Source: Pseudomonas alcaligenes (lineage in GTDB: Bacteria; Pseudomonadota; Gammaproteobacteria; Pseudomonadales; Pseudomonadaceae). From it: 64,000 nucleotides of DNA. Each line of letters begins with the position of its first letter. Position 1 is the first letter of the stretch. Below, one piece after another: positions 1 to 64,000 of this stretch. Position numbers and translations under genes: made by a program. The stretch lies in contig NZ_LZEU01000001.1 of assembly GCF_014490745.1 (NCBI RefSeq), forward strand, positions 4,677,501-4,741,500. Direction: 5' to 3'. The notes below the pieces were generated by a model that made no database searches, was not told the DNA's origin, and was given only the letters and a program-made list of their open reading frames with translations.

Positions 1-463
1 CGCCGGCACCGCTGTCGCCATGGCAGACCGCACATTGCTGGGCGTACAGAGGCGCGCCACGGGCCGGATCCGGGGTGATCGCCGGAGTCTGCCGCACCTG
101 GTACAGCTCGACCAGCTTGGCCGCCAGCTGACGGGCTTGGTGCGCCACCAGCGGGCCATCGGCGCGCTGTTCGACCTGGCTGCGCAGCTGCGCCACGCCT
201 TGCTCCAGCTCGGCACGCCCGGCATTGGCCGGCAGGGCGACGATCAGCCCCTGCAGTACGCCGAGAAATTCCAGCTGTTCACGGTATTCGGCCGGATCGA
301 CCACCTGACCGCCAGAGACCGTGGCGGGATAGTCGGCACCGAGATAGCCCAGCAGGTGCAGGGCCTGGGCACTGCCCGCGGCGGGCTCGGCCAGGGCCGA
401 CAGGCTGCACAGCAGAACGAACGGCAACAGCAGCCAGGCAAGAAGAGAACGGTTGTAAAACAT
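1..463 (-). CDS. Cytochrome c/FTR1 family iron permease, N-terminal part
   Basis: This is the first ~154 residues of a larger protein that continues past base 1. It opens with a hydrophobic signal peptide (MFYNRSLLAW...SALA). A segment characteristic of cytochrome c-FTR1 fusion permeases follows (ALHLLGYLGADYPATV, EYREQLEFLGVL). A c-type haem site, QCAVCH, lies close to the window edge. Known members couple a periplasmic c-type haem domain to an FTR1/EfeU-like iron-permease domain in the inner membrane. The permease domain itself is outside the window, so the fusion is inferred from the N-terminal family signature. The ATG at 463 precedes the signal peptide directly. Confidence 0.8.
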   Translation of the reverse strand, partial: MFYNRSLLAWLLLPFVLLCSLSALAEPAAGSAQALHLLGYLGADYPATVSGGQVVDPAEYREQLEFLGVLQGLIVALPANAGRAELEQGVAQLRSQVEQRADGPLVAHQARQLAAKLVELYQVRQTPAITPDPARGAPLYAQQCAVCHGDSGAG

Positions 464-633
464 GAATGCATCCCAAACAAGAATGGGTGGCATTAATTGT
501 TACCGTCCTAACGATTTCGCTCAAGCAGAATCGCAGGCCGTGGCCAAGCAGAAGACGAACAGACTGTTCGAAGAGCGGCCGGGAACCTTGGCCGGCTGGC
601 GCCGTCGCAGCCGGTGCCAGCCCCTTGCGCGGC

Positions 634-1266
634 TCAGGCGGCGGCGCGGCGCACGCTGGCGAGCAGCGCGGCGGCCAGCACGAACAGGCTGGAGAAGGTA
701 CGGTTCATCACGCGCTGCTGGCGCGGCGTGCGCAGGGCGCGCAGCACCCGCGCGGCGAGGCCGGTGTAGCCGGCCATGACGATCAGATCCACCGTGATCA
801 TGGTCACGCCCATGATCAGGTACTGCGCCAGCAGTGGCTCCTGCGGGTGGATGAACTGCGGCAACACGGCGAGCATGAACACCACCGCCTTGGGGTTGCT
901 GACGTTGACCAGGAAACCGCGCAGCACCAGGCTCAGCGGCCGGCCGATGGGGCGCTCGGCGGATTCCAGGCTCATGTCGCTGGGCAGCGCGCGCCATTGG
1001 CCGATAGCCAGCCACACCAGGTAGACCACGCCGAACCACTTGATCAGGCTGAAGGCCAGGGCCGAAGTCGAGAGAATCGCGCCGACCCCGGCGGCGACGA
1101 TGGCGATCTGCAGGGCCAGGCCGATCTGCAGGCCGAGGGCGTTCCAGTAGCCGCGCCAGAAGCCGTACTGCAGGCCGCTGGACATCGAGGCGATGGCGCC
1201 GGCGCCGGGCGACAGGCTGATCACCCAGCAGGCGACGAAGAAAGCGAGCCAGGTTTCCAGTGCCAT
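634..1266 (-). CDS. LysE/RhtB family amino-acid exporter
   Basis: A 210-residue polytopic inner-membrane protein with the LysE family layout. It begins MALETWLAFF, followed by the conserved SPGAGAIASMSSGL loop (family signature near residues 18-31). A central NVSNPKAVVFMLAVLPQF motif and a hydrophobic C-terminal helix follow. These proteins export amino acids or homoserine lactones by proton antiport; the substrate cannot be read from sequence. The start at 1266 is preceded by GAGG eight bases upstream. Earlier in-frame starts would put a non-hydrophobic tail ahead of the first helix. It is transcribed in the same direction as terC, but a hairpin separates the two genes. Confidence 0.88.
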   Translation of the reverse strand: MALETWLAFFVACWVISLSPGAGAIASMSSGLQYGFWRGYWNALGLQIGLALQIAIVAAGVGAILSTSALAFSLIKWFGVVYLVWLAIGQWRALPSDMSLESAERPIGRPLSLVLRGFLVNVSNPKAVVFMLAVLPQFIHPQEPLLAQYLIMGVTMITVDLIVMAGYTGLAARVLRALRTPRQQRVMNRTFSSLFVLAAALLASVRRAAA

Positions 1267-1284
1267 GGCGGGTACCTCAGAAAG

Positions 1285-1314
1285 CAAAAGGGGCAGGCCG
1301 TAAAGCCTACCCCT
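1285..1314 (-). terminator. Intrinsic terminator downstream of terC
   Basis: Read on the minus strand this is a GGGGTAGGC/GCCTGCCCC stem with a six-base loop, followed by TTTTGC. It lies between the terC stop and the LysE-family start, so it likely ends terC transcription and separates the two genes. Confidence 0.65.
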
Positions 1315-1339
1315 CCCGCTCACGCCTGCACAGTAGCAG

Positions 1340-2101
1340 TCAGTCCGGCGAACCCTTGCGCAACTGTACTGGTTCCTGCTCCTTGCCCTTGGCCAGGGCG
1401 CCGCGCAGGCGGATGTTGATCGCCTCCACTGCCAGGGAGAAGGCCATGGCGAAGTAGACGTAGCCTTTCGGGATATGCACTTCGAAGGCTTCGCCGATCA
1501 GCACGGTGCCGACCACGATGAGGAACGACAGCGCCAGCATCTTCAGCGACGGGTGCTTGTCGATGAAGGCGCTGATGGTGCTGGCCGACAGCATCATCAC
1601 GCCGACCGAGATGACGATGGCCGCCACCATCACCGGCACGTGCTGTACCAGGCCGACCGCGGTGATCACCGAGTCGAGACTGAAGACGATGTCGATGATG
1701 GCGATCTGCACAATGATGCCCATGAAGCCGTAGGCCTTCTTGCCACCGCCCTGCTGCGCCTCTTCGGCACCTTCCAGGCTGTGGAAGATTTCCATGGTGC
1801 TCTTGAACAGCAGGAACAGGCCGCCGAAGAACAGGATCAGGTCGCGCCCGGAAATACCGTGGCCCATGATGCTGAACAGATCGTTGGTCAGGCGCATCAC
1901 CCAGGTGATCGACAGCAGCAGCAGGATGCGCGTGCCCATCGCCAGCGCCAGGCCGAAGAAGCGCGCCTTGGGCTGCTGTTCGACCGGCAGGCGACTGACC
2001 AGGATCGAGATAAAGATGATGTTGTCGATGCCGAGGACAATCTCCAGGGCGGTCAGGGTGAGAAAGGCGACCCAGATTTCCGGGCTCATCAGCCATTCCA
2101 T
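1340..2101 (-). CDS. TerC family integral membrane protein
   Basis: A 253-residue membrane protein of the TerC family. The two family motifs are LEIVLGIDNIIFISIL near residues 19-34 and IDIVFSLDSVITAVG in the second half. Each carries the acidic residues thought to bind metal in the membrane. Family members act in manganese or calcium efflux and in tellurium resistance, and often metallate exported proteins. The Asp-containing motifs are intact. The gene starts 31 bases beyond the end of the ABC-F gene and runs in the same direction. A second in-frame ATG twelve bases further in (MSPEIW) is possible. The exact ion is not determinable from sequence. Confidence 0.9.
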   Translation of the reverse strand: MEWLMSPEIWVAFLTLTALEIVLGIDNIIFISILVSRLPVEQQPKARFFGLALAMGTRILLLLSITWVMRLTNDLFSIMGHGISGRDLILFFGGLFLLFKSTMEIFHSLEGAEEAQQGGGKKAYGFMGIIVQIAIIDIVFSLDSVITAVGLVQHVPVMVAAIVISVGVMMLSASTISAFIDKHPSLKMLALSFLIVVGTVLIGEAFEVHIPKGYVYFAMAFSLAVEAINIRLRGALAKGKEQEPVQLRKGSPD

Positions 2102-2132
2102 AGTGTTTGCCTCAGTGGTTGAGTGAATGCGT

Positions 2133-4043
<1,911 letters not shown>

Positions 4044-4093
4044 AATGGCCGCGGAGTCTACCAGCTTCGCCCCGCCATCGCCTGGAGAGCCGC

Positions 4094-4555
4094 ATGCCTT
4101 CTGACCTGTGGAGTTTTGCCAGTTGTTGCTATGCCCGTCCCGGGGTGGAAGCCGCCTGCCTGCAGCTGCAGGCGCAGGGGGCGGATGTCTGCCTGCTGCT
4201 GTGCGGCCTGTGGCTGGAACAGCGCGGCGTGGACTGCAGCGACGAACGTCGGCAGCAGCTGGTGGCGATCAGTGAACCCTGGCAACGCCAGGTCATCTGT
4301 CCGTTGCGCGAGCTGCGCCAGGGCTGGCGTGCGGCAGCCCAGCTCGACGCTGTGCAGTTGCGTCTGCGCGAACAGATCAAGGCTATGGAACTGGAGGCGG
4401 AGCGCGAACTCTTGGCGCGCCTGGAGCGCCTGGCGGGAGACTGGCCAACCCGGGCCGACCAACAGTCGGCCTGGCTGGAAGCGTTAAGCGGTGTGGCGGC
4501 TACAACATGCCGCGACGCGCTGCAGCTGCTGCGCGCCGCGGCAACTCCGACTTAA
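4094..4555 (+). CDS. TIGR02444 family protein
   Basis: A 153-residue soluble protein matching the uncharacterised TIGR02444 family. The recognisable N-terminus is LWSFASCCYARPGVEAACL, followed by DVCLLLCGLWLEQRG and a helical C-terminal half. No catalytic motif is visible and no function is known. It is divergent from the ABC-F gene, with 50 bases between the starts. Its 3' end overlaps the algP stop by four bases in convergent orientation, so both transcripts must run through each other's tail. Confidence 0.8.
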   Translation: MPSDLWSFASCCYARPGVEAACLQLQAQGADVCLLLCGLWLEQRGVDCSDERRQQLVAISEPWQRQVICPLRELRQGWRAAAQLDAVQLRLREQIKAMELEAERELLARLERLAGDWPTRADQQSAWLEALSGVAATTCRDALQLLRAAATPT

Positions 4556-5646
4556 GCGCTGGCCGGCGGCGTGCTGCCATTGCTGGCGGCAGGAGCGGCA
4601 GCCGGTGCGGCCGGTGCGGCAGCAGGAGCCACAGCCGGCTTGGCGGCCGGTTTGGCTGCTGGCTTGGCGGCGGCAGGCTTGGCCGCCGGGGCCTTCTTCG
4701 CGGCCGGCTTGGCAGCAACCGGTTTAGCCACTGGCTTGGCCGGGGCCTTGGCAGCCGCTGGCTTGGCGGCTGGCTTGGCTGCAGCCGGTTTGGCAGCGGC
4801 CGCGCTCGGTGCCTTGGCAGCAGGTTTGGCCGCGGGCTTAGCCGCCGGTTTGGCAGCAACTGGTTTCTTCGCTACCGCCGGTTTGGCAGCAGGTTTAGCG
4901 GCGGGCTTGCTCGCTGCTTTCGCGGCCGGCATGGCTGCCGGTTTAGCGGCGGGCTTGGCGGCGGGTTTAGCCGCCGGCTTGGCAGCTGCCACCGGTTTCT
5001 TCGCAGCGGGCTTGGCTGCGGCTTTGGCGGCTGGCTTGGCAGCCGGTTTAGCCGCGGGCTTGGCCGGCGCCTTGGCGGCAGCCGGTTTGGCGGCGCTGGC
5101 GGCTTTCTTCACGGCGGGTTTGGCGGCGGCTTTCACCGGAGCCTTGGCGGCCGGTTTGGCAGCAGGCTTGGCTGCCGGTTTGGCGGCGACCTTGGCAGCG
5201 GGTTTGGCCGCCGGCTTCGCAGCCGGTTTGGCGGCCACTGCGGCGCGGCTGCTCAGTGCCTTGCTCGCCGCTTCGCGCACCTTGCCGACACCCTGGGCCA
5301 GTTTCAGGCTTTCCTGGGCATCACGTTTGAGTTGCACGATGTAGCTGCGGGTCTCGGTCTGACGAGCCTTGAGGCCGTCGAGCAACTCTTCCAGCTCGCT
5401 CACTGCAGCCTTGGCTTTTTCCTGTGCCTTGGCCTTGCCGGCCTTGGCTGCTTCCTGCAGCTTGGTGCGAGTTTCGTGCAGTTTTTCCTGCGCCTTGCCA
5501 CGCTGCTTTTCCAGCTTGGTCAACAGTTCCTCGGCCTCGACCAGAGCCTGCGAGCAGGCCTTTTCCAAATGTTCAAGCAGGCTGTGGGAGAGTTGCTGAA
5601 GCAGATGCAAAGGGGTGCTAACGGACTTCTTATTGTTGGTCGGCAT
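4552..5646 (-). CDS. algP: AlgP histone H1-like transcriptional regulator
   Basis: A 364-residue protein with an N-terminal domain of ~130 residues (LLQQLSHSLLEHLEKACSQ, then coiled-coil-like Lys/Glu/Gln segments). The remaining ~230 residues are almost entirely reiterated KPAA tetrapeptides, interrupted by short variants such as KKPVAA and KAPAK. This is the known AlgP layout, in which the tail resembles histone H1 and binds DNA to stimulate algD transcription in P. aeruginosa. The repeat DNA is GC-rich and recombination-prone, so repeat number probably varies between isolates. The neighbouring algQ and downstream algR-algZ place it in the usual alginate regulatory neighbourhood. Confidence 0.93.
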   Translation of the reverse strand: MPTNNKKSVSTPLHLLQQLSHSLLEHLEKACSQALVEAEELLTKLEKQRGKAQEKLHETRTKLQEAAKAGKAKAQEKAKAAVSELEELLDGLKARQTETRSYIVQLKRDAQESLKLAQGVGKVREAASKALSSRAAVAAKPAAKPAAKPAAKVAAKPAAKPAAKPAAKAPVKAAAKPAVKKAASAAKPAAAKAPAKPAAKPAAKPAAKAAAKPAAKKPVAAAKPAAKPAAKPAAKPAAMPAAKAASKPAAKPAAKPAVAKKPVAAKPAAKPAAKPAAKAPSAAAAKPAAAKPAAKPAAAKAPAKPVAKPVAAKPAAKKAPAAKPAAAKPAAKPAAKPAVAPAAAPAAPAAAPAASNGSTPPASA

Positions 5647-5772
5647 GACGGCCTCCTAACGGACGTTGGTGACCCCATACTAGACGCCTGATTCGCCCGT
5701 CGCTAGCACCTGCATTGAGTCGCGTGCAACTACAGGCATAATCGCCGGCGAATTTCCGCGGAGACCCGATCC

Positions 5773-6423
5773 ATGTTGCGCTTCTCGCTGCTGTTGCTCT
5801 GCCTGTTTTCCAGCCTGTCACAGGCCGCCCAGCAGGACGAAGATCTGGCCTACAGCATGGGCGTGCGCCTGGGCGAAAGGCTGCGCAGCGAGATGCCTAG
5901 CCTGCGGCTCGAAGCCCTGCTCGACGGTCTGCGCCAGGCCTATCGCGACGAGCCGCTGCGCCTGCCGCCGGAGCAAATCGAACAGCTGCTGGATGCCCAC
6001 GAAGCGCAGCTGGCCAAGCAGGCGGAAAGCACCCGACGCGAACAGGCGAGCGTGGCCGAGGGACGTTTTCTCGCCCGCGAAAAATCCCAGCCCGGAGTGC
6101 GCGAACTGGCCGGCGGCGTACTGGTGCGCGAACTGCACGCCGGTCACGGAGAGCAGCCGCAGGCAAGCAGCCGGGTGCGGGTCAATTACCGCGGCGAACT
6201 GGCCGACGGCAGTCTGTTCGACCAGAGCGAAGGGCCGCAGTGGTTCCGTCTGAACGCACTGATTCCCGGCTGGCAGACCGCGTTGCGGGCCATGCCAGTG
6301 GGGGCGAAATGGCGGGTGGTGATTCCAGCGGCACAGGGCTATGGCCATGAAGGCGCCGGCGATCTGATTCCGCCGGATGCACCGCTGGTGTTCGAGGTGG
6401 AGTTGCTGGACGTCGCCCGCTGA
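5773..6423 (+). CDS. FKBP-type peptidyl-prolyl isomerase, exported
   Basis: A 216-residue protein with a cleavable signal peptide (MLRFSLLLLCLFSSLSQA). A helical FKBP N-terminal dimerisation region (YSMGVRLGERL...) runs to about residue 110. The FKBP domain has VRVNYRGELADGSLFDQS, PGWQTALRAMPVGAKW and the terminal PDAPLVFEVELLDV. It should catalyse prolyl isomerisation and chaperone proteins in the periplasm. The family is FklB/FkpA/Mip-like. It is divergent from algP across 126 bases that must hold both promoters, and convergent with algQ across an 18-base gap. Confidence 0.9.
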   Translation: MLRFSLLLLCLFSSLSQAAQQDEDLAYSMGVRLGERLRSEMPSLRLEALLDGLRQAYRDEPLRLPPEQIEQLLDAHEAQLAKQAESTRREQASVAEGRFLAREKSQPGVRELAGGVLVRELHAGHGEQPQASSRVRVNYRGELADGSLFDQSEGPQWFRLNALIPGWQTALRAMPVGAKWRVVIPAAQGYGHEGAGDLIPPDAPLVFEVELLDVAR

Positions 6424-6441
6424 GGTCGACGTCCACCGTAC

Positions 6442-6915
6442 TCAGAGCGGGGCGACAGCCTGGTGCTGATGCGAGGTGTGCAGCACCTCGATCAGGCAGT
6501 CTTCCAGTTCGAAGCGCTCGTGCAGCAACTGCCCCAGACGCTTCAGCTCGGCCACCAGGGACGTGGCGTCACGGCAGTCGCCGTTGTCGCAGCGATCGTT
6601 GAAGGCCAGCGCCACTTCGGTGATGGCTTCGATGCGCGGGTAGATCTGCTTGGCCAGCTCCAGGCCGCGCTGGTCGCCGAAGGTCTTGGCCTCGGCGGTC
6701 AGCTGCTCATAGACCTCGAAGTGACCGGCCGACACATAGTCGACGAGGATCTGGCAGAAGCGCTGCAGGTCTTCGGCATTGGCCGCCGGCGCGGAAGGTT
6801 TGTCGCTCAACGCGGCAAAGGCGCTCACCAGTTCGTGACGCTCCTGCAGCCAGCGGTCGATCAGCTGGTGTACTCCACCCCAACGTTCCTGGGCGTTCTG
6901 GCAGCTCTCGAGCAT
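6442..6915 (-). CDS. algQ: AlgQ/Rsd anti-sigma-70 factor
   Basis: A 157-residue all-helical protein matching Rsd/AlgQ from end to end: [29 protein letters not shown] at the N-terminus, then FEVYEQL and [16 protein letters not shown]. Rsd-family proteins bind region 4 of the housekeeping sigma factor and shift RNA polymerase toward alternative sigma factors. In P. aeruginosa AlgQ also promotes alginate production and siderophore gene expression. The conserved order algP, FKBP gene, algQ, dsbB supports the call. Over 200 bases without a gene lie between its start and dsbB and should hold its promoter. Confidence 0.93.
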
Positions 6916-7090
6916 GATGTCCTCACTTCCCTACTGGTGAATGCTGGTGTCACGCAGCCCCGAGCCGATTTTTTGGCAACTTGGGCAGCCTTGGAAAAAC
7001 ACCCGGCGAAGCGCCGGATTACTGACGAGGCGTTGGGCCAGAGTATTCCCGCCCGCCTCCAGCTTCAAGTCACCTTGATCGGGAATTTGC

Positions 7091-7117
7091 CCCACGCCGT
7101 GATTTCCGCGGCGTGGG
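7091..7117 (-). terminator. Hairpin downstream of dsbB
   Basis: A perfect nine-base-pair stem, CCCACGCCG/CGGCGTGGG, with a nine-base loop, starting 16 bases past the dsbB stop. On the minus strand it is followed by GGCAAATTCC, which has only a weak T-run. It is plausible as a terminator or as an mRNA-stabilising 3' hairpin. Confidence 0.5.
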
Positions 7118-7132
7118 CGGCACGCTGCGCCA

Positions 7133-7624
7133 TCAGTTGCGGCGCAGCAGCTGCAGCAGGCTGAACAGAATCATCCCGGCGAAGGCCAGCAGGCTCCACT
7201 CCGGCACGCTCATGCCGAACAGCGTCCAGGTCACCTCGGCGCAATCGGCGGTGCCATGGAACACCAGGCGCACGATTTCCTGCAGCGGCAGGGCTTCCAT
7301 CATGAATTCCAGGCTCGGCAGGCAGGCTTCCAGCTGATCGGCCGGTACGCTCTGCAGCCAGACCTGGCGGGCAGCGGTACCGGCGCCGCCGATGGCGCAC
7401 AGCAGCGCCAGCAGCGCATACAGGCGCCGCCCGCGGGAAGCCGGGCCGTGGATGGCGGCGATCAGGCAGATCACGGCGAAGAGCACAACGAAGATGCGCT
7501 GCACGATGCACATCGGGCAGGGTTCCAGCCCGACCACATGCTCCAGGTAAAGGGCCCCGCCCATCAGGGCCAGGCAGCCGATAAAGGCGATGAGGAACAG
7601 CGAACGCGGGGTGGCCAGCGCCAT
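7133..7624 (-). CDS. dsbB: DsbB-family disulfide bond formation protein (DsbH)
   Basis: A 163-residue inner-membrane protein with four predicted helices. It carries both redox cysteine pairs of DsbB: CPMC in the first periplasmic loop (LEPCPMCIVQR), and a Cys-x(n)-Cys pair in the second loop (LEACLPSLEFM, TADCAEVTW). It reoxidises DsbA and passes electrons to quinones. Pseudomonas has two DsbB paralogues; the one next to hemY is called DsbH in P. aeruginosa. The ATG at 7624 places the first helix directly at the N-terminus, whereas upstream in-frame starts would add an unrelated hydrophilic tail. Confidence 0.9.
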   Translation of the reverse strand: MALATPRSLFLIAFIGCLALMGGALYLEHVVGLEPCPMCIVQRIFVVLFAVICLIAAIHGPASRGRRLYALLALLCAIGGAGTAARQVWLQSVPADQLEACLPSLEFMMEALPLQEIVRLVFHGTADCAEVTWTLFGMSVPEWSLLAFAGMILFSLLQLLRRN

Positions 7625-7740
7625 GGGAACTCCGATGCGGCGGGAAGGAGGAAAGGCGGTACGGTAGAGGAAAGCGCGGCGGGCTTTCAAGGCGCCGTGC
7701 GACACCTCGTCCGTGACCAGGTGCCGCACGTCTGCCGGGA

Positions 7741-8976
7741 TCACACCGGCGTCGGCTGGGGCAGCTCGGGCAGGCGCTGGCCCTGCAGGGCGAGGCTCTC
7801 CTCGAACAGCTGGTTGCTCGCCTGCAGCTCACCCTGGCGGGCCAGCAGGCGCGCCAGCTCGGCGCAGGTCTCGGCGCTGCGCGCCTGCTGCAGGCTGAGC
7901 TCGAAGTACTCCTGGGCCTTGCCCCACAGCTGGTTCTGCAGGCACAGGCGGCCCAGGCACAGCAGCAGCTGCGGATCGTCCGGCTGCTGGCGCAGCAGCG
8001 CCTCGGCCGTTTGCAGCTGACGCGCCGGATCGCTGCCACGCTGCAGGCCATAGAGCTGCACCAGGCGGCTGTCATAGGTCTGCTTGAGTGCCTTGCGCAG
8101 CACCGTCTCGGCCTCTTCCTCGGCGCCCAGCGCGTGCAGCTGCGCGACATAGGCGGCCAGCAGCTCGGGGTCGCTGCGCTGCGCCGCAGACAGCTGCTGC
8201 CAGGCCGCGGAGAGCGGCTGCAGGGCGGTCTCGCCACGCTCCAGCCCGGCCTCGCCGGCCGCGCCCAGGCGCACCCGCCAGACCTCACGCTCCAGGCTGG
8301 CCAGCTCCTCGCCGGCCAGCACCTTGCCCTTGCGCAGCTCGGGCAGCAACTCCAGCAGGGCCGCCCAGTCGCCGCGCGCCAGCAGCAGACGCTGCAACTG
8401 GCGCAGCACATGGCGATGCTGCGGATGGCGCGCGCGCATGGCCTGCAGGGTTTCCTGCGCCCCAGCGAGATCGCCACGGGCCTGCTGCAGTTCGGCATGG
8501 CTCAGGGCAATCGCCAGCTCGGCCTGCGGCTGGCGCTGCAGGGCGCGCTCGAGGAATGCGTCGCTCTCGGCGTAGCGCCCCAGCTTGTTGGCCGCGCGGG
8601 CCGCCCCCAGGTAATGCAGAAGCGGCTGGCGCTCGCCTTCGGCCGCCCGCTGCAGATGGCGCATGGCACGCTCCCAGCGGCCCTCGGCCAGATCCAGCAG
8701 GCCCTTGTCGGCCGACAGCTGGGCGCGCCGGCCATGGTTGCGCTGCGACCAGGGATTGACCAGTCCGCCCGAGGCGCGCAGCAGCCGCCAGCCCCAGCGC
8801 AGGGCATGGAACAGCAGCCAGGCCAGCCCGACCAGGAACAGGAACACCCACAGGCTGGACTCGTAGCGCAGGCCCTTCCAGGCGATCAGCACATAGCCGC
8901 TGTGCTCGGCGATGGCCAGGCCGAGCAGGGTGGCGGTGGCCACCACCAGAAGCAGGAGGAGGATGGCGCGGATCAT
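7741..8976 (-). CDS. hemY: HemY haem-biosynthesis-associated TPR membrane protein
   Basis: A 411-residue protein with two N-terminal transmembrane helices (MIRAILLLLLVVATATLLGL, and LWVFLFLVGLAWLLFHAL near residues 42-59). A long periplasm-facing or membrane-proximal domain of TPR-like helical pairs follows. This is the gammaproteobacterial HemY family, which is not the protoporphyrinogen oxidase of the same name in Bacillus. Its exact role in haem synthesis is uncertain, but it is consistently co-transcribed with hemC, hemD and hemX. Its start overlaps the hemX stop by four bases (ATGA), indicating translational coupling. Confidence 0.92.
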   Translation of the reverse strand: MIRAILLLLLVVATATLLGLAIAEHSGYVLIAWKGLRYESSLWVFLFLVGLAWLLFHALRWGWRLLRASGGLVNPWSQRNHGRRAQLSADKGLLDLAEGRWERAMRHLQRAAEGERQPLLHYLGAARAANKLGRYAESDAFLERALQRQPQAELAIALSHAELQQARGDLAGAQETLQAMRARHPQHRHVLRQLQRLLLARGDWAALLELLPELRKGKVLAGEELASLEREVWRVRLGAAGEAGLERGETALQPLSAAWQQLSAAQRSDPELLAAYVAQLHALGAEEEAETVLRKALKQTYDSRLVQLYGLQRGSDPARQLQTAEALLRQQPDDPQLLLCLGRLCLQNQLWGKAQEYFELSLQQARSAETCAELARLLARQGELQASNQLFEESLALQGQRLPELPQPTPV

Positions 8977-10073
8977 TGCCCGCCCTCCTCGAGCGCCGGC
9001 GCGGCGTCGTCCGGCATCAGGGCGCTGGCCTCACGCTGCTTGAGGTAGGCCTGCAGGGTATTGAGCGCGGCATCCAGCTTCGGCAGCTCGGCGACCACCG
9101 GCTGCCGGTCGAGCTCGCCGATGCGCTGCTGCATCGCCTTGACCGCCTGATTGTCGCGGTCGAAGTAGCTGTCGAGCACCTCGTGGGCCGAGGCCAGCGC
9201 CTGGCGGTAAACCTCCGGCTGGGCGTTGAGGGCCGCCCACTGGGCCTGTTCCAGGGCCAGGGCCAGGGTCAGGCGCACCTGCGCCAGGCTCTGCCCGGCC
9301 AGCTGCGGGCGCACGTCCTGGTCGGCATGCAGGTCGAGGCGCACATAGCGCGACAGCTCGGCCCAGAGGTCGGCCCAGCGGCTGCTGTCACTGGCCGTGA
9401 CCGTGCTCTCGGTCTCGGCGGGGAGGATGTATTCGGGCGCCAGCATCTGCAGCTGGGCGACCTGCCCGCGCAGGGCGCCGAGCTGCAGGAACAACCCGCT
9501 GCGGTCGACCTGCGGCAGGCTGCGCAGGGCCTCCAGCACCTTGATCAGCTCGCCGCGGGCGGCGAATGCCTGAGGATCGTCCTGGGCCTTCAGGATGTCG
9601 TCGGCGCCCTGCACCAGGGCGGTGGCGCTGGCCACGTCCTGTAGCGCACTGAGGCGCAGCATGGCCAGGCGCAGCAGGTGCTCGGCCTCGGCCAGGCGCC
9701 AGTCCTCGCGACTCTTGCCGAGCACGCTGGCAAGGTTCTGCGCCAGGCGCTGCTGCTCGCCCTGCAGGCTTACCAGCAGGTCGCGCTGGGTGGCCAGCTC
9801 ATCCGCCGTGGGCAAACCCGCCAGGCGCTTGGCGACATGCTCTTCGCTCGCCTTGACGCGCTCCTGGGCGGCTTCGCCGGCCTGCCGGAACTCGCTCAGC
9901 TGCCGTGCGGCCTGCGCCTGCTGCTGATACAGCTGCCAGCTGCTCCAGCCGGCAGCGCCGAGGGCGGCGGCGGCCAGCAGCAGGGCCAGCCCGGCCAGGC
10001 CACGGCCCGGGGCCTTGGGTGCGGTGGTCGCTTGCGGAGTCGCTTCGATGTTCTGCGGGGCTGTTTCGCTCAC
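8973..10073 (-). CDS. hemX: HemX-like membrane protein of the hem operon
   Basis: A 366-residue protein with a short cytoplasmic Pro/Thr/Ala-rich leader and a single transmembrane helix (GLAGLALLLAAAALGAAGWSS, near residues 24-44). A long coiled-coil and helical extracytoplasmic domain follows (QAARQLSEFRQAGEAAQERV...). The family is annotated as HemX or, misleadingly, uroporphyrinogen-III C-methyltransferase. No SAM-binding methyltransferase motif is visible here. It sits 16 bases downstream of hemD and overlaps hemY, so it belongs to the hem operon. Its biochemical function is unproven. Confidence 0.9.
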   Translation of the reverse strand: MSETAPQNIEATPQATTAPKAPGRGLAGLALLLAAAALGAAGWSSWQLYQQQAQAARQLSEFRQAGEAAQERVKASEEHVAKRLAGLPTADELATQRDLLVSLQGEQQRLAQNLASVLGKSREDWRLAEAEHLLRLAMLRLSALQDVASATALVQGADDILKAQDDPQAFAARGELIKVLEALRSLPQVDRSGLFLQLGALRGQVAQLQMLAPEYILPAETESTVTASDSSRWADLWAELSRYVRLDLHADQDVRPQLAGQSLAQVRLTLALALEQAQWAALNAQPEVYRQALASAHEVLDSYFDRDNQAVKAMQQRIGELDRQPVVAELPKLDAALNTLQAYLKQREASALMPDDAAPALEEGGQ

Positions 10074-10089
10074 GTGTCCTTCCTTTGCA

Positions 10090-10872
10090 TCAGAGAGTCG
10101 GCGCCGGGCTTGCGCCCAGGGCCGTCAGCACAGCCGCAGCATGGACGCCGCGACAATCGATGGGCTGCCGGGCACCGGCCGCACGCGCCAGTTCGGCAAC
10201 CCGCGGGCTGGGCACCAGCAAGGGTAGCCGAGCCAGCTCCGGCCAGGCATCGCCAGCCAGCTGGCACAGGTGTTCGAGCCCCTGCGCACTGCTGACCAGC
10301 AGGGCGTTCAGTTGTTCCCCGCGCACCCGCTGCAGCAGGGCATCGGCCGGATAGCTCGGCAGCACGCGGCGATACAGTTGCAGATAATCCACCATCACGC
10401 CACGTTCGCGTAGGGTCTCGGCGAGCAGCTCGCGCCCCCCCTCGCCACGCAGGATCAGCACCCGCGGCGCAGCGCCGGCCAGCGCCTGACGCAGCTGCGG
10501 CAGGGCCAGCAGCGCCTCGCTGTCGTCGCCGCTGGCCGGGTAGCAGGCGGCCAGGCCATGGGGCGTCAGGTAGGCATCGAGCAGCTGCGCGGTGCCGGCG
10601 CCGACGCTGAACCAGCACTGCCCAGCCGGCGGCTGCGGCCAGACCTGCTGGATCAGTTCCAGGCCAAGGCGCGCGGCCGGCTTGCTGACCACGATCAGCG
10701 CGTTGTAGCGCCCGAGGTCGGCAAGCAGGGCGCGCTGCTCCGGGGTCGGCGCCAGCGCTTCGATTTCCAGCAGTGGCAGGCTGCTGCTGAACACCCCGGC
10801 AGCGGCCAGGGCCGTAGACAGTGCCGCGTTCTCCGCGGCCGGACGGGTCAGCAGCAGGCGCCAGCCGGTCAC
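10090..10872 (-). CDS. hemD: Uroporphyrinogen-III synthase
   Basis: A 260-residue cytosolic enzyme that cyclises hydroxymethylbilane to uroporphyrinogen III with inversion of ring D. The family is low in sequence conservation, but the opening ([16 protein letters not shown]) and the motifs [25 protein letters not shown] and [12 protein letters not shown] are typical. The start is GTG at 10872, inside a GTGA overlap with the hemC stop. This is the expected coupling between consecutive pathway enzymes. No Met codon nearer than this gives a full-length first beta strand. Confidence 0.92.
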
Positions 10873-11807
10873 GCCTCGCCGGCCTCGCCGTACACCGCCT
10901 TGAGGATTGCCGCAGCGCCTTGCGCCAGCAGCTGCTCGGCGACCTGCACGCCGAGGGCTTCGGCGCTCTCCGCGCCGGCCCGCCCTTCGGCGCGCAGCAG
11001 CTGACCGCCGTCGGGCTGGCCGACCAGGCCGCGCAGCCACAGCTGCTCGTTCTCGAGCAGGGCGTAGCAGGCAATCGGTACCTGGCAGCCGCCGTTGAGG
11101 TGCTTGTTCAGGGCGCGCTCGGCAGTGACCCGCAGGGCGGTTTCGCGATGGTGCAGCGGCGCCAGTAGGGCGTGGACTTCACTGTCTGCCGTGCGGCACT
11201 CGATGCCCACGGCGCCCTGGCCACCGGCCGGCAGGCTGTCGTCGACGCTGATCGAGGCGCGGATGCGGTCGGCGAAGCCGAGGCGGATCAGGCCGGCGGC
11301 GGCGAGGATGATGGCGTCGTACTCGCCGGCATCCAGCTTGGCCAGGCGGGTATTGACGTTGCCACGCAGGAACTGGATTTTCAGATCAGGCCGGCGCGCC
11401 AGCAGCTGAGCCTGGCGGCGCAGGCTGGAAGTGCCAACCACGCTGCCGGCCGGCAGCGCGTCGAGGCTGGCATAGGTATTGGAGACGAAGGCATCACGCG
11501 GGTCTTCGCGCTCGCAGATGCAGAACAGGCCCAGGCCCGCGGGGAAGTCCATCGGCACATCCTTCATCGAATGCACGGCGATGTCGGCTTCGTTCTCCAG
11601 CAGGGCGGTTTCCAGCTCCTTGACGAACAGGCCCTTGCCACCGATTTTCGCCAGCGGCGCGTCGAGCAGCTTGTCGCCGCGGCTGACCATCGGCACCAGG
11701 CTGACGATCAGACCGGGATGGGCCTCTTCCAGGCGAGCTTTGACGTATTCGGCCTGCCACAGGGCCAGGGCGCTCTTGCGAGTGGCGATGCGAATTTCGC
11801 GGGACAT
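10869..11807 (-). CDS. hemC: Porphobilinogen deaminase (hydroxymethylbilane synthase)
   Basis: A 312-residue enzyme that joins four porphobilinogen units on a covalently bound dipyrromethane cofactor. Conserved elements are [18 protein letters not shown] at the start, [32 protein letters not shown], and NGGCQVPIA, which carries the cofactor-binding Cys. The start is set at the ATG at 11807 because GGAA lies six bases upstream; an ATG six bases earlier is also in frame. It heads hemC-hemD-hemX-hemY, all on the minus strand. Confidence 0.95.
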
Positions 11808-11877
11808 GATCATTTCCGGAAACAGAACTGCCGGGAATGATAACAGGCCGGGAGGGCTCGGGTCGGTGCGGGATTGC

Positions 11878-11899
11878 CGCGCCCCGGAGCCGGGGCGCG
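11878..11899 (-). terminator. GC-rich palindrome downstream of algR
   Basis: A ten-base-pair perfect palindrome (CGCGCCCCGG, AG centre, CCGGGGCGCG) nine bases past the algR stop and ~70 bases before the hemC start. There is no T-run, so termination here is only a guess. It may instead be an attenuating or 3'-stabilising hairpin between algR and the hem genes. Confidence 0.4.
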
Positions 11900-11907
11900 A
11901 TGGCGGC

Positions 11908-12657
11908 CTACAGGTTGTGCATCAGCTTGCGCACGCCGGCGACGTGGCGGCGGCTGACGGTCAGGGCCTCGCCGCCCATGCCCTTGAGGAACAGCTGGAA
12001 GTGGCCCAGCGGGGTGCGCTGCAGGCGCTCGATGCGCTCGCGGGCGACCAGGGCGTTGCGGTGGATGCGCACGAAGCGCTCACCGAATTCGTCTTCCAGC
12101 GCCTTCAGCGGCTCGTCCAGCAGCACTTCGCCGCCCTCGTGGCGCAGGGTCACGTACTTGTGGTCGGCAATGAAGAAGATCACCTGCTCCAGCGGAATCA
12201 GCTCGATGCCTTTGCGCGTGCGCGCACTGATATGGCTGCGCGGGCCGCCGCTGCCATTGGCCGCGGCCGGGCGGGTCAGGGCGGCGAGCTGCACGCGGTT
12301 GGGCCGCTCGGCCTTCTTCAGCGCCTCGGCCAGGGACTCCGGGCGCACCGGCTTGACCAGGTAACCGACCGCGCTGACCTGGAAGGCCTCCAGGGCGAAC
12401 TCGTCATGGGCGGTGCAGAAGATCACCGCCGGCGGCGCCTCGCGCTCGCACAGCTTGGCCGCCACCTGCAGGCCATCGAGGCCGGGCATGCGGATGTCCA
12501 GCAGCACCACGTCGGGACGCAGGCTGTCGATCAGGGCCAGGGCCTCTTCACCATTGCTAGCCGCGGGCTCGAGGACACGATAACCCTCGAGATCGCCAAC
12601 CAGTCGGCTGAGGCGCTCGCGGGCAAGGGGTTCGTCATCGACGATCAGCACATTCAT
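11908..12657 (-). CDS. algR: AlgR LytTR-type response regulator
   Basis: A 249-residue regulator. The receiver domain spans residues 1 to ~120, with acidic pocket DDE at 7-9, phospho-acceptor Asp in [15 protein letters not shown], and the conserved TAHDEF and KPVRPESL motifs. The C-terminal half is a LytTR DNA-binding domain ([37 protein letters not shown]). In P. aeruginosa AlgR activates algD, twitching-motility and rhamnolipid genes. Its start overlaps the algZ stop by four bases (ATGA). An upstream in-frame Met is rejected because [10 protein letters not shown] is the canonical receiver beginning. Confidence 0.95.
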
Positions 12658-13736
12658 ATTGCTCTGGCTTCCTGCGTGAGTCTCGCACAAGGATAGCGTA
12701 GACAGGTGAAGTGGCGCCCGTCACGGCGATCCACGCTGAGACTAGCCCGCGGCCCGAAAAGTGCCGCCAGGCGCGCATCAATGTTCACCAATGCCTGATG
12801 GGTGCCACGCGACGGCTGCTGCTCGGCGCCCGCCTCATAGGGATTGCTCACACAGAGCTGGAATACCCCATCCGCATACTGCGCCTCGACCCGCACCAGA
12901 CCACCTTCGATGCGCGGCTGGATGCCATAGATCAGGGCATTCTCCAGCAGCGGCTGCAAAGTCAGTTGCGGAATCGGCAAATCATCCGGTACTGCGTCCA
13001 CCTGCCAATCCAACTGTAGCCGTTCGCCGAGCCGATAGTGCTCGATCGACAGATATCGTTTGGCCAGCTCCAGTTCCTCGCGCCAGGGCACCAGGGTGCC
13101 GGGCTTGGCCAGGCTGGCGCGGAACAGGTCGGAAAGATCGAGCACCGCCTGCTCGGCCTTGTTGGGATCGACCACCACCAGGCTGGCGATGCTGTTCAGG
13201 CTGTTGAACAGGAAATGCGGGCGAATGCGCGCCTGCAGCGACTCGATGCGCGCCCTGAGTTCGGCCTGCTGCTGTCGGCGCCACTGGCTCTGCAGGTAGA
13301 AATAGCGCAGCAGCAGGGCCGACATGATCAGCGCGATCAGCCCGTGACGCAGGTACAGGTTGACCTCGCCGTCGCGCGGCAGCGGCCCGCCCAGGTCGTA
13401 ATAGTCGGCTACCGCCGTGCAGGCCAGGGCCAGGGCCACCACCAGGGCGCAGCACAGACAGCCGGCCAGCGCCGCACGCAGGCGCGCCAGCCACGGCCGC
13501 AGGCGACACAGCAGGGCGGCGGACAGCAGCACGATCCACTGCACGAACAGCGAGGTCAGGGCCAGGCGTACCCAGTTGAAGCCCGGTAGCATCGGCTCGG
13601 CCAGCACCAGTACCAGCACCAGCAGCTCGGCCAGCAGCACCATGCTCAGCAGGGCCTCGGGCAGGCACAGTTCCGGCAGGAAGAAGTCGTCGTCCTGGGC
13701 GAGCAGGCGCCCTTTGTTGAACCATTCGATACGCAT
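12654..13736 (-). CDS. algZ: AlgZ/FimS sensor histidine kinase
   Basis: A 360-residue LytS-type sensor. The N-terminal half holds several transmembrane helices (for example [17 protein letters not shown] and [14 protein letters not shown]). The His_kinase domain has the motif [15 protein letters not shown], where the His is the predicted phosphorylation site. The C-terminal ATPase region is abbreviated ([17 protein letters not shown]), as in the LytS/FimS family. It partners AlgR, with which it overlaps by four bases. It is transcribed away from argH across 217 bases that should contain both promoters. Confidence 0.93.
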
Positions 13737-13953
13737 CCGGGCAGTTTCCTTGTGCGCCCCGCAGCCGGCAAGCCAGAGCGCTCCGGCCGGGCTAAATGAG
13801 TGGCCAAAGGGTCATCTGGACAGCAAAAGTGTGAGCCCGGCGACAATTTGCCGCCGGCCCTTACGGTCACCGGTTTTGCCGGCAACGCTGTTATTATCGG
13901 CACACTTTGTCCGATCCGCAGGCGCCGCGCCTGCCTTGTCCGCGAGTTCTGCC

Positions 13954-15348
13954 ATGAGCCTTGAGAAGACCAACCAGTCCTGGGGCGGCCGCTTCAGCGA
14001 GCCAGTCGACGCCTTCGTCGCCCGCTTCACCGCCTCCGTCGAGTTCGACAAGCGCCTCTATCGCCACGACATCATGGGCTCCATCGCCCATGCCACCATG
14101 CTGGCCAAGGTCGGCGTGCTGACGGCCGAGGAGCGCGACGCCATCGAGGCGGGCCTCAAGCAGATCCAGGCCGAGATCGAAGCCGGCCAGTTCGACTGGC
14201 GCGTCGACCTGGAAGACGTGCACATGAACATCGAGGCACGCCTGACCGACCGCATCGGCGTCACCGGCAAGAAGCTGCACACCGGCCGCTCGCGCAACGA
14301 CCAGGTGGCCACCGATATCCGCCTGTGGCTGCGCGACGAGATCGACCTGATCCTCGCCGAAGTCACCCGCCTGCAGCAGGGCCTGCTCGGCCTGGCCGAG
14401 GCCGAAGCCGACACCATCATGCCCGGCTTCACCCACCTGCAGACCGCCCAGCCGGTGACCTTCGGCCATCACCTCTTGGCCTGGTTCGAGATGCTGTCGC
14501 GCGACTACGAGCGCCTGGTCGACTGCCGCAAGCGGGTCAACCGCATGCCGCTCGGCTCGGCCGCCCTGGCCGGCACCACCTACCCGATCGCCCGCGAAAT
14601 CACCGCCGAACTGCTGGGCTTCGACCAGGTCGGCGGCAACTCCCTGGATGGCGTGTCCGATCGCGACTTCGCCATCGAATTCTGCGCCGCCGCCTCCCTG
14701 GCGATGATGCACCTGTCGCGCTTCTCCGAAGAGCTGGTGCTGTGGACTTCGGCGCAGTTCCAGTTCATCGACCTGCCGGATCGCTTCTGCACCGGTTCCT
14801 CGATCATGCCGCAGAAGAAGAACCCGGACGTACCCGAGCTGGTACGCGGCAAGACCGGTCGCGTGTTCGGCGCCCTGACCGGCCTGCTGACCCTGATGAA
14901 GGGCCAGCCGCTGGCCTACAACAAGGACAACCAGGAAGACAAAGAGCCGCTGTTCGACGCCGCCGACACCCTGCGCGATTCGCTCCGTGCCTTCGCCGAC
15001 ATGGTGCCGGCGATCAAGCCCAAGCGCGAAATCATGCACGAGGCGGCCCGCCGCGGCTTCTCCACCGCCACCGACCTGGCCGACTACCTGGTACGCAAGG
15101 GTCTGCCCTTCCGTGACTGCCACGAGATCGTCGGCCACGCGGTGAAGTACGGCGTGCAGACCGGCAAGGATCTGGCCGAGATGAGCCTGGACGAACTGCG
15201 CCAGTTCAGCGACCAGATCGGCGACGACGTGTTCGCCGTGCTGACCCTGGAAGGCTCGGTCAACGCCCGCGACCATATTGGCGGCACTGCGCCGAACCAG
15301 GTACGCGCTGCCGTGGCACGCGGCAAGCAGCTGCTCGCCGGCCGCTGA
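13954..15348 (+). CDS. argH: Argininosuccinate lyase
   Basis: A 464-residue enzyme of the fumarase/aspartase superfamily that performs the last step of arginine synthesis (argininosuccinate to arginine plus fumarate). Family signatures include [19 protein letters not shown] at the start, [13 protein letters not shown] and the flexible signature loop [15 protein letters not shown] with the catalytic Ser. Length and ends match the family. The ATG at 13954 gives the usual [14 protein letters not shown] opening. The frame stays open far upstream, but that stretch is antisense to algZ and is not coding. Confidence 0.97.
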
Positions 15349-15356
15349 CTCAGCTG

Positions 15357-15386
15357 ACGCCGGGCCGCCTGGGCCCGGCTCTTTCA
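15357..15386 (+). terminator. Intrinsic terminator after argH
   Basis: A GCCGGGCC/GGGCCCGGC stem lies ten bases beyond the argH stop, followed by TCTTTC. It lies just before the GNAT gene and likely reduces read-through into it. Confidence 0.55.
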
Positions 15387-15397
15387 AGGAAGAAACG

Positions 15398-15877
15398 ATG
15401 TCCCTGCATATCCGCCCCGCCAGCGCCGACGACGCCGCGCTGATCCTGCGCTTCATCACCGACCTGGCGATCTACGAGAAAGCCGAGCACGAGGTGAAGA
15501 CCGATGTCGCCGGCATCCGCGACAGCCTGTTCGGTGCCGATAGCACCACTCACGGTCTGATCTGTGAGCAGGACGGCGTGCCGATCGGCTTCGCCGTGTA
15601 CTTCTTCAGCTACTCGACCTGGCTGGGCAAGCACGGCATCTACCTGGAAGACCTCTACGTCAGCCCCGAACACCGCAAGCTCGGTGCCGGCAAGGCGCTG
15701 CTGCGCCATCTGGCCCAGCTGGCCGTGGCCAAGGGCTGCGGGCGCATGGAATGGGCGGTGCTGGACTGGAACACCCCGGCCATGGAGTTCTACGAAGCCT
15801 TCGGCGCCAAACCCAAGGATGACTGGATCAGCTACCGCCTCACCGGCCAGGCCCTGCTCGACTTCGCCGCCGGCTGA
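15398..15877 (+). CDS. GNAT family N-acetyltransferase
   Basis: A 159-residue protein with the GNAT fold. Motif A is LYVSPEHRKLGAGKALLRHLAQLA (the acetyl-CoA pyrophosphate loop is RKLGAGKAL), and the motif-B-like end is WNTPAMEFYEAFGAKP. It resembles diamine/spermidine-type acetyltransferases (ILRFITDLAIYEKAEHEVKT near the start), so a polyamine substrate is plausible but unproven. AAGGAAGAAACG precedes the ATG. Confidence 0.85.
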   Translation: MSLHIRPASADDAALILRFITDLAIYEKAEHEVKTDVAGIRDSLFGADSTTHGLICEQDGVPIGFAVYFFSYSTWLGKHGIYLEDLYVSPEHRKLGAGKALLRHLAQLAVAKGCGRMEWAVLDWNTPAMEFYEAFGAKPKDDWISYRLTGQALLDFAAG

Positions 15878-15972
15878 GCCACCCGCCACGACCGCCCGGC
15901 GCCCGCCACTTGGGGGCCGCGCGGCGCTCGGCTATGGTGAGCGCGACTTTCCGCCGTAGTCAGGCCGCCGCC

Positions 15973-16725
15973 ATGCGCATGCTGTTCGCCCTGCTTGCCC
16001 TGCTGTCTTCCGCCTTCGTCCTCGCCGCACCGCTGGCCATCCCCGCCACCAGCAGCTGGCACCTGCAGCTCAACGGCAGCCTGCAGACGCCCAACCGCCG
16101 GGTCTACGACATCGACCTGTACGACACGCCGAAGCAGACCATCGCCAACCTCAAGGCCCAGGGCCGCATCGTCATCTGCTACTTCAGCGCCGGTACCTGG
16201 GAAGACTGGCGTCCGGATGCCGCCAGCTACCCCAAGGCGGCGCTGGGCCAGGCCCTGCCGGAATGGCCGGGTGAACGCTGGCTGGACTACCGCCGCAGCG
16301 ACGTTCGCGCGCTGCTGGCCAAGCGCCTGGACAAGGCGCGCAACAAGGGCTGCGACGGCGTCGACCCGGACAATGTGGATGGCTATGCCAATGCCAACGG
16401 CCTCAAGCTGACTCGCGCCCAGCAGCTCGACTTCAACCGCTGGCTGGCCAGCGAGGCGCATCGGCGCAACCTCAGCGTCGGCCTGAAGAACGCCGTCGAA
16501 CTGCTGCCGCAGCTGGCCAGCCAGTTCGACTTCGCGGTCAACGAGAGCTGCTACCAGTACAACGAGTGCGCCGGCTACGCGTTGCTGCGCAGCCAGGGCA
16601 AGCCGGTATTCATCGCCGACTACCGCACCTACAGCGCTGCGCTGTGCAACCAGGCCAAGGCCGCAGGCTTTCGCCTGCAGTTCTTCCAGCTGGAACTCAG
16701 CGGCGTCGGCAAGCCCTGCCCCTGA
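15973..16725 (+). CDS. Endo alpha-1,4 polygalactosaminidase (GH114-like), exported
   Basis: A 250-residue protein with a signal peptide (MRMLFALLALLSSAFVLA). A GH114 TIM-barrel-type domain follows, with motifs WHLQLNGS, YDIDLYDTPKQTI, VICYFSAGTWEDWRPD, GCDGVDPDNVDGY and FAVNESCYQYNEC. Asp in GVDPDNVD and Glu in NESC are the likely catalytic acids. Known members cleave alpha-1,4-galactosamine polymers, so a role in remodelling exopolysaccharide is possible. The ATG at 15973 is chosen because it begins the signal peptide. The next gene starts from the opposite strand immediately after the stop. Confidence 0.85.
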   Translation: MRMLFALLALLSSAFVLAAPLAIPATSSWHLQLNGSLQTPNRRVYDIDLYDTPKQTIANLKAQGRIVICYFSAGTWEDWRPDAASYPKAALGQALPEWPGERWLDYRRSDVRALLAKRLDKARNKGCDGVDPDNVDGYANANGLKLTRAQQLDFNRWLASEAHRRNLSVGLKNAVELLPQLASQFDFAVNESCYQYNECAGYALLRSQGKPVFIADYRTYSAALCNQAKAAGFRLQFFQLELSGVGKPCP

Positions 16726-17385
16726 TCAGCCGCGGGCCTTGATGAAGGCCAGGAACTCGGCCATGCCGGCCTGCTTCTCGGCAGCCAGGGCCTGCACATG
16801 GGGGTTCTGCTCCAGCAGCTGGAACAACGCCCGGGCCGCCGGGAAGTCGGCCAGCAGGTCGAGGGCAAACAGCTTCTTGGCCACCACGCAGGCCAGATCC
16901 AGGCTGTAGAGGAAGTACAGGTCGGCCAGGCTGAACTGCTCGCCCGCCACATAGGGCGCGAACTTGCCGTGGCGCTTGAGGGTGGCGACCCCGGCCAGCA
17001 GATCGGCCTTGGCCTTGTCCTTGATCGCCGCATCGACCTGGCCGCCGAAGAACGCCTCCAGGTAGCAGCTGCGCGCCGGCAGCTCGATGTACAGCTCGAT
17101 CTCCTTCACCAGCGCACGCACCTGAGCCCGGGCGAAGGGCGCGGCCGGCAGCAGCGGGCGCCCTTCGCCGCGCTCTTCCAGGTAGTCGAGGATGGCGCTG
17201 GTCTCGCTGATGTAGCCCTGCTCGGTCTGCAGCACCGGCACCTTGCCGCGCGGGCTGATGGCGAGAAATTCCTCGCTCTGGTTGCCATGCACGGTGACCA
17301 CCTCGAAGGGCAGGCCCTTTTCCAGCAGGGCCAGCTTGACCATGTTGAAGTAGTTGCTGACGGCGAATCCATGGAGCTTGAGCAT
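16726..17385 (-). CDS. Glutathione S-transferase family protein
   Basis: A 219-residue protein with the two-domain GST fold. The thioredoxin-like N-terminal half contains MLKLHGFAVSNYFNMVKLALLEKG, the cis-Pro segment GKVPVLQTEQGYISET and SAILDYLEER. The C-terminal half is helical, with FSLADLYFLYSLDLA, the usual second-domain motif. Function is likely glutathione conjugation or reductase activity, with substrate unknown. It is convergent with the GH114 gene with no gap between the stops. Confidence 0.88.
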   Translation of the reverse strand: MLKLHGFAVSNYFNMVKLALLEKGLPFEVVTVHGNQSEEFLAISPRGKVPVLQTEQGYISETSAILDYLEERGEGRPLLPAAPFARAQVRALVKEIELYIELPARSCYLEAFFGGQVDAAIKDKAKADLLAGVATLKRHGKFAPYVAGEQFSLADLYFLYSLDLACVVAKKLFALDLLADFPAARALFQLLEQNPHVQALAAEKQAGMAEFLAFIKARG

Positions 17386-17518
17386 GAGTCTGTACCAGCG
17401 GCAGGGGAAACCACTGTTATAGCCGCAGCGGGGTCGGCCTGTCGCCTTATCAGCCGGCTGAATGTTCTGCTCCCGCCCGGCGTGGCACACTGCCGGCCTG
17501 CCATCGAGGAGCCGCGCC

Positions 17519-17794
17519 ATGAGCGAGCATGACGACAACGAAGAAGAAAACTTCGCCGAACAGACCCTGATCCAGGCCATCGAGAACCAGCTGGAGGCGG
17601 ACAGCCCGCCAGCGGCCAAGGCCACCTACAACAAGCTGACCCTGGTCGGCTACGAGCGCGAGGAAATCCTCCAGCTGATGGCCCTGGTGCTGGCCCACGA
17701 GATCGACGCCATGCTGCGCGCCGACCGCCCCTTCGACACGGCCTGGTACGAGCAGGCCCTGCGCGCACTGCCGGAGCTGCCCGAGGAAGACTGA
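17519..17794 (+). CDS. Conserved small acidic protein
   Basis: A 91-residue, strongly acidic soluble protein (MSEHDDNEEENFAEQTLIQAIENQLEAD...) with a mostly helical core (YNKLTLVGYEREEILQLMALVLAHEIDAML). No catalytic motif is visible. Such proteins are widespread in pseudomonads without assigned function. An earlier in-frame start exists, but the acidic N-terminus from 17519 is the natural beginning. Confidence 0.72.
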   Translation: MSEHDDNEEENFAEQTLIQAIENQLEADSPPAAKATYNKLTLVGYEREEILQLMALVLAHEIDAMLRADRPFDTAWYEQALRALPELPEED

Positions 17795-17873
17795 GGTTTA
17801 TTGACCGGGGTCTATTCCGTGCACGGCCATCACGCTGTTAAGTTGGCGTGACCAGCCGGTCGCAGGAGGCCCC

Positions 17874-18650
17874 TTGGACAAACCAGCATGCCGTCGGGCG
17901 CCGTTGTGGCTGCTGCTCGCCCTGCTTGGCCTGGGCCTGGCGCAGGCGGTTCGCGCCGACGAGATCTTCCGCATCGGCGCCGAAGACGACTGGTACCCCT
18001 TTACCGCCTATCGCGCCGGCCAGGTCGTCGGCCTGTCGGCCGATATCGTGCGCGCTGCCTTCGCCGCCAGCGACACCCGTATCGAGCTGCAACCCTACCC
18101 CTACTCGCGCTGCATGGAGCTGACCCGCACCGGCCAGCTGGCCGCCTGCTTCAACACCGCGCCGGATGCGCGCATCGCCGCCGAATACCGCCTGCCCAGC
18201 CAGCCGCTGTTCAGCGACGACATCCTGCTGTGGGCCAACCATGAGCTGGCCGCACCCGTCACCGACCTGGCCCAGCTGGCCAAACATAGGGTGGCGGTGA
18301 CCATCGGTTACGAATACGGCAGCGCCTTCGACAGCCTGCAGAACATCCAGCGCATTCCCGTGCGCCGCGACTACAACGGCTTCCTCATGCTGCAGCACGG
18401 CCGGGTCGACTTCACCGCCGCCTACCGGGGCACCGCCGAGAACCTGTTCCGCGAGCACCCGGAGCTGGCCGGGCAGTTCGCTCCGGTCGCCACCCTGCAC
18501 CAGCCGCAACTGTTCCTCAGCTTCTCGCGCTACCACCCGCAGGCCGAGCTGCTGCTGGAGCGCTTCGACCAGGGCATGCGGCGGATCAAGCACGACGGCC
18601 GCTACCAGCAGATCCTCCAGCAATGGCAGCAGCCGCAGGCGGCAGACTGA
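17874..18650 (+). CDS. Periplasmic solute-binding protein, family 3-like
   Basis: A 258-residue exported protein of the amino-acid-binding (SBP_bac_3) fold. It has a signal peptide (APLWLLLALLGLGLAQAVRA), then DDWYPFTAYRAGQVVGLSADIVRAAF, the ligand-lobe motif YPYSRCMELTRTGQLAACFNT, and LAQLAKHRVAVTIGYEYG. No permease or ATPase gene adjoins it, so it may act as a stand-alone sensor or partner a remote transporter. The start is an uncommon TTG at 17874, chosen because AGGAGG lies four bases upstream and no ATG precedes the signal peptide. Confidence 0.82.
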   Translation: MDKPACRRAPLWLLLALLGLGLAQAVRADEIFRIGAEDDWYPFTAYRAGQVVGLSADIVRAAFAASDTRIELQPYPYSRCMELTRTGQLAACFNTAPDARIAAEYRLPSQPLFSDDILLWANHELAAPVTDLAQLAKHRVAVTIGYEYGSAFDSLQNIQRIPVRRDYNGFLMLQHGRVDFTAAYRGTAENLFREHPELAGQFAPVATLHQPQLFLSFSRYHPQAELLLERFDQGMRRIKHDGRYQQILQQWQQPQAAD

Positions 18651-18700
18651 AAGCGTTTCACTACACTGCTGTAACCCCATAACAAGAAAGCGGAGTCCCC

Positions 18701-18943
18701 ATGGCCTACACCCCCGAACTGATCGCCGAGCTGGAAATCCTTGCCCTGTACAACCTGGACAACCACCTCGAAGGCCTCAAGGTGCACAACAACGCCACGC
18801 CCAAGTTCCAGGCCGCCATCGGCCGCCTGCACCACAAGGGCCTGGTCACCCAGGCCGACGGTGGCTACCTGACCAGCCTCGGCCTGGACGCCGCCGAGCA
18901 TGCCCAGGCCCTGCTCACCATTCTCAGCCCCCAGCCCGCCTGA
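18701..18943 (+). CDS. TIGR02647 family protein
   Basis: An 80-residue protein matching the uncharacterised TIGR02647 family: MAYTPELIAELEILALYNLDNHLEGLKVH and HHKGLVTQADGGYLTSLGLDAAEHAQALL. It resembles a winged-helix fragment, but no function is established. GAAAGCGGAG precedes the ATG. It is separated from cyaA by ~107 bases. Confidence 0.82.
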   Translation: MAYTPELIAELEILALYNLDNHLEGLKVHNNATPKFQAAIGRLHHKGLVTQADGGYLTSLGLDAAEHAQALLTILSPQPA

Positions 18944-19050
18944 GCCCGATCCTCAAGCACGGCGGCATGCAGGCCGATAAGCGGGACAGGAGACTGCCCC
19001 GCATGGGAGGCGGCTGGTAGTCTTGGCCCATCCCTCGGCTCGAGCAGTAC

Positions 19051-21900
19051 ATGACGCGCACTCTGGAAATCCGCCCCGACATCAATGACGGCATCGACCG
19101 CAAGGTGCTGGCCCAGCTGCGCGCACGCTTTCTCAAGGTCAACGACGGCCGTCTGCAACGGGCCATGCAGGCCCTTTCGAGCCGCCAGCAGCTGGTGCTC
19201 AAGCTGCTGCCGCTGCTGTTCCATGTGAACCACCCGCTGCTGCCGGGTTATGTCTCCAGCACCACCCCGGCCGGGCTGTGCGGCTTCGAGCCGAGCGACG
19301 CGCTGCTGGCCGAGGCCACGCGCCTGACCCGCTCCTTCGCCTACAAGCCACGGCGCAGCCATGCGCCGCTGCCGATCCACGGCCTGTTCCTGATGGGCAG
19401 CCTGGGCACCGTGGCCCAGGCCGAACAGAGCGACATGGATCTGTGGGTCTGCCATGACCCGCACCTGCCCGCCGCCGATGTGGCCGAGCTGCAGAAGAAG
19501 TGCAGCCTGCTGGAAGCCTGGGCAGCCACCCTGGGCGCCGAGGTGCACTGCTTCCTGATCGACCCGGCGCGCTTCACCCTCGGCGACCGCGAAGATGCCC
19601 AGCTGACCTCCGACGACTGCGGCACCACCCAGCACTACCTGCTGCTCGACGAGTTCTACCGCACCGCCATCTGGCTCGGCGGGCGCACCCCGCTGTGGTG
19701 GCTGGTGCCGGTGTACGAGGAAGCCAACTATGCCGGCTACACCCACGCCCTGCTGAGCAAGCGCTTCGTGCGCGCCGAGGAGGTGCTCGATCTCGGCCAC
19801 CTGGCACGCATTCCGCCCAGCGAGTTCATCGGCGCCGGCATGTGGCAGCTGTTCAAGGGCATCGAGTCGCCCTACAAGTCGGTGCTCAAGCTGCTGCTCA
19901 CCGAGGTCTACGCCAGCGAGCACCCGCAGGTCGAGTGCCTGAGCCTGCGCTTCAAGCAGGCGATGTACGCCGGGCGCCTGGATCTCGACGAGCTGGATCC
20001 CTACATCGTGGTGTACCGCCGTCTGGAGGAGTACCTCACCGAGCGCGGCGAGCTGGAGCGCCTGGAGCTGATCCGCCGCTGCCTGTACCTCAAGGTCAAC
20101 AAGAAGCTCAGCAACCCGCCGCGCCACCGCGCCAAGAGCTGGCAGCGTCTGCTGCTCGAGCGCCTCACCGGCGAATGGCGCTGGAGCCCGCGCGAGCTGG
20201 CCATGCTCGACAGCCGCAGCCAGTGGAAGGTGCGCCAGGTCAGTGCCGAACGCCGTGCCCTGGTCAACGAGCTGACCTACAGCTACCGCTTCCTCTCGCA
20301 GTTCGCCCGCAGCGAACAGACCGGCACCCAGCTCAACAGCCGCGACCTCGGCGTGCTCGGCCGGCGCCTGTACGCCGCCTTCGAGCGCAAGGCCGGCAAG
20401 ATCGAATTCATCAACCCCGGCATCGCCCCGGATCTGGCCGAAGACACCCTGACCCTGGTGCACAGCCCCAGCGCCGAGGCCCAGGGCGAAACCCAGTGGG
20501 CGCTGTACAACGGCAGCCTGAATGGCCAGGAATGGCCGGACTTCGCCCCGCTCAAGCGCTCCCGCGAGCTGATCGAACTGCTCGCCTGGTGCCACCGCAA
20601 CGGCGTGATCGACAGCAGCACGCGGCTGTCGCTGCACCCGGGCGCCAGCGACCTCACCGAGTTCGAGCTGTCCAACCTGCTCAGCAGCCTGCAGCAGGCG
20701 GTGCCGCTGCCGCTGCCACCGGTGGCCGAAACCGCCCTGCTGCATGCCGCCGAGCCGGGCGAGGTGCTGCTGCTGGTCAACGTCGGCCTCGACCCGCTCA
20801 AGGCCCACAGCCACCTCAACGTGCACATGACCACCGGGCGCACCGACTCGCTGGGCTACTCCGGGGTACGCGAGAACCTGGTGCTGACCCTCGACCAGGT
20901 CAGCCTGAACAGCTGGAACGAACTGCTGGTCAGCCGCTACGACGGCCCCCACGCCCTGCTCGACTGCCTGCGCGACTTCCTCAACAGCCTGCCGACCGAC
21001 GGCCGCCGCCCCGAGCTGAAGGTGCGCTGCTTCTGCCGCAACCGCGCACCGGCCATCGCCCAGCGTGTCGAGGAGCTGTTCCGCGACGCCCTCAGCCACC
21101 TCGGCGGCCGCCACAACCGCTACCTGCTGCAGGTGCAGCAGCACTTCCACGTGCTCGAGCTGCAGCCCGGCCAGGTCAGCCATGCCGCCCTGCACGACCT
21201 GCCGGCGCTGATCGAACACCTGGGCGAGGAACAATCTGCCTACAGCCCGCTGCACCTCGACCGGCATGCCCTGGAGGGCGAGGATCTGGCGCTGATCCTG
21301 CCGCTGGGGCGGCCCGAGTGCATCCAGGTGTTCTACCGCCTGGACGGCAACCAGGCCGAACTCAGCGTGCTCGACGAATACAACGCGCTGTGGCGCCAGC
21401 GCGTGCCCTACCGCGACGAGCAGAGCCTGCTGACCCCGCTGCAGCGCTTCCTGCAGTCGCTGCTGTACCGCCGCAACGCCCTGCTGCCGCTGGACAGCCC
21501 GCTGCCGCCGGCCGCCCTCGAGGTGCTCTACTACGAGGTGCTGCCGGCGCCGCCGCAGCGCGCCCGCCACCTCGAACGGCGCGCCCCACCGCAGGCGCCG
21601 GTGAGCCACCCGTTCTACGACGTGCAAGCCATCGTCGAACCCGCCGAGGGCGACCGGGTGCACGTCACCCTGTACTGCAACCACCGCGAGTTCTCCGAAC
21701 TGGAGTATGGCGACGAGCTGTTCAGCGCCGTGGCCCGACATATCCTCGCCCAGCGTCGCACCAACGAGCGCTACCCCTGCTACATCACCGACCTTGATCT
21801 GTCGCGCATTCTCGGCGACGGCCAGGCGCAGACCATCCATTACCTGCGCTATAAGGCCGAGCTGGAAACGGCGCTGAACGACGCGCTGCAGAAGGCCTGA
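19051..21900 (+). CDS. cyaA: Class I adenylate cyclase
   Basis: A 949-residue cytosolic enzyme of the enterobacterial-type (class I) cyclase family, converting ATP to cAMP. The N-terminal catalytic half includes LMGSLGTVAQAEQSDMDLWVCHDP, the nucleotidyltransferase-like GS...D-x-D motif, and EVHCFLIDPARFTLGD. The rest is the regulatory region (LEVLYYEVLPAPPQ and others). In Pseudomonas it supplies cAMP for Vfr-dependent regulation. The length matches the family, and nothing is truncated. The antisense strand is almost fully open here, which reflects codon bias rather than a second gene. Confidence 0.95.
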   Translation: MTRTLEIRPDINDGIDRKVLAQLRARFLKVNDGRLQRAMQALSSRQQLVLKLLPLLFHVNHPLLPGYVSSTTPAGLCGFEPSDALLAEATRLTRSFAYKPRRSHAPLPIHGLFLMGSLGTVAQAEQSDMDLWVCHDPHLPAADVAELQKKCSLLEAWAATLGAEVHCFLIDPARFTLGDREDAQLTSDDCGTTQHYLLLDEFYRTAIWLGGRTPLWWLVPVYEEANYAGYTHALLSKRFVRAEEVLDLGHLARIPPSEFIGAGMWQLFKGIESPYKSVLKLLLTEVYASEHPQVECLSLRFKQAMYAGRLDLDELDPYIVVYRRLEEYLTERGELERLELIRRCLYLKVNKKLSNPPRHRAKSWQRLLLERLTGEWRWSPRELAMLDSRSQWKVRQVSAERRALVNELTYSYRFLSQFARSEQTGTQLNSRDLGVLGRRLYAAFERKAGKIEFINPGIAPDLAEDTLTLVHSPSAEAQGETQWALYNGSLNGQEWPDFAPLKRSRELIELLAWCHRNGVIDSSTRLSLHPGASDLTEFELSNLLSSLQQAVPLPLPPVAETALLHAAEPGEVLLLVNVGLDPLKAHSHLNVHMTTGRTDSLGYSGVRENLVLTLDQVSLNSWNELLVSRYDGPHALLDCLRDFLNSLPTDGRRPELKVRCFCRNRAPAIAQRVEELFRDALSHLGGRHNRYLLQVQQHFHVLELQPGQVSHAALHDLPALIEHLGEEQSAYSPLHLDRHALEGEDLALILPLGRPECIQVFYRLDGNQAELSVLDEYNALWRQRVPYRDEQSLLTPLQRFLQSLLYRRNALLPLDSPLPPAALEVLYYEVLPAPPQRARHLERRAPPQAPVSHPFYDVQAIVEPAEGDRVHVTLYCNHREFSELEYGDELFSAVARHILAQRRTNERYPCYITDLDLSRILGDGQAQTIHYLRYKAELETALNDALQKA

Positions 21901-21925
21901 ACGGCCCAACGGACAAGGACACGGC

Positions 21926-22633
21926 ATGACCACCACCTCCACCCTGCTGGCTGTCGCACTGCTGGGCGCCGGCTTCTGGGGCTGGCGCCTGCAGCTGGAG
22001 CGCCAGCGGGCGCGCTTCATCGCCACCTTCGGCTTTCCCCAGCGTCTGCGCAGCAAGCTCAGCGAACGCTACCCGCACCTCAGCGCAGAACAGGTCAGCC
22101 AGGTGCTCCACGGCCTGCGCGAATATTTCCAGCTATGCCGCCTGGCCAAGCGCCAGCTGGTGGCCATGCCCTCCCAGGCAGTGGACGTGGCCTGGCACGA
22201 ATTCATCCTCTACACCCGCCAGTACCAGGGTTTCTGCCGCCGCGCCCTGGGCCGTTTCCTGCACCACACGCCGAACGACGCCATGCCCAGCCAGCGCGCA
22301 GCCAGCGAGGGCATCCGCCGCGCCTGGCGACTGTCCTGCGCCCGCGAGAACCTGGCCCGCCAGGCGCCACAACGCCTGCCGCTGCTGTTCGCCCTGGACG
22401 CCGAACTGGGCATCGCCGATGGCTTCCACTACAGCCTCAACTGCGGCGCCCTGCCCGGCAGCTATCGCCAGGGCGATGCCTACTGCGCCAGCCATATTGG
22501 CTGCAGCTCGGGTTGTGGCGGGGGCAGCAGCTGCGGAGGCGGCGGCGATGGCAGCGCTGGCGGCAGCAGTGACAGCAGCAGCGGCAGTAGCGACGGCGGC
22601 GGCTGTGGTGGGGGTTGCGGGGGCGGCGACTAG
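21926..22633 (+). CDS. Membrane-anchored protein with glycine-rich C-terminal tail
   Basis: A 235-residue protein with an N-terminal membrane helix (LLAVALLGAGFWGWRL). A conserved helical domain follows (CRLAKRQLVAMPSQAVDVAWHEFILYTRQYQGFC...FLHHTP), resembling glycine-rich-domain (DUF1399-like) proteins with a conserved WHEF segment. The last ~45 residues are almost only Gly, Ser and Cys in short repeats. Role unknown. It starts 26 bases after the cyaA stop and may share its transcript. Confidence 0.65.
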   Translation: MTTTSTLLAVALLGAGFWGWRLQLERQRARFIATFGFPQRLRSKLSERYPHLSAEQVSQVLHGLREYFQLCRLAKRQLVAMPSQAVDVAWHEFILYTRQYQGFCRRALGRFLHHTPNDAMPSQRAASEGIRRAWRLSCARENLARQAPQRLPLLFALDAELGIADGFHYSLNCGALPGSYRQGDAYCASHIGCSSGCGGGSSCGGGGDGSAGGSSDSSSGSSDGGGCGGGCGGGD

Positions 22634-22641
22634 CCGGCGGC

Positions 22642-23442
22642 TCAACCGCGCATCGGCGCCTCGGGATTGGCCAGGGCATAGCAGTAGCAGTCGGCCAGGC
22701 TGTGGTTGGCGGCCACCCCGGCGTAGCTGGCGGTGAAGCTCACGGCCAGGCCCAGGTGCTGGTAGAGCAGGCTGTCGGCCACCGCCGGCGGCACCTCGGG
22801 CACCAGGTCGCTGTCGTTGACCAGGCGGTAGGTCGGCACGCCGAGGGCGTTGTAGGCCGCGGCGAAGTCCGGGGCCGCCAGCCGCGGGCTGGCGAAGTTG
22901 TAGTGCTGCAGCGGCTGATCCGGCCAGCGCTCGCGCAGGTCGAGCAGCGCCATGCTGCTCAGCGCGGCGCCCAGGCTATGCCCGCACAGCCACAGCGAAC
23001 CGCGCGGCTGCAGGCTGTCCAGCGCCGCCAGGGCGAGGTCGCGCAGGGAGCCGTAGAGCTTGAGGAAACCGCCGTGCACCTGGCCCTGCCCATCATGCCA
23101 GGGCCAGGGCTTCTGCTCGGCCTCCAGGTTGTCCAGCCAGTCCTGGGCCGACTCGGTACCACGCAGCACCAGGAAGGTCTCGCCCTGGTCGTTGGCCGCA
23201 GCGAAGCCGAAGGGCTCTGATTCGTTGAGAAAATGCAGCTCGCTGAGGATGCTCCACACCGCGGCGGAGAAGCGCCAGCCGGGCATGCTCGGCGGCGTCC
23301 AGTGGAAATCCTGGGGCCGGTGCGGTTTGTCCTGGGCCAGCCACTGCTGGTACTGGGCATAGGCCTGGTTGACCAGCTCGGCGCACAGCCGGGCACGCTC
23401 CAGGGAGAAACCGGTGGGGAAGTACAGGGGCAGACTGGACAT
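22642..23442 (-). CDS. Class 3-like lipase
   Basis: A 266-residue alpha/beta hydrolase of the fungal-type (class 3) lipase family. The nucleophile elbow is LCGHSLGAALSSMALL, preceded by FLVLRGTESAQDWLDNLE, the family's G-T-x-S-x-x-DW-x-x-N/D motif. An Asp (NDSDLVPEVPP) and a His near the C-terminus (NHSLADCY) complete the triad. No signal peptide is visible, so it may be cytosolic or exported by another route. It converges with the glycine-rich gene across eight bases. Confidence 0.85.
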   Translation of the reverse strand: MSSLPLYFPTGFSLERARLCAELVNQAYAQYQQWLAQDKPHRPQDFHWTPPSMPGWRFSAAVWSILSELHFLNESEPFGFAAANDQGETFLVLRGTESAQDWLDNLEAEQKPWPWHDGQGQVHGGFLKLYGSLRDLALAALDSLQPRGSLWLCGHSLGAALSSMALLDLRERWPDQPLQHYNFASPRLAAPDFAAAYNALGVPTYRLVNDSDLVPEVPPAVADSLLYQHLGLAVSFTASYAGVAANHSLADCYCYALANPEAPMRG

Positions 23443-23626
23443 GCTAAGGCCTCCTTGCCAATTGCCTGTGACTCTAGCCGATCACCGAGCGGGCACCCAA
23501 GGGCTTGCTAGCCATCGGCTCAAGTATCGATTTCGCTGATTATTAGTACGCTGCGGCCGCATTATTCAATCGAATCGCCTTGAGCGAACCTGACGCCACT
23601 CCATCCCTGGCTCAGGAATCCACGCC

Positions 23627-23815
23627 ATGGCCCGTCTCATTCAGCACCACGCCCATAACGGCGGCCTGGCCGGCGTCGGCCTGCTGGGCATCGCCGCCAG
23701 CATCGTGCTGGCCCTGAGTCTCGGCATCGCTCACCCGGCCGCCCACGGCAGCAGCAACGGCACGCTGCCGGCGGGCCTGCGCAGCCTGCTCGCCAGCCTG
23801 CACACGGGCGCCTGA
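23627..23815 (+). CDS. Small hydrophobic protein
   Basis: A 62-residue protein with a single predicted membrane helix or signal segment (GGLAGVGLLGIAASIVLALSLGIAHPA). A good context (GGAATCCACGCC upstream of the ATG) and tight coupling to the next small frame support it being real, but I recognise no family. Confidence 0.45.
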   Translation: MARLIQHHAHNGGLAGVGLLGIAASIVLALSLGIAHPAAHGSSNGTLPAGLRSLLASLHTGA

Positions 23816-23817
23816 AC

Positions 23818-24045
23818 ATGCACCTGCGTACGCCCCAGGCCCTGCTGCTGGCCGCCCTGCTGGCGCTGCTCAATGCCCCGGCGCTGCTCGGCCAGGGCAC
23901 GGTGGTCGGCGGCGGCGTGGCGCGCACCATCGAATGCAACCACAGCCTGGCCCGTGGTCTGGAACTGGAAGAACGGCTGCGCCAGCTGCCTGGCGAGCCG
24001 CCCGGTAAACGCCCGCGCCGCCACGGAACGCCCTGGCTGGCCTGA
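23818..24045 (+). CDS. Small exported protein
   Basis: A 75-residue protein with a signal-peptide-like N-terminus (PQALLLAALLALLNAPALLG) and a short basic C-terminal half. Its ATG lies two bases after the upstream stop (TGAACATG), suggesting co-translation. No family recognised, and it could be spurious. Confidence 0.4.
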   Translation: MHLRTPQALLLAALLALLNAPALLGQGTVVGGGVARTIECNHSLARGLELEERLRQLPGEPPGKRPRRHGTPWLA

Positions 24046-24054
24046 ACGCCAGCT

Positions 24055-24462
24055 TCAGCGGCGGTAGGCGCCAGCAGCCTCCGGCTGATATTCCACCGCC
24101 AGCAGAGTCAGGCGCAGGGCCTTGCCGGCCGGGCCCGGCCAGTCGATCTGCTGGCCGACCGACAGGCCGAGCAGGGCGCAGCCCACCGGCGCGAGGATCG
24201 ACACGCAGCCTTCGCCGCCGGCGTCCTGCGGGTAGACCAGGGTCAGGTGGTAGTCCTTGCCGCTGCCCTCCTCGCGGCAGTGCACCCGCGAGTTCATCGT
24301 CACCACCCCGGCCGGCACCTCGTCGTGCCCCACCACCTGGGCGCGGGCCAGCTCTGTTTCCAGGGCTGCCGCGGCGGGGCCGAAGTCCTCCTGGCTGTCG
24401 AGCAGGCGCTCCAGGCGCTGCAGATCGAGGCGGGTGATGATGATCGAAGGGGTGCTGCTCAT
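24055..24462 (-). CDS. rnk: Rnk, nucleoside diphosphate kinase regulator
   Basis: A 135-residue protein of the Rnk family: an N-terminal coiled-coil hairpin (DLQRLERLLDSQEDFGPAAAALETELARA) and a GreA/GreB-like C-terminal domain (VTMNSRVHC, LVYPQDA, VSILAPVGCALLGLSVGQ). Rnk binds RNA polymerase in competition with Gre factors, and in P. aeruginosa affects nucleoside diphosphate kinase and alginate levels. Neighbours match the known rnk-cyaY-lppL order. A strong hairpin lies just upstream of its start. Confidence 0.92.
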   Translation of the reverse strand: MSSTPSIIITRLDLQRLERLLDSQEDFGPAAAALETELARAQVVGHDEVPAGVVTMNSRVHCREEGSGKDYHLTLVYPQDAGGEGCVSILAPVGCALLGLSVGQQIDWPGPAGKALRLTLLAVEYQPEAAGAYRR

Positions 24463-24495
24463 GGCGTCCGGCTATCTCCTGTATGGCCCGAAAAA

Positions 24496-24525
24496 GCAAA
24501 ACCCCGCCCGGAGGCGGGGTTTTGC
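24496..24525. terminator. Bidirectional intrinsic terminator
   Basis: A perfect 13-base-pair stem (GCAAAACCCCGCC/GGCGGGGTTTTGC) with a CGGA loop and A/T runs on both flanks. It sits between the DUF1289 gene, whose transcript it should end, and rnk. Confidence 0.8.
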
Positions 24526-24576
24526 GAAGTGTCGTCCGACCGTACCACAGCCCGGCGAATAAACAAGACCGAATGG

Positions 24577-24777
24577 TCAGCTTTTTAGCCCCGGGCGGCG
24601 CCGCTGCTGCGCCGCCTGGCAGATTTCCCGGCGCCGCGCGCTGTCCGCCCGGCCCCATTCGAGGATCTCCGCCAGGGTGCGGCCGCAGCCCAGGCACTGG
24701 TCATGCTGATCCAGGCAGCACTGCCGACGGCAGGGCGACTCGACCGTGTCAGAGGTCTTCGAACTCGAGCTGCTCAC
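24577..24777 (-). CDS. DUF1289 domain protein
   Basis: A 66-residue protein with the DUF1289 cysteine pattern SPCRRQCCLDQHDQCLGCGRTLAEILEW, which suggests a small metal-binding fold. It overlaps the 3' end of cyaY by 29 bases in another frame, so the two are presumably co-transcribed. This pairing with frataxin is suggestive of iron or metal handling, but that is inference. Confidence 0.82.
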   Translation of the reverse strand: MSSSSSKTSDTVESPCRRQCCLDQHDQCLGCGRTLAEILEWGRADSARRREICQAAQQRRRPGLKS

Positions 24778-25081
24778 CGGCCTGCTCCTGGGTCACTCGC
24801 GCCAGCAGCTCGCCCAGCGGCTCCTCGCTGGTGTCGCAGATCCACAGCCCCTGGGCCTCGTCGAAGTCGAAGTGGAAGCCGCCGGAGCGCGCCGCCACCC
24901 ACAGCTGGCGGATCGGCTCCTGGCGGCTGAGGATCAGCTGGGTACCATTCTCGAACCGCACGGTGAGCACGCCGGCGGAGTTCTCCAGATCGAGATCCAG
25001 ATCGCTGTCATCGAAAATGTCTTCCACGGCTTGCTGGGCGGCATCGACCAGGTCATGGAAACGGGCTTCGCTCAAACTCAT
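24749..25081 (-). CDS. cyaY: CyaY, bacterial frataxin
   Basis: A 110-residue frataxin. The acidic N-terminal helix carries the iron-binding Asp/Glu cluster (FHDLVDAAQQAVEDIFDDSDLDLDLE). The beta-sheet signature is GVLTVRFENGTQLILSRQEPIRQLWVAARSGGFHFDFD. It modulates Fe-S cluster assembly through IscS. The Met at 25081 (MSLSEARFHDLVD) is the family-typical start; the frame is open further upstream but runs into the AraC-type regulator gene. Confidence 0.95.
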   Translation of the reverse strand: MSLSEARFHDLVDAAQQAVEDIFDDSDLDLDLENSAGVLTVRFENGTQLILSRQEPIRQLWVAARSGGFHFDFDEAQGLWICDTSEEPLGELLARVTQEQAGEQLEFEDL

Positions 25082-25091
25082 TACAGGTACC

Positions 25092-26144
25092 TCAGGGAAG
25101 GGATGCGGGGTCGGCCAGACTCTGCCGATAGGCGCCGGGGCTCTGCCCGGTCCAGCGGCGAAACGCACGGGCCAGCGAGCCGGCCTCGCTGAAGCCGACG
25201 AGGAAGGCGATTTCCGCCAGTTCCAGCGCCGGGTCGCGCAGATAATGCAGCACCAGCTGTTCGCGCGTCTCGTCGAGCAACTGGCTGAAGGATAACCCGG
25301 CCTCGCGCAAACGCCGCTGCAAAGTGCGCGCACTGAGCTCCAGGGTCTGCGCCAGCAGCTCCAGGTCGGCGCCCTGCTCGGGCAGCTGGCGGGCCAGTTC
25401 GTGGCGCGCCCGGTCGATCACGTTGTGGCCCTGGCGCAGCTGGCCGAGCAGGCGGTCGGCATGGGCATCGAGCAGCTGGCGCAGCTGCGCGTCGGCCTGG
25501 CCCAGCGGCGTGGCCAGCAGGCGCTTGGGAAATACCAGGGCGTTGTCGGCCTGGCCGAACAGCACCGGGCAGCCGAAGATGCGCTGGTGCTCGGCAGTGT
25601 CGGCCGGCGCTGCATGCTGGAAGCGCACCTCGGTGGGCGGGATCTGCAGGCCGCTGATCCAGTGGCCGAAGGTCAGCCAGCCGGCCAGGGTCTCCTCGCT
25701 GTGCTGGCGCTGCTGCTGGCTCACCAGCGGGTGCCAGCTGTGCACCACCTGCGCCTCCTGGCCGGGGCGCGCCGGCTCCTCGTCCAGCTCGACGCGGCCC
25801 AGGTTGCCCACCAGCGCGGCGTAGCGAGCCTGGCGATGGAGGGCGTCGGCGAGGGTCGCGCAGCTCATGATCAGGTAGCCGAGCACCCCGTAGTAGCCGG
25901 GGCGGATGGCCTCGCCCAGGTGCAGGCCGAGGTTGTCGTCGCCGGTCAGGCGCACGCCTTCGGCCAGCAGCTCCAGGTAGGCGCTGACGGCGATGCGCTG
26001 GTCGCGCTGGGTCAGCACTGCCGGGCTCAGCTGCACCTTGGCCAGCAGCGTCTCGCTGGCGAAGCCCTGGCGGGCGAGATAGTCCAGCAGGCCCTGCAGG
26101 TAGGCGACCGAGACTGAACTGGCGAGAGGGGCGGGCTCTTCCAT
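25092..26144 (-). CDS. AraC family transcriptional regulator, OruR-like
   Basis: A 350-residue regulator with an Arabinose_bd-type N-terminal domain (residues ~20-210, including GLHLGEAIRPGYYGVLGYLIMSCATL). The C-terminal AraC helix-turn-helix domain has LSARTLQRRLREAGLSFSQLLDETREQL and IAFLVGFSEAGSLARAFRRWTGQSPGAYR. The domain arrangement matches regulators such as OruR and the mycobacterial VirS group. The ligand and targets are unknown. GGAG lies five bases before the ATG at 26144. The gene ends 10 bases upstream of the cyaY start. Confidence 0.88.
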   Translation of the reverse strand: MEEPAPLASSVSVAYLQGLLDYLARQGFASETLLAKVQLSPAVLTQRDQRIAVSAYLELLAEGVRLTGDDNLGLHLGEAIRPGYYGVLGYLIMSCATLADALHRQARYAALVGNLGRVELDEEPARPGQEAQVVHSWHPLVSQQQRQHSEETLAGWLTFGHWISGLQIPPTEVRFQHAAPADTAEHQRIFGCPVLFGQADNALVFPKRLLATPLGQADAQLRQLLDAHADRLLGQLRQGHNVIDRARHELARQLPEQGADLELLAQTLELSARTLQRRLREAGLSFSQLLDETREQLVLHYLRDPALELAEIAFLVGFSEAGSLARAFRRWTGQSPGAYRQSLADPASLP

Positions 26145-26217
26145 CACGACTCCGTTTTTACCGCGCATGCTAGCCGCAAACATACCGCCGCGGGCAAGCC
26201 CGACGCGCCAGAGCAAC

Positions 26218-26359
26218 GGAGCCTGGCTCTGAGCCAGCGAGCTAGAGCCAGGCCAGGAAAGAATGGCTGAGGGGGCGGAGTTTACGTTTTGTAAATGAGC
26301 ACCCCGCAGCCATTTTTGACGCAGGCTGGCCGCCGCGCAGCGGTTCAGAGCCAGGCTCC
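26218..26359. repeat. 142-bp nested inverted-repeat element
   Basis: The outer ends are a perfect 15-base inverted repeat (GGAGCCTGGCTCTGA at 26218-26232, TCAGAGCCAGGCTCC at 26345-26359). A second imperfect inverted repeat lies inside: AATGGCTG at 26262 matching CAGCCATT at 26307, with GTTTAC/GTAAAT around the centre. It fills the gap between the AraC-type gene and lppL and has no open frame. The form suggests a REP-like or MITE-like dispersed element; copy number cannot be seen here. Confidence 0.65.
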
Positions 26360-26441
26360 AAGGCCCGCCGGACGTGCATAGGCAAGGGGGCGGGGGGTCG
26401 GTATACTCCGGCTCATTCTCGTTTTCGCAAAGGATTTGACC

Positions 26442-26579
26442 ATGAAGCGCCTGCTGCTGCCCTTCATCGCGCTCGCCGTGCTCTCTGCCGCCCTCGCCGG
26501 TTGTGGCCAGAAAGGCCCGCTGTACCTGCCCGACGATCAGAAAACGTCCGAAAAACGCGACAAAGACGTCTTCCTCTAA
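26442..26579 (+). CDS. lppL: LppL small lipoprotein (LptM-like)
   Basis: A 45-residue lipoprotein: MKRLLLPFIALAVLSAALAGCGQKGPLYLP, with a lipobox (ALAGC) and a mature start of CGQKGPLYLP. This is the signature of the LppL/LptM family that assists assembly of the outer-membrane LPS translocon LptD. In Pseudomonas it heads the lysA-dapF operon. AAGGATTTG lies upstream of the ATG, and lysA starts nine bases after the stop. Confidence 0.9.
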   Translation: MKRLLLPFIALAVLSAALAGCGQKGPLYLPDDQKTSEKRDKDVFL

Positions 26580-26588
26580 GGGGGTTCC

Positions 26589-27836
26589 ATGCAAGCCTTT
26601 ACCTACCGCGACGGGCAACTGTTCGCGGAGGGCGTGGCCCTGTCCGCCATTGCCGAGCGCTTCGGCACGCCCACCTACGTGTACTCCCGCGCCCATATCG
26701 AAGCCCAGTATCGCGCCTACGCCGATGCCCTGGCCGGTATGCCGCACCTGGTCTGCTTCGCCGTCAAGGCCAACTCCAACCTCGGCGTGCTGAACGTGCT
26801 GGCACGCCTCGGCGCCGGTTTCGACATCGTCTCCCGCGGTGAGCTGGAGCGCGTGCTGGCCGCCGGTGGCGATGCCGCCAAGATCGTCTTCTCCGGCGTC
26901 GGCAAGAGCCGTGACGACATGCGCCGCGCCCTGGAAGTCGGCGTGCACTGCTTCAACGTCGAATCGGTGGACGAGCTGGAGCGCCTGCAGCTGGTCGCCG
27001 CCGAACTGGGCAAGACCGCGGCCATCTCGCTGCGGGTCAACCCGGACGTGGATGCCGGCACCCACCCGTACATCTCCACCGGCCTGAAGGAAAACAAGTT
27101 CGGCATCGACATCGAGCAGGCCCCGGCCGTCTACGCCCGTGCCGCTGCCCTGCCAAACCTGCAGGTAGTCGGTGTCGACTGCCATATCGGTTCCCAGCTG
27201 ACCAGCCTGCCGCCCTTCCTCGACGCCCTCGACCGCCTGCTGGCGCTGATCGATCAGCTCGCTGGCCAGGGCATCCAGATCAAGCATCTGGATCTCGGCG
27301 GCGGCCTCGGCGTGCAGTACCGCGACGAGCAGCCACCACTGGCCGGCGACTACATCAAGGCCGTGCGCGAGCGCATTGCCGGCCGCGACCTGGCCCTGGT
27401 GTTCGAGCCGGGCCGCTACATCGTGGCCAACGCCGGCGCGCTGCTGACCCGCGTGGAATACCTCAAGCACACCACGCACAAGGACTTCGCCATCATCGAT
27501 GCGGCGATGAACGACCTGATCCGCCCGGCGCTGTACCAAGCCTGGATGGACGTCAGCCCGGTGCAGCCGCGCGACGGCGCGACGCGCAACTACGACCTGG
27601 TCGGGCCGATCTGCGAGACCGGCGACTTCCTGGCCAAGGGCCGCGAGCTGGCCCTGGCCGAGGGCGACCTGCTGGCCGTGCGTTCGGCCGGTGCCTACGG
27701 CTTCGTCATGAGTTCCAACTACAACACCCGCGGCCGCGCCGCCGAGGTGCTGGTAGACGGCGAGCAGGCCTTCGAAGTGCGCCGTCGTGAAACCCTCGCG
27801 GAACTCTATGCCGGCGAAAGCCTGCTGCCGCAGTGA
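26589..27836 (+). CDS. lysA: Diaminopimelate decarboxylase
   Basis: A 415-residue PLP enzyme (fold type III) that decarboxylates meso-diaminopimelate to lysine. The PLP-binding Lys is in [13 protein letters not shown] near residue 60. Further conserved segments are [32 protein letters not shown] and [14 protein letters not shown]. Full-length start and end match the family. It is in an operon with lppL upstream and dapF ten bases downstream. Confidence 0.97.
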
Positions 27837-27846
27837 GGGCGTGACC

Positions 27847-28677
27847 ATGCTATTGCGCTTCACCAAGATGCACGGCCTCGGCAACGACTTCATGGTGCTC
27901 GACCTGATCAGCCAGCACGCGCACATCCAGGCCAAGCACGCCAAGGCCTGGGGCGACCGCCACACCGGTGTCGGCTTCGACCAATTGCTGCTGGTGGAAG
28001 CGCCGACCAACCCGGACGTCGACTTCCGCTACCGCATCTTCAACTCCGACGGCTCGGAAGTGGAGCAGTGCGGCAACGGTGCGCGCTGCTTCGCCCGTTT
28101 CGTCATCGACAAGCGCCTGACGGTGAAGAAACAGATCCGCGTCGAGACCAAGAGCGGCATCATCGAGCTCAACCTGCGCCCGGATGGCCAGGTCACCGTC
28201 GACATGGGCGCGCCGCGCCTGGTGCCGGCGCAGATCCCCTTCCAGGCCGACAGCGAAGCCCTCAGCTACCCGGTGGAGGTCGACGGCCAGACCGTCGAAC
28301 TGGCCGCCGTGTCCATGGGCAATCCCCATGCGGTGCTGCGCGTCGAGGATCTCGACAACGCCCCGGTGCACAGCCTGGGGCCCAAGCTGGAACACCATCC
28401 GCGCTTCCCGCAGCGGGTCAATGTCGGCTTCCTCCAGGTGCAGGATCGCCAGCATGCGCGCCTGCGCGTGTGGGAGCGCGGCGCCGGTGAGACCCAGGCC
28501 TGCGGTACCGGCGCCTGCGCCGCCGCGGTGGCGGCGATCCGCCAGGGCTGGATGGATTCGCCCCTGCAGCTCGAACTGCCGGGCGGCAAGCTGTGCATCG
28601 AGTGGGCAGGTCCGGGCCAGCCGGTTATGATGACCGGACCCGCCGTTCGCGTGTACGAAGGACAAGTCCGTCTATGA
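27847..28677 (+). CDS. dapF: Diaminopimelate epimerase
   Basis: A 276-residue cofactor-independent epimerase converting LL- to meso-diaminopimelate, for both lysine and peptidoglycan. The two catalytic cysteines are seen in [12 protein letters not shown] (first) and [14 protein letters not shown] (second). The start [19 protein letters not shown] is canonical. Its stop overlaps the start of the DUF484 gene by four bases (ATGA). Confidence 0.97.
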
Positions 28678-29369
28678 GTGACCAGGATCAGCCCGTTCCG
28701 CTCGACTCCGCCAGCGTTGCCGCCTACCTGCGGCAGCACCCGGAATTCTTCGTCGACCACGAAGAGCTGATCCCCGAGTTGCGCATCCCGCACCAGCCTG
28801 GCGAAGCTGTCTCGCTGGTGGAGCGCCAGGTCAAGCTGCTGCGCGAGCGCAACATCGAGATGCGCCACCGCCTGGGCCAACTGATGGACGTGGCCCGCGA
28901 CAACGACCGCCTGTTCGACAAGACCCGCCGCCTGGTGCTCGACCTGCTCGATGCGAGCAGCCTGGAAGAAGTGGTCGGTACCCTGGAAGACAGCCTGCGC
29001 CATGAATTCCAGGTGCCCTTCGTCAGCCTTATCCTGTTCAGCGAGACGCCGCTCGGCGTCGGCCGTGCGGTGACCAGCGCGGAAGCCCACCAGGCCATCG
29101 GCGGCCTGCTCGCCGGCGGCAAGACCACCTGCGGCGTGCTGCGCCCGCACGAGCTGCAGTTCCTCTTCGGTGAAGCAGAGCACGCCCAGGTCGGCTCGGC
29201 CGCGGTGGTCAGCCTGACCCACCAGGGCCTGCACGGCGTGCTGGCGATCGGCAGCCCCGACCCGCAACACTACAAGAGCAGCCTCGGCACCCTGTTCCTC
29301 GGCTACGTCGCCGAAGTGCTGGCCCGCGTCCTGCCACGCTTCGCCACGCCGCTGCGCTCGGTACGCTGA
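28674..29369 (+). CDS. DUF484 family GAF-like protein
   Basis: A 231-residue protein of the DUF484 family, which is almost always found between dapF and xerC. It starts with [30 protein letters not shown] coiled-coil segment ([28 protein letters not shown]) and a GAF-like sensory domain ending in [15 protein letters not shown] follow. The ligand is unknown. Translation is coupled to dapF through an ATGA overlap. Confidence 0.9.
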
Positions 29370-29440
29370 GCCGCCGGCCAGCCGCAGAATTTCGCGAGCC
29401 GAACTCGCGCCTACCCGCATCGCCGCGCCTGGAGCCATCC

Positions 29441-30337
29441 ATGCAGGAGCAACTGGACGCCTTTCTCGAACACCTGCGCCGCGAGCGCCAGGTGTCGCCG
29501 CATACCCTCGACGGCTATCGTCGCGACCTGCTCAAGGTGCTCGAACTCTGTGGGCGCCAGGGCATTGCCCAGTGGCCCGAGCTCGACACCCGCACCCTGC
29601 GCAGCCTGATCGCCCGCCTGCACGCCAGCGGGCAGTCCAGCCGCTCGCTGGCACGCCTGCTCTCGGCCGTGCGCGGGCTCTACCAGTACCTCGGCCGCGA
29701 AGGCCTGTGCCGGCATGATCCGGCCGTCGGCCTCAGCCCGCCCAAGGGCGAACGCCGCCTGCCACGCGCGCTGGACGCCGACCGCGCGGCCCAGCTGCTC
29801 GACGGCGCGGTGGAAGACGACTTCATCGCCCGTCGTGACCAGGCCCTGCTCGAACTGTTCTATTCCTCCGGGCTGCGCCTGGCCGAGCTGGTCGGGATCA
29901 ACCTCGACGGCCTCGACCTGGGCGCCGGCCTGGTGCGCGTGCTCGGCAAGGGCAACAAGACCCGCGAACTGCCGCTCGGCAGCAAGGCCCGCGACGCCCT
30001 CGAACAGTGGCTGCCGCTACGCGCCCTGAGCAACCCGGCCGATGGCGCCCTGTTCGTCAGCCAGCAGGGCCGCCGCCTCGGCCCGCGCGCCGTGCAGCTG
30101 CGCGTGCAACAGGCCGGCGTGCGCGAGCTGGGCCAGCGCCTGCACCCGCACATGCTGCGCCACAGCTTCGCCAGCCATATGCTGGAATCGTCGCAGGATC
30201 TGCGTGCGGTGCAGGAGCTGCTCGGCCACGCCGACATTGCCACCACCCAGGTCTACACCCACCTGGACTTCCAGCACCTGGCCAAGGTCTATGACGGCGC
30301 CCACCCACGCGCCAAGCGCAAGAGCGAGACCCCATGA
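29441..30337 (+). CDS. xerC: XerC tyrosine recombinase
   Basis: A 298-residue site-specific recombinase that acts with XerD at dif sites to resolve chromosome dimers. The SAM-like N-terminal domain ([26 protein letters not shown]) precedes the catalytic domain. Catalytic-domain residues visible are Arg in [13 protein letters not shown], Lys in [24 protein letters not shown] (His-x-x-Arg), [12 protein letters not shown] with the His, and the nucleophile Tyr in TQVYTHLDF. It overlaps the next HAD gene by four bases. Confidence 0.96.
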
Positions 30338-31029
30338 GCATTCGCCTGATCACCTTCGACCTCGACGACACCCTGTGGGACGTGGCGCCGGTCATGCACG
30401 GCGCCGAGGCGGCGCTGCGCGACTGGCTGGCCGCCGAGGCGCCGCGCCTGGGCCCGGTGCCGATCGAACAGCTGTGGGCGATCCGCAGCCGCCTGCTGCA
30501 CGCCGAGCCCTTGCTCAAGCACCGCCTCAGCGAGCTGCGCCGGCGCATCCTCTACCACGCCCTGAGCGAAGCCGGGTACCCGCAGGCCGAAGCCGGCGAG
30601 CTGGCCGAACTGGGCTTCCAGGTCTTCCTCGCCGCGCGTCATCAGGTGCAGCTGTTTCCCGAAGTGCACCCGACCCTGGAGCACCTGGCCGACCGCTTCA
30701 TCCTCGGGGTGATCACCAACGGCAACGCCGACGTACGCCGCCTGGGCCTGGCCGACTACTTCCAGTTCGCCCTGTGCGCCGAGGAGCTGGGCATCGGCAA
30801 GCCCGACCCGCATCCGTTCCACACCGCCCTGCAGCGCGCCGGCGTCGAGGCCGCGCAGGCCGTGCATATCGGCGACCACCCCAGCGACGACATCGCCGGC
30901 GCCCGCGCCGCCGGAATGCGCGCGATCTGGTTCAACCCGCAGGGCAAGGCCTGGGACGACGAGGTCGCGCCGGATGCGCAGATCGCCAGCCTGGCCGAGC
31001 TGCCGGCGCTGCTGCACAGCTGGCAATAG
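30334..31029 (+). CDS. HAD-superfamily hydrolase, YigB-like
   Basis: A 231-residue phosphatase with HAD motif [10 protein letters not shown] (residues 8-16), motif [11 protein letters not shown], motif [11 protein letters not shown] and motif [20 protein letters not shown]. The location directly downstream of xerC matches YigB, a flavin mononucleotide phosphatase in E. coli, so FMN or a similar phosphate ester is a reasonable substrate. It ends the lppL-lysA-dapF-DUF484-xerC operon before a strong terminator. Confidence 0.92.
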
Positions 31030-31042
31030 GTGGATCACGGCC

Positions 31043-31076
31043 ATGAAAAAGCCCGCCAATCGGCGGGCTTTTTCAT
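31043..31076. terminator. Bidirectional intrinsic terminator
   Basis: A perfect 15-base-pair stem (ATGAAAAAGCCCGCC/GGCGGGCTTTTTCAT) with a four-base loop. It closes the xerC operon on the plus strand and the sutA transcript on the minus strand. Confidence 0.88.
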
Positions 31077-31089
31077 GAACCGGGCGGCC

Positions 31090-31416
31090 TCAGATGGGGC
31101 GGCTACCGTACTTGCTGTCGGGCTTCTTGGGCGGATCCGCCACCACATTGGGCTCGATCTCCTGCACCGCGCCGCCGCGCGAGAGGAACTCTTCCATGGC
31201 CTTGGCCAGGGCATCGCGTTCCTTCTGCTTGGCTTCTACGCTGGGCAGTTCCTCGACATCGTCGGCCGCCTTGGCCTTCTTGCCGGCCTTGCCGGAGGGG
31301 GCTGAAGAGTCGCCATCGTCGTCCTCGGCGTCGCCGTCATCGGCAGCAGCCATTTCCTCGCCTTCGTCCTCGTCGCCCGCTTCGAGTTCGTCTTGTTCCA
31401 GTTCTTCGTCGCTCAT
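31090..31416 (-). CDS. sutA: SutA, RNA polymerase-binding regulator
   Basis: A 108-residue protein that is intrinsically disordered and very acidic in its first half (MSDEELEQDELEAGDEDEGEE...). A conserved helical core (LPSVEAKQKERDALAKAMEEFLSRGG) and C-terminal tail (VQEIEPNVVADPPKKPDSKYGS) follow. This matches SutA, which binds RNA polymerase and promotes transcription of ribosomal and other genes during slow growth in P. aeruginosa. It is bounded by a terminator downstream and ~95 bases of upstream spacer. Confidence 0.88.
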   Translation of the reverse strand: MSDEELEQDELEAGDEDEGEEMAAADDGDAEDDDGDSSAPSGKAGKKAKAADDVEELPSVEAKQKERDALAKAMEEFLSRGGAVQEIEPNVVADPPKKPDSKYGSRPI

Positions 31417-31510
31417 GTTCTACCTCATGACTTGCGAAAAGCAGGTTACTTATAGCCCAGCGGCGCGCTTTGCAAAAACGCCGCTGGAAAAATCCTTGTT
31501 CCCGGTCGAG

Positions 31511-31936
31511 TCAGTCGGACTCGCCCTGGAGTGTTGCCACCACCCGACGCGCGCCGCCTTGGTCGCGGTGCTCGCCGAGATAGATACCTTGCCAGGTGCC
31601 CAGCGCCAGACGCCCGGCACTTACCGGCAGGCTGAGCTGGCAGCCCAGCAGGCTGGACTTGAAGTGCGCCGGCAGATCGTCCGGCCCTTCGTAATCGTGC
31701 TCGTAGCCGCCTTCGCCCTGGGGCACAAGACGGTTGAAGAAGCGCTCGAAGTCACGTCGTACCGCACCATCGGCGTTTTCGTTGATGGTCAGCGAAGCCG
31801 AGGTGTGCTGCAGCCAGAGGTGCAACAGACCCACCCGGCACTGCGCCAGTTCCGGCAGCGCCGCCAGCAGCTCATCGGTCACCAGATGGAAACCGCGACT
31901 GCGCGCACGCAGGGTGATCATCCGTTGTTGCCACAT
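31511..31936 (-). CDS. YjbQ-family secondary thiamine-phosphate synthase enzyme
   Basis: A 141-residue YjbQ/UPF0047 protein: the opening [23 protein letters not shown], then [41 protein letters not shown] and [16 protein letters not shown]. The clustered His and Glu residues form the putative metal-binding active site. E. coli YjbQ has weak thiamine-phosphate synthase activity, and its physiological role is unclear. The Met at 31936 begins the family domain, and earlier in-frame Mets add only a basic tail. Confidence 0.88.
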
Positions 31937-32033
31937 CGCCGCCACCCGCCGCACCCGTTGCGGGCGCATTTTAGAGCCTGTCTGCGCGCTTTTCACCTAG
32001 GTGATGATGAAGAAATCGCTTGCCCTGGCCATG

Positions 32034-32054
32034 AAAAAGGGCGCCGTAGCGCCC
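32034..32054 (-). terminator. Intrinsic terminator after the first amtB
   Basis: On the minus strand a GGGCGC-TACG-GCGCCC hairpin is followed by TTTTTCAT, 20 bases beyond the amtB stop. Confidence 0.8.
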
Positions 32055-32073
32055 TCTCCGACCGTACCCCCGG

Positions 32074-33324
32074 TTATTTGCGGGTGAACTCCGGGTAGGC
32101 CTCCATGCCGCACTCGGCGATGTCGACCCCTTCGTATTCGTCCTCCTCGCTGACACGCAGGCCCATGGCCAGCTTGATCAGCGCCCAGACCAGCAGGCTG
32201 GCCAGCAGCACCCAGGAGAAGATGCAGGCGGCGCCCATCAGCTGCGCGCTGAAACTGGCCGCCGGATTGGTCAGCGGCACGGCCAGCAGGCCCCACAGGC
32301 CGCCGGCGCCATGCACCGAGATGGCCCCCACCGGGTCGTCGAGACGCAGGCGATCAAGCAGCAGGATGCTGAACACCACCAGCACGCCGCCGACCGCCCC
32401 GATCAGGGTCGCCTGCACCGCCGTGGGCGTGCCCGGCTCGGCGGTGATCGCCACCAGGCCGGCCAGGGCGCCGTTGAGCACCATGGTCAGGTCGGCCTTG
32501 CCGAACAGCAGGCGCGCCACCACCAGCGCCGCCAGCAGGCCACCGGCTGCGGCCAGGTTGGTGTTGACGAACACCGCCGCCACCGCGTTGGCATCGGCGA
32601 TGCTGCTGATCTTCAGCTGCGAGCCGCCGTTGAAACCGAACCAGCCGAACCAGAGGATCAGGCAGCCAAGGGTCGACAGCGGCAGGTTGGCCCCCGGGAA
32701 GGCGTTGATCTGGCCGTTGGGGCCGTACTTGCCCTTGCGCGCGCCGAGCAGCATCACCCCGGCCAGGGCCGCCGTGGCGCCCGCCAGGTGCACCACCCCG
32801 GAGCCGGCGAAGTCCTTGAAGCCGGCGTGCTTGAGGAAGCCGCCGCCCCAGGCCCAGTAACCCTCGAGCGGGTAGATCACCCCGCACATGAGCACCGCGA
32901 AGGCGAGGAACGCCCACAGCTTCATGCGCTCGGCCACCGCCCCGGAGACGATCGACATGCAGGTGGCGGTGAACACCACCTGGAAGAAGAAATCGGCGCG
33001 CTTGGCAAAGACCGGCGCACCCTCGCCACCGGCGGCCACCGTCGCCACCGCGTGTTCGTCGCCAATCAGGAAGCCCAGACCGGGCAGCACGCCGCCCGGG
33101 GCGCCGCTGTACATCAGGTGGTAGCCCAGCAGCAGGTACATGACGCAGGCCAGGGCATACAGGACGATGTTCTTGGTGAGGATCTCGGCAGTGTTCTTGG
33201 CCCGTACCAGACCCGACTCGAGCATGGCGAAACCGGCCGCCATCCACATCACCAAGGCACCGCAGATCAACAGGTAGAAGGTGTCGAGCGCATACTGCAG
33301 GGGAATCAAAGCCGTACTTTCCAT
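32074..33324 (-). CDS. amtB: Ammonium transporter, paralogue 1
   Basis: A 416-residue channel of the Amt/MEP/Rh family with eleven membrane helices. Key features are LVMWMAAGFAMLESGLVRAKN (first helices), GSGVVHLAGATAALAGVMLLGARKG and AISVHGAGGLWG; the His residues in the latter two correspond to the twin-His pore pair. It lacks the cleaved signal peptide of the second copy, beginning MESTALIPLQYALDTFYLL. It is 91 bases from the next amtB but separated from it by a terminator, so it probably has its own promoter. It is more divergent than the glnK-linked copy and may have a different partner or affinity. Confidence 0.9.
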   Translation of the reverse strand: MESTALIPLQYALDTFYLLICGALVMWMAAGFAMLESGLVRAKNTAEILTKNIVLYALACVMYLLLGYHLMYSGAPGGVLPGLGFLIGDEHAVATVAAGGEGAPVFAKRADFFFQVVFTATCMSIVSGAVAERMKLWAFLAFAVLMCGVIYPLEGYWAWGGGFLKHAGFKDFAGSGVVHLAGATAALAGVMLLGARKGKYGPNGQINAFPGANLPLSTLGCLILWFGWFGFNGGSQLKISSIADANAVAAVFVNTNLAAAGGLLAALVVARLLFGKADLTMVLNGALAGLVAITAEPGTPTAVQATLIGAVGGVLVVFSILLLDRLRLDDPVGAISVHGAGGLWGLLAVPLTNPAASFSAQLMGAACIFSWVLLASLLVWALIKLAMGLRVSEEDEYEGVDIAECGMEAYPEFTRK

Positions 33325-33375
33325 GGGCACTCCTTTGTACCTAAGGCCCCGCACCGCCATTGGCGCGGACAAAAA

Positions 33376-33397
33376 AACGCCCGGCGTACCGGGCGTT
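33376..33397 (-). terminator. Terminator of the glnK-amtB operon
   Basis: ACGCCCGG/CCGGGCGT stem with a four-base loop. On the minus strand it is followed by seven T residues, so it ends the glnK-amtB transcript before the upstream amtB paralogue. Confidence 0.85.
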
Positions 33398-33415
33398 CTT
33401 CAACTCAGCTAAGGC

Positions 33416-34732
33416 TTACAGGTTGTAGCCGCGCTCGTTGTGCTCGGCGAGGTCGAGACCCACGGTCTCGACTTCTTCGCTCACGCGCAGGCCCATCACC
33501 AGATCCAGCACCTTGAGGATGACGAAGGTCACCACGGCGGTGTAGACCACGGTGAAGGCGACACCCTTGAACTGGGTGAAGACCTGGGCACCGATGTCTT
33601 CCACGGTACCGAAGCCGCCCAGGGCCGGAGCGGCGAACACGCCGGTCAGGATGGCACCGACGATACCGCCGATGCCGTGTACGCCGAAGGCGTCCAGGGA
33701 GTCGTCGTAGCCCAGCTTGCGCTTCAGGCTGGTGGCGCAGAAGAAGCAGATCACGCCAGCGGACAGACCGATCACCAGGGCACCCATCGGGCCGGCGGTG
33801 CCAGCAGCCGGGGTGATGGCAACCAGGCCGGCAACTACACCGGAGGCGATGCCCAGGGCGCTCGGCTTACCGTGGGTGATCCACTCGGCGAACATCCAGC
33901 CCAGGGCGGCAGCAGCGGTGGCGATCTGGGTAACCAGCAGGGCCATGCCGGCGGTGCCGTTGGCGGCCACTGCGGAGCCGGCGTTGAAGCCGAACCAGCC
34001 GACCCACAGCATGGCGGCGCCGACCAGGGTCAGACCCAGGTTGTGCGGAGCCATCGGGGTGGTCGGGTAGCCTTTGCGCTTGCCCAGTACCAGGCAGGCC
34101 ACCAGGCCGGCGATACCGGCGTTGATGTGCACCACGGTGCCGCCGGCGAAGTCCAGCACGCCCCAGTCCCACAGCAGGCCGCCGTTACCGGACCAGACCA
34201 TGTGGGCGATCGGTGCATAGACCAGGGTGAACCACACGCCCATGAAGATCAGCATGGCGGAGAACTTCATGCGCTCGGCGAAGGCACCGACGATCAGCGC
34301 CGGGGTGATGATGGCGAAGGTCATCTGGAAGGTGATGAACACGCTTTCCGGAATCGCATAGGTCAGGCTGGAAGTGGTCAGGCCGCTAAGGAAGGCCTTG
34401 GACAAACCGCCGACGAAGGAGTTGAAGTTGACGACGCCCTGCTCCATGCCGGTAACGTCGAAAGCCACGCTGTAGCCGTAGATGACCCACAGCACGCTGA
34501 TCAGACCGGTGATGGCGAAGCACTGCATCATCACCGACAGAATGTTCTTGGATCGCACCATGCCGCCGTAGAACAGCGCCAGGCCGGGGATGGTCATGAA
34601 CAGCACGAGGGCGGTGGCGACAATCATCCACGCGGTGTCACCGCTGTTCAGTACAACCTCGTCCGCCATGGCGATGCCGGGGGTAACGAGGGACAAAAGG
34701 GCTCCAAGCCCTGCGAATTTACGCAGAGTCAT
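33416..34732 (-). CDS. amtB: Ammonium transporter, glnK-linked
   Basis: A 438-residue Amt protein with a cleavable signal peptide (MTLRKFAGLGALLSLVTPGIAMA) and the canonical helices. Landmarks are GLALFYGGMVRSKNILSVMMQ, FAGGTVVHINAGIAGLVACLVLGKRKG and FGVHGIGGIVGAILTGVFA, the last two supplying the pore histidines. The cytoplasmic tail (GLRVSEEVETVGLDLAEHNERGYNL) is the GlnK-contact region. The adjoining glnK, 35 bases upstream, is the PII protein that blocks the pore when nitrogen is plentiful. Confidence 0.95.
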   Translation of the reverse strand: MTLRKFAGLGALLSLVTPGIAMADEVVLNSGDTAWMIVATALVLFMTIPGLALFYGGMVRSKNILSVMMQCFAITGLISVLWVIYGYSVAFDVTGMEQGVVNFNSFVGGLSKAFLSGLTTSSLTYAIPESVFITFQMTFAIITPALIVGAFAERMKFSAMLIFMGVWFTLVYAPIAHMVWSGNGGLLWDWGVLDFAGGTVVHINAGIAGLVACLVLGKRKGYPTTPMAPHNLGLTLVGAAMLWVGWFGFNAGSAVAANGTAGMALLVTQIATAAAALGWMFAEWITHGKPSALGIASGVVAGLVAITPAAGTAGPMGALVIGLSAGVICFFCATSLKRKLGYDDSLDAFGVHGIGGIVGAILTGVFAAPALGGFGTVEDIGAQVFTQFKGVAFTVVYTAVVTFVILKVLDLVMGLRVSEEVETVGLDLAEHNERGYNL

Positions 34733-34767
34733 AGTTGTTCTCTCCTGGGGCGTGTGGGGTGCTGGGC

Positions 34768-35518
<751 letters not shown>

Positions 35519-35782
35519 ATGCTGCCACCCAAAGCCCTCCTCGACGCCCTTGCCAGCCACGCCTCGCGCCTGTTCAGTGGCGATGCCGCACTGCCCCGCA
35601 GCGAGTTCGAGGCGCAGTTCAAGGTGTTGCTGCAGAGCGCCTTCAGCAAATTGGATCTGGTCAGTCGCGACGAGTTCGACAGTCAGATGGTCGTCCTCGC
35701 CCGCACCCGCGCACGCCTCGAGGCCCTGGAGGCCCGGGTCGCCGAACTGGAAGCCCAACCCACTCCGCCACCGGGCGAGTAA
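35519..35782 (+). CDS. ubiK: UbiK ubiquinone biosynthesis accessory factor
   Basis: An 87-residue protein of the UbiK/YqiC (BMFP) family: LLDALASHASRLFSGDAALPRSEFEAQFKVLLQSAFSKLDLVSRDEFDSQMVVLARTR, then a C-terminal coiled coil (RLEALEARVAELEAQ). UbiK assists the UbiJ-containing complex in aerobic ubiquinone synthesis. Location directly upstream of comM matches other pseudomonads. The ATG at 35519 is preferred to an upstream in-frame Met because it begins the conserved domain. Confidence 0.9.
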   Translation: MLPPKALLDALASHASRLFSGDAALPRSEFEAQFKVLLQSAFSKLDLVSRDEFDSQMVVLARTRARLEALEARVAELEAQPTPPPGE

Positions 35783-35821
35783 TCCCGCCCGGCACGGCGG
35801 CATGCGATCAAGGAGTGATCC

Positions 35822-36685
35822 ATGTCCCTGGCCATAGTCCACAGCCGCGCCCAGGTCGGCGTCGAGGCGCCCGCCGTCACGGTCGAGGCGCACCTGGCCA
35901 ACGGCCTGCCGAGCATGGCCCTGGTCGGCCTGCCGGAAACGGCCGTGAAGGAAAGCAAGGATCGCGTACGCAGCGCCCTGCTCAATGCCGGTTTTGATTT
36001 CCCGCCCCGCCGCATCACCCTGAATCTGGCGCCCGCCGACCTGCCCAAGGACGGCGGGCGCTTCGACCTGGCCATCGCCCTCGGCGTGCTCGCCGCCAGC
36101 GGCCAGATCCCCGCCGCCGGCCTGGCCGAACTCGAATGCCTGGGCGAGCTGGCCCTCTCCGGCGAACTGCGTCCGGTGCAGGGCGTGCTGCCGGCGGCGC
36201 TGGCCGCCCGCGCCGCCGGCCGCACCCTGGTGGTGCCGCGGGCCAATGCCGAGGAGGCCAGCCTGGCTTCCGGGCTGCCCATCCTGGCTATCGACCATTT
36301 GCTGCAGATCGCCGCCCACCTCAGCGGCCAGACACCGCTGGCGCCGTATCAGGCCAGCGGCCTGCTGCGCAGTGCCGCGCCCTACCCGGATCTGGCCGAC
36401 GTGCAGGGCCAGCTGGCTGCCAAGCGCGCCCTGCTGATCGCCGCCAGCGGTGGGCACAACCTGCTGTTCAGCGGCCCGCCGGGCACCGGCAAGACCCTGC
36501 TGGCCAGCCGCCTGCCCGGCCTGCTGCCGCCACTCGACGAGGCCGAAGCCCTGCAGGTCGCCACCATCCACTCGGTGGCCAGTGCCACGCCACTGACCAG
36601 CTGGCCGCAACGGCCCTTCCGCCAGCCGCACCACAGCGCCTCGGGGCCGGCCCTGGTCGGCGGTGGCTGTCGGATTTTGAATTAG
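35822..36685 (+). pseudogene. comM: comM (yifB) 5' fragment, interrupted by island
   Basis: About 282 native codons of the Mg-chelatase-like helicase ComM are present: the Lon-protease-like N-terminal domain (SLAIVHSRAQVGVEAPAVTVEAHLANGLPSMALVGLPETAVKES) and the AAA+ Walker A FSGPPGTGKTLLASRLPG. Native comM then continues past GPALVGGG into the Walker B half (normally SDPRPGEI...FLDELPEF). Here the frame instead meets CRILN and a stop at 36685. ComM promotes branch migration during natural transformation, so its loss should reduce uptake of long heterologous DNA. The missing 3' half should lie at the far end of the island, beyond the window. Confidence 0.95.
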
Positions 36686-36933
36686 CTGCGAAATTATCGA
36701 AATAAATGCGAGCGCCAGAAGGGGTCACAGACCTCCTGAAGCCTTGCTGCTGCCGAGGACCAGCTGATCCGTCGCGCCTTGCAACGCCTTAGCTATCCAG
36801 TCTTCTCCTGGCGGTTGGGTGTGTGGGCCTACTCGACCATGTCTATTAGTAAAAAACTGCCTGGAGGTTATTTGCGCCAGCCGCAAAAGGGTTGTATTTT
36901 TATACAGTAAATGTCCGAATTTCAGACACAGCC
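36686..36933. other. Island left-end non-coding stretch
   Basis: These 248 bases carry the AT-rich element end and no complete gene. One plus-strand frame stays open from about 36737 to 36909 (SLAAAEDQLIRRALQRLSYP...), but it lacks a start codon. It could be a remnant of a truncated gene; its opening loosely resembles RadC-type proteins. It is too short to name. Confidence 0.35.
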
Positions 36934-37209
36934 ATGCCTACTCTTAAGCAGCAAATCGAAGATGTGCTCGGGAATTTCTGGGATGAACGTGAAATTTCGA
37001 TCACCAGCGATCCCGCAACTGTCGATGAATTGGGAGCGCCACTCGATTCCTTGACAGCCTGCGAAGCCATGATTGAGATCGACGCACTGGTTCAAAGAAA
37101 AGTCCCAGTTGATGTAGTGATCCGAAACGGCGGCTATGAGTCAAAAGAGCAATTCATTCAGCAGATCACTGAAGGGGTACTCAAGTACCTGGGTGAGAAC
37201 AATGGGTGA
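36934..37209 (+). CDS. Small protein of the XRE/ImmA operon, unknown
   Basis: A 91-residue soluble acidic protein (MPTLKQQIEDVLGNFWDEREISITSDPATVDELGAPLDSLTACEAMIEIDALVQRKVPVDVVIRNGGYESKEQFIQQITEGVLKYLGENNG). No known domain is recognised; the alternating charged helices suggest a small regulatory or antitoxin-type fold. An upstream in-frame TTG exists, but the ATG at 36934 is preferred. It overlaps the XRE gene by eight bases, indicating co-translation and a shared role. Confidence 0.6.
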   Translation: MPTLKQQIEDVLGNFWDEREISITSDPATVDELGAPLDSLTACEAMIEIDALVQRKVPVDVVIRNGGYESKEQFIQQITEGVLKYLGENNG

Positions 37210-37552
37210 TAGCGGCGTTGAAGACGATAGAGTACAACTCGCCGAGCGGCTCCGTGCTGCGCGCGAGTATGTTGGCCTTTCGCAAGCCGATGTAGCTCAA
37301 GTCCTCGGAGTGGGGCGCACCGCTATCACTGGCATTGAAACTGGTACGCGGAAGGTTGAAGCAGTCGAATTAAAGACCTTGTCACGCCTATACCGACGCT
37401 CAGTAGATTACTTGCTGACCGGCGGAGAACCTGAGCACTCTGGCCCAGAGCAGCTGGCTTTTCTCGCCCGTGCGATCAATGGACTGACAGAAAAAGATGT
37501 AACCGAAGTGGCTCGGTTTGCTGATTTCTTGAGGGCTTCGAAAGTCAGTTAG
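37202..37552 (+). CDS. XRE-family helix-turn-helix regulator
   Basis: A 116-residue repressor-type protein. The HTH domain (~14-68) reads VQLAERLRAAREYVGLSQADVAQVLGVGRTAITGIETGTRKVEAVELKTLSRLYRRSVDYLL. A short helical tail (FLARAINGLTEKDVTEVARFADFLRAS) follows. XRE plus ImmA/IrrE pairs commonly form a repressor and the protease that inactivates it in mobile elements. The ImmA-like gene follows ten bases later with an AGGAGAAATGG ribosome site, so the pair is an operon. Confidence 0.88.
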   Translation: MGDSGVEDDRVQLAERLRAAREYVGLSQADVAQVLGVGRTAITGIETGTRKVEAVELKTLSRLYRRSVDYLLTGGEPEHSGPEQLAFLARAINGLTEKDVTEVARFADFLRASKVS

Positions 37553-37561
37553 GAGAAATGG

Positions 37562-38578
37562 ATGCTCTCATCAGCTCAGATCGCAGCGGCCACCAACCGC
37601 GCCGCCGAAGTACTGAGAGACTCAGGCGCGAAAGAGCGGATCGAAAAGGACGGCTACACAAGAATTAATCCTTTTCGTGTCGCAGAGTTTGCCGATGTTT
37701 TAGTGATGCTGCGCCCGATGGATAAGCTCTTGGGAGCTTTTATTCGCCAGGAGCAATCCGGAATCCTTTTGAACTCCGAGCGGCCGGCGGGCCTGGTCCA
37801 GATGACCTGTGCCCATGAGCTGGGACATTTCTTCCTGAATCACGGCACCACGGCTGATGACCGGCTGGACTATGCGCCAACAGCAGGCAGGCAGGAACTG
37901 GAAGCCGATTGGTTTGCGTACAGCTTGATCGCACCTCGGTGGGCTATCGCGCGCATCATGCGCAGAAAGAATTGGTCTCGAAATCATCTCTGCCACCCTT
38001 TCTACCTGTATCAACTCTCTTTGCGGCTTGGGATCAGCTACAAGGCCGCAGCATGGTCACTGAACCGCCTAAAATTGCTGGAGCGCACAGAGGTCGACAC
38101 GCTTCTGAGGACGCAGCCAGCAACCATCAAAAAGTCCTTACTCCATTCTCCATTGGAGAATCCTCATAGAGATGTGTGGCTGATCGATGAGGCGGATCAG
38201 GACCTGATACTCGAACCGCGCGTGGATGATCAGATGCTTGTGCGCCTGAGGAACCATTCTTCTGCAGGCTACGTCTGGACAGCCGATGAGGCTATGTCCG
38301 AGGGGTTCTTGATTGAGCCGCTACTTATTCCGCCAGGCCAACGAGCTGATAAAGACTCGACAATAGGCGGCGGGGTTAGCGTTCAGGATTACTTGATCAC
38401 GCAGGCCCCCCTCGCAAAACCAGAGCCGGCTCAGCTGAATCTTTCGGAGCGAAAACCTTGGAGCCCGGATTCTGGAGCGATTGCTAACTACAGCACCCAG
38501 GCCAGCTTCGAACACCTTGATCCAGGGCTCTCCCCGGCAGCCAAGGAAAGTCTGCTCCGGAGTGCAAACCAATCGTGA
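37562..38578 (+). CDS. ImmA/IrrE-type zinc metallopeptidase with C-terminal extension
   Basis: A 338-residue protein. The N-terminal ~150 residues carry the ImmA/IrrE (DUF955) peptidase signature, with HELGH at 85-89 and QELEADWFAYSL at 111-122 supplying the third ligand. ImmA-type enzymes cleave XRE repressors in response to stress, here probably the upstream XRE protein. A long C-terminal half (DVWLIDEADQDLILEPRVDDQMLVRLRNH...) has no recognised domain and is unusual for the family; it may sense a ligand or recruit a partner. The stop overlaps the next gene by four bases (GTGA). Confidence 0.85.
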   Translation: MLSSAQIAAATNRAAEVLRDSGAKERIEKDGYTRINPFRVAEFADVLVMLRPMDKLLGAFIRQEQSGILLNSERPAGLVQMTCAHELGHFFLNHGTTADDRLDYAPTAGRQELEADWFAYSLIAPRWAIARIMRRKNWSRNHLCHPFYLYQLSLRLGISYKAAAWSLNRLKLLERTEVDTLLRTQPATIKKSLLHSPLENPHRDVWLIDEADQDLILEPRVDDQMLVRLRNHSSAGYVWTADEAMSEGFLIEPLLIPPGQRADKDSTIGGGVSVQDYLITQAPLAKPEPAQLNLSERKPWSPDSGAIANYSTQASFEHLDPGLSPAAKESLLRSANQS

Positions 38579-39192
38579 TTCACTCTTACGCGCAGCTGCA
38601 GATACCCGCACGCGATCAAGGTGCAAGGCAGACCTGTGTGGCATTTTCTATCGCAGGTATCCAAGGCTACTTTGCTCAGCACTGCCTCAGCCCAGAGTTT
38701 GCCTACCATGCTACTGCTCTGCAGTCTCCAAGCTGGCAGCCTGACCAGGGATTGGATGTGCGGGTAGCCGTAGTTGCAACGGCTCCGGGACTACCGGAGG
38801 AACAGTACGTCCCGTACCAACCTACCGATCCTGTTCCTCCGATACCGCCATTGCCCACTGTGCAACGCTTGCATGGGCCTCAGTTGACTCTAACGCGCGT
38901 AATTCCTGCCGCCATCACCGGATGTATACAGGCAGGCTTCCCTGTCGGTGTCCTGATTGCGCTTACCCAATCATTTATGACGCCCGTAGATGGGGTGGTG
39001 GCATTCCAACCCAACGTCTATCCAGGGTTACACGCCGTTGTGATCATCGGGCATGGGGCGGATAACGAAACTGGGGAGCCGCACTATCTGATTTGCAACA
39101 GTTGGGGAACCGGCTGGGGTCTCAATGGACACGCGTGGATCTCGGAAACCTATCTCGTGCAGCACGCCACTTGGGCATACGGAGTGATTTGA
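38575..39192 (+). CDS. Papain-like (C1-type) cysteine peptidase
   Basis: A 205-residue protein with the C1 peptidase triad. The oxyanion Gln and catalytic Cys are in DQGARQTCVAFS (Q15, C21), the His in GLHAVVIIGHG (H153), and the Asn in ICNSWGTGWG (N175). The last is the most typical motif of papain enzymes. No signal peptide is present, so the enzyme should act in the cytosol. The start is GTG inside a GTGA overlap with the metallopeptidase, and its own stop overlaps the next start by one base. Two proteases of different mechanism side by side suggests a proteolytic activation cascade. Confidence 0.8.
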   Translation: MIHSYAQLQIPARDQGARQTCVAFSIAGIQGYFAQHCLSPEFAYHATALQSPSWQPDQGLDVRVAVVATAPGLPEEQYVPYQPTDPVPPIPPLPTVQRLHGPQLTLTRVIPAAITGCIQAGFPVGVLIALTQSFMTPVDGVVAFQPNVYPGLHAVVIIGHGADNETGEPHYLICNSWGTGWGLNGHAWISETYLVQHATWAYGVI

Positions 39193-40022
39193 TGGCAGAG
39201 GTCTTTAAACGGTCCAGAGTGGTGCCCGCTTGGTTAGCGGCTTCTCGCCATCTAGCTAACCGACCTGATCAGGAGGATCGCAACGTCATCCTTGAGATTG
39301 CCTCTCCACAAGAGATCACGGCAGAAGACTACCGAGTCATTGCCGCGGTGAATCAAGCGCTGCAGCAGGTTCGTGCCGACAGGACCGTGATGACTGCCGC
39401 TGGCACAATTTTTCCCCAACGAATCTACCAATACTATGGGCGCCCCCAATGGTATGAAAAATACGAGGAAATAATTGCCCACGGAAAGGCCAAGAATACC
39501 TGGGGTACCTATGCGCACCGCATGATCAGCAGATCAGCGCCTGATGGCACCACCTTCAATCCACTGGAGAAGATCATCGAGAAGCTCGCTTCTCGTAAGG
39601 ATCCTGCTCAAACCCAGTTCAAAGCCGCGTATGAGCTGAGCACAACGGATATAGGCGCAGACCTGTTTGATGCGGGATTCGAACTACCCACCTATGACCC
39701 TGCCATAGATCGCGCTAGCTATATGGGCTCGCCGTGCTTGAGCCATCTAACGTTCAAGATGATAGGCGACAAGATTGATCTGACCGCTATCTACAGATCC
39801 CACTACTACGCGGAGCGAGCGCTAGGAAATCTAATCGGCCTGGCTCAATTGCAAGGGTACGTTGCTAAAGAGGCGGGATTCGAAACCGGCGTTCTCACGT
39901 GCGTATCGACACACGCCAAATTGGACAAAGGGCTGGGAGGGATCGTCTCGGCGCGCCGGCTGCTCGCGTCTTCGCCAGAGGACATTGACGTTAGAGCAGC
40001 TGCGCCTGCGCAGCCCGCTTAG
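39192..40022 (+). CDS. Thymidylate-synthase-like protein, divergent active site
   Basis: A 276-residue protein. Its C-terminal half aligns by eye with thymidylate synthase and dUMP/dCMP hydroxymethylases: a Cys in YMGSPCLSHLTFKM (C182, position of the catalytic Cys), IDLTAIYRSHYYAERALGNL (residues 195-214), with R202, S203 and N213 in the positions of the nucleotide-binding Arg-Ser and Asn, and H241 in VSTHAKLD. The Asp that normally follows RSC is a Tyr here (Y205), and the usual Tyr after the H-x motif is changed to Lys. It may therefore act on a different pyrimidine nucleotide or only bind one. The N-terminal ~100 residues are not recognised. Its 3' end overlaps the convergent UDG-like gene by 32 bases. 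Confidence 0.72.
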   Translation: MAEVFKRSRVVPAWLAASRHLANRPDQEDRNVILEIASPQEITAEDYRVIAAVNQALQQVRADRTVMTAAGTIFPQRIYQYYGRPQWYEKYEEIIAHGKAKNTWGTYAHRMISRSAPDGTTFNPLEKIIEKLASRKDPAQTQFKAAYELSTTDIGADLFDAGFELPTYDPAIDRASYMGSPCLSHLTFKMIGDKIDLTAIYRSHYYAERALGNLIGLAQLQGYVAKEAGFETGVLTCVSTHAKLDKGLGGIVSARRLLASSPEDIDVRAAAPAQPA

Positions 40023-40668
40023 TGCCTAGCAAGCCATCGGATATTCCGTAGATCTTGCTCATCCCCGCTCGGAAGTCTTTCACTCCGCCGTAACTAGGAT
40101 GGCGCACACAAACTACTTCAACACCAAAGGCCGCCGCATAAGCAGCAGCGTCCTGTCCAATGGCTACGATACGACGAACCTTCAACCACTTGATTAGGGC
40201 CTTGTTGAGATCACGCACGGCGTCCAGCTCACGGGCAGTAAACCGACGGTTAGTGAACGGATTCTGGGCTTCATGGGGGTGGAAGGGGAACACATTCCAT
40301 AGCAATGGCGGCGCGTCGATAGCCTTCAACACCCCCCATATTTCTGCCGCGGTTCGCTCAGCAATAGCCGGCCCGCGAGTAGCCTGGCGCGAGGCACAAC
40401 CTGGATAGACCTTCGCCATCTCCGGCAGGTGGTATTCATCCGTCAGCGCCAACCCAGTCCTACGCCCTCCTCGGTAGCCGAGGTCACGCCCCATCCAGAT
40501 CGTGTCCACTCCAATGTCAGCTGAAGCAGCAAGATACGCACGTAAATTCGCTCGGCGAAATGCAGCGGCATCGGATCGGTCATGCACCGGACAAGTGTCC
40601 GAGTAGGGATTGAACACGTTATCCAGAGACAGGCCGGCAAGCGCTTTGACGAATGAGGTCGGGGTCAT
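39991..40668 (-). CDS. Uracil-DNA glycosylase superfamily protein
   Basis: A 225-residue protein with the motif order of the UDG superfamily. The first motif region is MGRDLGYRGGRRTGLALTDE (59-78), followed by LLWNVFPFHPHE (122-133). The final catalytic-loop motif is VRHPSYGG (188-195), with the conserved His-Pro-Ser. Family members excise uracil or other damaged bases, and some act on single nucleotides or cross-linked DNA. This one is outside the well-known family 1 type and lacks visible Fe-S cysteines in the canonical spacing. It starts in an ATGA overlap with the MazG-like gene, so the two are co-translated. Confidence 0.78.
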   Translation of the reverse strand: MTPTSFVKALAGLSLDNVFNPYSDTCPVHDRSDAAAFRRANLRAYLAASADIGVDTIWMGRDLGYRGGRRTGLALTDEYHLPEMAKVYPGCASRQATRGPAIAERTAAEIWGVLKAIDAPPLLWNVFPFHPHEAQNPFTNRRFTARELDAVRDLNKALIKWLKVRRIVAIGQDAAAYAAAFGVEVVCVRHPSYGGVKDFRAGMSKIYGISDGLLGTKRAAQAQLL

Positions 40669-41885
40669 TGATTTGCGGTTACTTTCGGTTTGAAGGTCAA
40701 TTCGTGGTTGACCATATCAACGATGACTGTACCCGTGCGTGCACTCTGCAACTCACGGAAAATCTCAAAGCCCTTAAGGATGGCCAGCTCCCATTGCCAG
40801 AGTGGGCACTTGTGAACCTCGTACCCTTCGACCATCGAGTGAATCTGCTTAAGCAGACCGTATTCGAGTGATCCTACCTTGATTCCCTTGTAGAAACGTC
40901 GACGCTTCGCGTGATTGAAAATCCAAGTCGCGATGCCCTCTTCGATGATCATTGCGCGGGCGCCATCCTCATTCTCGTCCACGCTGGGGACCGACTTACG
41001 CTTGCGTTTCAGAAGGCCACGCAGAACGGGCGACCATCCCAGATAGGCTATGTAGGCGAGGTGGAAAACGTCATGGAAGCGGTAGTCATCCGGCTCGTTA
41101 CTATTATCCGTCAAACGGTCGCCGATGAAGACACCGTTCAGCTGCTGAACGACGTAAGTACCCCCACTGCTGGCTCGCTCGATGAAATCCATTTCGAGTC
41201 TGCGAGGAAACTGCTCATAGTCGTGGAAGAGCTCGTCAGGATCAAAGAATGGGTAGAAGACCGGGTTCTCACCGGGCCATCGGCTCTTGATCTTTTCGAG
41301 GTTGTCTCTAGCCACATCCTCAATATGAAGGTTGAAGCTTGCACAACAGAGCGCCAGTTCGGTGAGCAGCGTGCCGAAGTGGTTGAGCAATGTTGGAGTC
41401 GGGGTCGCCTGCAGCTGGGTGTCCGTCGAGAAGGTAAAAGCTCCGGCCGCATGAGCCAGAGCACTCATCTGGACGGTTCGCTTGATCGTTCCATCTTCGC
41501 GCCGGGTATCGATAAGCGCGTCAATCTGACGAAAGCTGATAGGAATGATCGGCTCGCGTTCATTCTCCTTGAAGCGACGCCGTAGCTCCTTCAGGCAATA
41601 AATGCCTAGGTCGTCCGGAGTGATGTTGAGGTGTGTTGCCGCACTGACGAGGTACCAAAGAGCATCGCCAAGCTCCTCAGCCGCGACCTCACTTTGAGTG
41701 TCCTCAAGGCGATCTCGATCAGCTTTCTTCACTGACGACAGAAGACCACCAACCTCACCAAAAAAACCAAATCTCAGGCTTTGGAAGCCAGTAGGTTTGT
41801 CCTTCAGACGCGAGCTTTCATTTGCCTTAAGGGAGTATTCGGGTAGGGAAAGAGGCTCGACTTGCTGCTTGGCTACAGGTGCCAT
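40665..41885 (-). CDS. MazG-like nucleotide pyrophosphohydrolase, multidomain
   Basis: A 406-residue protein. The first MazG-like domain (residues ~35-110) has the metal-binding pattern FGFFGEVGGLLSSVKK and EVAAEELGDALWYLV. A second MazG-like half (TLLTELALCCASFNLHIEDVARDNLEKIKSRWP) lacks the acidic cluster and may be structural. The C-terminal domain contains YRFHDVFHLAYIAYLGWSPV and EEGIATWIFNHA, seen in a subset of MazG-type proteins. MazG enzymes hydrolyse (d)NTPs to (d)NMP and pyrophosphate, often non-canonical ones. The ATG at 41885 is fixed by AGGAGG five bases upstream. It overlaps the DUF4031 gene by 59 bases. Confidence 0.78.
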   Translation of the reverse strand: MAPVAKQQVEPLSLPEYSLKANESSRLKDKPTGFQSLRFGFFGEVGGLLSSVKKADRDRLEDTQSEVAAEELGDALWYLVSAATHLNITPDDLGIYCLKELRRRFKENEREPIIPISFRQIDALIDTRREDGTIKRTVQMSALAHAAGAFTFSTDTQLQATPTPTLLNHFGTLLTELALCCASFNLHIEDVARDNLEKIKSRWPGENPVFYPFFDPDELFHDYEQFPRRLEMDFIERASSGGTYVVQQLNGVFIGDRLTDNSNEPDDYRFHDVFHLAYIAYLGWSPVLRGLLKRKRKSVPSVDENEDGARAMIIEEGIATWIFNHAKRRRFYKGIKVGSLEYGLLKQIHSMVEGYEVHKCPLWQWELAILKGFEIFRELQSARTGTVIVDMVNHELTFKPKVTANQ

Positions 41886-42192
41886 GGATCCCTCCTGGTT
41901 CGAGCAGCAACGATTGCTGCTGTGTCCTTTGAGCAAGCATTTCAGCTCGCATCTGCTTGCAGCATCCAATAATAGTTTTCCGGTCAGCGTCGATAGCGCC
42001 AAGCTGAATCGCGCGCGCTCTGACTGACAAGGTCACGTCGTAGTGAGGGTAAAAGCTTTTGCTTTGGAACCATTTGCGCTGCAAGCCCAACTGAGCCGCA
42101 AAGTGATGGAGCTCGTCAAGGGTGTCGGCAACTAGGTGGCACCAGGAACGTCCTTTCCAGCGCACTTCCTCGGAATCAACGTAAACAGGCAT
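41827..42192 (-). CDS. DUF4031 domain protein
   Basis: A 121-residue protein with the DUF4031 opening MPVYVDSEEVRWKGRSWCHLVADTLDELHHFAAQLG and the segments KWFQSKSFYPHYDVTLSVRARAIQLGAID. The conserved His/Asp residues could be catalytic, but the family has no known function; members are often phage- or plasmid-borne. It is first in the minus-strand operon and starts just left of the palindromic operator. The 3' third overlaps the MazG-like start in a different frame. Confidence 0.75.
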   Translation of the reverse strand: MPVYVDSEEVRWKGRSWCHLVADTLDELHHFAAQLGLQRKWFQSKSFYPHYDVTLSVRARAIQLGAIDADRKTIIGCCKQMRAEMLAQRTQQQSLLLEPGGIHGTCSQAASRASFPTRILP

Positions 42193-42214
42193 GGCATGGC
42201 TTGTCCGTGCAAAA

Positions 42215-42233
42215 TGTGCATTTAATATGCACA
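42215..42233. promoter_or_regulatory. Palindromic operator between DUF4031 and XRE genes
   Basis: TGTGCATTTAATATGCACA, a near-perfect 19-base palindrome (arms TGTGCAT/ATGCACA). It lies between the divergent starts at 42192 and 42236, two bases before the XRE start. It is the natural binding site for that XRE protein, which could repress both itself and the DUF4031-MazG-UDG operon. Confidence 0.65.
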
Positions 42234-42235
42234 TT

Positions 42236-42580
42236 ATGACACAAAGACTCAATGCCGCAGCTGCGCAAAATCTAGGATTGCGCATCCGCGAAGCACGAAT
42301 TAATCGAGGGCTAACGCTTACAGAGCTTGGCTTTCTGACGAACGTGCACCACTCACAGCTCTCGCGCGCCGAGCAAGGCAGATTCTCGCTCGTCAGCAAA
42401 AACATTTCTGCAGCTTGCACATTTTTGCAAATTTCACCTCAAGCCATCACCAGTGATCTACCAGAACACCTGATCGCTCGGGTGAAGCACCTGGTAACTT
42501 CATCTCCTTCGCACGCACGGGTGCTTGAGCGAATCCTGGATGCTCTTGAGGAACTCCCCCTGGCGTCGACTGCTGAGTAA
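42236..42580 (+). CDS. XRE-family helix-turn-helix regulator, second
   Basis: A 114-residue protein with an HTH domain near residues 10-70 (LGLRIREARINRGLTLTELGFLTNVHHSQLSRAEQGRFSLVSKNISAACTFLQIS). A short helical tail (HLIARVKHLVTSSPSHARVLERILDALEEL) follows. It is divergent from the DUF4031-MazG-UDG operon with a palindrome in between, fitting an autoregulated repressor of that operon. In-frame Met codons further upstream overlap the palindrome, so 42236 is the more likely start. Confidence 0.82.
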   Translation: MTQRLNAAAAQNLGLRIREARINRGLTLTELGFLTNVHHSQLSRAEQGRFSLVSKNISAACTFLQISPQAITSDLPEHLIARVKHLVTSSPSHARVLERILDALEELPLASTAE

Positions 42581-42653
42581 ACACCCCATCTCGACACCAA
42601 TGCTTCGTCAGCCAGCGTCTGCAAAGCTTGGTGGCAGTAGGTGCCCCGCGAAA

Positions 42654-43247
42654 CTAGAACGCCGGCACCTCGCTAGGGTCACGGACCTGCAGGTTACGTG
42701 AACAGGGGCGGAAAGCCATGTTGGACGTTCCTGGCGGAGAAACGCACAGAGTGAGTACCGCTCCGTAGGGCATCTCGACACCACGCACCACGCCATAGGG
42801 GATCTCGGCTACTCGATTAATTTCCCCATCCCCCGTCAACACATCTACACCCGGTGCAACTGCTTGGCCCAGGCTGTGCCCGAATGCCTCGCGCCTGACC
42901 TCCTTGCTAATTTGGTAGGTAAGTGCGACTTGAATTTTCGCGCTAGAAGGACCCACATCGAGAATGGTGATTCTGCTGAAGAGGTCCAGGATGCCGGTGG
43001 CACATGCAGTCATCTCGGCATTGCAGTGTCTAACTGCCAGAGGCTGGTAACGAAGCTCCCGGCTTGCATCCGCAATCCCAACAAGGGTCTCGTTCATTCC
43101 GAGCCCTGCCGAAGCTGGGCCCGACAGCTCTGTTGTTCCTCCGAAGAAGTCGACTACTACAGCCTGCTGAGCAGCAGACTTAACGCCCGCACATCCTGAA
43201 AGCGCAGCCAGCGCAATGGCAATTCCGACACCAACCATGTGTTGCAT
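42654..43247 (-). CDS. Predicted lipoprotein, unknown function
   Basis: A 197-residue protein with a lipoprotein signal peptide ending in LSGC (Cys at residue 19). The mature part (VKSAAQQAVVVDFFGGTTELSGPASAGLGMNETLVGIADASRELRYQ...) contains a segment CSPPGTSNMAFRPCSRN with two cysteines. No domain recognised. Its flanks (an XRE regulator, then a candidate RNA) give no clear function. It reads away from the next gene. Confidence 0.6.
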   Translation of the reverse strand: MQHMVGVGIAIALAALSGCAGVKSAAQQAVVVDFFGGTTELSGPASAGLGMNETLVGIADASRELRYQPLAVRHCNAEMTACATGILDLFSRITILDVGPSSAKIQVALTYQISKEVRREAFGHSLGQAVAPGVDVLTGDGEINRVAEIPYGVVRGVEMPYGAVLTLCVSPPGTSNMAFRPCSRNLQVRDPSEVPAF

Positions 43248-43426
43248 GTGATTTCCTTACAAAGGGATCTTGTTTATCAGGGCGACGCCTGGCCAGGGGA
43301 GTTTAAGCCAGCGAAACCTGCGCCCCTACAAGGGCCATTCAAAGCGCAATGAGCCTACCGCCTCGTCTCGCATTCACAGAAACGAAGCATGCTTGATCTT
43401 GCTTCCCAGTGCGCTAGAGTCCTTGC

Positions 43427-43521
43427 ACGGTTTCCCTGAAACCTCCCTGCGGCAAGGATGCCGCTGCCCCTTCGGGGGCCTCTATTCAGAAGCCCCGTCT
43501 TATGGCGGGGCTTCGTCTTTT
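43427..43521 (+). ncRNA. Candidate small structured RNA, four hairpins
   Basis: A promoter-like pair (TTGATC at 43393, 16-base spacer, TAGAGT at 43415) is followed by four tandem perfect hairpins. These are GGTTTC/GAAACC; GCGGC-AAGGAT-GCCGC, whose AAGGAT loop is an RsmA/CsrA-type A-N-GGA site; GCCCC-TTCG-GGGGC with a UUCG tetraloop; and a ten-base-pair AAGCCCCG... stem with T-rich tail TCTTTT as an intrinsic terminator. No open frame accounts for it. This layout supports an ~95-nt sRNA or the leader of the phosphatase gene 54 bases downstream. No Rfam family is recognised by eye. Confidence 0.6.
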
Positions 43522-43574
43522 GGCAAACAGGCCGGCTTCAACACGATGCTGAAAGACGCTTTCCGGAGAGCTCT

Positions 43575-44372
43575 ATGGACTGCTTAGAGTTACTAGCGCC
43601 AGTAACCGATAACGTGCTTTCTGTGGGCAAGCTATTGGCTGCCGAATGGGATCGACCTGATGGGCCAAGAGGCCACGGAGATAAGGCAAAAGTCGACGCA
43701 GAGATTGAGTCAGCACTGCGCGAAAACCTGCTCAATTTGCTCCAATGCGATTTCTGGGGAGAGGAGACGGGGGCATGTCTGTCGGGTCACGAGTACTGCT
43801 GGGTGGTTGACCCCAATGACGGGACCAGCGATTTCCTCTTGGGTCGCAAGGGGTCGGCAATTTCAGTTGGCCTACTGCGCAACGCTTCACCTGTTCTGGG
43901 TGTCGTCTATGCGCCTGTCACAGTAGATCGAGGCCCTGATTGCATTTCTTGGGCAGAAGGATCCGCAAGCCCTATCCGGAATGGGCACGCAGTACTATCC
44001 CGATTGGACCAGCAGGGGTTAAGAGCAGGCAGTCATGTGCTGGTGAGCGCGGCTGCAGCTACCAAGCCCGCAATCAACGCTGAACTTTGTGCACCGGCTG
44101 ACTTTATCCCAATGCCAAGCATTGCCTATCGACTGGCTCGCGTAGCTGCTGGTGATGCTGTCGCGGGTATTTCACTTGTACCAGTGTCAGCCCATGACGT
44201 GGTTGGAGGGCACGCATTACTGAGGGGCGCTGGTGGCGTGTTGCTCGACCAATCTGGGATAGAGATTTCCTACGACTCTGGCGTTCTGGCGGACGTGGCC
44301 TTGCGGGTTTTTGGCGGCGCGCCTAGTGCATGCAGAGAGCTGACCGGCAGGAGCTGGGAAAAGCTTTTCTGA
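43575..44372 (+). CDS. Inositol monophosphatase-family phosphatase
   Basis: A 265-residue protein with the IMPase metal-site pattern: GEE at 62-64, the Asp-rich VVDPNDGTSDF at 77-87 (family DPxDGT), and a C-terminal SAHDVVGGHALLRGAGG near 205-221. In most members this last motif is WDxxAG; here the Trp is His. Substrates may be inositol phosphates, 3'(2'),5'-bisphosphate nucleotides (CysQ type) or sugar phosphates. Within an island near nucleotide-handling genes the CysQ activity is of interest, but this is inference. TCCGGAGAG precedes the ATG. Confidence 0.75.
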   Translation: MDCLELLAPVTDNVLSVGKLLAAEWDRPDGPRGHGDKAKVDAEIESALRENLLNLLQCDFWGEETGACLSGHEYCWVVDPNDGTSDFLLGRKGSAISVGLLRNASPVLGVVYAPVTVDRGPDCISWAEGSASPIRNGHAVLSRLDQQGLRAGSHVLVSAAAATKPAINAELCAPADFIPMPSIAYRLARVAAGDAVAGISLVPVSAHDVVGGHALLRGAGGVLLDQSGIEISYDSGVLADVALRVFGGAPSACRELTGRSWEKLF

Positions 44373-44504
44373 TATCTGCCGCAGGATGTGGTCCCCGTGC
44401 CACCTCATAGCTCGTGCTAGCGGCCTTATTGAGCCAGGGGGCAGACGGTGACAGGCCGTAGGTCAGCCAGACGCGAGTCGCATAAACCTGAGCTGACGAT
44501 AGGG

Positions 44505-44732
44505 CTACGACCGCTTCTCTATCTTCGAGTCAAAGTGCTCCACCAGCTCGTCGATTCGGTCGAGAAGACGGGGCGTCTTGCTCAACACAATGCAACGTGT
44601 TGTGCCTACAAACTCCTCAATGAGGAAAAGACTGTCCCCCAGGTCTACCTCCATCTCCTGGAGGACCTCATCCGGGATCCGGATAGCGCCATCACCATCC
44701 CAATCTTCGATGACCACATGGGTTGTATTCAT
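44505..44732 (-). CDS. AbrB/MazE-like DNA-binding protein (antitoxin-type)
   Basis: A 75-residue protein with a SpoVT/AbrB swapped-hairpin motif (VVIEDWDGDGAIRIPDEVLQEMEVDLGDSLFLIEE) and a helical C-terminal tail, the typical arrangement of MazE-like antitoxins. No toxin-like frame is adjacent on either strand, so it may be an orphan antitoxin or a stand-alone regulator. The Met at 44732 removes an unmotivated upstream extension. Confidence 0.65.
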   Translation of the reverse strand: MNTTHVVIEDWDGDGAIRIPDEVLQEMEVDLGDSLFLIEEFVGTTRCIVLSKTPRLLDRIDELVEHFDSKIEKRS

Positions 44733-44949
44733 TATCAATCCTGCCGAATGATGAGGTGCTAAGCGTTGACTCATGGCTTCACTGGGTAGCCGAAGCTAGT
44801 CGTCTGGTACATTGCGCCCGACTGCTCTGCTTGAGTTAGGAAGCCGCCCGCCGGTAGCTGCCTTCCGTCATAGACTGTGCTGGAATCTGGGTGTTTATGA
44901 TACTCGCGACGATGACGTAAGTTCGCTGCACTAGCCACTGGAGGCGATC

Positions 44950-45219
44950 ATGGCTGGGATCGGAATACAGCTCTCTGAAAGGACCGTCGAAGTCCTCGAG
45001 GCTCAAATTCCCGCTTTGGCGGCTTGCGCTACGCATGCAGCCTTTATCCGCGCCCTCGCAGCAGGGCATGCCGTCCTGAAGGTCGAAGGCACCCATATCG
45101 TGGAAGTGAAGGGTGATGGCAGCATGCGTGTAGTTGGCGAAACCAAGCCTCGCCGCAAGGTGAGCACTGGGGAGGTCGTCAAGGTTCGCCGAATCTCTGC
45201 CCAGACTTCGTTTGTCTGA
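44950..45219 (+). CDS. Hypothetical small protein
   Basis: An 89-residue soluble protein (MAGIGIQLSERTVEVLEAQIPALAACATHAAFIRALAAGHAVLKVEGTHIVEVKGDGSMRVVGETKPRRKVSTGEVVKVRRI). The first half is helical and the rest beta-rich and basic. No family recognised. The codon use and ATG context are plausible, but it is isolated from other genes. Confidence 0.5.
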   Translation: MAGIGIQLSERTVEVLEAQIPALAACATHAAFIRALAAGHAVLKVEGTHIVEVKGDGSMRVVGETKPRRKVSTGEVVKVRRISAQTSFV

Positions 45220-45666
45220 TTATTCGCGTGAAAGCAGCCAGTAATCGCACCAGCCGACACAATTAGACCGCGCGGAGCTCGACATCCGTTTATGCAGCCA
45301 GCTGAGTCCATTAGCGCAATTAGCCGAGCGCCTACTGAATATCGAGTACCTCAACACGCTGTCCCACGATATTCGCAGGTGCAGTGGTAATCCACGCTGC
45401 CGCTCAATGTCCGTTCATGCGGCATATCACCAAATTCCGCATCCGGCCAGAAGCAGTCGCTGGCGATAGTCAGTTTTCATCACGCTGGACGTTCTACGAA
45501 ACGACCTAAATCCGCCTTTTTACTGGCCTTGGATAGCTACAACCCCGACAACTACAGCCACGATAGAGCCCCACGTAGAAAGGCGTGTTATCCCGAAAAG
45601 CGCTACCGCTGCCTGACGTCCTCATTCCTATCGGCTCCTCTTACCCGCACAAGGCCCTGCTGCTCC
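45220..45666. other. Intergenic region, no gene seen
   Basis: 447 bases with only short, poorly supported frames. The frame of the next gene stays open back to 45529, but that extension lacks a ribosome site and conserved sequence. I see no RNA, repeat or clear promoter. Confidence 0.4.
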
Positions 45667-46584
45667 ATGCCCGTCGATCCAACCTCCGAGAACACGGTTT
45701 ACCTGGCCCCCTACTACAAGACCCTGGACCTGAGCACGGCCTGCCTGTTCACCGGCGCCCCACAGAGCAAAGCCAATGGCGAACACGTCATTCCCGACTG
45801 GATGCAGCGGCTTTACCAACTGCAGCAGCGCCCGGTAGAAATGGGCGAGTCTCCACGCATGGCCAAGGTCATGCAGTTCCGCGCCCCGGCCGCGCAAGAG
45901 CCGAACAATTTCTTCGGTGAGGTGGAGCAGCACATCAGGCAGCACCAGGCCAGCGTCGATGAACTGCACTTGTGGTCGAAGAAAATCTCGGTGGGCATGA
46001 CCTGGAATCACCACCGCATGGCACAGAACGCCCGCCATCCCAACGCTCCCGAGGAGCTGGATGAACGTCTGCTGCGCTTTGCCTTGATGGACTTTCACAA
46101 CGAGTTCAAGCAGTTCCGCGAAGGCACCTACCAGCGCACCGGGCCGACCCTGGTGTTACCCACTAAAATCAGCGGCTGCTGGCTGGCCCACGCCTTTGGC
46201 GCTGTGGTCGATACCGGCCACTCGGACACCCACGACGCCATGTGCCCCTTTGCCTTTCTGGCCGTGAGTCATGATGGGCAATTGATCGTCTCGGCGCTCT
46301 ACAATGCTGAACTGTCGTTCGAGACTGGGCGACTGCGAGATGAGTGGACGCCCTCAGGTCTCGATGAGTGCACTGATGATCTGCGCATTCGTGCCGGTCT
46401 GGCGGTGGTGTTTGCCGAGTCCATCAGCACCCCTTTTGCACGCCAACCGGAGTACGACAACCAACTGCTCGACCTTATCGCCTTTCAACTGGGCGTCATT
46501 TTCACCCATAGCGCCGAGGGGCAGCATTACCGACGACGAACGCCTGAAGACCTGCCGCCAGCTCCGGTGGTTTCGCCGCGTTAA
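45667..46584 (+). CDS. HNH-like zinc-finger protein, unknown
   Basis: A 305-residue protein. Near residue 20-40 it has CLFTGAPQSKANGEHVIPDWM, which resembles HNH endonuclease N-terminal zinc-and-histidine segments (EHVIPxWL type). The long remainder (RHPNAPEELDERLLRFALMDFHNEFKQF...FARQPEYDNQLLDLIAFQLGVIF) shows no recognisable domain. The second Cys of a full zinc site and the final HNH His are not clearly visible, so nuclease activity is uncertain. Higher GC than the preceding genes suggests a different origin within the island. Confidence 0.5.
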   Translation: MPVDPTSENTVYLAPYYKTLDLSTACLFTGAPQSKANGEHVIPDWMQRLYQLQQRPVEMGESPRMAKVMQFRAPAAQEPNNFFGEVEQHIRQHQASVDELHLWSKKISVGMTWNHHRMAQNARHPNAPEELDERLLRFALMDFHNEFKQFREGTYQRTGPTLVLPTKISGCWLAHAFGAVVDTGHSDTHDAMCPFAFLAVSHDGQLIVSALYNAELSFETGRLRDEWTPSGLDECTDDLRIRAGLAVVFAESISTPFARQPEYDNQLLDLIAFQLGVIFTHSAEGQHYRRRTPEDLPPAPVVSPR

Positions 46585-46713
46585 CGCCTGGAGCACCGAG
46601 CCAGGGTCTGATACGGCCCTGAAGCGGGGGCAAGTGAACCGAGAGCAGGCGCTAGATGCAGGCGCCTTGAGTCAGCTGGAATACCCCTGTTCCAGCGTAG
46701 GAAAACCCCTCCT

Positions 46714-47613
46714 TCACCGCCGCGACATAAGCCTGCAACGCCGCGGCAATGCTCGGCTACGACCCTCTCGGTATTCACGGATCGCACGCTCCAGATCGGC
46801 AGCAGAATTCATGACGAACGGACCACATCGACAGATGGGAGCATCTAGAGGGTCCCCGCCAACAATGAGGAGCTCGGCTCCCTTATCGGTACTCAGGCGA
46901 ATTTCCCCCTCAGAGGACAGCCGAGCGAGTTGACCGGCTTCGACCACTTGCCCGTCCATGACGACATCCCCCACCATCACATAGAAGGCCAGCTCCTTTG
47001 CACCATCCGGGGCCAATACGATGCCGCCTCCAGCCGCAAGAGTCGTGTGTGCCACGAACGGTGAGCCAGTTGTGGCAATTGGGCCCTCATGCTTATCCAG
47101 TCGGCCAGCTATCAGACGTGTACGCCCTCTGCCATCGGCGGCTTCGAGCACCGGAATCTCTTCAGCCCGAATATGTCGATAGCTCGGCTCATCGTGCTTG
47201 TTAGCCTTCGGCATATTGAGCCATAGCTGAATGCCGTGAAATCGCCCCCCGGTACGGCGCATCTCATCATCTGGGCACTCCTCATGAATCACGCCACGCC
47301 CGGCGCGCAGCCACTGCACCTCACCTGGCCGCATGCTGCTCACATTGCCAAGACTATCTTTGTGCCATGCGATTCCGTCGAGTAGTAGCGTCAGCGTCTC
47401 AATACCAGCATGCGGGTGGGCAGATGCCCCCTTCGCCTCACCTGGGCTAACGTCAAGCGGCCCGAAATGATCGAGAAAAATGAAGGGGCCAATTGCTTCG
47501 AAACTCTGCGCAGGAATAGCACGCCGAACTTCAAAACCGTCGCCCTCGAGCGTGTGGAGCGCGTCGTGAATGGTCATGACGACCCGAGCCTGCATGTTCG
47601 AACTGTTGCTCAT
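46714..47613 (-). CDS. Pirin family cupin protein
   Basis: A 299-residue protein of the pirin family. The N-terminal cupin holds the metal site in GPFIFLDHFGPLDV, HPHAGIETLTLLLDG and LRAGRGVIHEECP. The second, degenerate cupin covers ~170-270. Bacterial pirins bind Fe or Ni, and some dioxygenate flavonols such as quercetin. Here it lies at the distal end of the meta-cleavage cluster and may handle a phenolic intermediate or quench by-products. The Met at 47613 is preferred; GGAG lies upstream. Confidence 0.88.
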   Translation of the reverse strand: MSNSSNMQARVVMTIHDALHTLEGDGFEVRRAIPAQSFEAIGPFIFLDHFGPLDVSPGEAKGASAHPHAGIETLTLLLDGIAWHKDSLGNVSSMRPGEVQWLRAGRGVIHEECPDDEMRRTGGRFHGIQLWLNMPKANKHDEPSYRHIRAEEIPVLEAADGRGRTRLIAGRLDKHEGPIATTGSPFVAHTTLAAGGGIVLAPDGAKELAFYVMVGDVVMDGQVVEAGQLARLSSEGEIRLSTDKGAELLIVGGDPLDAPICRCGPFVMNSAADLERAIREYREGRSRALPRRCRLMSRR

Positions 47614-47690
47614 CGCCTTGCTCCATGGTTGCAGTGGCCAGCTCAGAGCCGACAGCAGCATCCAGCTGTGGGCTCTAGCTGAGCGTGAAT

Positions 47691-47713
47691 AAAAGGCCGC
47701 CCCGGAGGGCGGC
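47691..47713 (-). terminator. Intrinsic terminator after the DUF1302-DUF1329 genes
   Basis: On the minus strand a GCCGCCC-TCCG-GGGCGGC stem is followed by CTTTTATTC, 38 bases beyond the DUF1329 stop. It separates that transcript from the pirin gene. Confidence 0.75.
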
Positions 47714-47750
47714 AAGGTCTCGGGCTTGTGGCCTTTGACGGAGTAGCCTG

Positions 47751-49118
47751 TTAGCGAATGCCAGAAGTGCGTAGCGCGGCCGCGGTGTATTCCGCGGTGC
47801 CCGTGGTGAAGCCGAACTGCAGCGGCTCTTTTTCCTCGTTGCGCATACCGGAGACGATGTAGCGGCCGTTGATCAGGTCATACAGAGCCTCAGTGCCCAG
47901 CCAAGGGATCTGCAGGTCGTACATCGGCCCGATATGGCCTTCAGCGACGCGCCACAGTGTGCCTCGGGAGTCGTAGTGGTCGGCCAGGGAAATCTGCCAG
48001 GTATCTTCGTCGATATAGAAGATCCGCTTGGAGTAGATGTGCCGCTCACCAGGTTTGAGAGTTGCCTCGACCTGCCAGACTCGGTGCAGTTCGTAGCGGG
48101 TCAGATCCGGGTTGATATGCCCAGGTTTGACGATATCTGCATACTTGAGGTCCGGTGCATCGAGCCGGTAGCTGTTGTAAGGGATGTAGATCTCGCGCTT
48201 GCCCACCAGCTTCCAGTCGTAGCGATCCGGTGCCCCGTTGTACATGTCCAGGTTATCCGCAGTACGCTGTCCTTCGGAGGCCGGATAGGGGCCGTCGTAG
48301 GAGATCTGCGGGGCACGGCGCACGCGACGCTGGCCGGAGTTGTAGATCCAGGCCATGCGCGGCTCTTTCACTTGGTTGAGGGTTTCGTGCACCAGAATCA
48401 CGTTACCCGCTTCGCGGGCTGGCGCTGTCACCAGTTGCTTGTAGTAGAACAGCACATTGCCCGGATTCGCCGGATCGAAGTCAGCGACACGATCCCGGAA
48501 GGTAAACTGGTCCTTGAAGTGCACTGGCACGAAGGTTCCATTCGCCAGCGGCGTGGCCTGTATATGACTGCGTTTGACGCTGCCACCACGGTAGCGGGTG
48601 ATGTGGTTCCACACTACTTCCAAACCATTTTGCGGGATCGGGAAGGGCACAGCCGTGCTGAAATTAGCCAAGCCGTTGCCCCCTTCGATCATGGAGGTCT
48701 TAGTCGCGTTCGCTTTGGCGGCCTGGTAGACGAAGTCGGGCGCGTTGGCACTGCGGTGGCTGGGATAGACTGTCAGCTTGTAAGTGCTGGGGTAGCGCTT
48801 AAGCATCGCTAACTGCCCAGGGCTCAGCTTGTCCTGGTACTGCGCTACATTCTGCGCGGTGATGGTGAACAGCGGCTGCTCATTGGCGAAGGGGTTACTG
48901 AGGAAGCCGGCGGCATCCCGGCTACCAGCATCCTTGGGCAGACCGCCGGTCCAGGCGGGAATGGTGCCATCTGCGTTGCCGGCCATTTCGGCACCCATTG
49001 GTGTGAGCGAGGTCCCTAGTTGCTTGGCCTGCTCGGCACTGACTGCGGCAAAGGCGGACTGGTAGGCAAGGCCGAAGGTCAAGGCCAGTGAATGCGCCAG
49101 GATGACTGTCTTTTTCAT
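47751..49118 (-). CDS. DUF1329 outer-membrane-associated protein
   Basis: A 455-residue exported protein with signal peptide (MKKTVILAHSLALTFGLAYQSAFA) and DUF1329 core. Recognisable segments are LTPMGAEMAGNADGTIPAWTGGLP, YPSHRSANAPDFVYQAAKANATKT, FKDQFTFRDRVADFDPANPGN and WQVEATLKPGERHIYSKRIFYIDEDTWQ. It resembles LolB/outer-membrane lipoprotein-sorting folds and almost always pairs with DUF1302. The pair is typical of clusters for hydrophobic substrates. It is 16 bases downstream of the DUF1302 gene. An in-frame Met 15 bases earlier is less favoured because GGAG sits nine bases before 49118. Confidence 0.88.
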   Translation of the reverse strand: MKKTVILAHSLALTFGLAYQSAFAAVSAEQAKQLGTSLTPMGAEMAGNADGTIPAWTGGLPKDAGSRDAAGFLSNPFANEQPLFTITAQNVAQYQDKLSPGQLAMLKRYPSTYKLTVYPSHRSANAPDFVYQAAKANATKTSMIEGGNGLANFSTAVPFPIPQNGLEVVWNHITRYRGGSVKRSHIQATPLANGTFVPVHFKDQFTFRDRVADFDPANPGNVLFYYKQLVTAPAREAGNVILVHETLNQVKEPRMAWIYNSGQRRVRRAPQISYDGPYPASEGQRTADNLDMYNGAPDRYDWKLVGKREIYIPYNSYRLDAPDLKYADIVKPGHINPDLTRYELHRVWQVEATLKPGERHIYSKRIFYIDEDTWQISLADHYDSRGTLWRVAEGHIGPMYDLQIPWLGTEALYDLINGRYIVSGMRNEEKEPLQFGFTTGTAEYTAAALRTSGIR

Positions 49119-49133
49119 GCGAGTGGACTCCAC

Positions 49134-51065
49134 TTAAAACGACATTCCGAAGCTCAGGGCTACGAAGTCGCGATCAACCGAATTGTTGTATTTGCCGCCG
49201 AAGAAGTTGGTGTAGGAAAGCCCGGCGGTGTAGGTGCTGAGGTAGTTGGCGTCCAAGCCCAGACTTATGGCTTTCGCATCTTCGTTAAACAGCCCGTTCG
49301 GGCCGTAACCCTTGACGTCATGCGACCAGGCGATGTTTGGCTTCAGCTCGATGCCCGGAACCAGGTTGTTGTATTCCCAGATCGCCCGAGCTCGGTAACC
49401 CCAGGAGTCACTGGTTACGAAGCCCTCGTCCTCGCAATAGCGGCTGAGATTCTTCTGCGAAACATCGGTCAGGATGGAGGCATTCAGGCTCTCGCAGCGC
49501 CCGCTCGGCAGGACGCCCGAGCCGAAAACCGGATCGCGGCCATAGCGCAGCTTGCTGGAGTTTTCCAGGCCTCCCACATGGGTGAAGCCCACTTCACCGA
49601 TCAGGGTCAGGCGGTCGGCGCCCATCACCTGGTCGAAGAAGTGGACTAGGGTCGTCTGCGCTTGGCTAATCTCCTTGCGCCGGTATCCATGGGTGTCTCC
49701 ACCAGGCGTCGCCTGAATCGGCGAGACAGAGGGGTCTGCAGGAGTCAGTCCGCCAAAGAGAATATCCACGGTGTTGAGCTGTACCGGGGCATTGGGACGG
49801 TAGCTGATCTCGCCGCTCCAAGCGGTGCCGGTGGGCAGGGTCGTGGAGAAACTCAGGCCGTAGAGACGGATATCCTCTGGATACTCGATGAAGTACTTAG
49901 AGTTCCCAGCCACCGTAGCGGTTGCCAGCCCCTCGTAGCTGCTTACCGCACAGGCCAGATCGCCCCCGCAAGCGCCGAGCAGAGGCCCGAAGGAGCTCTG
50001 GAAGAGACTACCGCCAGCCGGATTCGCAACGCTGGGGGGCGCAATGGAGGCAAACACTGAGGGATCCGCAACGGTTGCACTGAACACTGGCATGCGGCTG
50101 TGGTAGTTCATAAAGAAAGCACCGAACTCGGTACCCAAGTCCTCGGCGAAGTAGCGCAGCGCAGTACCGAACTGGCCGCTGTCACGGGCATCGCGATCGC
50201 CACCCCGAGAGATAATCACACCTTCGGAAGTGGTCTCGTAGCCGAGACCCTGGGCGGCAGCGAAGCCAGAGAGTCCACCCAGGGCGGGACTCAGCACGGT
50301 CAGATTACGGTCACAACCGTCGGCCACAACATCCGGTGTGGCAAAGAAGGTGCCGCAGTTGTCGACCACCGTCTGATCCCACTCCAGCTGGTAGAAAGCC
50401 TCGGCAGACAGGTTGTCGGTCAGACTCTGCGATACATAGAACATGTTGACCGGGATCAGGCCTTCCTTGATCTCCGCGCCAGGGCGCCGGAAGGCCGAGA
50501 CATCCACCGGGTTGATCGAGTTGATCGAATTGAAGATGAAGGTGCTCTCGCCCCAGCTAACCACCTGCTTGCCCAGTCGCACCGAGCCTGGCAGATCGCC
50601 GATGGAGTAGTTGTGGTAGACGAAGGCATCGAGCAGCTCAGCGCCGCTGGACTGGGCACCTTCCTTGCGGTTGTGGTCGTCGATGTCCTTGAACAGCCGG
50701 CTCTCGTCTTTCAGCTCGAAGTCGTACCAGTACTTTCCGCGGACGAAAACGCCAGTGTCGCCGTATTTGAGCTCGAGATCGTGGATGCCTTTGAAGATCT
50801 TCGAGAAGGTCTCGCCCTTTTTGAAGTTCAGACGCCCGTCATCGCCGGCTTGTACCACTCCATCGCCACCGTTATGGGCGCCAATCAGGTCCGAGTCAGC
50901 GTCCTGCGTCGACCAACTGGCACCTACCGACAGGCTGGAGTCGAACTGTCCTTCGATCTCGCCGATCTTGAAAGTGACAGCCTGAGCCGATGTGGAAAAC
51001 ATAGTTGCAAGGCTAACTGCGCAAGCCAGGCGAGCTGACTGCCATGGAGGTTGCTTAAACATCAT
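49134..51065 (-). CDS. DUF1302 outer-membrane beta-barrel-like protein
   Basis: A 643-residue exported protein. The signal peptide is MMFKQPPWQSARLACAVSLATMFSTSAQA. A long beta-rich DUF1302 domain follows (GQFDSSLSVGASWSTQDADSDLIGAHNGGDG..., LPGSVRLGKQVVSWGEST). The C-terminus ends in Phe (VDRDFVALSFGMSF), a typical outer-membrane assembly signal. It is predicted to form a porin-like channel for hydrophobic compounds and is found with DUF1329 in terpene, steroid and aromatic clusters. GAGG lies five bases before the ATG at 51065; adjacent GTG and ATG codons are alternative starts. Confidence 0.88.
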   Translation of the reverse strand: MMFKQPPWQSARLACAVSLATMFSTSAQAVTFKIGEIEGQFDSSLSVGASWSTQDADSDLIGAHNGGDGVVQAGDDGRLNFKKGETFSKIFKGIHDLELKYGDTGVFVRGKYWYDFELKDESRLFKDIDDHNRKEGAQSSGAELLDAFVYHNYSIGDLPGSVRLGKQVVSWGESTFIFNSINSINPVDVSAFRRPGAEIKEGLIPVNMFYVSQSLTDNLSAEAFYQLEWDQTVVDNCGTFFATPDVVADGCDRNLTVLSPALGGLSGFAAAQGLGYETTSEGVIISRGGDRDARDSGQFGTALRYFAEDLGTEFGAFFMNYHSRMPVFSATVADPSVFASIAPPSVANPAGGSLFQSSFGPLLGACGGDLACAVSSYEGLATATVAGNSKYFIEYPEDIRLYGLSFSTTLPTGTAWSGEISYRPNAPVQLNTVDILFGGLTPADPSVSPIQATPGGDTHGYRRKEISQAQTTLVHFFDQVMGADRLTLIGEVGFTHVGGLENSSKLRYGRDPVFGSGVLPSGRCESLNASILTDVSQKNLSRYCEDEGFVTSDSWGYRARAIWEYNNLVPGIELKPNIAWSHDVKGYGPNGLFNEDAKAISLGLDANYLSTYTAGLSYTNFFGGKYNNSVDRDFVALSFGMSF

Positions 51066-51509
51066 CACTGCCTCTTGTTGTTGTCATGAGTGCTGCGCTG
51101 CTCTTTTTCGGGACGAGCCAACCCGCACGAACCAACCAATGGCTTGATTGGTCCGCTTATTCGGAGCGGTCAGAGAGGTTGGCTACTTTCTCGCCGGTGG
51201 AGACTGAGAGCGTTCCAAAGCACGAATCCGCTGAGAAAAGACTCCCGGGAGGGAACCCGACTTTTCCTCTAAGGCATACGTGAGGCACCTGCTCTCGTAG
51301 TCGCATCTGATGCCCGACAAGGTCGACAGAGCGTAGGGAGGGCGAGACATCTTGGGGCCGGGCAGCATGTGCGGTATTGAGACTGAAATCGCCAACTCAT
51401 CACCTCTCTGGGAGCATGCTCCCCGATACCTGACGCCACCCCTACTAGGTATGGCTTCAACACAAGAACGAAAACTCACCCAGCTGCACTAGCCATCGCC
51501 GCAGCAGAG
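51066..51509. promoter_or_regulatory. Promoter region of the DUF1302-DUF1329 operon
   Basis: A 444-base gap with no gene. It contains a perfect inverted repeat, ACCAAT-N6-ATTGGT, at 51135-51152, about 70 bases before the DUF1302 start. It is a likely regulator-binding site, perhaps for one of the two TetR proteins. The left part, toward the ligase stop, holds nothing I can identify. Confidence 0.45.
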
Positions 51510-53408
51510 CTAGCGCCACTCATGCCGGAAACTGTATTGCCCCAACGCCTTGGCGAGGTCGGTTTGCTCGGCTCCGGCCTGGATATGCGCGACTAGCCCG
51601 TGGCGCGCATCCTGCACAACCTCCACCGCAACATTGCTCAGTCCCAGAGTGCTCGCCTCCTGACGCACGACACGGGCGATTTCCAACTGCTGCAAGGCAG
51701 GCTTAAAGATCTTGCCGACAGGAGTCACCGGAAGTGCATCCAGAATCTCGATGCGCTTCGGTATGGCTGCGCGCTCACTGATGTTTTGCGAGGCATACGA
51801 AAGAAGGGTTTCGGGCTCTACAGCTAGGTCTTTCGTTAGTTGCACATAAGCCACCGGCACCTCGCCGGCGTGCGCATCGGGGCTACCCACTGCCGCCACC
51901 AGCGCTACCGCCGGGTGCGCCTGCAATGCTTCTTCAATTTGCTTGGGATCGATGTTGTGTCCGCCGCGGATGATCAGCTCCTTCTTGCGCCCAGTGAGCC
52001 AGAAGTAGCCATCTGCATCTTGGCGCCCCAGGTCGCCGGTATTGAGCCAGCGCTGCCCGGCAATATCGATCCAGATACCCTCGTTATGACGGGGCTCAAA
52101 ATAGCCCGCGAATACATTGGGACCACAAATGGCAATCACGCCAACTTCATCGACCTGAGCATCGCGGAGATAGCACCCGTGATCATCCAGTATCACTGCT
52201 CGCATTGCCTGATAAGCCAACCTCAGGCCAATGGAGCCCACTCGCCGATCTCCCTCTGGGGGGTTTGTCGACGACACACAGGTGCCCTCGGTCAAACCAT
52301 AACCCTCGAGGATTCGTATGCCGATACGCGACTCGAACTCACGGAACAACTCCACAGGCATCGGAGCGGCTCCACAAAGGGCGTATTTCAGCGACGAAAT
52401 ATCCCGCCCCTCAACTGGCTGCTGCAGCAAAGCTGAGTAGACCGTAGGCACCCCTGAGAAGAAGTTGATCTGGAAGTGCTCAACCAACTCCCAGAATCGC
52501 GGGATAACCCCCTCCCCTCGGTACCCCTGTGGAGTTCCTAAAATGACATGCTCGCCCTGAATCCAAGGCATCAACCCAGTGACCAATTGGCCATTGACGT
52601 GAAACAGCGGCAGACCGCAGAAAATCACCTGACCTAGTTGATGCGGGCCCAGATTAGCGGCCACAGCCCACGCATCAAAAACCTCGGATCCGTGTGTCCT
52701 CATTGCGATCTTGGGCAGGCCCGTCGTTCCACCAGTACAGAAGTAGGACGATATATCTTGAGGACAGATATCCCGTCCGCTGATGAGATGATCATCCGGC
52801 TGATGGCGCATCAAGCTACGTAGGTACTGGATGCGATGGCCACGATGAGGACGTCGCTCCTGCCACGCCAGAAGGCGAAGGGCATTTGCCGTGTCACCAT
52901 CCACATAGGGCCCCATGCCAACCCAGACGATATCTTGAATGCTTGGCAGATGATCCAACTGGCTGGAAAGCTTGCTCCAAAGATCACTTCCTGGAGTCGG
53001 AGCAAGGGTGACAACAACCTTGGCATTAGATGCACGCAGCAGGTCACCGATTTGCGGCGCTTCGAGCAGTGGATTAACTGCCATAACGATGCCGGCTGCC
53101 TCACCACCCCAGATGGTGAAATGAGTTTCCGGTAGGTTGGGCAAGATGAAGGCAACTACATCCCCCGGCCCGATTCCTAAGGAATGGAAAGCATTGGCCG
53201 CGCGGGTAATGTCGGCTAACAGCTCGCGATAGGTCCATTTATGCGTTTGGCAATAGCGCTTCGCCTCAAGGAAAAAAGATAGCGCCAGACGATTAGGGTT
53301 CTCGGCTGCGCAACGCTGTAATGCCGCATAGGTGCTATTAGGCAAGTTCCGATGCTCGAGCGGAGTTTTTTCCAGGCTCTCGGTATCCTGAATGCTCTTG
53401 ACTGCCAT
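51510..53408 (-). CDS. Acyl-CoA synthetase (AMP-forming), aromatic/fatty acid type
   Basis: A 632-residue ANL-superfamily ligase. Core motifs visible in order are the P-loop FCTGGTTGLPKIAM, YGLTEGT, the adenylate motif LNTGDLGRQDADGYFWLTGRKKELIIRGGHNI, and a C-terminal Lys in TPVGKIFKPAL. It should convert a carboxylate to its CoA thioester through an acyl-AMP. It lies directly after the FAH gene with an ATGA overlap, so CoA activation of the acid released by ring-cleavage hydrolysis is the likely role. Substrate unknown. Confidence 0.9.
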   Translation of the reverse strand: MAVKSIQDTESLEKTPLEHRNLPNSTYAALQRCAAENPNRLALSFFLEAKRYCQTHKWTYRELLADITRAANAFHSLGIGPGDVVAFILPNLPETHFTIWGGEAAGIVMAVNPLLEAPQIGDLLRASNAKVVVTLAPTPGSDLWSKLSSQLDHLPSIQDIVWVGMGPYVDGDTANALRLLAWQERRPHRGHRIQYLRSLMRHQPDDHLISGRDICPQDISSYFCTGGTTGLPKIAMRTHGSEVFDAWAVAANLGPHQLGQVIFCGLPLFHVNGQLVTGLMPWIQGEHVILGTPQGYRGEGVIPRFWELVEHFQINFFSGVPTVYSALLQQPVEGRDISSLKYALCGAAPMPVELFREFESRIGIRILEGYGLTEGTCVSSTNPPEGDRRVGSIGLRLAYQAMRAVILDDHGCYLRDAQVDEVGVIAICGPNVFAGYFEPRHNEGIWIDIAGQRWLNTGDLGRQDADGYFWLTGRKKELIIRGGHNIDPKQIEEALQAHPAVALVAAVGSPDAHAGEVPVAYVQLTKDLAVEPETLLSYASQNISERAAIPKRIEILDALPVTPVGKIFKPALQQLEIARVVRQEASTLGLSNVAVEVVQDARHGLVAHIQAGAEQTDLAKALGQYSFRHEWR

Positions 53409-54532
53409 CAGACTCGCTCCACCACCTGGTTGCGCTGTACGCCAAGGTCGATAACACCATCGGTGCTGCAAATGCTGGCCTCGACCAAATCACCGGACTT
53501 GAGGTACTGGCTACGCCCCTCCTGAGCTTTCAGGAAGGCCTTCCACTTCACGCTCTCTGGCAGCAACGCTGCGATGCGCTGCTTGGCCGGCGACGGAACC
53601 GTCAGGGCGCAACCCGCTGGCGTGCCAGTGGCTATGAGATCGCCAGGTGCGAAGTCGTGTACACCCGACAGCTCCGTGAGCGTCTCAGCCGGGCCATACA
53701 CCATGTTCGCGGTACTGTCGCTCTGGCGAACCTGGCCATTGACCTTCAGGCACAGCTGCAACTTTTTGAGGTAGTCAATGTGCTCACTATCGAGCAGACA
53801 CAGATGTGGCCCAACCGGCCCAAAAGTTCGGAAACTCTTGCCCTTATAGAACTGCATCTGCGGGATCTGCACATCGCGCGCGGAATAGTCGTTGACGATC
53901 ACCAGACCGGCGATGAACTCGTGAAGGTTGCTATCGGTCACTCGAACCTGAGCAGTGATCTCACGCTTGAGGATCAGTCCCAGCTCGATCTCGTAGTCGA
54001 GGAAGCGAACATTGGCCGGCTTGATCACCGGGCTGTCGGCCTCAACGATGCAACTGGCGGCCTTGGTGAAGATCATGTTGTACTTCTTCTCATCCGGATC
54101 CATGCCGGACTCGATCATGTGCTGGCGATAGTTGGCACCCTGGCAGACGAACTGCTGATTGCGAGTCACCGGTGAAAGGATCTTCACCTTGTCAGCTGCA
54201 ATCTCGGTTCCATTGAGCTGCGCCAGCTCGCTCACCTTCGTGTTGCGCACAAGATCGCCGGTAGTTTCGAATGTCCCTGGAATGACAGTGATATGCCCTT
54301 GGCGTATCACACCCCAGTGGATTTCATTCTGATATGCGAAGCGAACGACGTTGACAGCGGCCATTGGGGTGACTCCTAGGGATTCAGGGGATCTGTGGTC
54401 GGGGAGTGGCAGTTGGGGTGGCCTCTCGTCGAAACGGATCAGTTCGTACAGCGCCACACCTCCCGCCAGCAGAGCACCCGCTTTGAGCAGACTGCGGCGA
54501 TTGAGACGAGAGAGGAGGCGCGACATGTCCAT
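53408..54532 (-). CDS. Fumarylacetoacetate hydrolase family protein, Tat-like N-terminus
   Basis: The FAH domain covers residues ~60-374 (from MAAVNVVRFAYQNEIHWGVI). It has YRQHMIESGM, KAASCIVEADSPVIKP, and the metal-site segments YEIELGLIL and IVNDYSARDVQ. The terminal FAPGDLIATGTPAGCA motif is typical of hydrolases/hydratases of meta-cleavage products. Upstream in the same frame the start at 54532 adds NRRSLLKAGALLAGGVALYEL, which resembles a twin-arginine signal; this is odd for a cytosolic enzyme. An alternative start at 54364 has AGGAG eight bases upstream and would give the bare enzyme. The 54532 start is four bases from the dioxygenase stop. Confidence 0.8.
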   Translation of the reverse strand: MDMSRLLSRLNRRSLLKAGALLAGGVALYELIRFDERPPQLPLPDHRSPESLGVTPMAAVNVVRFAYQNEIHWGVIRQGHITVIPGTFETTGDLVRNTKVSELAQLNGTEIAADKVKILSPVTRNQQFVCQGANYRQHMIESGMDPDEKKYNMIFTKAASCIVEADSPVIKPANVRFLDYEIELGLILKREITAQVRVTDSNLHEFIAGLVIVNDYSARDVQIPQMQFYKGKSFRTFGPVGPHLCLLDSEHIDYLKKLQLCLKVNGQVRQSDSTANMVYGPAETLTELSGVHDFAPGDLIATGTPAGCALTVPSPAKQRIAALLPESVKWKAFLKAQEGRSQYLKSGDLVEASICSTDGVIDLGVQRNQVVERV

Positions 54533-54533
54533 C

Positions 54534-55625
54534 TCAACCAAAGAGGCGCTTCAGGATTAAGAGCTTGCGCAGCGTCAGATCGGGACTGCGGCGCAGATTG
54601 CGGAACAGTGCCCGCAGGTTGGCCAGATTTATCTTCGGCCGAGTGAAACTGCGCGGCAGACGCTGCCCCCATTGCGCCATGGCTTCGGAGCTCACGAGAT
54701 GGACGCCAGTGGGGTGTTCAGCGGTGAACAGATCACCGTCGCAGTAGTGTTCGTGCTTATCGCCCCAGGGGTCCTGCCAGTAATCGAATATCTGGCTACC
54801 GAGAATGTGCCGCCCTATACCCCAGGCATGCTGCCAGCCTCGCTCTTGCAGCACTCGTTGCCCCATGCCTACTGCATCAGCGTCGACCACCTCGAAAGCA
54901 CTGTGGCTATAGGTCGCCATAAAACCCTGGGCAATCGCCAAGGTGTGGTGATCGGCCGGCGTCTCCCCCAGATCAAGGCGCATGAAACTGACGATCGGGG
55001 AACCGTCGGGCAAGACCTGAACGTCACTGGGAATCAAACCGAAATGTCGGGTATACCAGGCACAGGTTGCCTGGTAGTCGGCCACCTCGATAACCACATG
55101 CCCAAGCCGTACCACTTCCGGCGGCTCTGCAGGGCTACGTTGCGTAGCATTTATTCGCTGATGCTGGTCGACGAAGTTCCACTGCAAGGCTTGGCGATGC
55201 GGTAAGACCTCTCCAACCTGTTGGTCGAAGACGGCTTCAACAATGAAGCCATTCGGGTCTACCAGCCGCACGCACAGCCCTTGACCGGGATGAGTAACAG
55301 GCTCAATGGCCGTAGCCCCTGGAATGCGCGACAGCCGCTCCAGGTCCTCCATAGACTGGACCTGAAATCCGAAACCGAGGAAGCGCGCAGTAGGGCCGCG
55401 ATGTGCGCGGTAGCAGTATGGGCCTGAGGCCGTACCGCGCAGGTACAAAGTCTCGCCATCGTCACGGCAAACCCTTAAGCCGAAGTCGGTCAGGAACTCG
55501 GAAGTAGCATCAAGATCCGGTCTCTCAAAGATCAGATGCTGTAGCGCTTGCGCCTTGACTGTCGGGGCAGGATGACGAGCCGGTTGTGGCGTCGTCAGTT
55601 TGGGTGATGATTCTGGGGCGCTCAT
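54534..55625 (-). CDS. Extradiol ring-cleavage dioxygenase, type I (VOC fold)
   Basis: A 363-residue protein with two VOC (glyoxalase/BphC-like) modules. The second holds the 2-His-1-Glu metal site: H176 in GHVVIEV, H241 in YSHSAFEV, and E292 in KHEHYCDGD. Such enzymes cleave catechols or other dihydroxylated rings next to the hydroxyls using Fe(II). A start at 55649 is possible, but GAGG upstream of the ATG at 55625 decides for the latter. It fits between the flavin monooxygenase that would make the catechol and the FAH-type enzyme that would process the product. Confidence 0.88.
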   Translation of the reverse strand: MSAPESSPKLTTPQPARHPAPTVKAQALQHLIFERPDLDATSEFLTDFGLRVCRDDGETLYLRGTASGPYCYRAHRGPTARFLGFGFQVQSMEDLERLSRIPGATAIEPVTHPGQGLCVRLVDPNGFIVEAVFDQQVGEVLPHRQALQWNFVDQHQRINATQRSPAEPPEVVRLGHVVIEVADYQATCAWYTRHFGLIPSDVQVLPDGSPIVSFMRLDLGETPADHHTLAIAQGFMATYSHSAFEVVDADAVGMGQRVLQERGWQHAWGIGRHILGSQIFDYWQDPWGDKHEHYCDGDLFTAEHPTGVHLVSSEAMAQWGQRLPRSFTRPKINLANLRALFRNLRRSPDLTLRKLLILKRLFG

Positions 55626-55720
55626 ATTATCCTCGGCTGCCATTTTCATGGCGAACTTAGTGGATGCATTAGCCTGCCTTATGGTCGGCTCGTGATTTCA
55701 GTAAAAATATGGCAATCCCA

Positions 55721-56848
55721 TTAAACGCCTAAAATCTTGCGATACTTGGGAACAAGCATGTGCCCTGCTTTAGCAGCACGAGTTAACGCAGGGCACTTAA
55801 TGAGCCCAACCACAGGCAAATGCACCACACCCATTTGGCTGCCTAACGTTACCGCCATCATTGGGTTGCCAGTTTGCGCCTTGTGCTTCTTCAGACTTTT
55901 CTCGCTAGACTTTCCAGAAAGCACTTGGCGAATATTGAACGCAGAGTTCTTGACCTGCGCTGCGATATGCCACGCCATTTTATTTTCATCGAGATCAGTG
56001 ATGTCACCCAAAGCAAAGAGATCCGCCTTGCCTACAACTCGCAAGTTTTGGGTTACCTTGATCTGGCCTTTCTCATTCAAGAGAGATGCGAAATTGGGAC
56101 GCATATAATCCGTATTGGGCTTCCCGCCCACGCACCAGACGATCAGGTCATAAGCTATCTTGCGACCGGAGCTGGTAGTCGCGACGCCAGCATTAGAGAA
56201 CACATCGCGAGGTGTGCTTTCGGAGTCAACAAGCTTCTCTCCGGTTAGGATAGTTACCCCGCGCTGTGACAATACCGAAACGGCAAACTGACTGGCCGCC
56301 ACCGTTGTCCCAGCCAACACCCTGGGACCAGCTTCCAATATCGTGATTTGCTTATTCGGATAGCTCTCACTGATCTCACCCGCAACTTCTATCCCAATGG
56401 GGCCACCCCCAACAATTAGGATCCTCTCTGCCTCAGCAATACGTTGGCTATAACGGGAATAAAATCCCTTGCGCTCTCCAGCCGTTGCGTCGGATGCACG
56501 CATCAGGGAGTTGCTGAAGCTGCTGCCGGTAGCCAATACACTGACATCGCCCGAGACATTGATCCGTTGGCCTGAGCTTAGGGTTACCAAACCACCACTT
56601 TTTGTTAGCTCCGTGAGCTTTCCACGCAGATGCCTAACACCAGGCAATGCCTGTCTGAAAGGAACAATGGCTTTTTCGGCAAAGCTGGGATGCACCAAGC
56701 TCCGTGGTGCAGCCATGGGCACTTCAAAATAATCGTTGGGGTCAACCAGGGTCACTTCCGCAACAGAGCAAAGCTCTTTCGCAAGGATGGCACCAGCCAT
56801 ACCGCCACCATAAATTACAACTTTAGAGCCAGCCGCAGCTTTTGACAT
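55721..56848 (-). CDS. FAD-dependent oxidoreductase, AIF/FSP1-like
   Basis: A 375-residue pyridine nucleotide-disulfide oxidoreductase-type protein. An FAD-binding GGGMAGA motif lies near the start (KVVIYGGGMAGAILAKELC). A second nucleotide-binding site is ILIVGGGPIGIEVAGEI, and the FAD motif ADLFALGDITDLD follows. It resembles the AIFM2/FSP1 or NDH-2-like quinone reductases. There is no visible redox Cys pair. In this cluster it may supply electrons to a quinone or hydroxylase, or reduce a quinone intermediate. The start is not fully fixed because GTG at 56857 and ATG at 56848 are both in frame. Confidence 0.82.
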   Translation of the reverse strand: MSKAAAGSKVVIYGGGMAGAILAKELCSVAEVTLVDPNDYFEVPMAAPRSLVHPSFAEKAIVPFRQALPGVRHLRGKLTELTKSGGLVTLSSGQRINVSGDVSVLATGSSFSNSLMRASDATAGERKGFYSRYSQRIAEAERILIVGGGPIGIEVAGEISESYPNKQITILEAGPRVLAGTTVAASQFAVSVLSQRGVTILTGEKLVDSESTPRDVFSNAGVATTSSGRKIAYDLIVWCVGGKPNTDYMRPNFASLLNEKGQIKVTQNLRVVGKADLFALGDITDLDENKMAWHIAAQVKNSAFNIRQVLSGKSSEKSLKKHKAQTGNPMMAVTLGSQMGVVHLPVVGLIKCPALTRAAKAGHMLVPKYRKILGV

Positions 56849-56885
56849 ATCGATCACCGTTACTCTAGTTCTTTGGTTTCCGAGA

Positions 56886-57263
56886 CTAGAAGCTTCGCGC
56901 CAGCTTCAATACCTCATTGAGCCACATTCCAATTAAGAAGCTCCCTTGAAGCTCACATCGCCCATCTTCAAGAGCTCTCAACAACTCTGTCTCGTCGCGG
57001 TTCAACATCACCGACACTGCATCTTTTGCCCTTCTCCAGCGCTGAGAAAAATCTGGCAATGGATGTTGTCCCAGATGCATTTTCAATCGAGCGCCACGCA
57101 ATTCTAGATAAGCTGCTGCGCCGTCAGATGTGCAAACTTGAAATACGAACGGCTTTTCTTTGAGCAATTGTTGAATGCGAGAATTTTTTTTGCTGGCTCG
57201 CCGCACAAGAAAAGTAGAAACCCACAGCAGGCAGTAAAGTTTTAGACTTTCGATAGCTTTCAT
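56886..57263 (-). CDS. SCP2-like sterol-transfer-type small protein
   Basis: A 125-residue protein with a hydrophobic N-terminal segment (LYCLLWVSTFLV). A fold resembling SCP2 follows (FVFQVCTSDGAAAYLELRGARLKMHLGQHP, and CELQGSFLIGMWLNEVLKLAR, the usual C-terminal lipid-cavity helix). SCP2-type domains bind sterols or acyl lipids. If correct, it implies a hydrophobic, possibly steroid- or alkyl-chain-bearing substrate. Two bases separate it from the upstream monooxygenase gene. Confidence 0.5.
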   Translation of the reverse strand: MKAIESLKLYCLLWVSTFLVRRASKKNSRIQQLLKEKPFVFQVCTSDGAAAYLELRGARLKMHLGQHPLPDFSQRWRRAKDAVSVMLNRDETELLRALEDGRCELQGSFLIGMWLNEVLKLARSF

Positions 57264-57265
57264 TA

Positions 57266-58909
57266 TTAGGCTCCGCGCACCCGGTTCACTAACGCACTGC
57301 AGTCACTTGGGAGAGAGTCGCCTCGCCAGCACACATGCTGATCAGGACGCACAAGGATGAGCTTTCGCTCATACAGCGCGATCAAATTCGGGGAGTTAAT
57401 TTCAACTACATTTATTGGCATATCTACATGACGCGCAGCCATCAGCAGGTCCGCATACTCCTCAGGCTCGGCATTGCAGACCAGCAACGAAAATGCGCCA
57501 TATGAGAGATGATCAAAAACCGCCGTACCATCCTCCAGCATGCCGCTAGGCAAGCGAGCACCGCTCCATGTGGTTGGCACATAGCCACAGGTGTCATCAA
57601 TTGGCTCAGGCGCTTGATCGCGAACTATTACTGGGGAGTCTCGATATATATATCCAATCTCAACGCCAAACGACTCATAAAGCCGGCTTACTTTCCGCTC
57701 AAGTTCCTGCGACAGCTGTAGGCGCGCTTGTGCTCCACGGGAAGAGTCCTCTAGTAGGTACTCAGGCTTGCCAAACTGAACTTCGAAGACGGTAGCCGCA
57801 TTGACCTTGACGTGATCCCGATTGCGTCGCCCTATGGGTAAGCGCTCGGACTCGTAGCTCGTCAACAGCGCCCTCCCGCCCCAACCCTGGATGCAAGCAG
57901 CCAATTTCCAGGCCAAGTTGTGCGCCTCGGCAACACCGGTGTTCATACCCAGCCCACCTGTCGGCATGTATTGGTGAGCGGCGTCTCCAACGATGAAGGC
58001 CCGACCCTCCATGTACTTCTCGGACACCAGAAACTGAGGGCGCCACGGCCCCGATTGCACTATCTCGTACTCGACCTTGGTGCCAATTGCCTGATCAATC
58101 AGCTCCTTAAGAGTCTCGCCAGGACGCGGAGCAAAGGGTCGGTGCAAGACATAGTCATTTCGACTGGCATCCGGTGACACCAAGAGTCCGCTATATCCCG
58201 GGCGGGCAATCCACGTGTGCCAGTAGGGTTCGTTATTGGGATACAGCTTGGCCAACTCGTCGGAGCGGAAGTGCACAATGAACAGCTCCCCGACCAAATC
58301 CGGCGTACCGTCATAGGAAATGCCGAGACTGGTGCGAACCCGGCTTTTGGGGCCGTCACAACCAGCGATGTACTGCGCCCTAACCTGTTCCGGTGCCCCC
58401 CCATCGACGGATTCGATCACCGCACTAACCCCTGACGCATCTTGGGTGAAGTCCACCAGGCGCCAGCCAAACCGAACGTCAATGTTTGGGTCTGCTTGAG
58501 CCTCAGAAAACAGCACAGGCTCCAGATTGATCTGTGCAATTCGTTGCATGGGCTCCAATGGCAGCGCCCCGTCAGTACAGGCCTCAATGAGTCGCCTGCC
58601 CGCGTCCACCGGCTGATACATCAGATGCTGATCCGACAAGACGCCATAGACAGGCCCATTCGCACTGGCGGCGATTGAACAGTACTGGTTGGCGTAGTCA
58701 GGATTCCCCGCAGCGCGAACCTTCTCTGCCAGCCCCAACTGACGGAACAGCTCCATCGAGCGGCAATTAACGACATCAAGCTTGGGATGGGTTGTCGTGT
58801 GCTTGCGGTCATTGACCAACAGCGAGCGCACACCGAGCCGACTCAGGGAAAGGGCCAGCACGAGGCCCACCGGGCCTCCGCCACTGATCAGAACGGGGGT
58901 TTCACGCAT
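57266..58909 (-). CDS. FAD-dependent aromatic monooxygenase (group A flavoprotein)
   Basis: A 547-residue class A flavin hydroxylase. The FAD motif GGGPVGLVLALSL lies near the start, with a DG motif in IAGCDGPKSRVR and a GD motif in FIVGDAAHQYMPTGGLGMNTGVAEAHNLAWKL. It resembles MhpA and other phenol- or resorcinol-type hydroxylases that make catecholic or dihydroxylated rings for extradiol cleavage. It is the first gene of the minus-strand operon. A Met at 58909 begins the FAD motif, so the frame upstream (to 59020) is ignored. Confidence 0.88.
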   Translation of the reverse strand: MRETPVLISGGGPVGLVLALSLSRLGVRSLLVNDRKHTTTHPKLDVVNCRSMELFRQLGLAEKVRAAGNPDYANQYCSIAASANGPVYGVLSDQHLMYQPVDAGRRLIEACTDGALPLEPMQRIAQINLEPVLFSEAQADPNIDVRFGWRLVDFTQDASGVSAVIESVDGGAPEQVRAQYIAGCDGPKSRVRTSLGISYDGTPDLVGELFIVHFRSDELAKLYPNNEPYWHTWIARPGYSGLLVSPDASRNDYVLHRPFAPRPGETLKELIDQAIGTKVEYEIVQSGPWRPQFLVSEKYMEGRAFIVGDAAHQYMPTGGLGMNTGVAEAHNLAWKLAACIQGWGGRALLTSYESERLPIGRRNRDHVKVNAATVFEVQFGKPEYLLEDSSRGAQARLQLSQELERKVSRLYESFGVEIGYIYRDSPVIVRDQAPEPIDDTCGYVPTTWSGARLPSGMLEDGTAVFDHLSYGAFSLLVCNAEPEEYADLLMAARHVDMPINVVEINSPNLIALYERKLILVRPDQHVCWRGDSLPSDCSALVNRVRGA

Positions 58910-58999
58910 CACCTGGCCCTCTACAACGGTTAATCGGCTAGTACGGCTCACGACCCCAGACAACCTCTGCCTCGAGCCACCTGACACTACCTTCCACCA

Positions 59000-59036
59000 T
59001 AATGAGACATCTGTCAACATGACAGTTACCTCATAA
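59000..59036. promoter_or_regulatory. Long inverted-repeat operator between monooxygenase and TetR gene
   Basis: Two 17-base half-sites (TAATGAGACATCTGTCA at 59000-59016 and TGACAGTTACCTCATAA at 59020-59036) match in 13 of 17 positions as an inverted repeat around 59018. It lies between the divergent monooxygenase and TetR starts. This placement and symmetry fit a TetR operator that controls both. Confidence 0.7.
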
Positions 59037-59052
59037 TGAGGTTTACATCAGA

Positions 59053-59811
59053 ATGGAGTTCGGAGAGACTAGAGATGGTGTAAAGTCGCGCCCTACGTCA
59101 TCACAGGCTGAGCTTCAAATGATTGAGTCCACACCGACTGACCACAGATCGCGCGTTGCCGCGGAGCGCCGCGTGAAGATGCGACGGCGCCTAGTCGAGA
59201 GCGCCATGCTGGTCTTTGCAGATAAAGGGGCAGGGGCCAGCGTGATCCAGGAGGTAGTCGCGGAGGCTGGTGTCTCCAACGGCACCTTCTACAACTACTT
59301 CCGCACCAATGAGGATCTGCTTGCAGCCGTTATCGATGAGCTAAACAACGAGCTCATGAGCATCATCGAGTCGGTTGTGGGGGGCATCGATGACCCGGCA
59401 CGTCGGATAGCCACAGGTATCCGCCTGTACCTCCATACAGCCGAGACCTACCCGGTCCTGGCTCGCTTCGTGTGCGGGATCAAGCTGCAAACCGCGAGCC
59501 CTGACAATTTGCTTTTCTCTCTGCTCCCCCCGGATATCGAGGAAGGGATAGCCAAAGGTCGCTTTGTCGAAACACCAATGCCGGTGGCCTTGGACCTCAT
59601 AGCCGGGACAGTGATTGCCGCTATTGCACATATTCAGGCTGGCGTGGAAGCAGGCTTTGCGGAACACATTGCAGAGGTAATCTTGCGTGGGCTTGGGACA
59701 GAAGTTCCTGAGGCAAAAGCCATTGTCGCGCTGCCTCTCGACACCCTGAACGCCCCCCCTGACTCCCTACTTATCAGGGCCAATACACGACTTTCAGAGC
59801 GCACCTTGTAG
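59053..59811 (+). CDS. TetR family regulator of the catabolic cluster
   Basis: A 252-residue TetR-type repressor. The N-terminal HTH has VKMRRRLVESAMLVFADKGAGASVIQEVVAEAGVSNGTFYNYFRTNEDLLAAVIDEL. A ligand-binding helical C-terminus follows. It is divergent from the monooxygenase operon with the inverted repeat between, so it very likely represses it until a substrate or intermediate binds. The start is uncertain: a Met at 59119 would remove 22 residues, and neither has a clear ribosome site. Confidence 0.85.
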   Translation: MEFGETRDGVKSRPTSSQAELQMIESTPTDHRSRVAAERRVKMRRRLVESAMLVFADKGAGASVIQEVVAEAGVSNGTFYNYFRTNEDLLAAVIDELNNELMSIIESVVGGIDDPARRIATGIRLYLHTAETYPVLARFVCGIKLQTASPDNLLFSLLPPDIEEGIAKGRFVETPMPVALDLIAGTVIAAIAHIQAGVEAGFAEHIAEVILRGLGTEVPEAKAIVALPLDTLNAPPDSLLIRANTRLSERTL

Positions 59812-59933
59812 CTCAGGGGACGGGTCATTCCCTCTCGAAATGAAAGCAAGGCAATCACGCCCAACGAAGAGGCTGGCCATGGTGAACACGGGTACCGAAT
59901 TTATCCATCCGCTTCGGCCAAGAGTCTTGATCC

Positions 59934-60536
59934 GTGAATCCAATTCAGCAACGCATTCATGACGCAGCCATGCGTCTCTTCGCCGAAAAGAAAGGGGCCG
60001 ATATAAGCATCCGCGAACTGGCAAACGTCGCAGGCGTCGCGCGTGGCACTATCTACAAGAATCTTGAATCTATTGAGTCGCTATTTGAGAGCGTGGCCAC
60101 TCAACTGGCTGCCGAGATGAACGAACGGATCGTCAAAAGCATCACCCCCGACCTAGATCCAGCACAGCGCTTAGCCAATGGCATCCGCTTCTACTTGCGC
60201 CGCGCGCATGAAGAGCCACACTGGGGCTACTTCCTGGCGCGCTACTCAGCCACCACCGCCTCTCTGCAGAAGCTGTGGGAAGGCCCACCGGTTCACGATG
60301 TACTGAGCGGTCTAACCTCCCAGCGCTACAACTTCCGCCCGGAGCAACTGGTATCGGTGACCGGTCTTATCGCCGGCGCGGTGCTGGCCGCCATCTCCTT
60401 GGTATTGGAAGGCCACAGAACCTGGCGCGATGCAGGTCCAGAGACGGCAGAACTAGTACTGAAAGCATTAGGCGTCCCCCTCAAGGAAGCACGAGCCTTC
60501 GCAACATCGCCACTTCCACCGCTACCCAACCTGTGA
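59934..60536 (+). CDS. Second TetR family regulator
   Basis: A 200-residue TetR protein: QQRIHDAAMRLFAEKKGADISIRELANVAGVARGTIYKNLESIESLFESVA. It starts with GTG at 59934. It lies 122 bases after the first TetR gene on the same strand, possibly co-transcribed. Two regulators suggest control by two ligands or control of two promoters, such as the DUF1302 promoter. Confidence 0.82.
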   Translation: MNPIQQRIHDAAMRLFAEKKGADISIRELANVAGVARGTIYKNLESIESLFESVATQLAAEMNERIVKSITPDLDPAQRLANGIRFYLRRAHEEPHWGYFLARYSATTASLQKLWEGPPVHDVLSGLTSQRYNFRPEQLVSVTGLIAGAVLAAISLVLEGHRTWRDAGPETAELVLKALGVPLKEARAFATSPLPPLPNL

Positions 60537-60816
60537 ACTGTCTACTGGATAGGCCTGAATAGCCCTGGATTCCATGCCTATATTGCGGGTCCGCTTTGGG
60601 CCGGTAGTTGACCTTCGCGAGTGGCTGCTTTCGCTGAAGCGGTCACTGGATCCGTTATCAATACTTTGAGTTTCTGCGGCTGACTGCGGTAGAAATGGGA
60701 GCTCATCGCGGAGCAGCATGCGACAAAAACTGTAGAGTACGACTCGGCTGCGATCCGGCGGAGTTACAGCAGTCCGCGCTCCAACACGTTTATTCGACAA
60801 GCTCTAGGGAAGTAGC
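60537..60816. repeat. Intergenic stretch with Pseudomonas-type repeat
   Basis: Around 60586-60655 the sequence GGTCCGCTTTGGGCCGGTAG...GTGGCTGCTTTCGCTGAAGCGGTCACT resembles intergenic repeats dispersed in pseudomonads, and a similar fragment (TGTCCGCTTCTGGCC) recurs near 62722. No gene is seen. The remainder is the upstream region of the ATPase gene. Confidence 0.45.
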
Positions 60817-62661
60817 ATGCGCGTTCGGCTCGATAAAATAATCATCAATGACTTCAAGCGGATAGGTTCGCTTGAAATTGATTTGAAACCGGTGACCGCG
60901 CTGGTCGGCGGTAATACGAGCGGTAAAAGTAGCGCATTGCAGGCGGCGCAACTCGGCGTATCAATCTTGCAGGCTGCGCTTCGCAGTATTCGCCCCAATG
61001 GCGTGCCAGACTTCGCTGGTACGGTCGCGAACGATGCGGTGCTATTCCGCCCAACTGAGCGGCTGCTGGACCTGAGGCGTGGGGAAAGTGCGACTCAGAA
61101 ACTCGGCTATTCGGTCACCTACCGAGGCATAGATATCGACACAAACGCGGACAAGGAAATAATGATCGATATCCGCCGTGGAAAGAACGCGAATATTGCC
61201 ATCACCCGCAGCGGAGATGACGACTTCGCGGCCGCCCTCGCGAACAGTGATCGCCCTTTCTCAATATTCACACCCGGTTTATCGGGCATTCCGATCCGCG
61301 AAGAATGGCGGACGAAGGGCGCGATGGACGCTGCAGTTATGCATGGCGATGCCAACCTCTATCTACGCACCGTGCTTGATCATCTCTTCACACGCGATTT
61401 GGATGAGATGGCGAGGACTGCCTGGCGCCAAGAGCGCGACATTGACCGCCTACCGGACAGTGGATGGAAGACTTTTTCCAAGCTTCTCGAGCGCTGCTAC
61501 CCAAGCACACGCGTCATAGTAAGACATGATCAACAGCGAGATCGTTACGTACAAGTTGAAGTCGAAACATCTGATGCTACGGTCACTCTCGACATGGCAT
61601 CGACAGGTATGCTCCAGGTCATTCAGATCATCGCCTACGCCTGCTTCTACGCACCTCCTCTGATTCTGCTAGATGAGCCAGATGCACACCTACATGCCGA
61701 CAGCCAGGCGCGACTTTACGATGCTCTCAGAAGCGTCGCGGCCGAGACGAAAACCCGTATTCTGTTTGCCAGCCACTCTCCCCAGCTGATCCAGCGTCTT
61801 ATGTACGACCCCGACGCTGCGGTTACATGGATGAGCGCAGGTGCGAAGGTTCCTGTCGACGATGCTCAACGTCCTGCGATCCCCATTCTGATGACGCTTG
61901 GTGCGCTATCGGCCGGTGCCGACGCTTTCGATCCTGCCCGGCCAGTAATCCTGATGACCGAGGACAAACTGCCGCGGCCAGTTACGATCCTAGCAAAGGC
62001 TAACGACGCGCCTGATAACCTAGCAGTTCTCTCCTACAACGGGTGTGGAAACCTCCCAGCAGCAAGGCTCCTTGCAAGCATGATTACCGATATGCGCCCT
62101 GACGCCCGGATCATTTTGCATCGGGATCGAGACTTCCGAACCGAACAGGAGATGGAGTTCGAACTATCAATTGCTGCCTCTGAGCGTCAGCGCAACGGAG
62201 TGACACGTGTCACGGAGATTTTCACTCCCTTGAACGATGTCGAGCATTCGTTTGCCCAAGCTGAACATCTGAAGGAGGTCTTCAACGAACTCGCCCCGGA
62301 GCTAATCGATGCCGCGATTGCTGACGTAACCGCGTTCAAGCGAGACGACCTCGTGGATGCAGCGCGCGTCGCTCGTGGGCAGATTTCAACATCGCTATAC
62401 GATGCTCCACGTAAGCGAGGGAAGCCAGAGTGGGCCGCGTCAGGAATGCCTGATAGGACCCCGCCGGTCAACGCTTTCGTTCCCGCGAACGGCCTGATCC
62501 CAGTTTCATTTCAGCATTCTCATGGGAAAATGCTGATGGATGGACTTCGCCCGAAAATCCATCACCACGTTGGAGGTGCTTCGCAGGCAGTGAACAGCAG
62601 GGTATACACCGTGACGGACCATCTCTTGGCGCCGGCCTGGAGGGATGCGTTTGCCCCCTAG
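60817..62661 (+). CDS. OLD-like ATPase with TOPRIM-like C-terminus
   Basis: A 614-residue protein. The ABC/SMC-type ATPase half has Walker A GGNTSGKSS (31-39), signature-like LDMASTGMLQVIQI and Walker B LILLDEPDAHLH (282-293), followed by a switch His (LFASHSPQLI). The C-terminal ~230 residues carry a TOPRIM-like acidic pattern, VILMTEDK (377-384) and LHRDRDF (434-440). This resembles OLD-family nucleases, many of which are phage-defence effectors. No partner gene adjoins it, so it may be a class 1 OLD acting alone. A repressed or conditional promoter is not visible. Confidence 0.72.
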   Translation: MRVRLDKIIINDFKRIGSLEIDLKPVTALVGGNTSGKSSALQAAQLGVSILQAALRSIRPNGVPDFAGTVANDAVLFRPTERLLDLRRGESATQKLGYSVTYRGIDIDTNADKEIMIDIRRGKNANIAITRSGDDDFAAALANSDRPFSIFTPGLSGIPIREEWRTKGAMDAAVMHGDANLYLRTVLDHLFTRDLDEMARTAWRQERDIDRLPDSGWKTFSKLLERCYPSTRVIVRHDQQRDRYVQVEVETSDATVTLDMASTGMLQVIQIIAYACFYAPPLILLDEPDAHLHADSQARLYDALRSVAAETKTRILFASHSPQLIQRLMYDPDAAVTWMSAGAKVPVDDAQRPAIPILMTLGALSAGADAFDPARPVILMTEDKLPRPVTILAKANDAPDNLAVLSYNGCGNLPAARLLASMITDMRPDARIILHRDRDFRTEQEMEFELSIAASERQRNGVTRVTEIFTPLNDVEHSFAQAEHLKEVFNELAPELIDAAIADVTAFKRDDLVDAARVARGQISTSLYDAPRKRGKPEWAASGMPDRTPPVNAFVPANGLIPVSFQHSHGKMLMDGLRPKIHHHVGGASQAVNSRVYTVTDHLLAPAWRDAFAP

Positions 62662-62739
62662 TAGTTTGGAGTAATACCTATTCATGTAGAGGACGCGGTG
62701 AATCGGAATCAGCCCTTGCAAGTGTCCGCTTCTGGCCCA

Positions 62740-64000
62740 GGCTGTGTAAAAACGCTGGCATCGACCTTGCTGTGATTTGATGGACTCAAATCTGCGGGGG
62801 ATGCCGATGAAGCGTTTTATCCAGGGAGAGCACCGAGGCCAAAGCGCGCTGCTTCCCGAGAGCCTGGATGACTACGTGGCGGACACCAACCCGGTGCGGG
62901 TGGTCGATGTTTTCGTCGATGAGCTCGACCTTGGCGCGCTGGGTTTCGATGGTGTCGTCCCGGCTGAAACAGGTCGGCCCGCCTACCATCCTGCCGACCT
63001 GCTGAAGATCTACATCTACGGCTACCTCAATCGCATCCAATCCAGTCGCCGCCTTGAGCGAGAGGCTCAGCGCAACGTCGAGCTGATGTGGTTGACCGGA
63101 CGTTTGATGCCGGACTTCAAGACCATCGCCAACTTCCGCAAGGATAACGGCACGGCAATCCGCGGCGTCTGTCGGCAGTTCGTGGTGCTGTGTCAGCAGC
63201 TCGGTCTGTTCGCCGAAGCGCTGGTGGCCATCGACGGCAGCAAGTTCAAGGCGGTCAACAATCGTGACCGCAACTTCACCAGTGCCAAGCTGCAACGTCG
63301 GATGGAGGAGATCGAGTCCAGCATCAGCCGCTACCTGACTGCGCTAGATACTGCCGACCGACAGGAGCCCGTAGTGGCACAGGCCAAGGCAGAGCGTCTG
63401 CACAGCAAGATTGCCGCCCTGAAAACCAAGATGCAGGAACTGCGAGATATCGAGGCTCAGCTTGAGTCCGCCCCGGACAAGCAGATCTCCCTGACCGATC
63501 CAGATGCCCGCTCGATGATGACACGCGGCACCGGCCTGGTTGGCTACAACGTCCAGGCTGCGGTCGATACGAAGCATCACCTGATCGTGACGCACGAGGT
63601 CACCAACAACGGTGTCGACCGCGACCAATTGAGTGCCATGGCCAAGCAGGCACGGGACGCGATGGGCGTGGAATCACTGTCGGTGGTCGCAGACCGGGGG
63701 TATTTCAAAAGCGAGGAAATCCTCGCCTGCCACGAAGCGGGCATCACCACCTTCGTGCCCAAGGCCAGGACATCGGGCGCCGCAGCAGCTGGTCGCTTTG
63801 GTCGCGATGATTTCATCTACGACGCAGCCCATGACGAGTACCGTTGCCCAGCCGGAGAGCGCTTGGTCTGGCGTTTCTCAACGGTTGAGAAAGGCCTGAA
63901 ACTGCACCGTTACTGGAGCTCGCATTGCCAAGGTTGTGCGTTGAAAGATCAGTGCACGCCAAGCGCACAGCGGCGAGTGAGCCGCTGGGAACATGAGTCG
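62740..64000 (+). mobile_element. IS1182-family insertion sequence, left part
   Basis: The element begins near GGCTGTGTAAAAACGC (62740), typical of this family's ends, and continues beyond the window. It lies just after a fragment of the dispersed Pseudomonas repeat and may have inserted into it. The right terminus and target duplication are not seen. Confidence 0.7.
62801..64000 (+). CDS. IS1182 family transposase, 5' part
   Basis: The first 400 residues of a DDE transposase: MKRFIQGEHRGQSALLPESLDDYVADTNPVRVVDVFVDELDL. The DUF772-type N-terminal helix region (YHPADLLKIYIYGYLNRIQSSRRLEREAQRNVELMWLTG) follows. The DDE aspartates are in VAIDGSKFKAV and VVADRGYFKSEE, and a Cys-rich segment (CQGCALKDQC) starts near the edge. 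The third catalytic residue lies beyond the window. Two in-frame Met codons, at 62801 and 62807, follow a GGGGG run; 62807 gives the family-typical start. Confidence 0.92.
   Translation, partial: MPMKRFIQGEHRGQSALLPESLDDYVADTNPVRVVDVFVDELDLGALGFDGVVPAETGRPAYHPADLLKIYIYGYLNRIQSSRRLEREAQRNVELMWLTGRLMPDFKTIANFRKDNGTAIRGVCRQFVVLCQQLGLFAEALVAIDGSKFKAVNNRDRNFTSAKLQRRMEEIESSISRYLTALDTADRQEPVVAQAKAERLHSKIAALKTKMQELRDIEAQLESAPDKQISLTDPDARSMMTRGTGLVGYNVQAAVDTKHHLIVTHEVTNNGVDRDQLSAMAKQARDAMGVESLSVVADRGYFKSEEILACHEAGITTFVPKARTSGAAAAGRFGRDDFIYDAAHDEYRCPAGERLVWRFSTVEKGLKLHRYWSSHCQGCALKDQCTPSAQRRVSRWEHES

Follow-up and report, generated by a model that had tools for sequence, protein, structure and literature searches.

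At the head of CBASS and other immune operons stands a pair of an XRE repressor and an M78 protease, CapH and CapP (available portions of PMC13373217 and PMC10904395), and a pair resembling them occurs in the cassette described here. The available text on DefensePredictor names MazG, MazG-C and UDG among the domains of its predicted defence systems, and thymidylate synthase and 5-hydroxymethyluracil kinase among those of its validated systems (PMC13092281). The chagasin inhibitors of papain-like proteases in protozoa share with the cassette the I42 domain and the motifs GYxW and RPW. Moreover, the Pfam families HMUDK_hel and MazG_C, which are linked to phage thymine-hypermodification enzymes, are common to those enzymes and the cassette. 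We analysed a window of 64,000 nucleotides of Pseudomonas alcaligenes DNA, and we lean towards reading the cassette that it contains as a conflict cassette of the CapH/CapP type that is mobile, under transcriptional control, centred on nucleotides and probably directed against phages. Its conservation as a unit, the pairing of chagasin with C1, the linkage to transferase genes, the operator-like site and the mobility were all computed from the loci.

Organization of the cassette

Nine genes form the cassette in the window, and a Tn7-like element carries it (Table 1); genes were taken as simple ORFs throughout, and the start of the MazG gene was chosen by eye from an upstream AGGAGG. The gene content, order and overlaps given in the original prediction are borne out by the window sequence, including the tail-to-tail overlap of the two operons, which spans 32 bases (39991–40022). 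The genes of that earlier picture are thus real, and what it lacked was an identity for gene 1, the chagasin domain and the Tn7-like element. Among the window proteins, Pfam cut-offs were passed for HTH, Peptidase_M78, Peptidase_C1, MazG_C (E 5.2e-79) and DUF4031 (E 4.5e-26). The gene at 42654–43247 and an inositol-phosphatase-family gene to the right were considered as further parts and dropped, because among 58 sequences they are confined to the window.

Table 1. Coordinates of the cassette genes and nearby sites in the window
Position	Strand	Feature	Remark
36663..36667		GTGGC, left copy of 5-bp target duplication	other copy after L002 12268
36668..36689	+	left terminal repeat, 22 bases compared	inverted right copy L002 12247-12268, 4 mismatches
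36893..36906		palindrome TGTATTTTTATACA, candidate for a second operator-like site	read in the window sequence
36912..36928		operator-like site TGTCCGAATTTCAGACA upstream of operon 1	4 mismatches to TGTACGATTTTCGTACA
36934..37209	+	acyl-carrier-like protein, 91 aa, gene 1	
37202..37552	+	CapH-like XRE repressor	PADLOC capH E 1.9e-10
37562..38578	+	CapP/IrrE-like M78 protease, C-terminal chagasin-family (I42) domain	PADLOC capP E 1.6e-12
38575..39192	+	papain-like (C1) protease	
39192..40022	+	thymidylate-synthase-like (ThyA-like) protein	
39991..40668	-	UDG-superfamily-like protein, GRDLGYRGG and HPSY motifs	
40665..41885	-	MazG domain and MazG_C domain protein	
41827..42192	-	DUF4031 protein	
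42215..42233		TGTGCATTTAATATGCACA palindrome between DUF4031 and second XRE gene	
about 42236..42580	+	second XRE regulator, divergent from minus operon	

Recurrence and mobility

The locus set comprised 76 loci, made up of the window, 20 of the 23 hits on plasmids (H9–H11 stand outside the set) and 55 loci found by scanning GTDB species genomes for peptide patterns; because the scan catches only relatives with one of two exact patterns, the 55 loci are not a prevalence. Carrier-like, XRE, M78, C1 and ThyA-like genes occurred together in 60 of the 76 loci, more than chance, where ThyA-like is present in all 76 by construction and XRE was counted only 800–3200 bases upstream of it, so that its position is partly imposed, and other genes were counted within 6 kb. 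The core keeps a fixed order across many bacterial phyla and one halophilic archaeon. Hence the recurrent association, on which the original prediction turned, holds, and the observation is stronger than first claimed. Near duplicates appear to exist among the loci (L039/L040, L043/L044 and the sphingomonad plasmids), which are therefore not independent; L077 matches in part, and the cassette runs off the end of some contigs. For the alignments, the rows aligned out of the homologues listed were 45 of 120 for ThyA-like, 27 of 51 for M78, 25 of 49 for carrier-like, 19 of 34 for UDG-like, 22 of 46 for MazG and 25 of 50 for C1 proteins.

The Tn7-like transposon is inserted in a comM-like gene and has TnsA, DDE transposase, TniB/TnsC, TniQ, inverted ends and a 5-bp duplication; because a catabolic cluster is also aboard, the element is not purely defensive. 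Fourteen of the 23 plasmid hits were typed as conjugative, and the plasmid neighbours of the cassette include Shedu, caspase-family, CHAT, SIR2 and ABC-3C genes. In a rough PADLOC comparison, which tallies families and not proteins, 130 flank ORFs taken from 281 (29 loci) were set against 130 control ORFs taken from 227 (five relatives). No match was found in E. coli genomes by megablast.

The XRE/M78 switch

The PADLOC capH and capP models match the XRE and M78 proteins of the window, and a profile search of the PDB matched the M78 family to the CapP chain 7t5t (E 3e-8) and to IrrE 3dte (E 4.9e-9). The HExxH residues His85, Glu86 and His89 are present in 27 of 27 rows, and the XRE repressor adjoins the M78 protein. 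Upstream of operon 1, an operator-like site with at most 5 mismatches was found in 57 of 62 loci, compared with 138 of 4500 random windows, where the consensus was derived from the same loci (three exact matches) and the random windows contain true sites too. As originally proposed, the regulator–protease half probably controls expression. The same site was also sought upstream of the minus operon, and it was present with at most 5 mismatches in just 4 of 30 DUF4031 regions and 3 of 32 MazG regions, and is therefore not common to the minus operon. DUF4031 itself occurs in 30 of the 76 loci, all 30 of them beta- or gammaproteobacterial, and 26 of these 30 have a divergent gene of the second-XRE type. 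Palindromes similar to TGTGCATTTAATATGCACA are seen at several relatives.

The chagasin domain and the C1 protease

Positions 211–314 of the M78 family profile match amoebiasin-2 (E 1.3e-12), and Pfam I42 was found in 23 of 27 family members at E 0.05; the window protein itself gave E 0.044, below the cut-off. The GYxW and RPW motifs of chagasin are kept, and neither Gly236 nor Trp300 varies across the 27 rows. In the C1 family the Cys-His-Asn triad and the oxyanion Gln (Gln15, Cys21, His153, Asn175) are invariant in 25 of 25 rows, and because only 14 residues precede Gln15 the window protease has no propeptide. Each of the 63 loci that have a C1 gene carries the chagasin domain on its M78 gene, and none of the 7 loci lacking C1 does, where the seven stem from few lineages and both profiles were built from these same loci; Pfam confirmed the absence of chagasin and C1 in the six of the seven that were scanned (L042 lay outside the scan). 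In L027 the M78 and chagasin parts are split over two neighbouring ORFs.

Such an inhibitor–protease pairing would be expected of a stabilisation (addiction) module, in which mobile elements retain a protease toxin, its chagasin inhibitor and a repressor for their own maintenance, and the residence of the cassette on a Tn7-like element and conjugative plasmids fits this explanation. However, XRE, M78 and ThyA-like genes persist in the 7 of 70 M78 loci that hold neither C1 nor chagasin, and the linked enzymes would exceed the needs of addiction, so we consider this explanation quite improbable.

The ThyA-like and carrier-like proteins

Pfam gave no match for the ThyA-like protein of the window, and TIGR03283 matched it with E 1e-13 and 51.3 bits, under the cut-off of 174.55. 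Cys182, Arg202 and Asn213 are invariant in 45 of 45 rows, and we take these to be the catalytic Cys, the phosphate Arg and the base Asn of thymidylate synthase. Alignment to the ThyA of the host is weak (probability 5, E 0.0077), and the family profile matched no PDB chain at E 0.1. No match was found in 50,697 phage records by tblastn, and one was found in viral contigs. Ordinary housekeeping thymidylate synthase and UDG were also considered and dropped as an explanation: separate ThyA and UDG genes exist elsewhere in the host genome, and within the genus the ThyA-like gene occurs in 6 of 398 genomes, that of the window included (E 1e-20), so that the cassette is sporadic.

In gene 1, Ser39 is invariant in 25 of 25 rows, and 20 of the 76 loci have a phosphopantetheinyl transferase gene no more than 6 kb away. 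The best PDB matches of the family profile are acyl carrier proteins, yet at E 0.013 and with unrelated names lower in the list. Pfam PP-binding was found in the Streptomyces homologue L060 (E 1.2e-7) and not in the proteins of L058, L061 or the window, the last of which has no Pfam match of any kind. With its invariant Ser and the transferase genes nearby, the product of gene 1 looks acyl-carrier-like. A carrier with a linked transferase, as in peptide and polyketide pathways, could also belong to a gene cluster that makes a secondary metabolite resembling a nucleoside, but in the annotated plasmid loci neither an adenylating enzyme nor an exporter was a constant neighbour. Moreover, a CapH/CapP-type switch and a protease–inhibitor pair are to our knowledge unusual in biosynthetic clusters, which also counts against this explanation, and we regard it as very unlikely.

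The enzymes of the minus arm

The UDG-like protein of the window matches Pfam UDG weakly (E 0.021, 15.4 bits, under the cut-off of 24.3), and 6 of 19 family members match it at E 0.05, the best at 1.1e-5. Its family profile matched no PDB chain at E 0.1 and gave no useful alignment to 20 canonical UDG-family proteins. The MazG domain of the window lies just under the Pfam cut-off (21.7 against 22 bits). ExxE is the usual metal-binding motif of MazG NTP pyrophosphohydrolases, and none of the 22 rows has Glu at its second position, where Gly, Ser, Leu or Ala stands instead. Because this Glu is missing, MazG_C is likelier than the MazG domain to be the active module.

According to the original prediction, ThyA and MazG would either change or police a pyrimidine pool, with the UDG-like protein detecting and excising uracil or a modified base in DNA that enters the cell. 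The UDG-like gene is indeed present in 45 of the 76 loci, its HPS residues are kept in 19 of 19 rows, and residues of the thymidylate-synthase type are retained; the pyrimidine-nucleotide theme also stands, with 11 of the 76 loci holding dCTP-deaminase-like genes within 6 kb and 23 holding HMUDK_hel. However, UDG-like and HMUDK_hel are mutually exclusive across the 76 loci, so that 23 loci have HMUDK_hel and no UDG-like gene, and detection of uracil is thus an unlikely core function for the loci as a group; since all 22 rows lack the MazG residue, policing of the pool by that domain is also doubtful. This model leaves the carrier protein and the chagasin/C1 pair unaccounted for, and as a whole it has a low probability.

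The HMUDK_hel and dCTP-deaminase-like genes could also point to DNA hypermodification, in which a C5-modified thymine analogue would mark the DNA of the mobile element or the host. In the same direction, 7 of the 76 loci have relatives of a Pfam-type thymidylate synthase, and the annotation of one HMUDK_hel protein reads DNA base hypermodification protein. But HMUDK_hel is absent from the window form, the annotated plasmid loci showed no nuclease or other DNA-acting partner as a constant member, and a repressor–protease switch would be better matched to an inducible response than to marking at all times. We therefore judge hypermodification unlikely.

A proposed mechanism

For the conflict cassette that we favour, we infer a trigger, a substrate, a product and an antiviral outcome as follows. 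The CapH-like repressor, bound at the conserved palindrome, would hold operon 1 off, and by analogy with CapH/CapP the CapP-like M78 protease would cut it on ssDNA or a similar cue of infection or damage. The domain pairing suggests that the chagasin domain of the M78 protein would keep the propeptide-less C1 protease inactive until the switch, although it could bind the C1 protein for sensing instead of inhibition. The freed carrier-like and ThyA-like proteins, with MazG_C and either UDG-like or HMUDK_hel, would then act on uracil (deoxy)nucleotides, and a modified nucleotide would be made or the pool drained, such that phage replication fails.

Thymidylate synthase chemistry includes thiol capture of a reactive C5-methylene. 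In a tentative and more specific scheme, which we think rather unlikely, the ThyA-like protein would make such a C5-methylene on uridylate and the phosphopantetheine thiol of the carrier would trap it, giving a protein-tethered nucleotide that is processed by MazG_C and UDG-like or HMUDK_hel, with its release controlled by the chagasin-held C1 protease and with an antiviral effect.

Comparison with known systems

The cassette may be an undescribed defence-type system. Compared by text alone, it may also equal a predicted DefensePredictor system; a term search of the available main text gave no hit for ImmA or for cysteine protease, and the nucleotide-modifying systems there are described with no carrier protein or chagasin named, unlike the cassette (PMC13092281). 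Among the papers listed by literature searches, neither a conflict system with a phosphopantetheine-type carrier protein nor a chagasin–papain pair joined to a CapP-type switch was found. Relative to CapH/CapP, as far as the available portions describe them, the M78 protein of the cassette has a chagasin end where C1 is present, and a carrier-like gene lies ahead of the repressor. A PADLOC scan of ten window proteins produced no match to CD-NTase, whose gene is part of CBASS operons. Unlike the protozoan inhibitor, this chagasin is fused to a metalloprotease, has its presumed target encoded alongside, and occurs in bacteria and an archaeon. From phage thymine hypermodification the cassette differs in that its ThyA-like protein is nearly absent from the phage and viral data searched, and in its additional carrier-like protein and CapH/CapP-type switch. 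If our reading is true, the carrier protein and the chagasin–papain/CapP-type switch are two additions to conflict systems, and MazG_C, HMUDK_hel, UDG-like and ThyA-like proteins become tied to one conserved, testable cassette.

The cassette and its recurrence

The nine genes lie where the original prediction had placed them, and the sequence coordinates bear out that the two operons meet tail to tail with a 32-base overlap. Pfam searches confirmed the HTH domains, M78 metalloprotease, papain-like C1 protease, MazG_C and DUF4031 in the cassette; for the window proteins the MazG match fell slightly below the Pfam cut-off and the UDG match was weak (E 0.021), and the ThyA-like protein matched the thymidylate synthase model TIGR03283 at E 1e-13, under that model's cut-off.

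At E <= 1e-3, 443 homologues of the ThyA-like protein were found, 120 of them listed. We assembled 76 loci, comprising 55 found in GTDB species genomes by a pattern scan, 20 of the 23 plasmid records found by tblastn, and the window. Local profile searches showed that the carrier-like, CapH-like (XRE), M78, C1 and ThyA-like genes are present together in 60 of the 76 loci. Individually, M78 was found in 70 loci, CapH-like in 69, C1 in 63, carrier-like and MazG in 62 each, UDG-like in 45, DUF4031 in 30 and HMUDK_hel in 23, with ThyA-like in all 76 by construction of the set. The five-gene order matches the offsets tabulated for the loci, and in two loci (L028 and L062) XRE begins ahead of the carrier gene because the longest ORF was taken. 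According to taxon groups that we assigned from record titles, the bacterial loci come from gamma-, beta-, alpha- and deltaproteobacteria, Acidobacteriota, Myxococcota, Bdellovibrionota, Verrucomicrobiota, Nitrospinota, Chloroflexota, Planctomycetota, Actinomycetota and Cyanobacteriota, and the archaeal source is Haloarcula. The cassette is real and conserved.

The cassette as cargo of a Tn7-like element

GC content drops from 0.67 (32–34 kb) to 0.55 (38–40 kb) in the window. Inverted repeats of 22 bases, which differ at 4 positions, bound a mobile element here and are flanked by GTGGC at each end; genes for TnsA, a DDE transposase, TniB and TniQ lie at its right end. These features make the cassette the first cargo carried by a Tn7-like element. 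To the left of the boundary the frame reads to us like ComM, and an Mg_chelatase_C match lies ∼40 kb beyond it. Three genes of the transposon had no Pfam match at E 0.001. The window also holds an AAA_21 ATPase gene, and ATPases of this type are common in defence contexts.

Features of the element and its surroundings (L002, the continuation holding the right end; L003, source of a scanned flank ORF)
Feature	Location	Remarks
Tn7-like element in comM-like gene	window 36668 to L002 12268 (genome about 4714168–4753768)	about 39.6 kb
Plus operon	window 36934–40022	
Minus operon	window 42192–39991	
Inositol-phosphatase-family gene	window 43458–44372	adjoins cassette; absent from other loci compared
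Pirin, DUF1329, DUF1302, AMP-binding, FAH, glyoxalase and FAD-binding genes	window 46714–59020	cargo; likely catabolic cluster
AAA_21 ATPase gene	window 60817–62661	
Two adjacent ammonium-transporter-like genes	window 32074–34732	left of element; by eye
Transposon genes without Pfam match	L002 6150–7598, 1883–3433, 4315–6141	
DNA gyrase B gene	L003 7973–10393	flank ORF

The ThyA-like gene is found in 6 of 398 genomes of the genus, its own included (E 1e-20), and 14 of the 23 plasmid records were typed conjugative. There was no match to it in phage records; one viral contig (L139) did match, with an HMUDK_hel gene adjoining the match, and also carries carrier-like, M78-chagasin, C1 and Pfam thymidylate synthase genes.

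Two forms of the cassette

The UDG-like gene and HMUDK_hel, the helical domain of 5-hmdU DNA kinase, are mutually exclusive, with 45 and 23 loci, respectively, none with both and 8 with neither (n = 76). DUF4031 is confined to beta- and gammaproteobacterial loci, where it usually accompanies the UDG-like form, and the divergent second XRE gene is present in 26 of those 30. The 23 alphaproteobacterial loci comprise 14 with UDG-like and no DUF4031 and 9 with HMUDK_hel. Of the 23 HMUDK_hel loci, 14 also have a phosphopantetheinyl transferase and, by our count from the locus table, 17 have MazG. In 11 of 76 loci a dCTP-deaminase-like gene is found within 6 kb, and 7 loci have relatives of a Pfam-type thymidylate synthase present in L068.

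A carrier-like first gene

The product of gene 1, the first gene of the plus operon, appears to be carrier-like. Acyl carrier proteins were the top, weak PDB matches of its family profile (best E 0.013); a nickel-responsive regulator was among the further matches at E <1, as was a chain named as a hydrolase. Ser39 is invariant in 25/25 aligned rows and preceded by Asp or Glu in 24, the Streptomyces homologue L060 matches Pfam PP-binding (E 1.2e-7), and three Streptomyces records annotate the gene as acyl carrier protein. In 20 of 76 loci there is a phosphopantetheinyl transferase gene within 6 kb, and records annotate it under that name in Haloarcula, Bradyrhizobium, Rhizobium and Sinorhizobium. 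Counting against a carrier identity, the Nostoc and Haloarcula homologues, like gene 1 of the window, had no Pfam match.

Regulatory switch and protease pair

The XRE and M78 genes of the plus operon match the PADLOC capH and capP models, and published work describes CapH/CapP as a repressor cleaved by an ssDNA-activated protease (PMC13373217, PMC10904395). The regulator–protease half of the original prediction takes the form of a CapH/CapP-type switch with an added chagasin domain, adjoining a papain-like protease. The palindrome TGTACGATTTTCGTACA, spotted by eye, was found at ≤5 mismatches 5′ of the carrier gene in 57 of 62 loci versus 138 of 4500 random windows, a count biased in its favour by a consensus drawn from the same loci. 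It is not a feature of the minus operon (4/30 and 3/32 regions), several promoters of which have another palindrome resembling TGTGCAAATATTATGCACA.

Profile searches match the C-terminal region of M78 family proteins to solved chagasin-family inhibitors (amoebiasin-2, E 1.3e-12). Of 27 members, 23 have Pfam I42 at E 0.05; the window member alone gave E 0.044, under the Pfam cut-off. Chagasin and C1 occurred together in 63 loci and never singly, and 7 M78 loci had neither (Fisher p 8e-10, relatedness of loci ignored). Pfam I42 was absent from the six of these seven that were scanned (L042 was left out) and present in the M78 protein of Haloarcula, whose locus bears C1; in L027 the M78 and chagasin parts are split over adjacent ORFs. 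The C1 catalytic triad is kept in 25/25 rows, and the window C1 protein has no propeptide. We infer that the chagasin domain would keep the C1 protease inactive; alternatively, it could read the protease as an input.

Nucleotide enzymes

The nucleotide theme of the original prediction was right. Cys182, Arg202 and Asn213 of the ThyA-like protein are kept in 45/45 rows and, in a weak profile alignment (probability 5, E 0.0077, 106 columns), align with host ThyA residues that we take to be the catalytic Cys, phosphate Arg and base Asn. Because Tyr, His, Trp or Phe stands opposite the Asp of thymidylate synthase, the chemistry is probably altered. In the MazG domain, the second position of the usual ExxE motif holds Gly, Ser, Leu or Ala in 22/22 rows, and Asp295, His310, Asp311, His314, Asp346, Arg349, Glu354 and Glu355 of MazG_C are invariant; hence MazG_C is the better catalytic candidate.

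Defence context and relation to known systems

Plasmid neighbours of the cassette include Shedu, caspase-family, CHAT, SIR2 and ABC-3C genes. PADLOC at E 1e-10 was run on 130 of the 281 flank ORFs from 29 loci and matched 74 families, the 25 listed including Lamassu, Gabija and HerA models with 1 to 3 proteins each, versus 7 families of one protein each, viperin and mad models included, in control ORFs (130 of 227 scanned); this contrast is a pointer rather than a test, as many models share one protein and the control taxa differ. Three of the 130 flank ORFs scanned are DNA gyrase B genes, which may mark an insertion hot spot.

The cassette's product, trigger and antiviral outcome are all putative. 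Among the literature matches listed, titles and abstract openings included no paper describing this gene combination. The DefensePredictor paper (PMC13092281) lists MazG, MazG-C and UDG as domains of predicted defence systems, and the domains it gives for validated systems include a thymidylate synthase and a 5-hydroxymethyluracil kinase; the cassette may overlap with some system predicted there.
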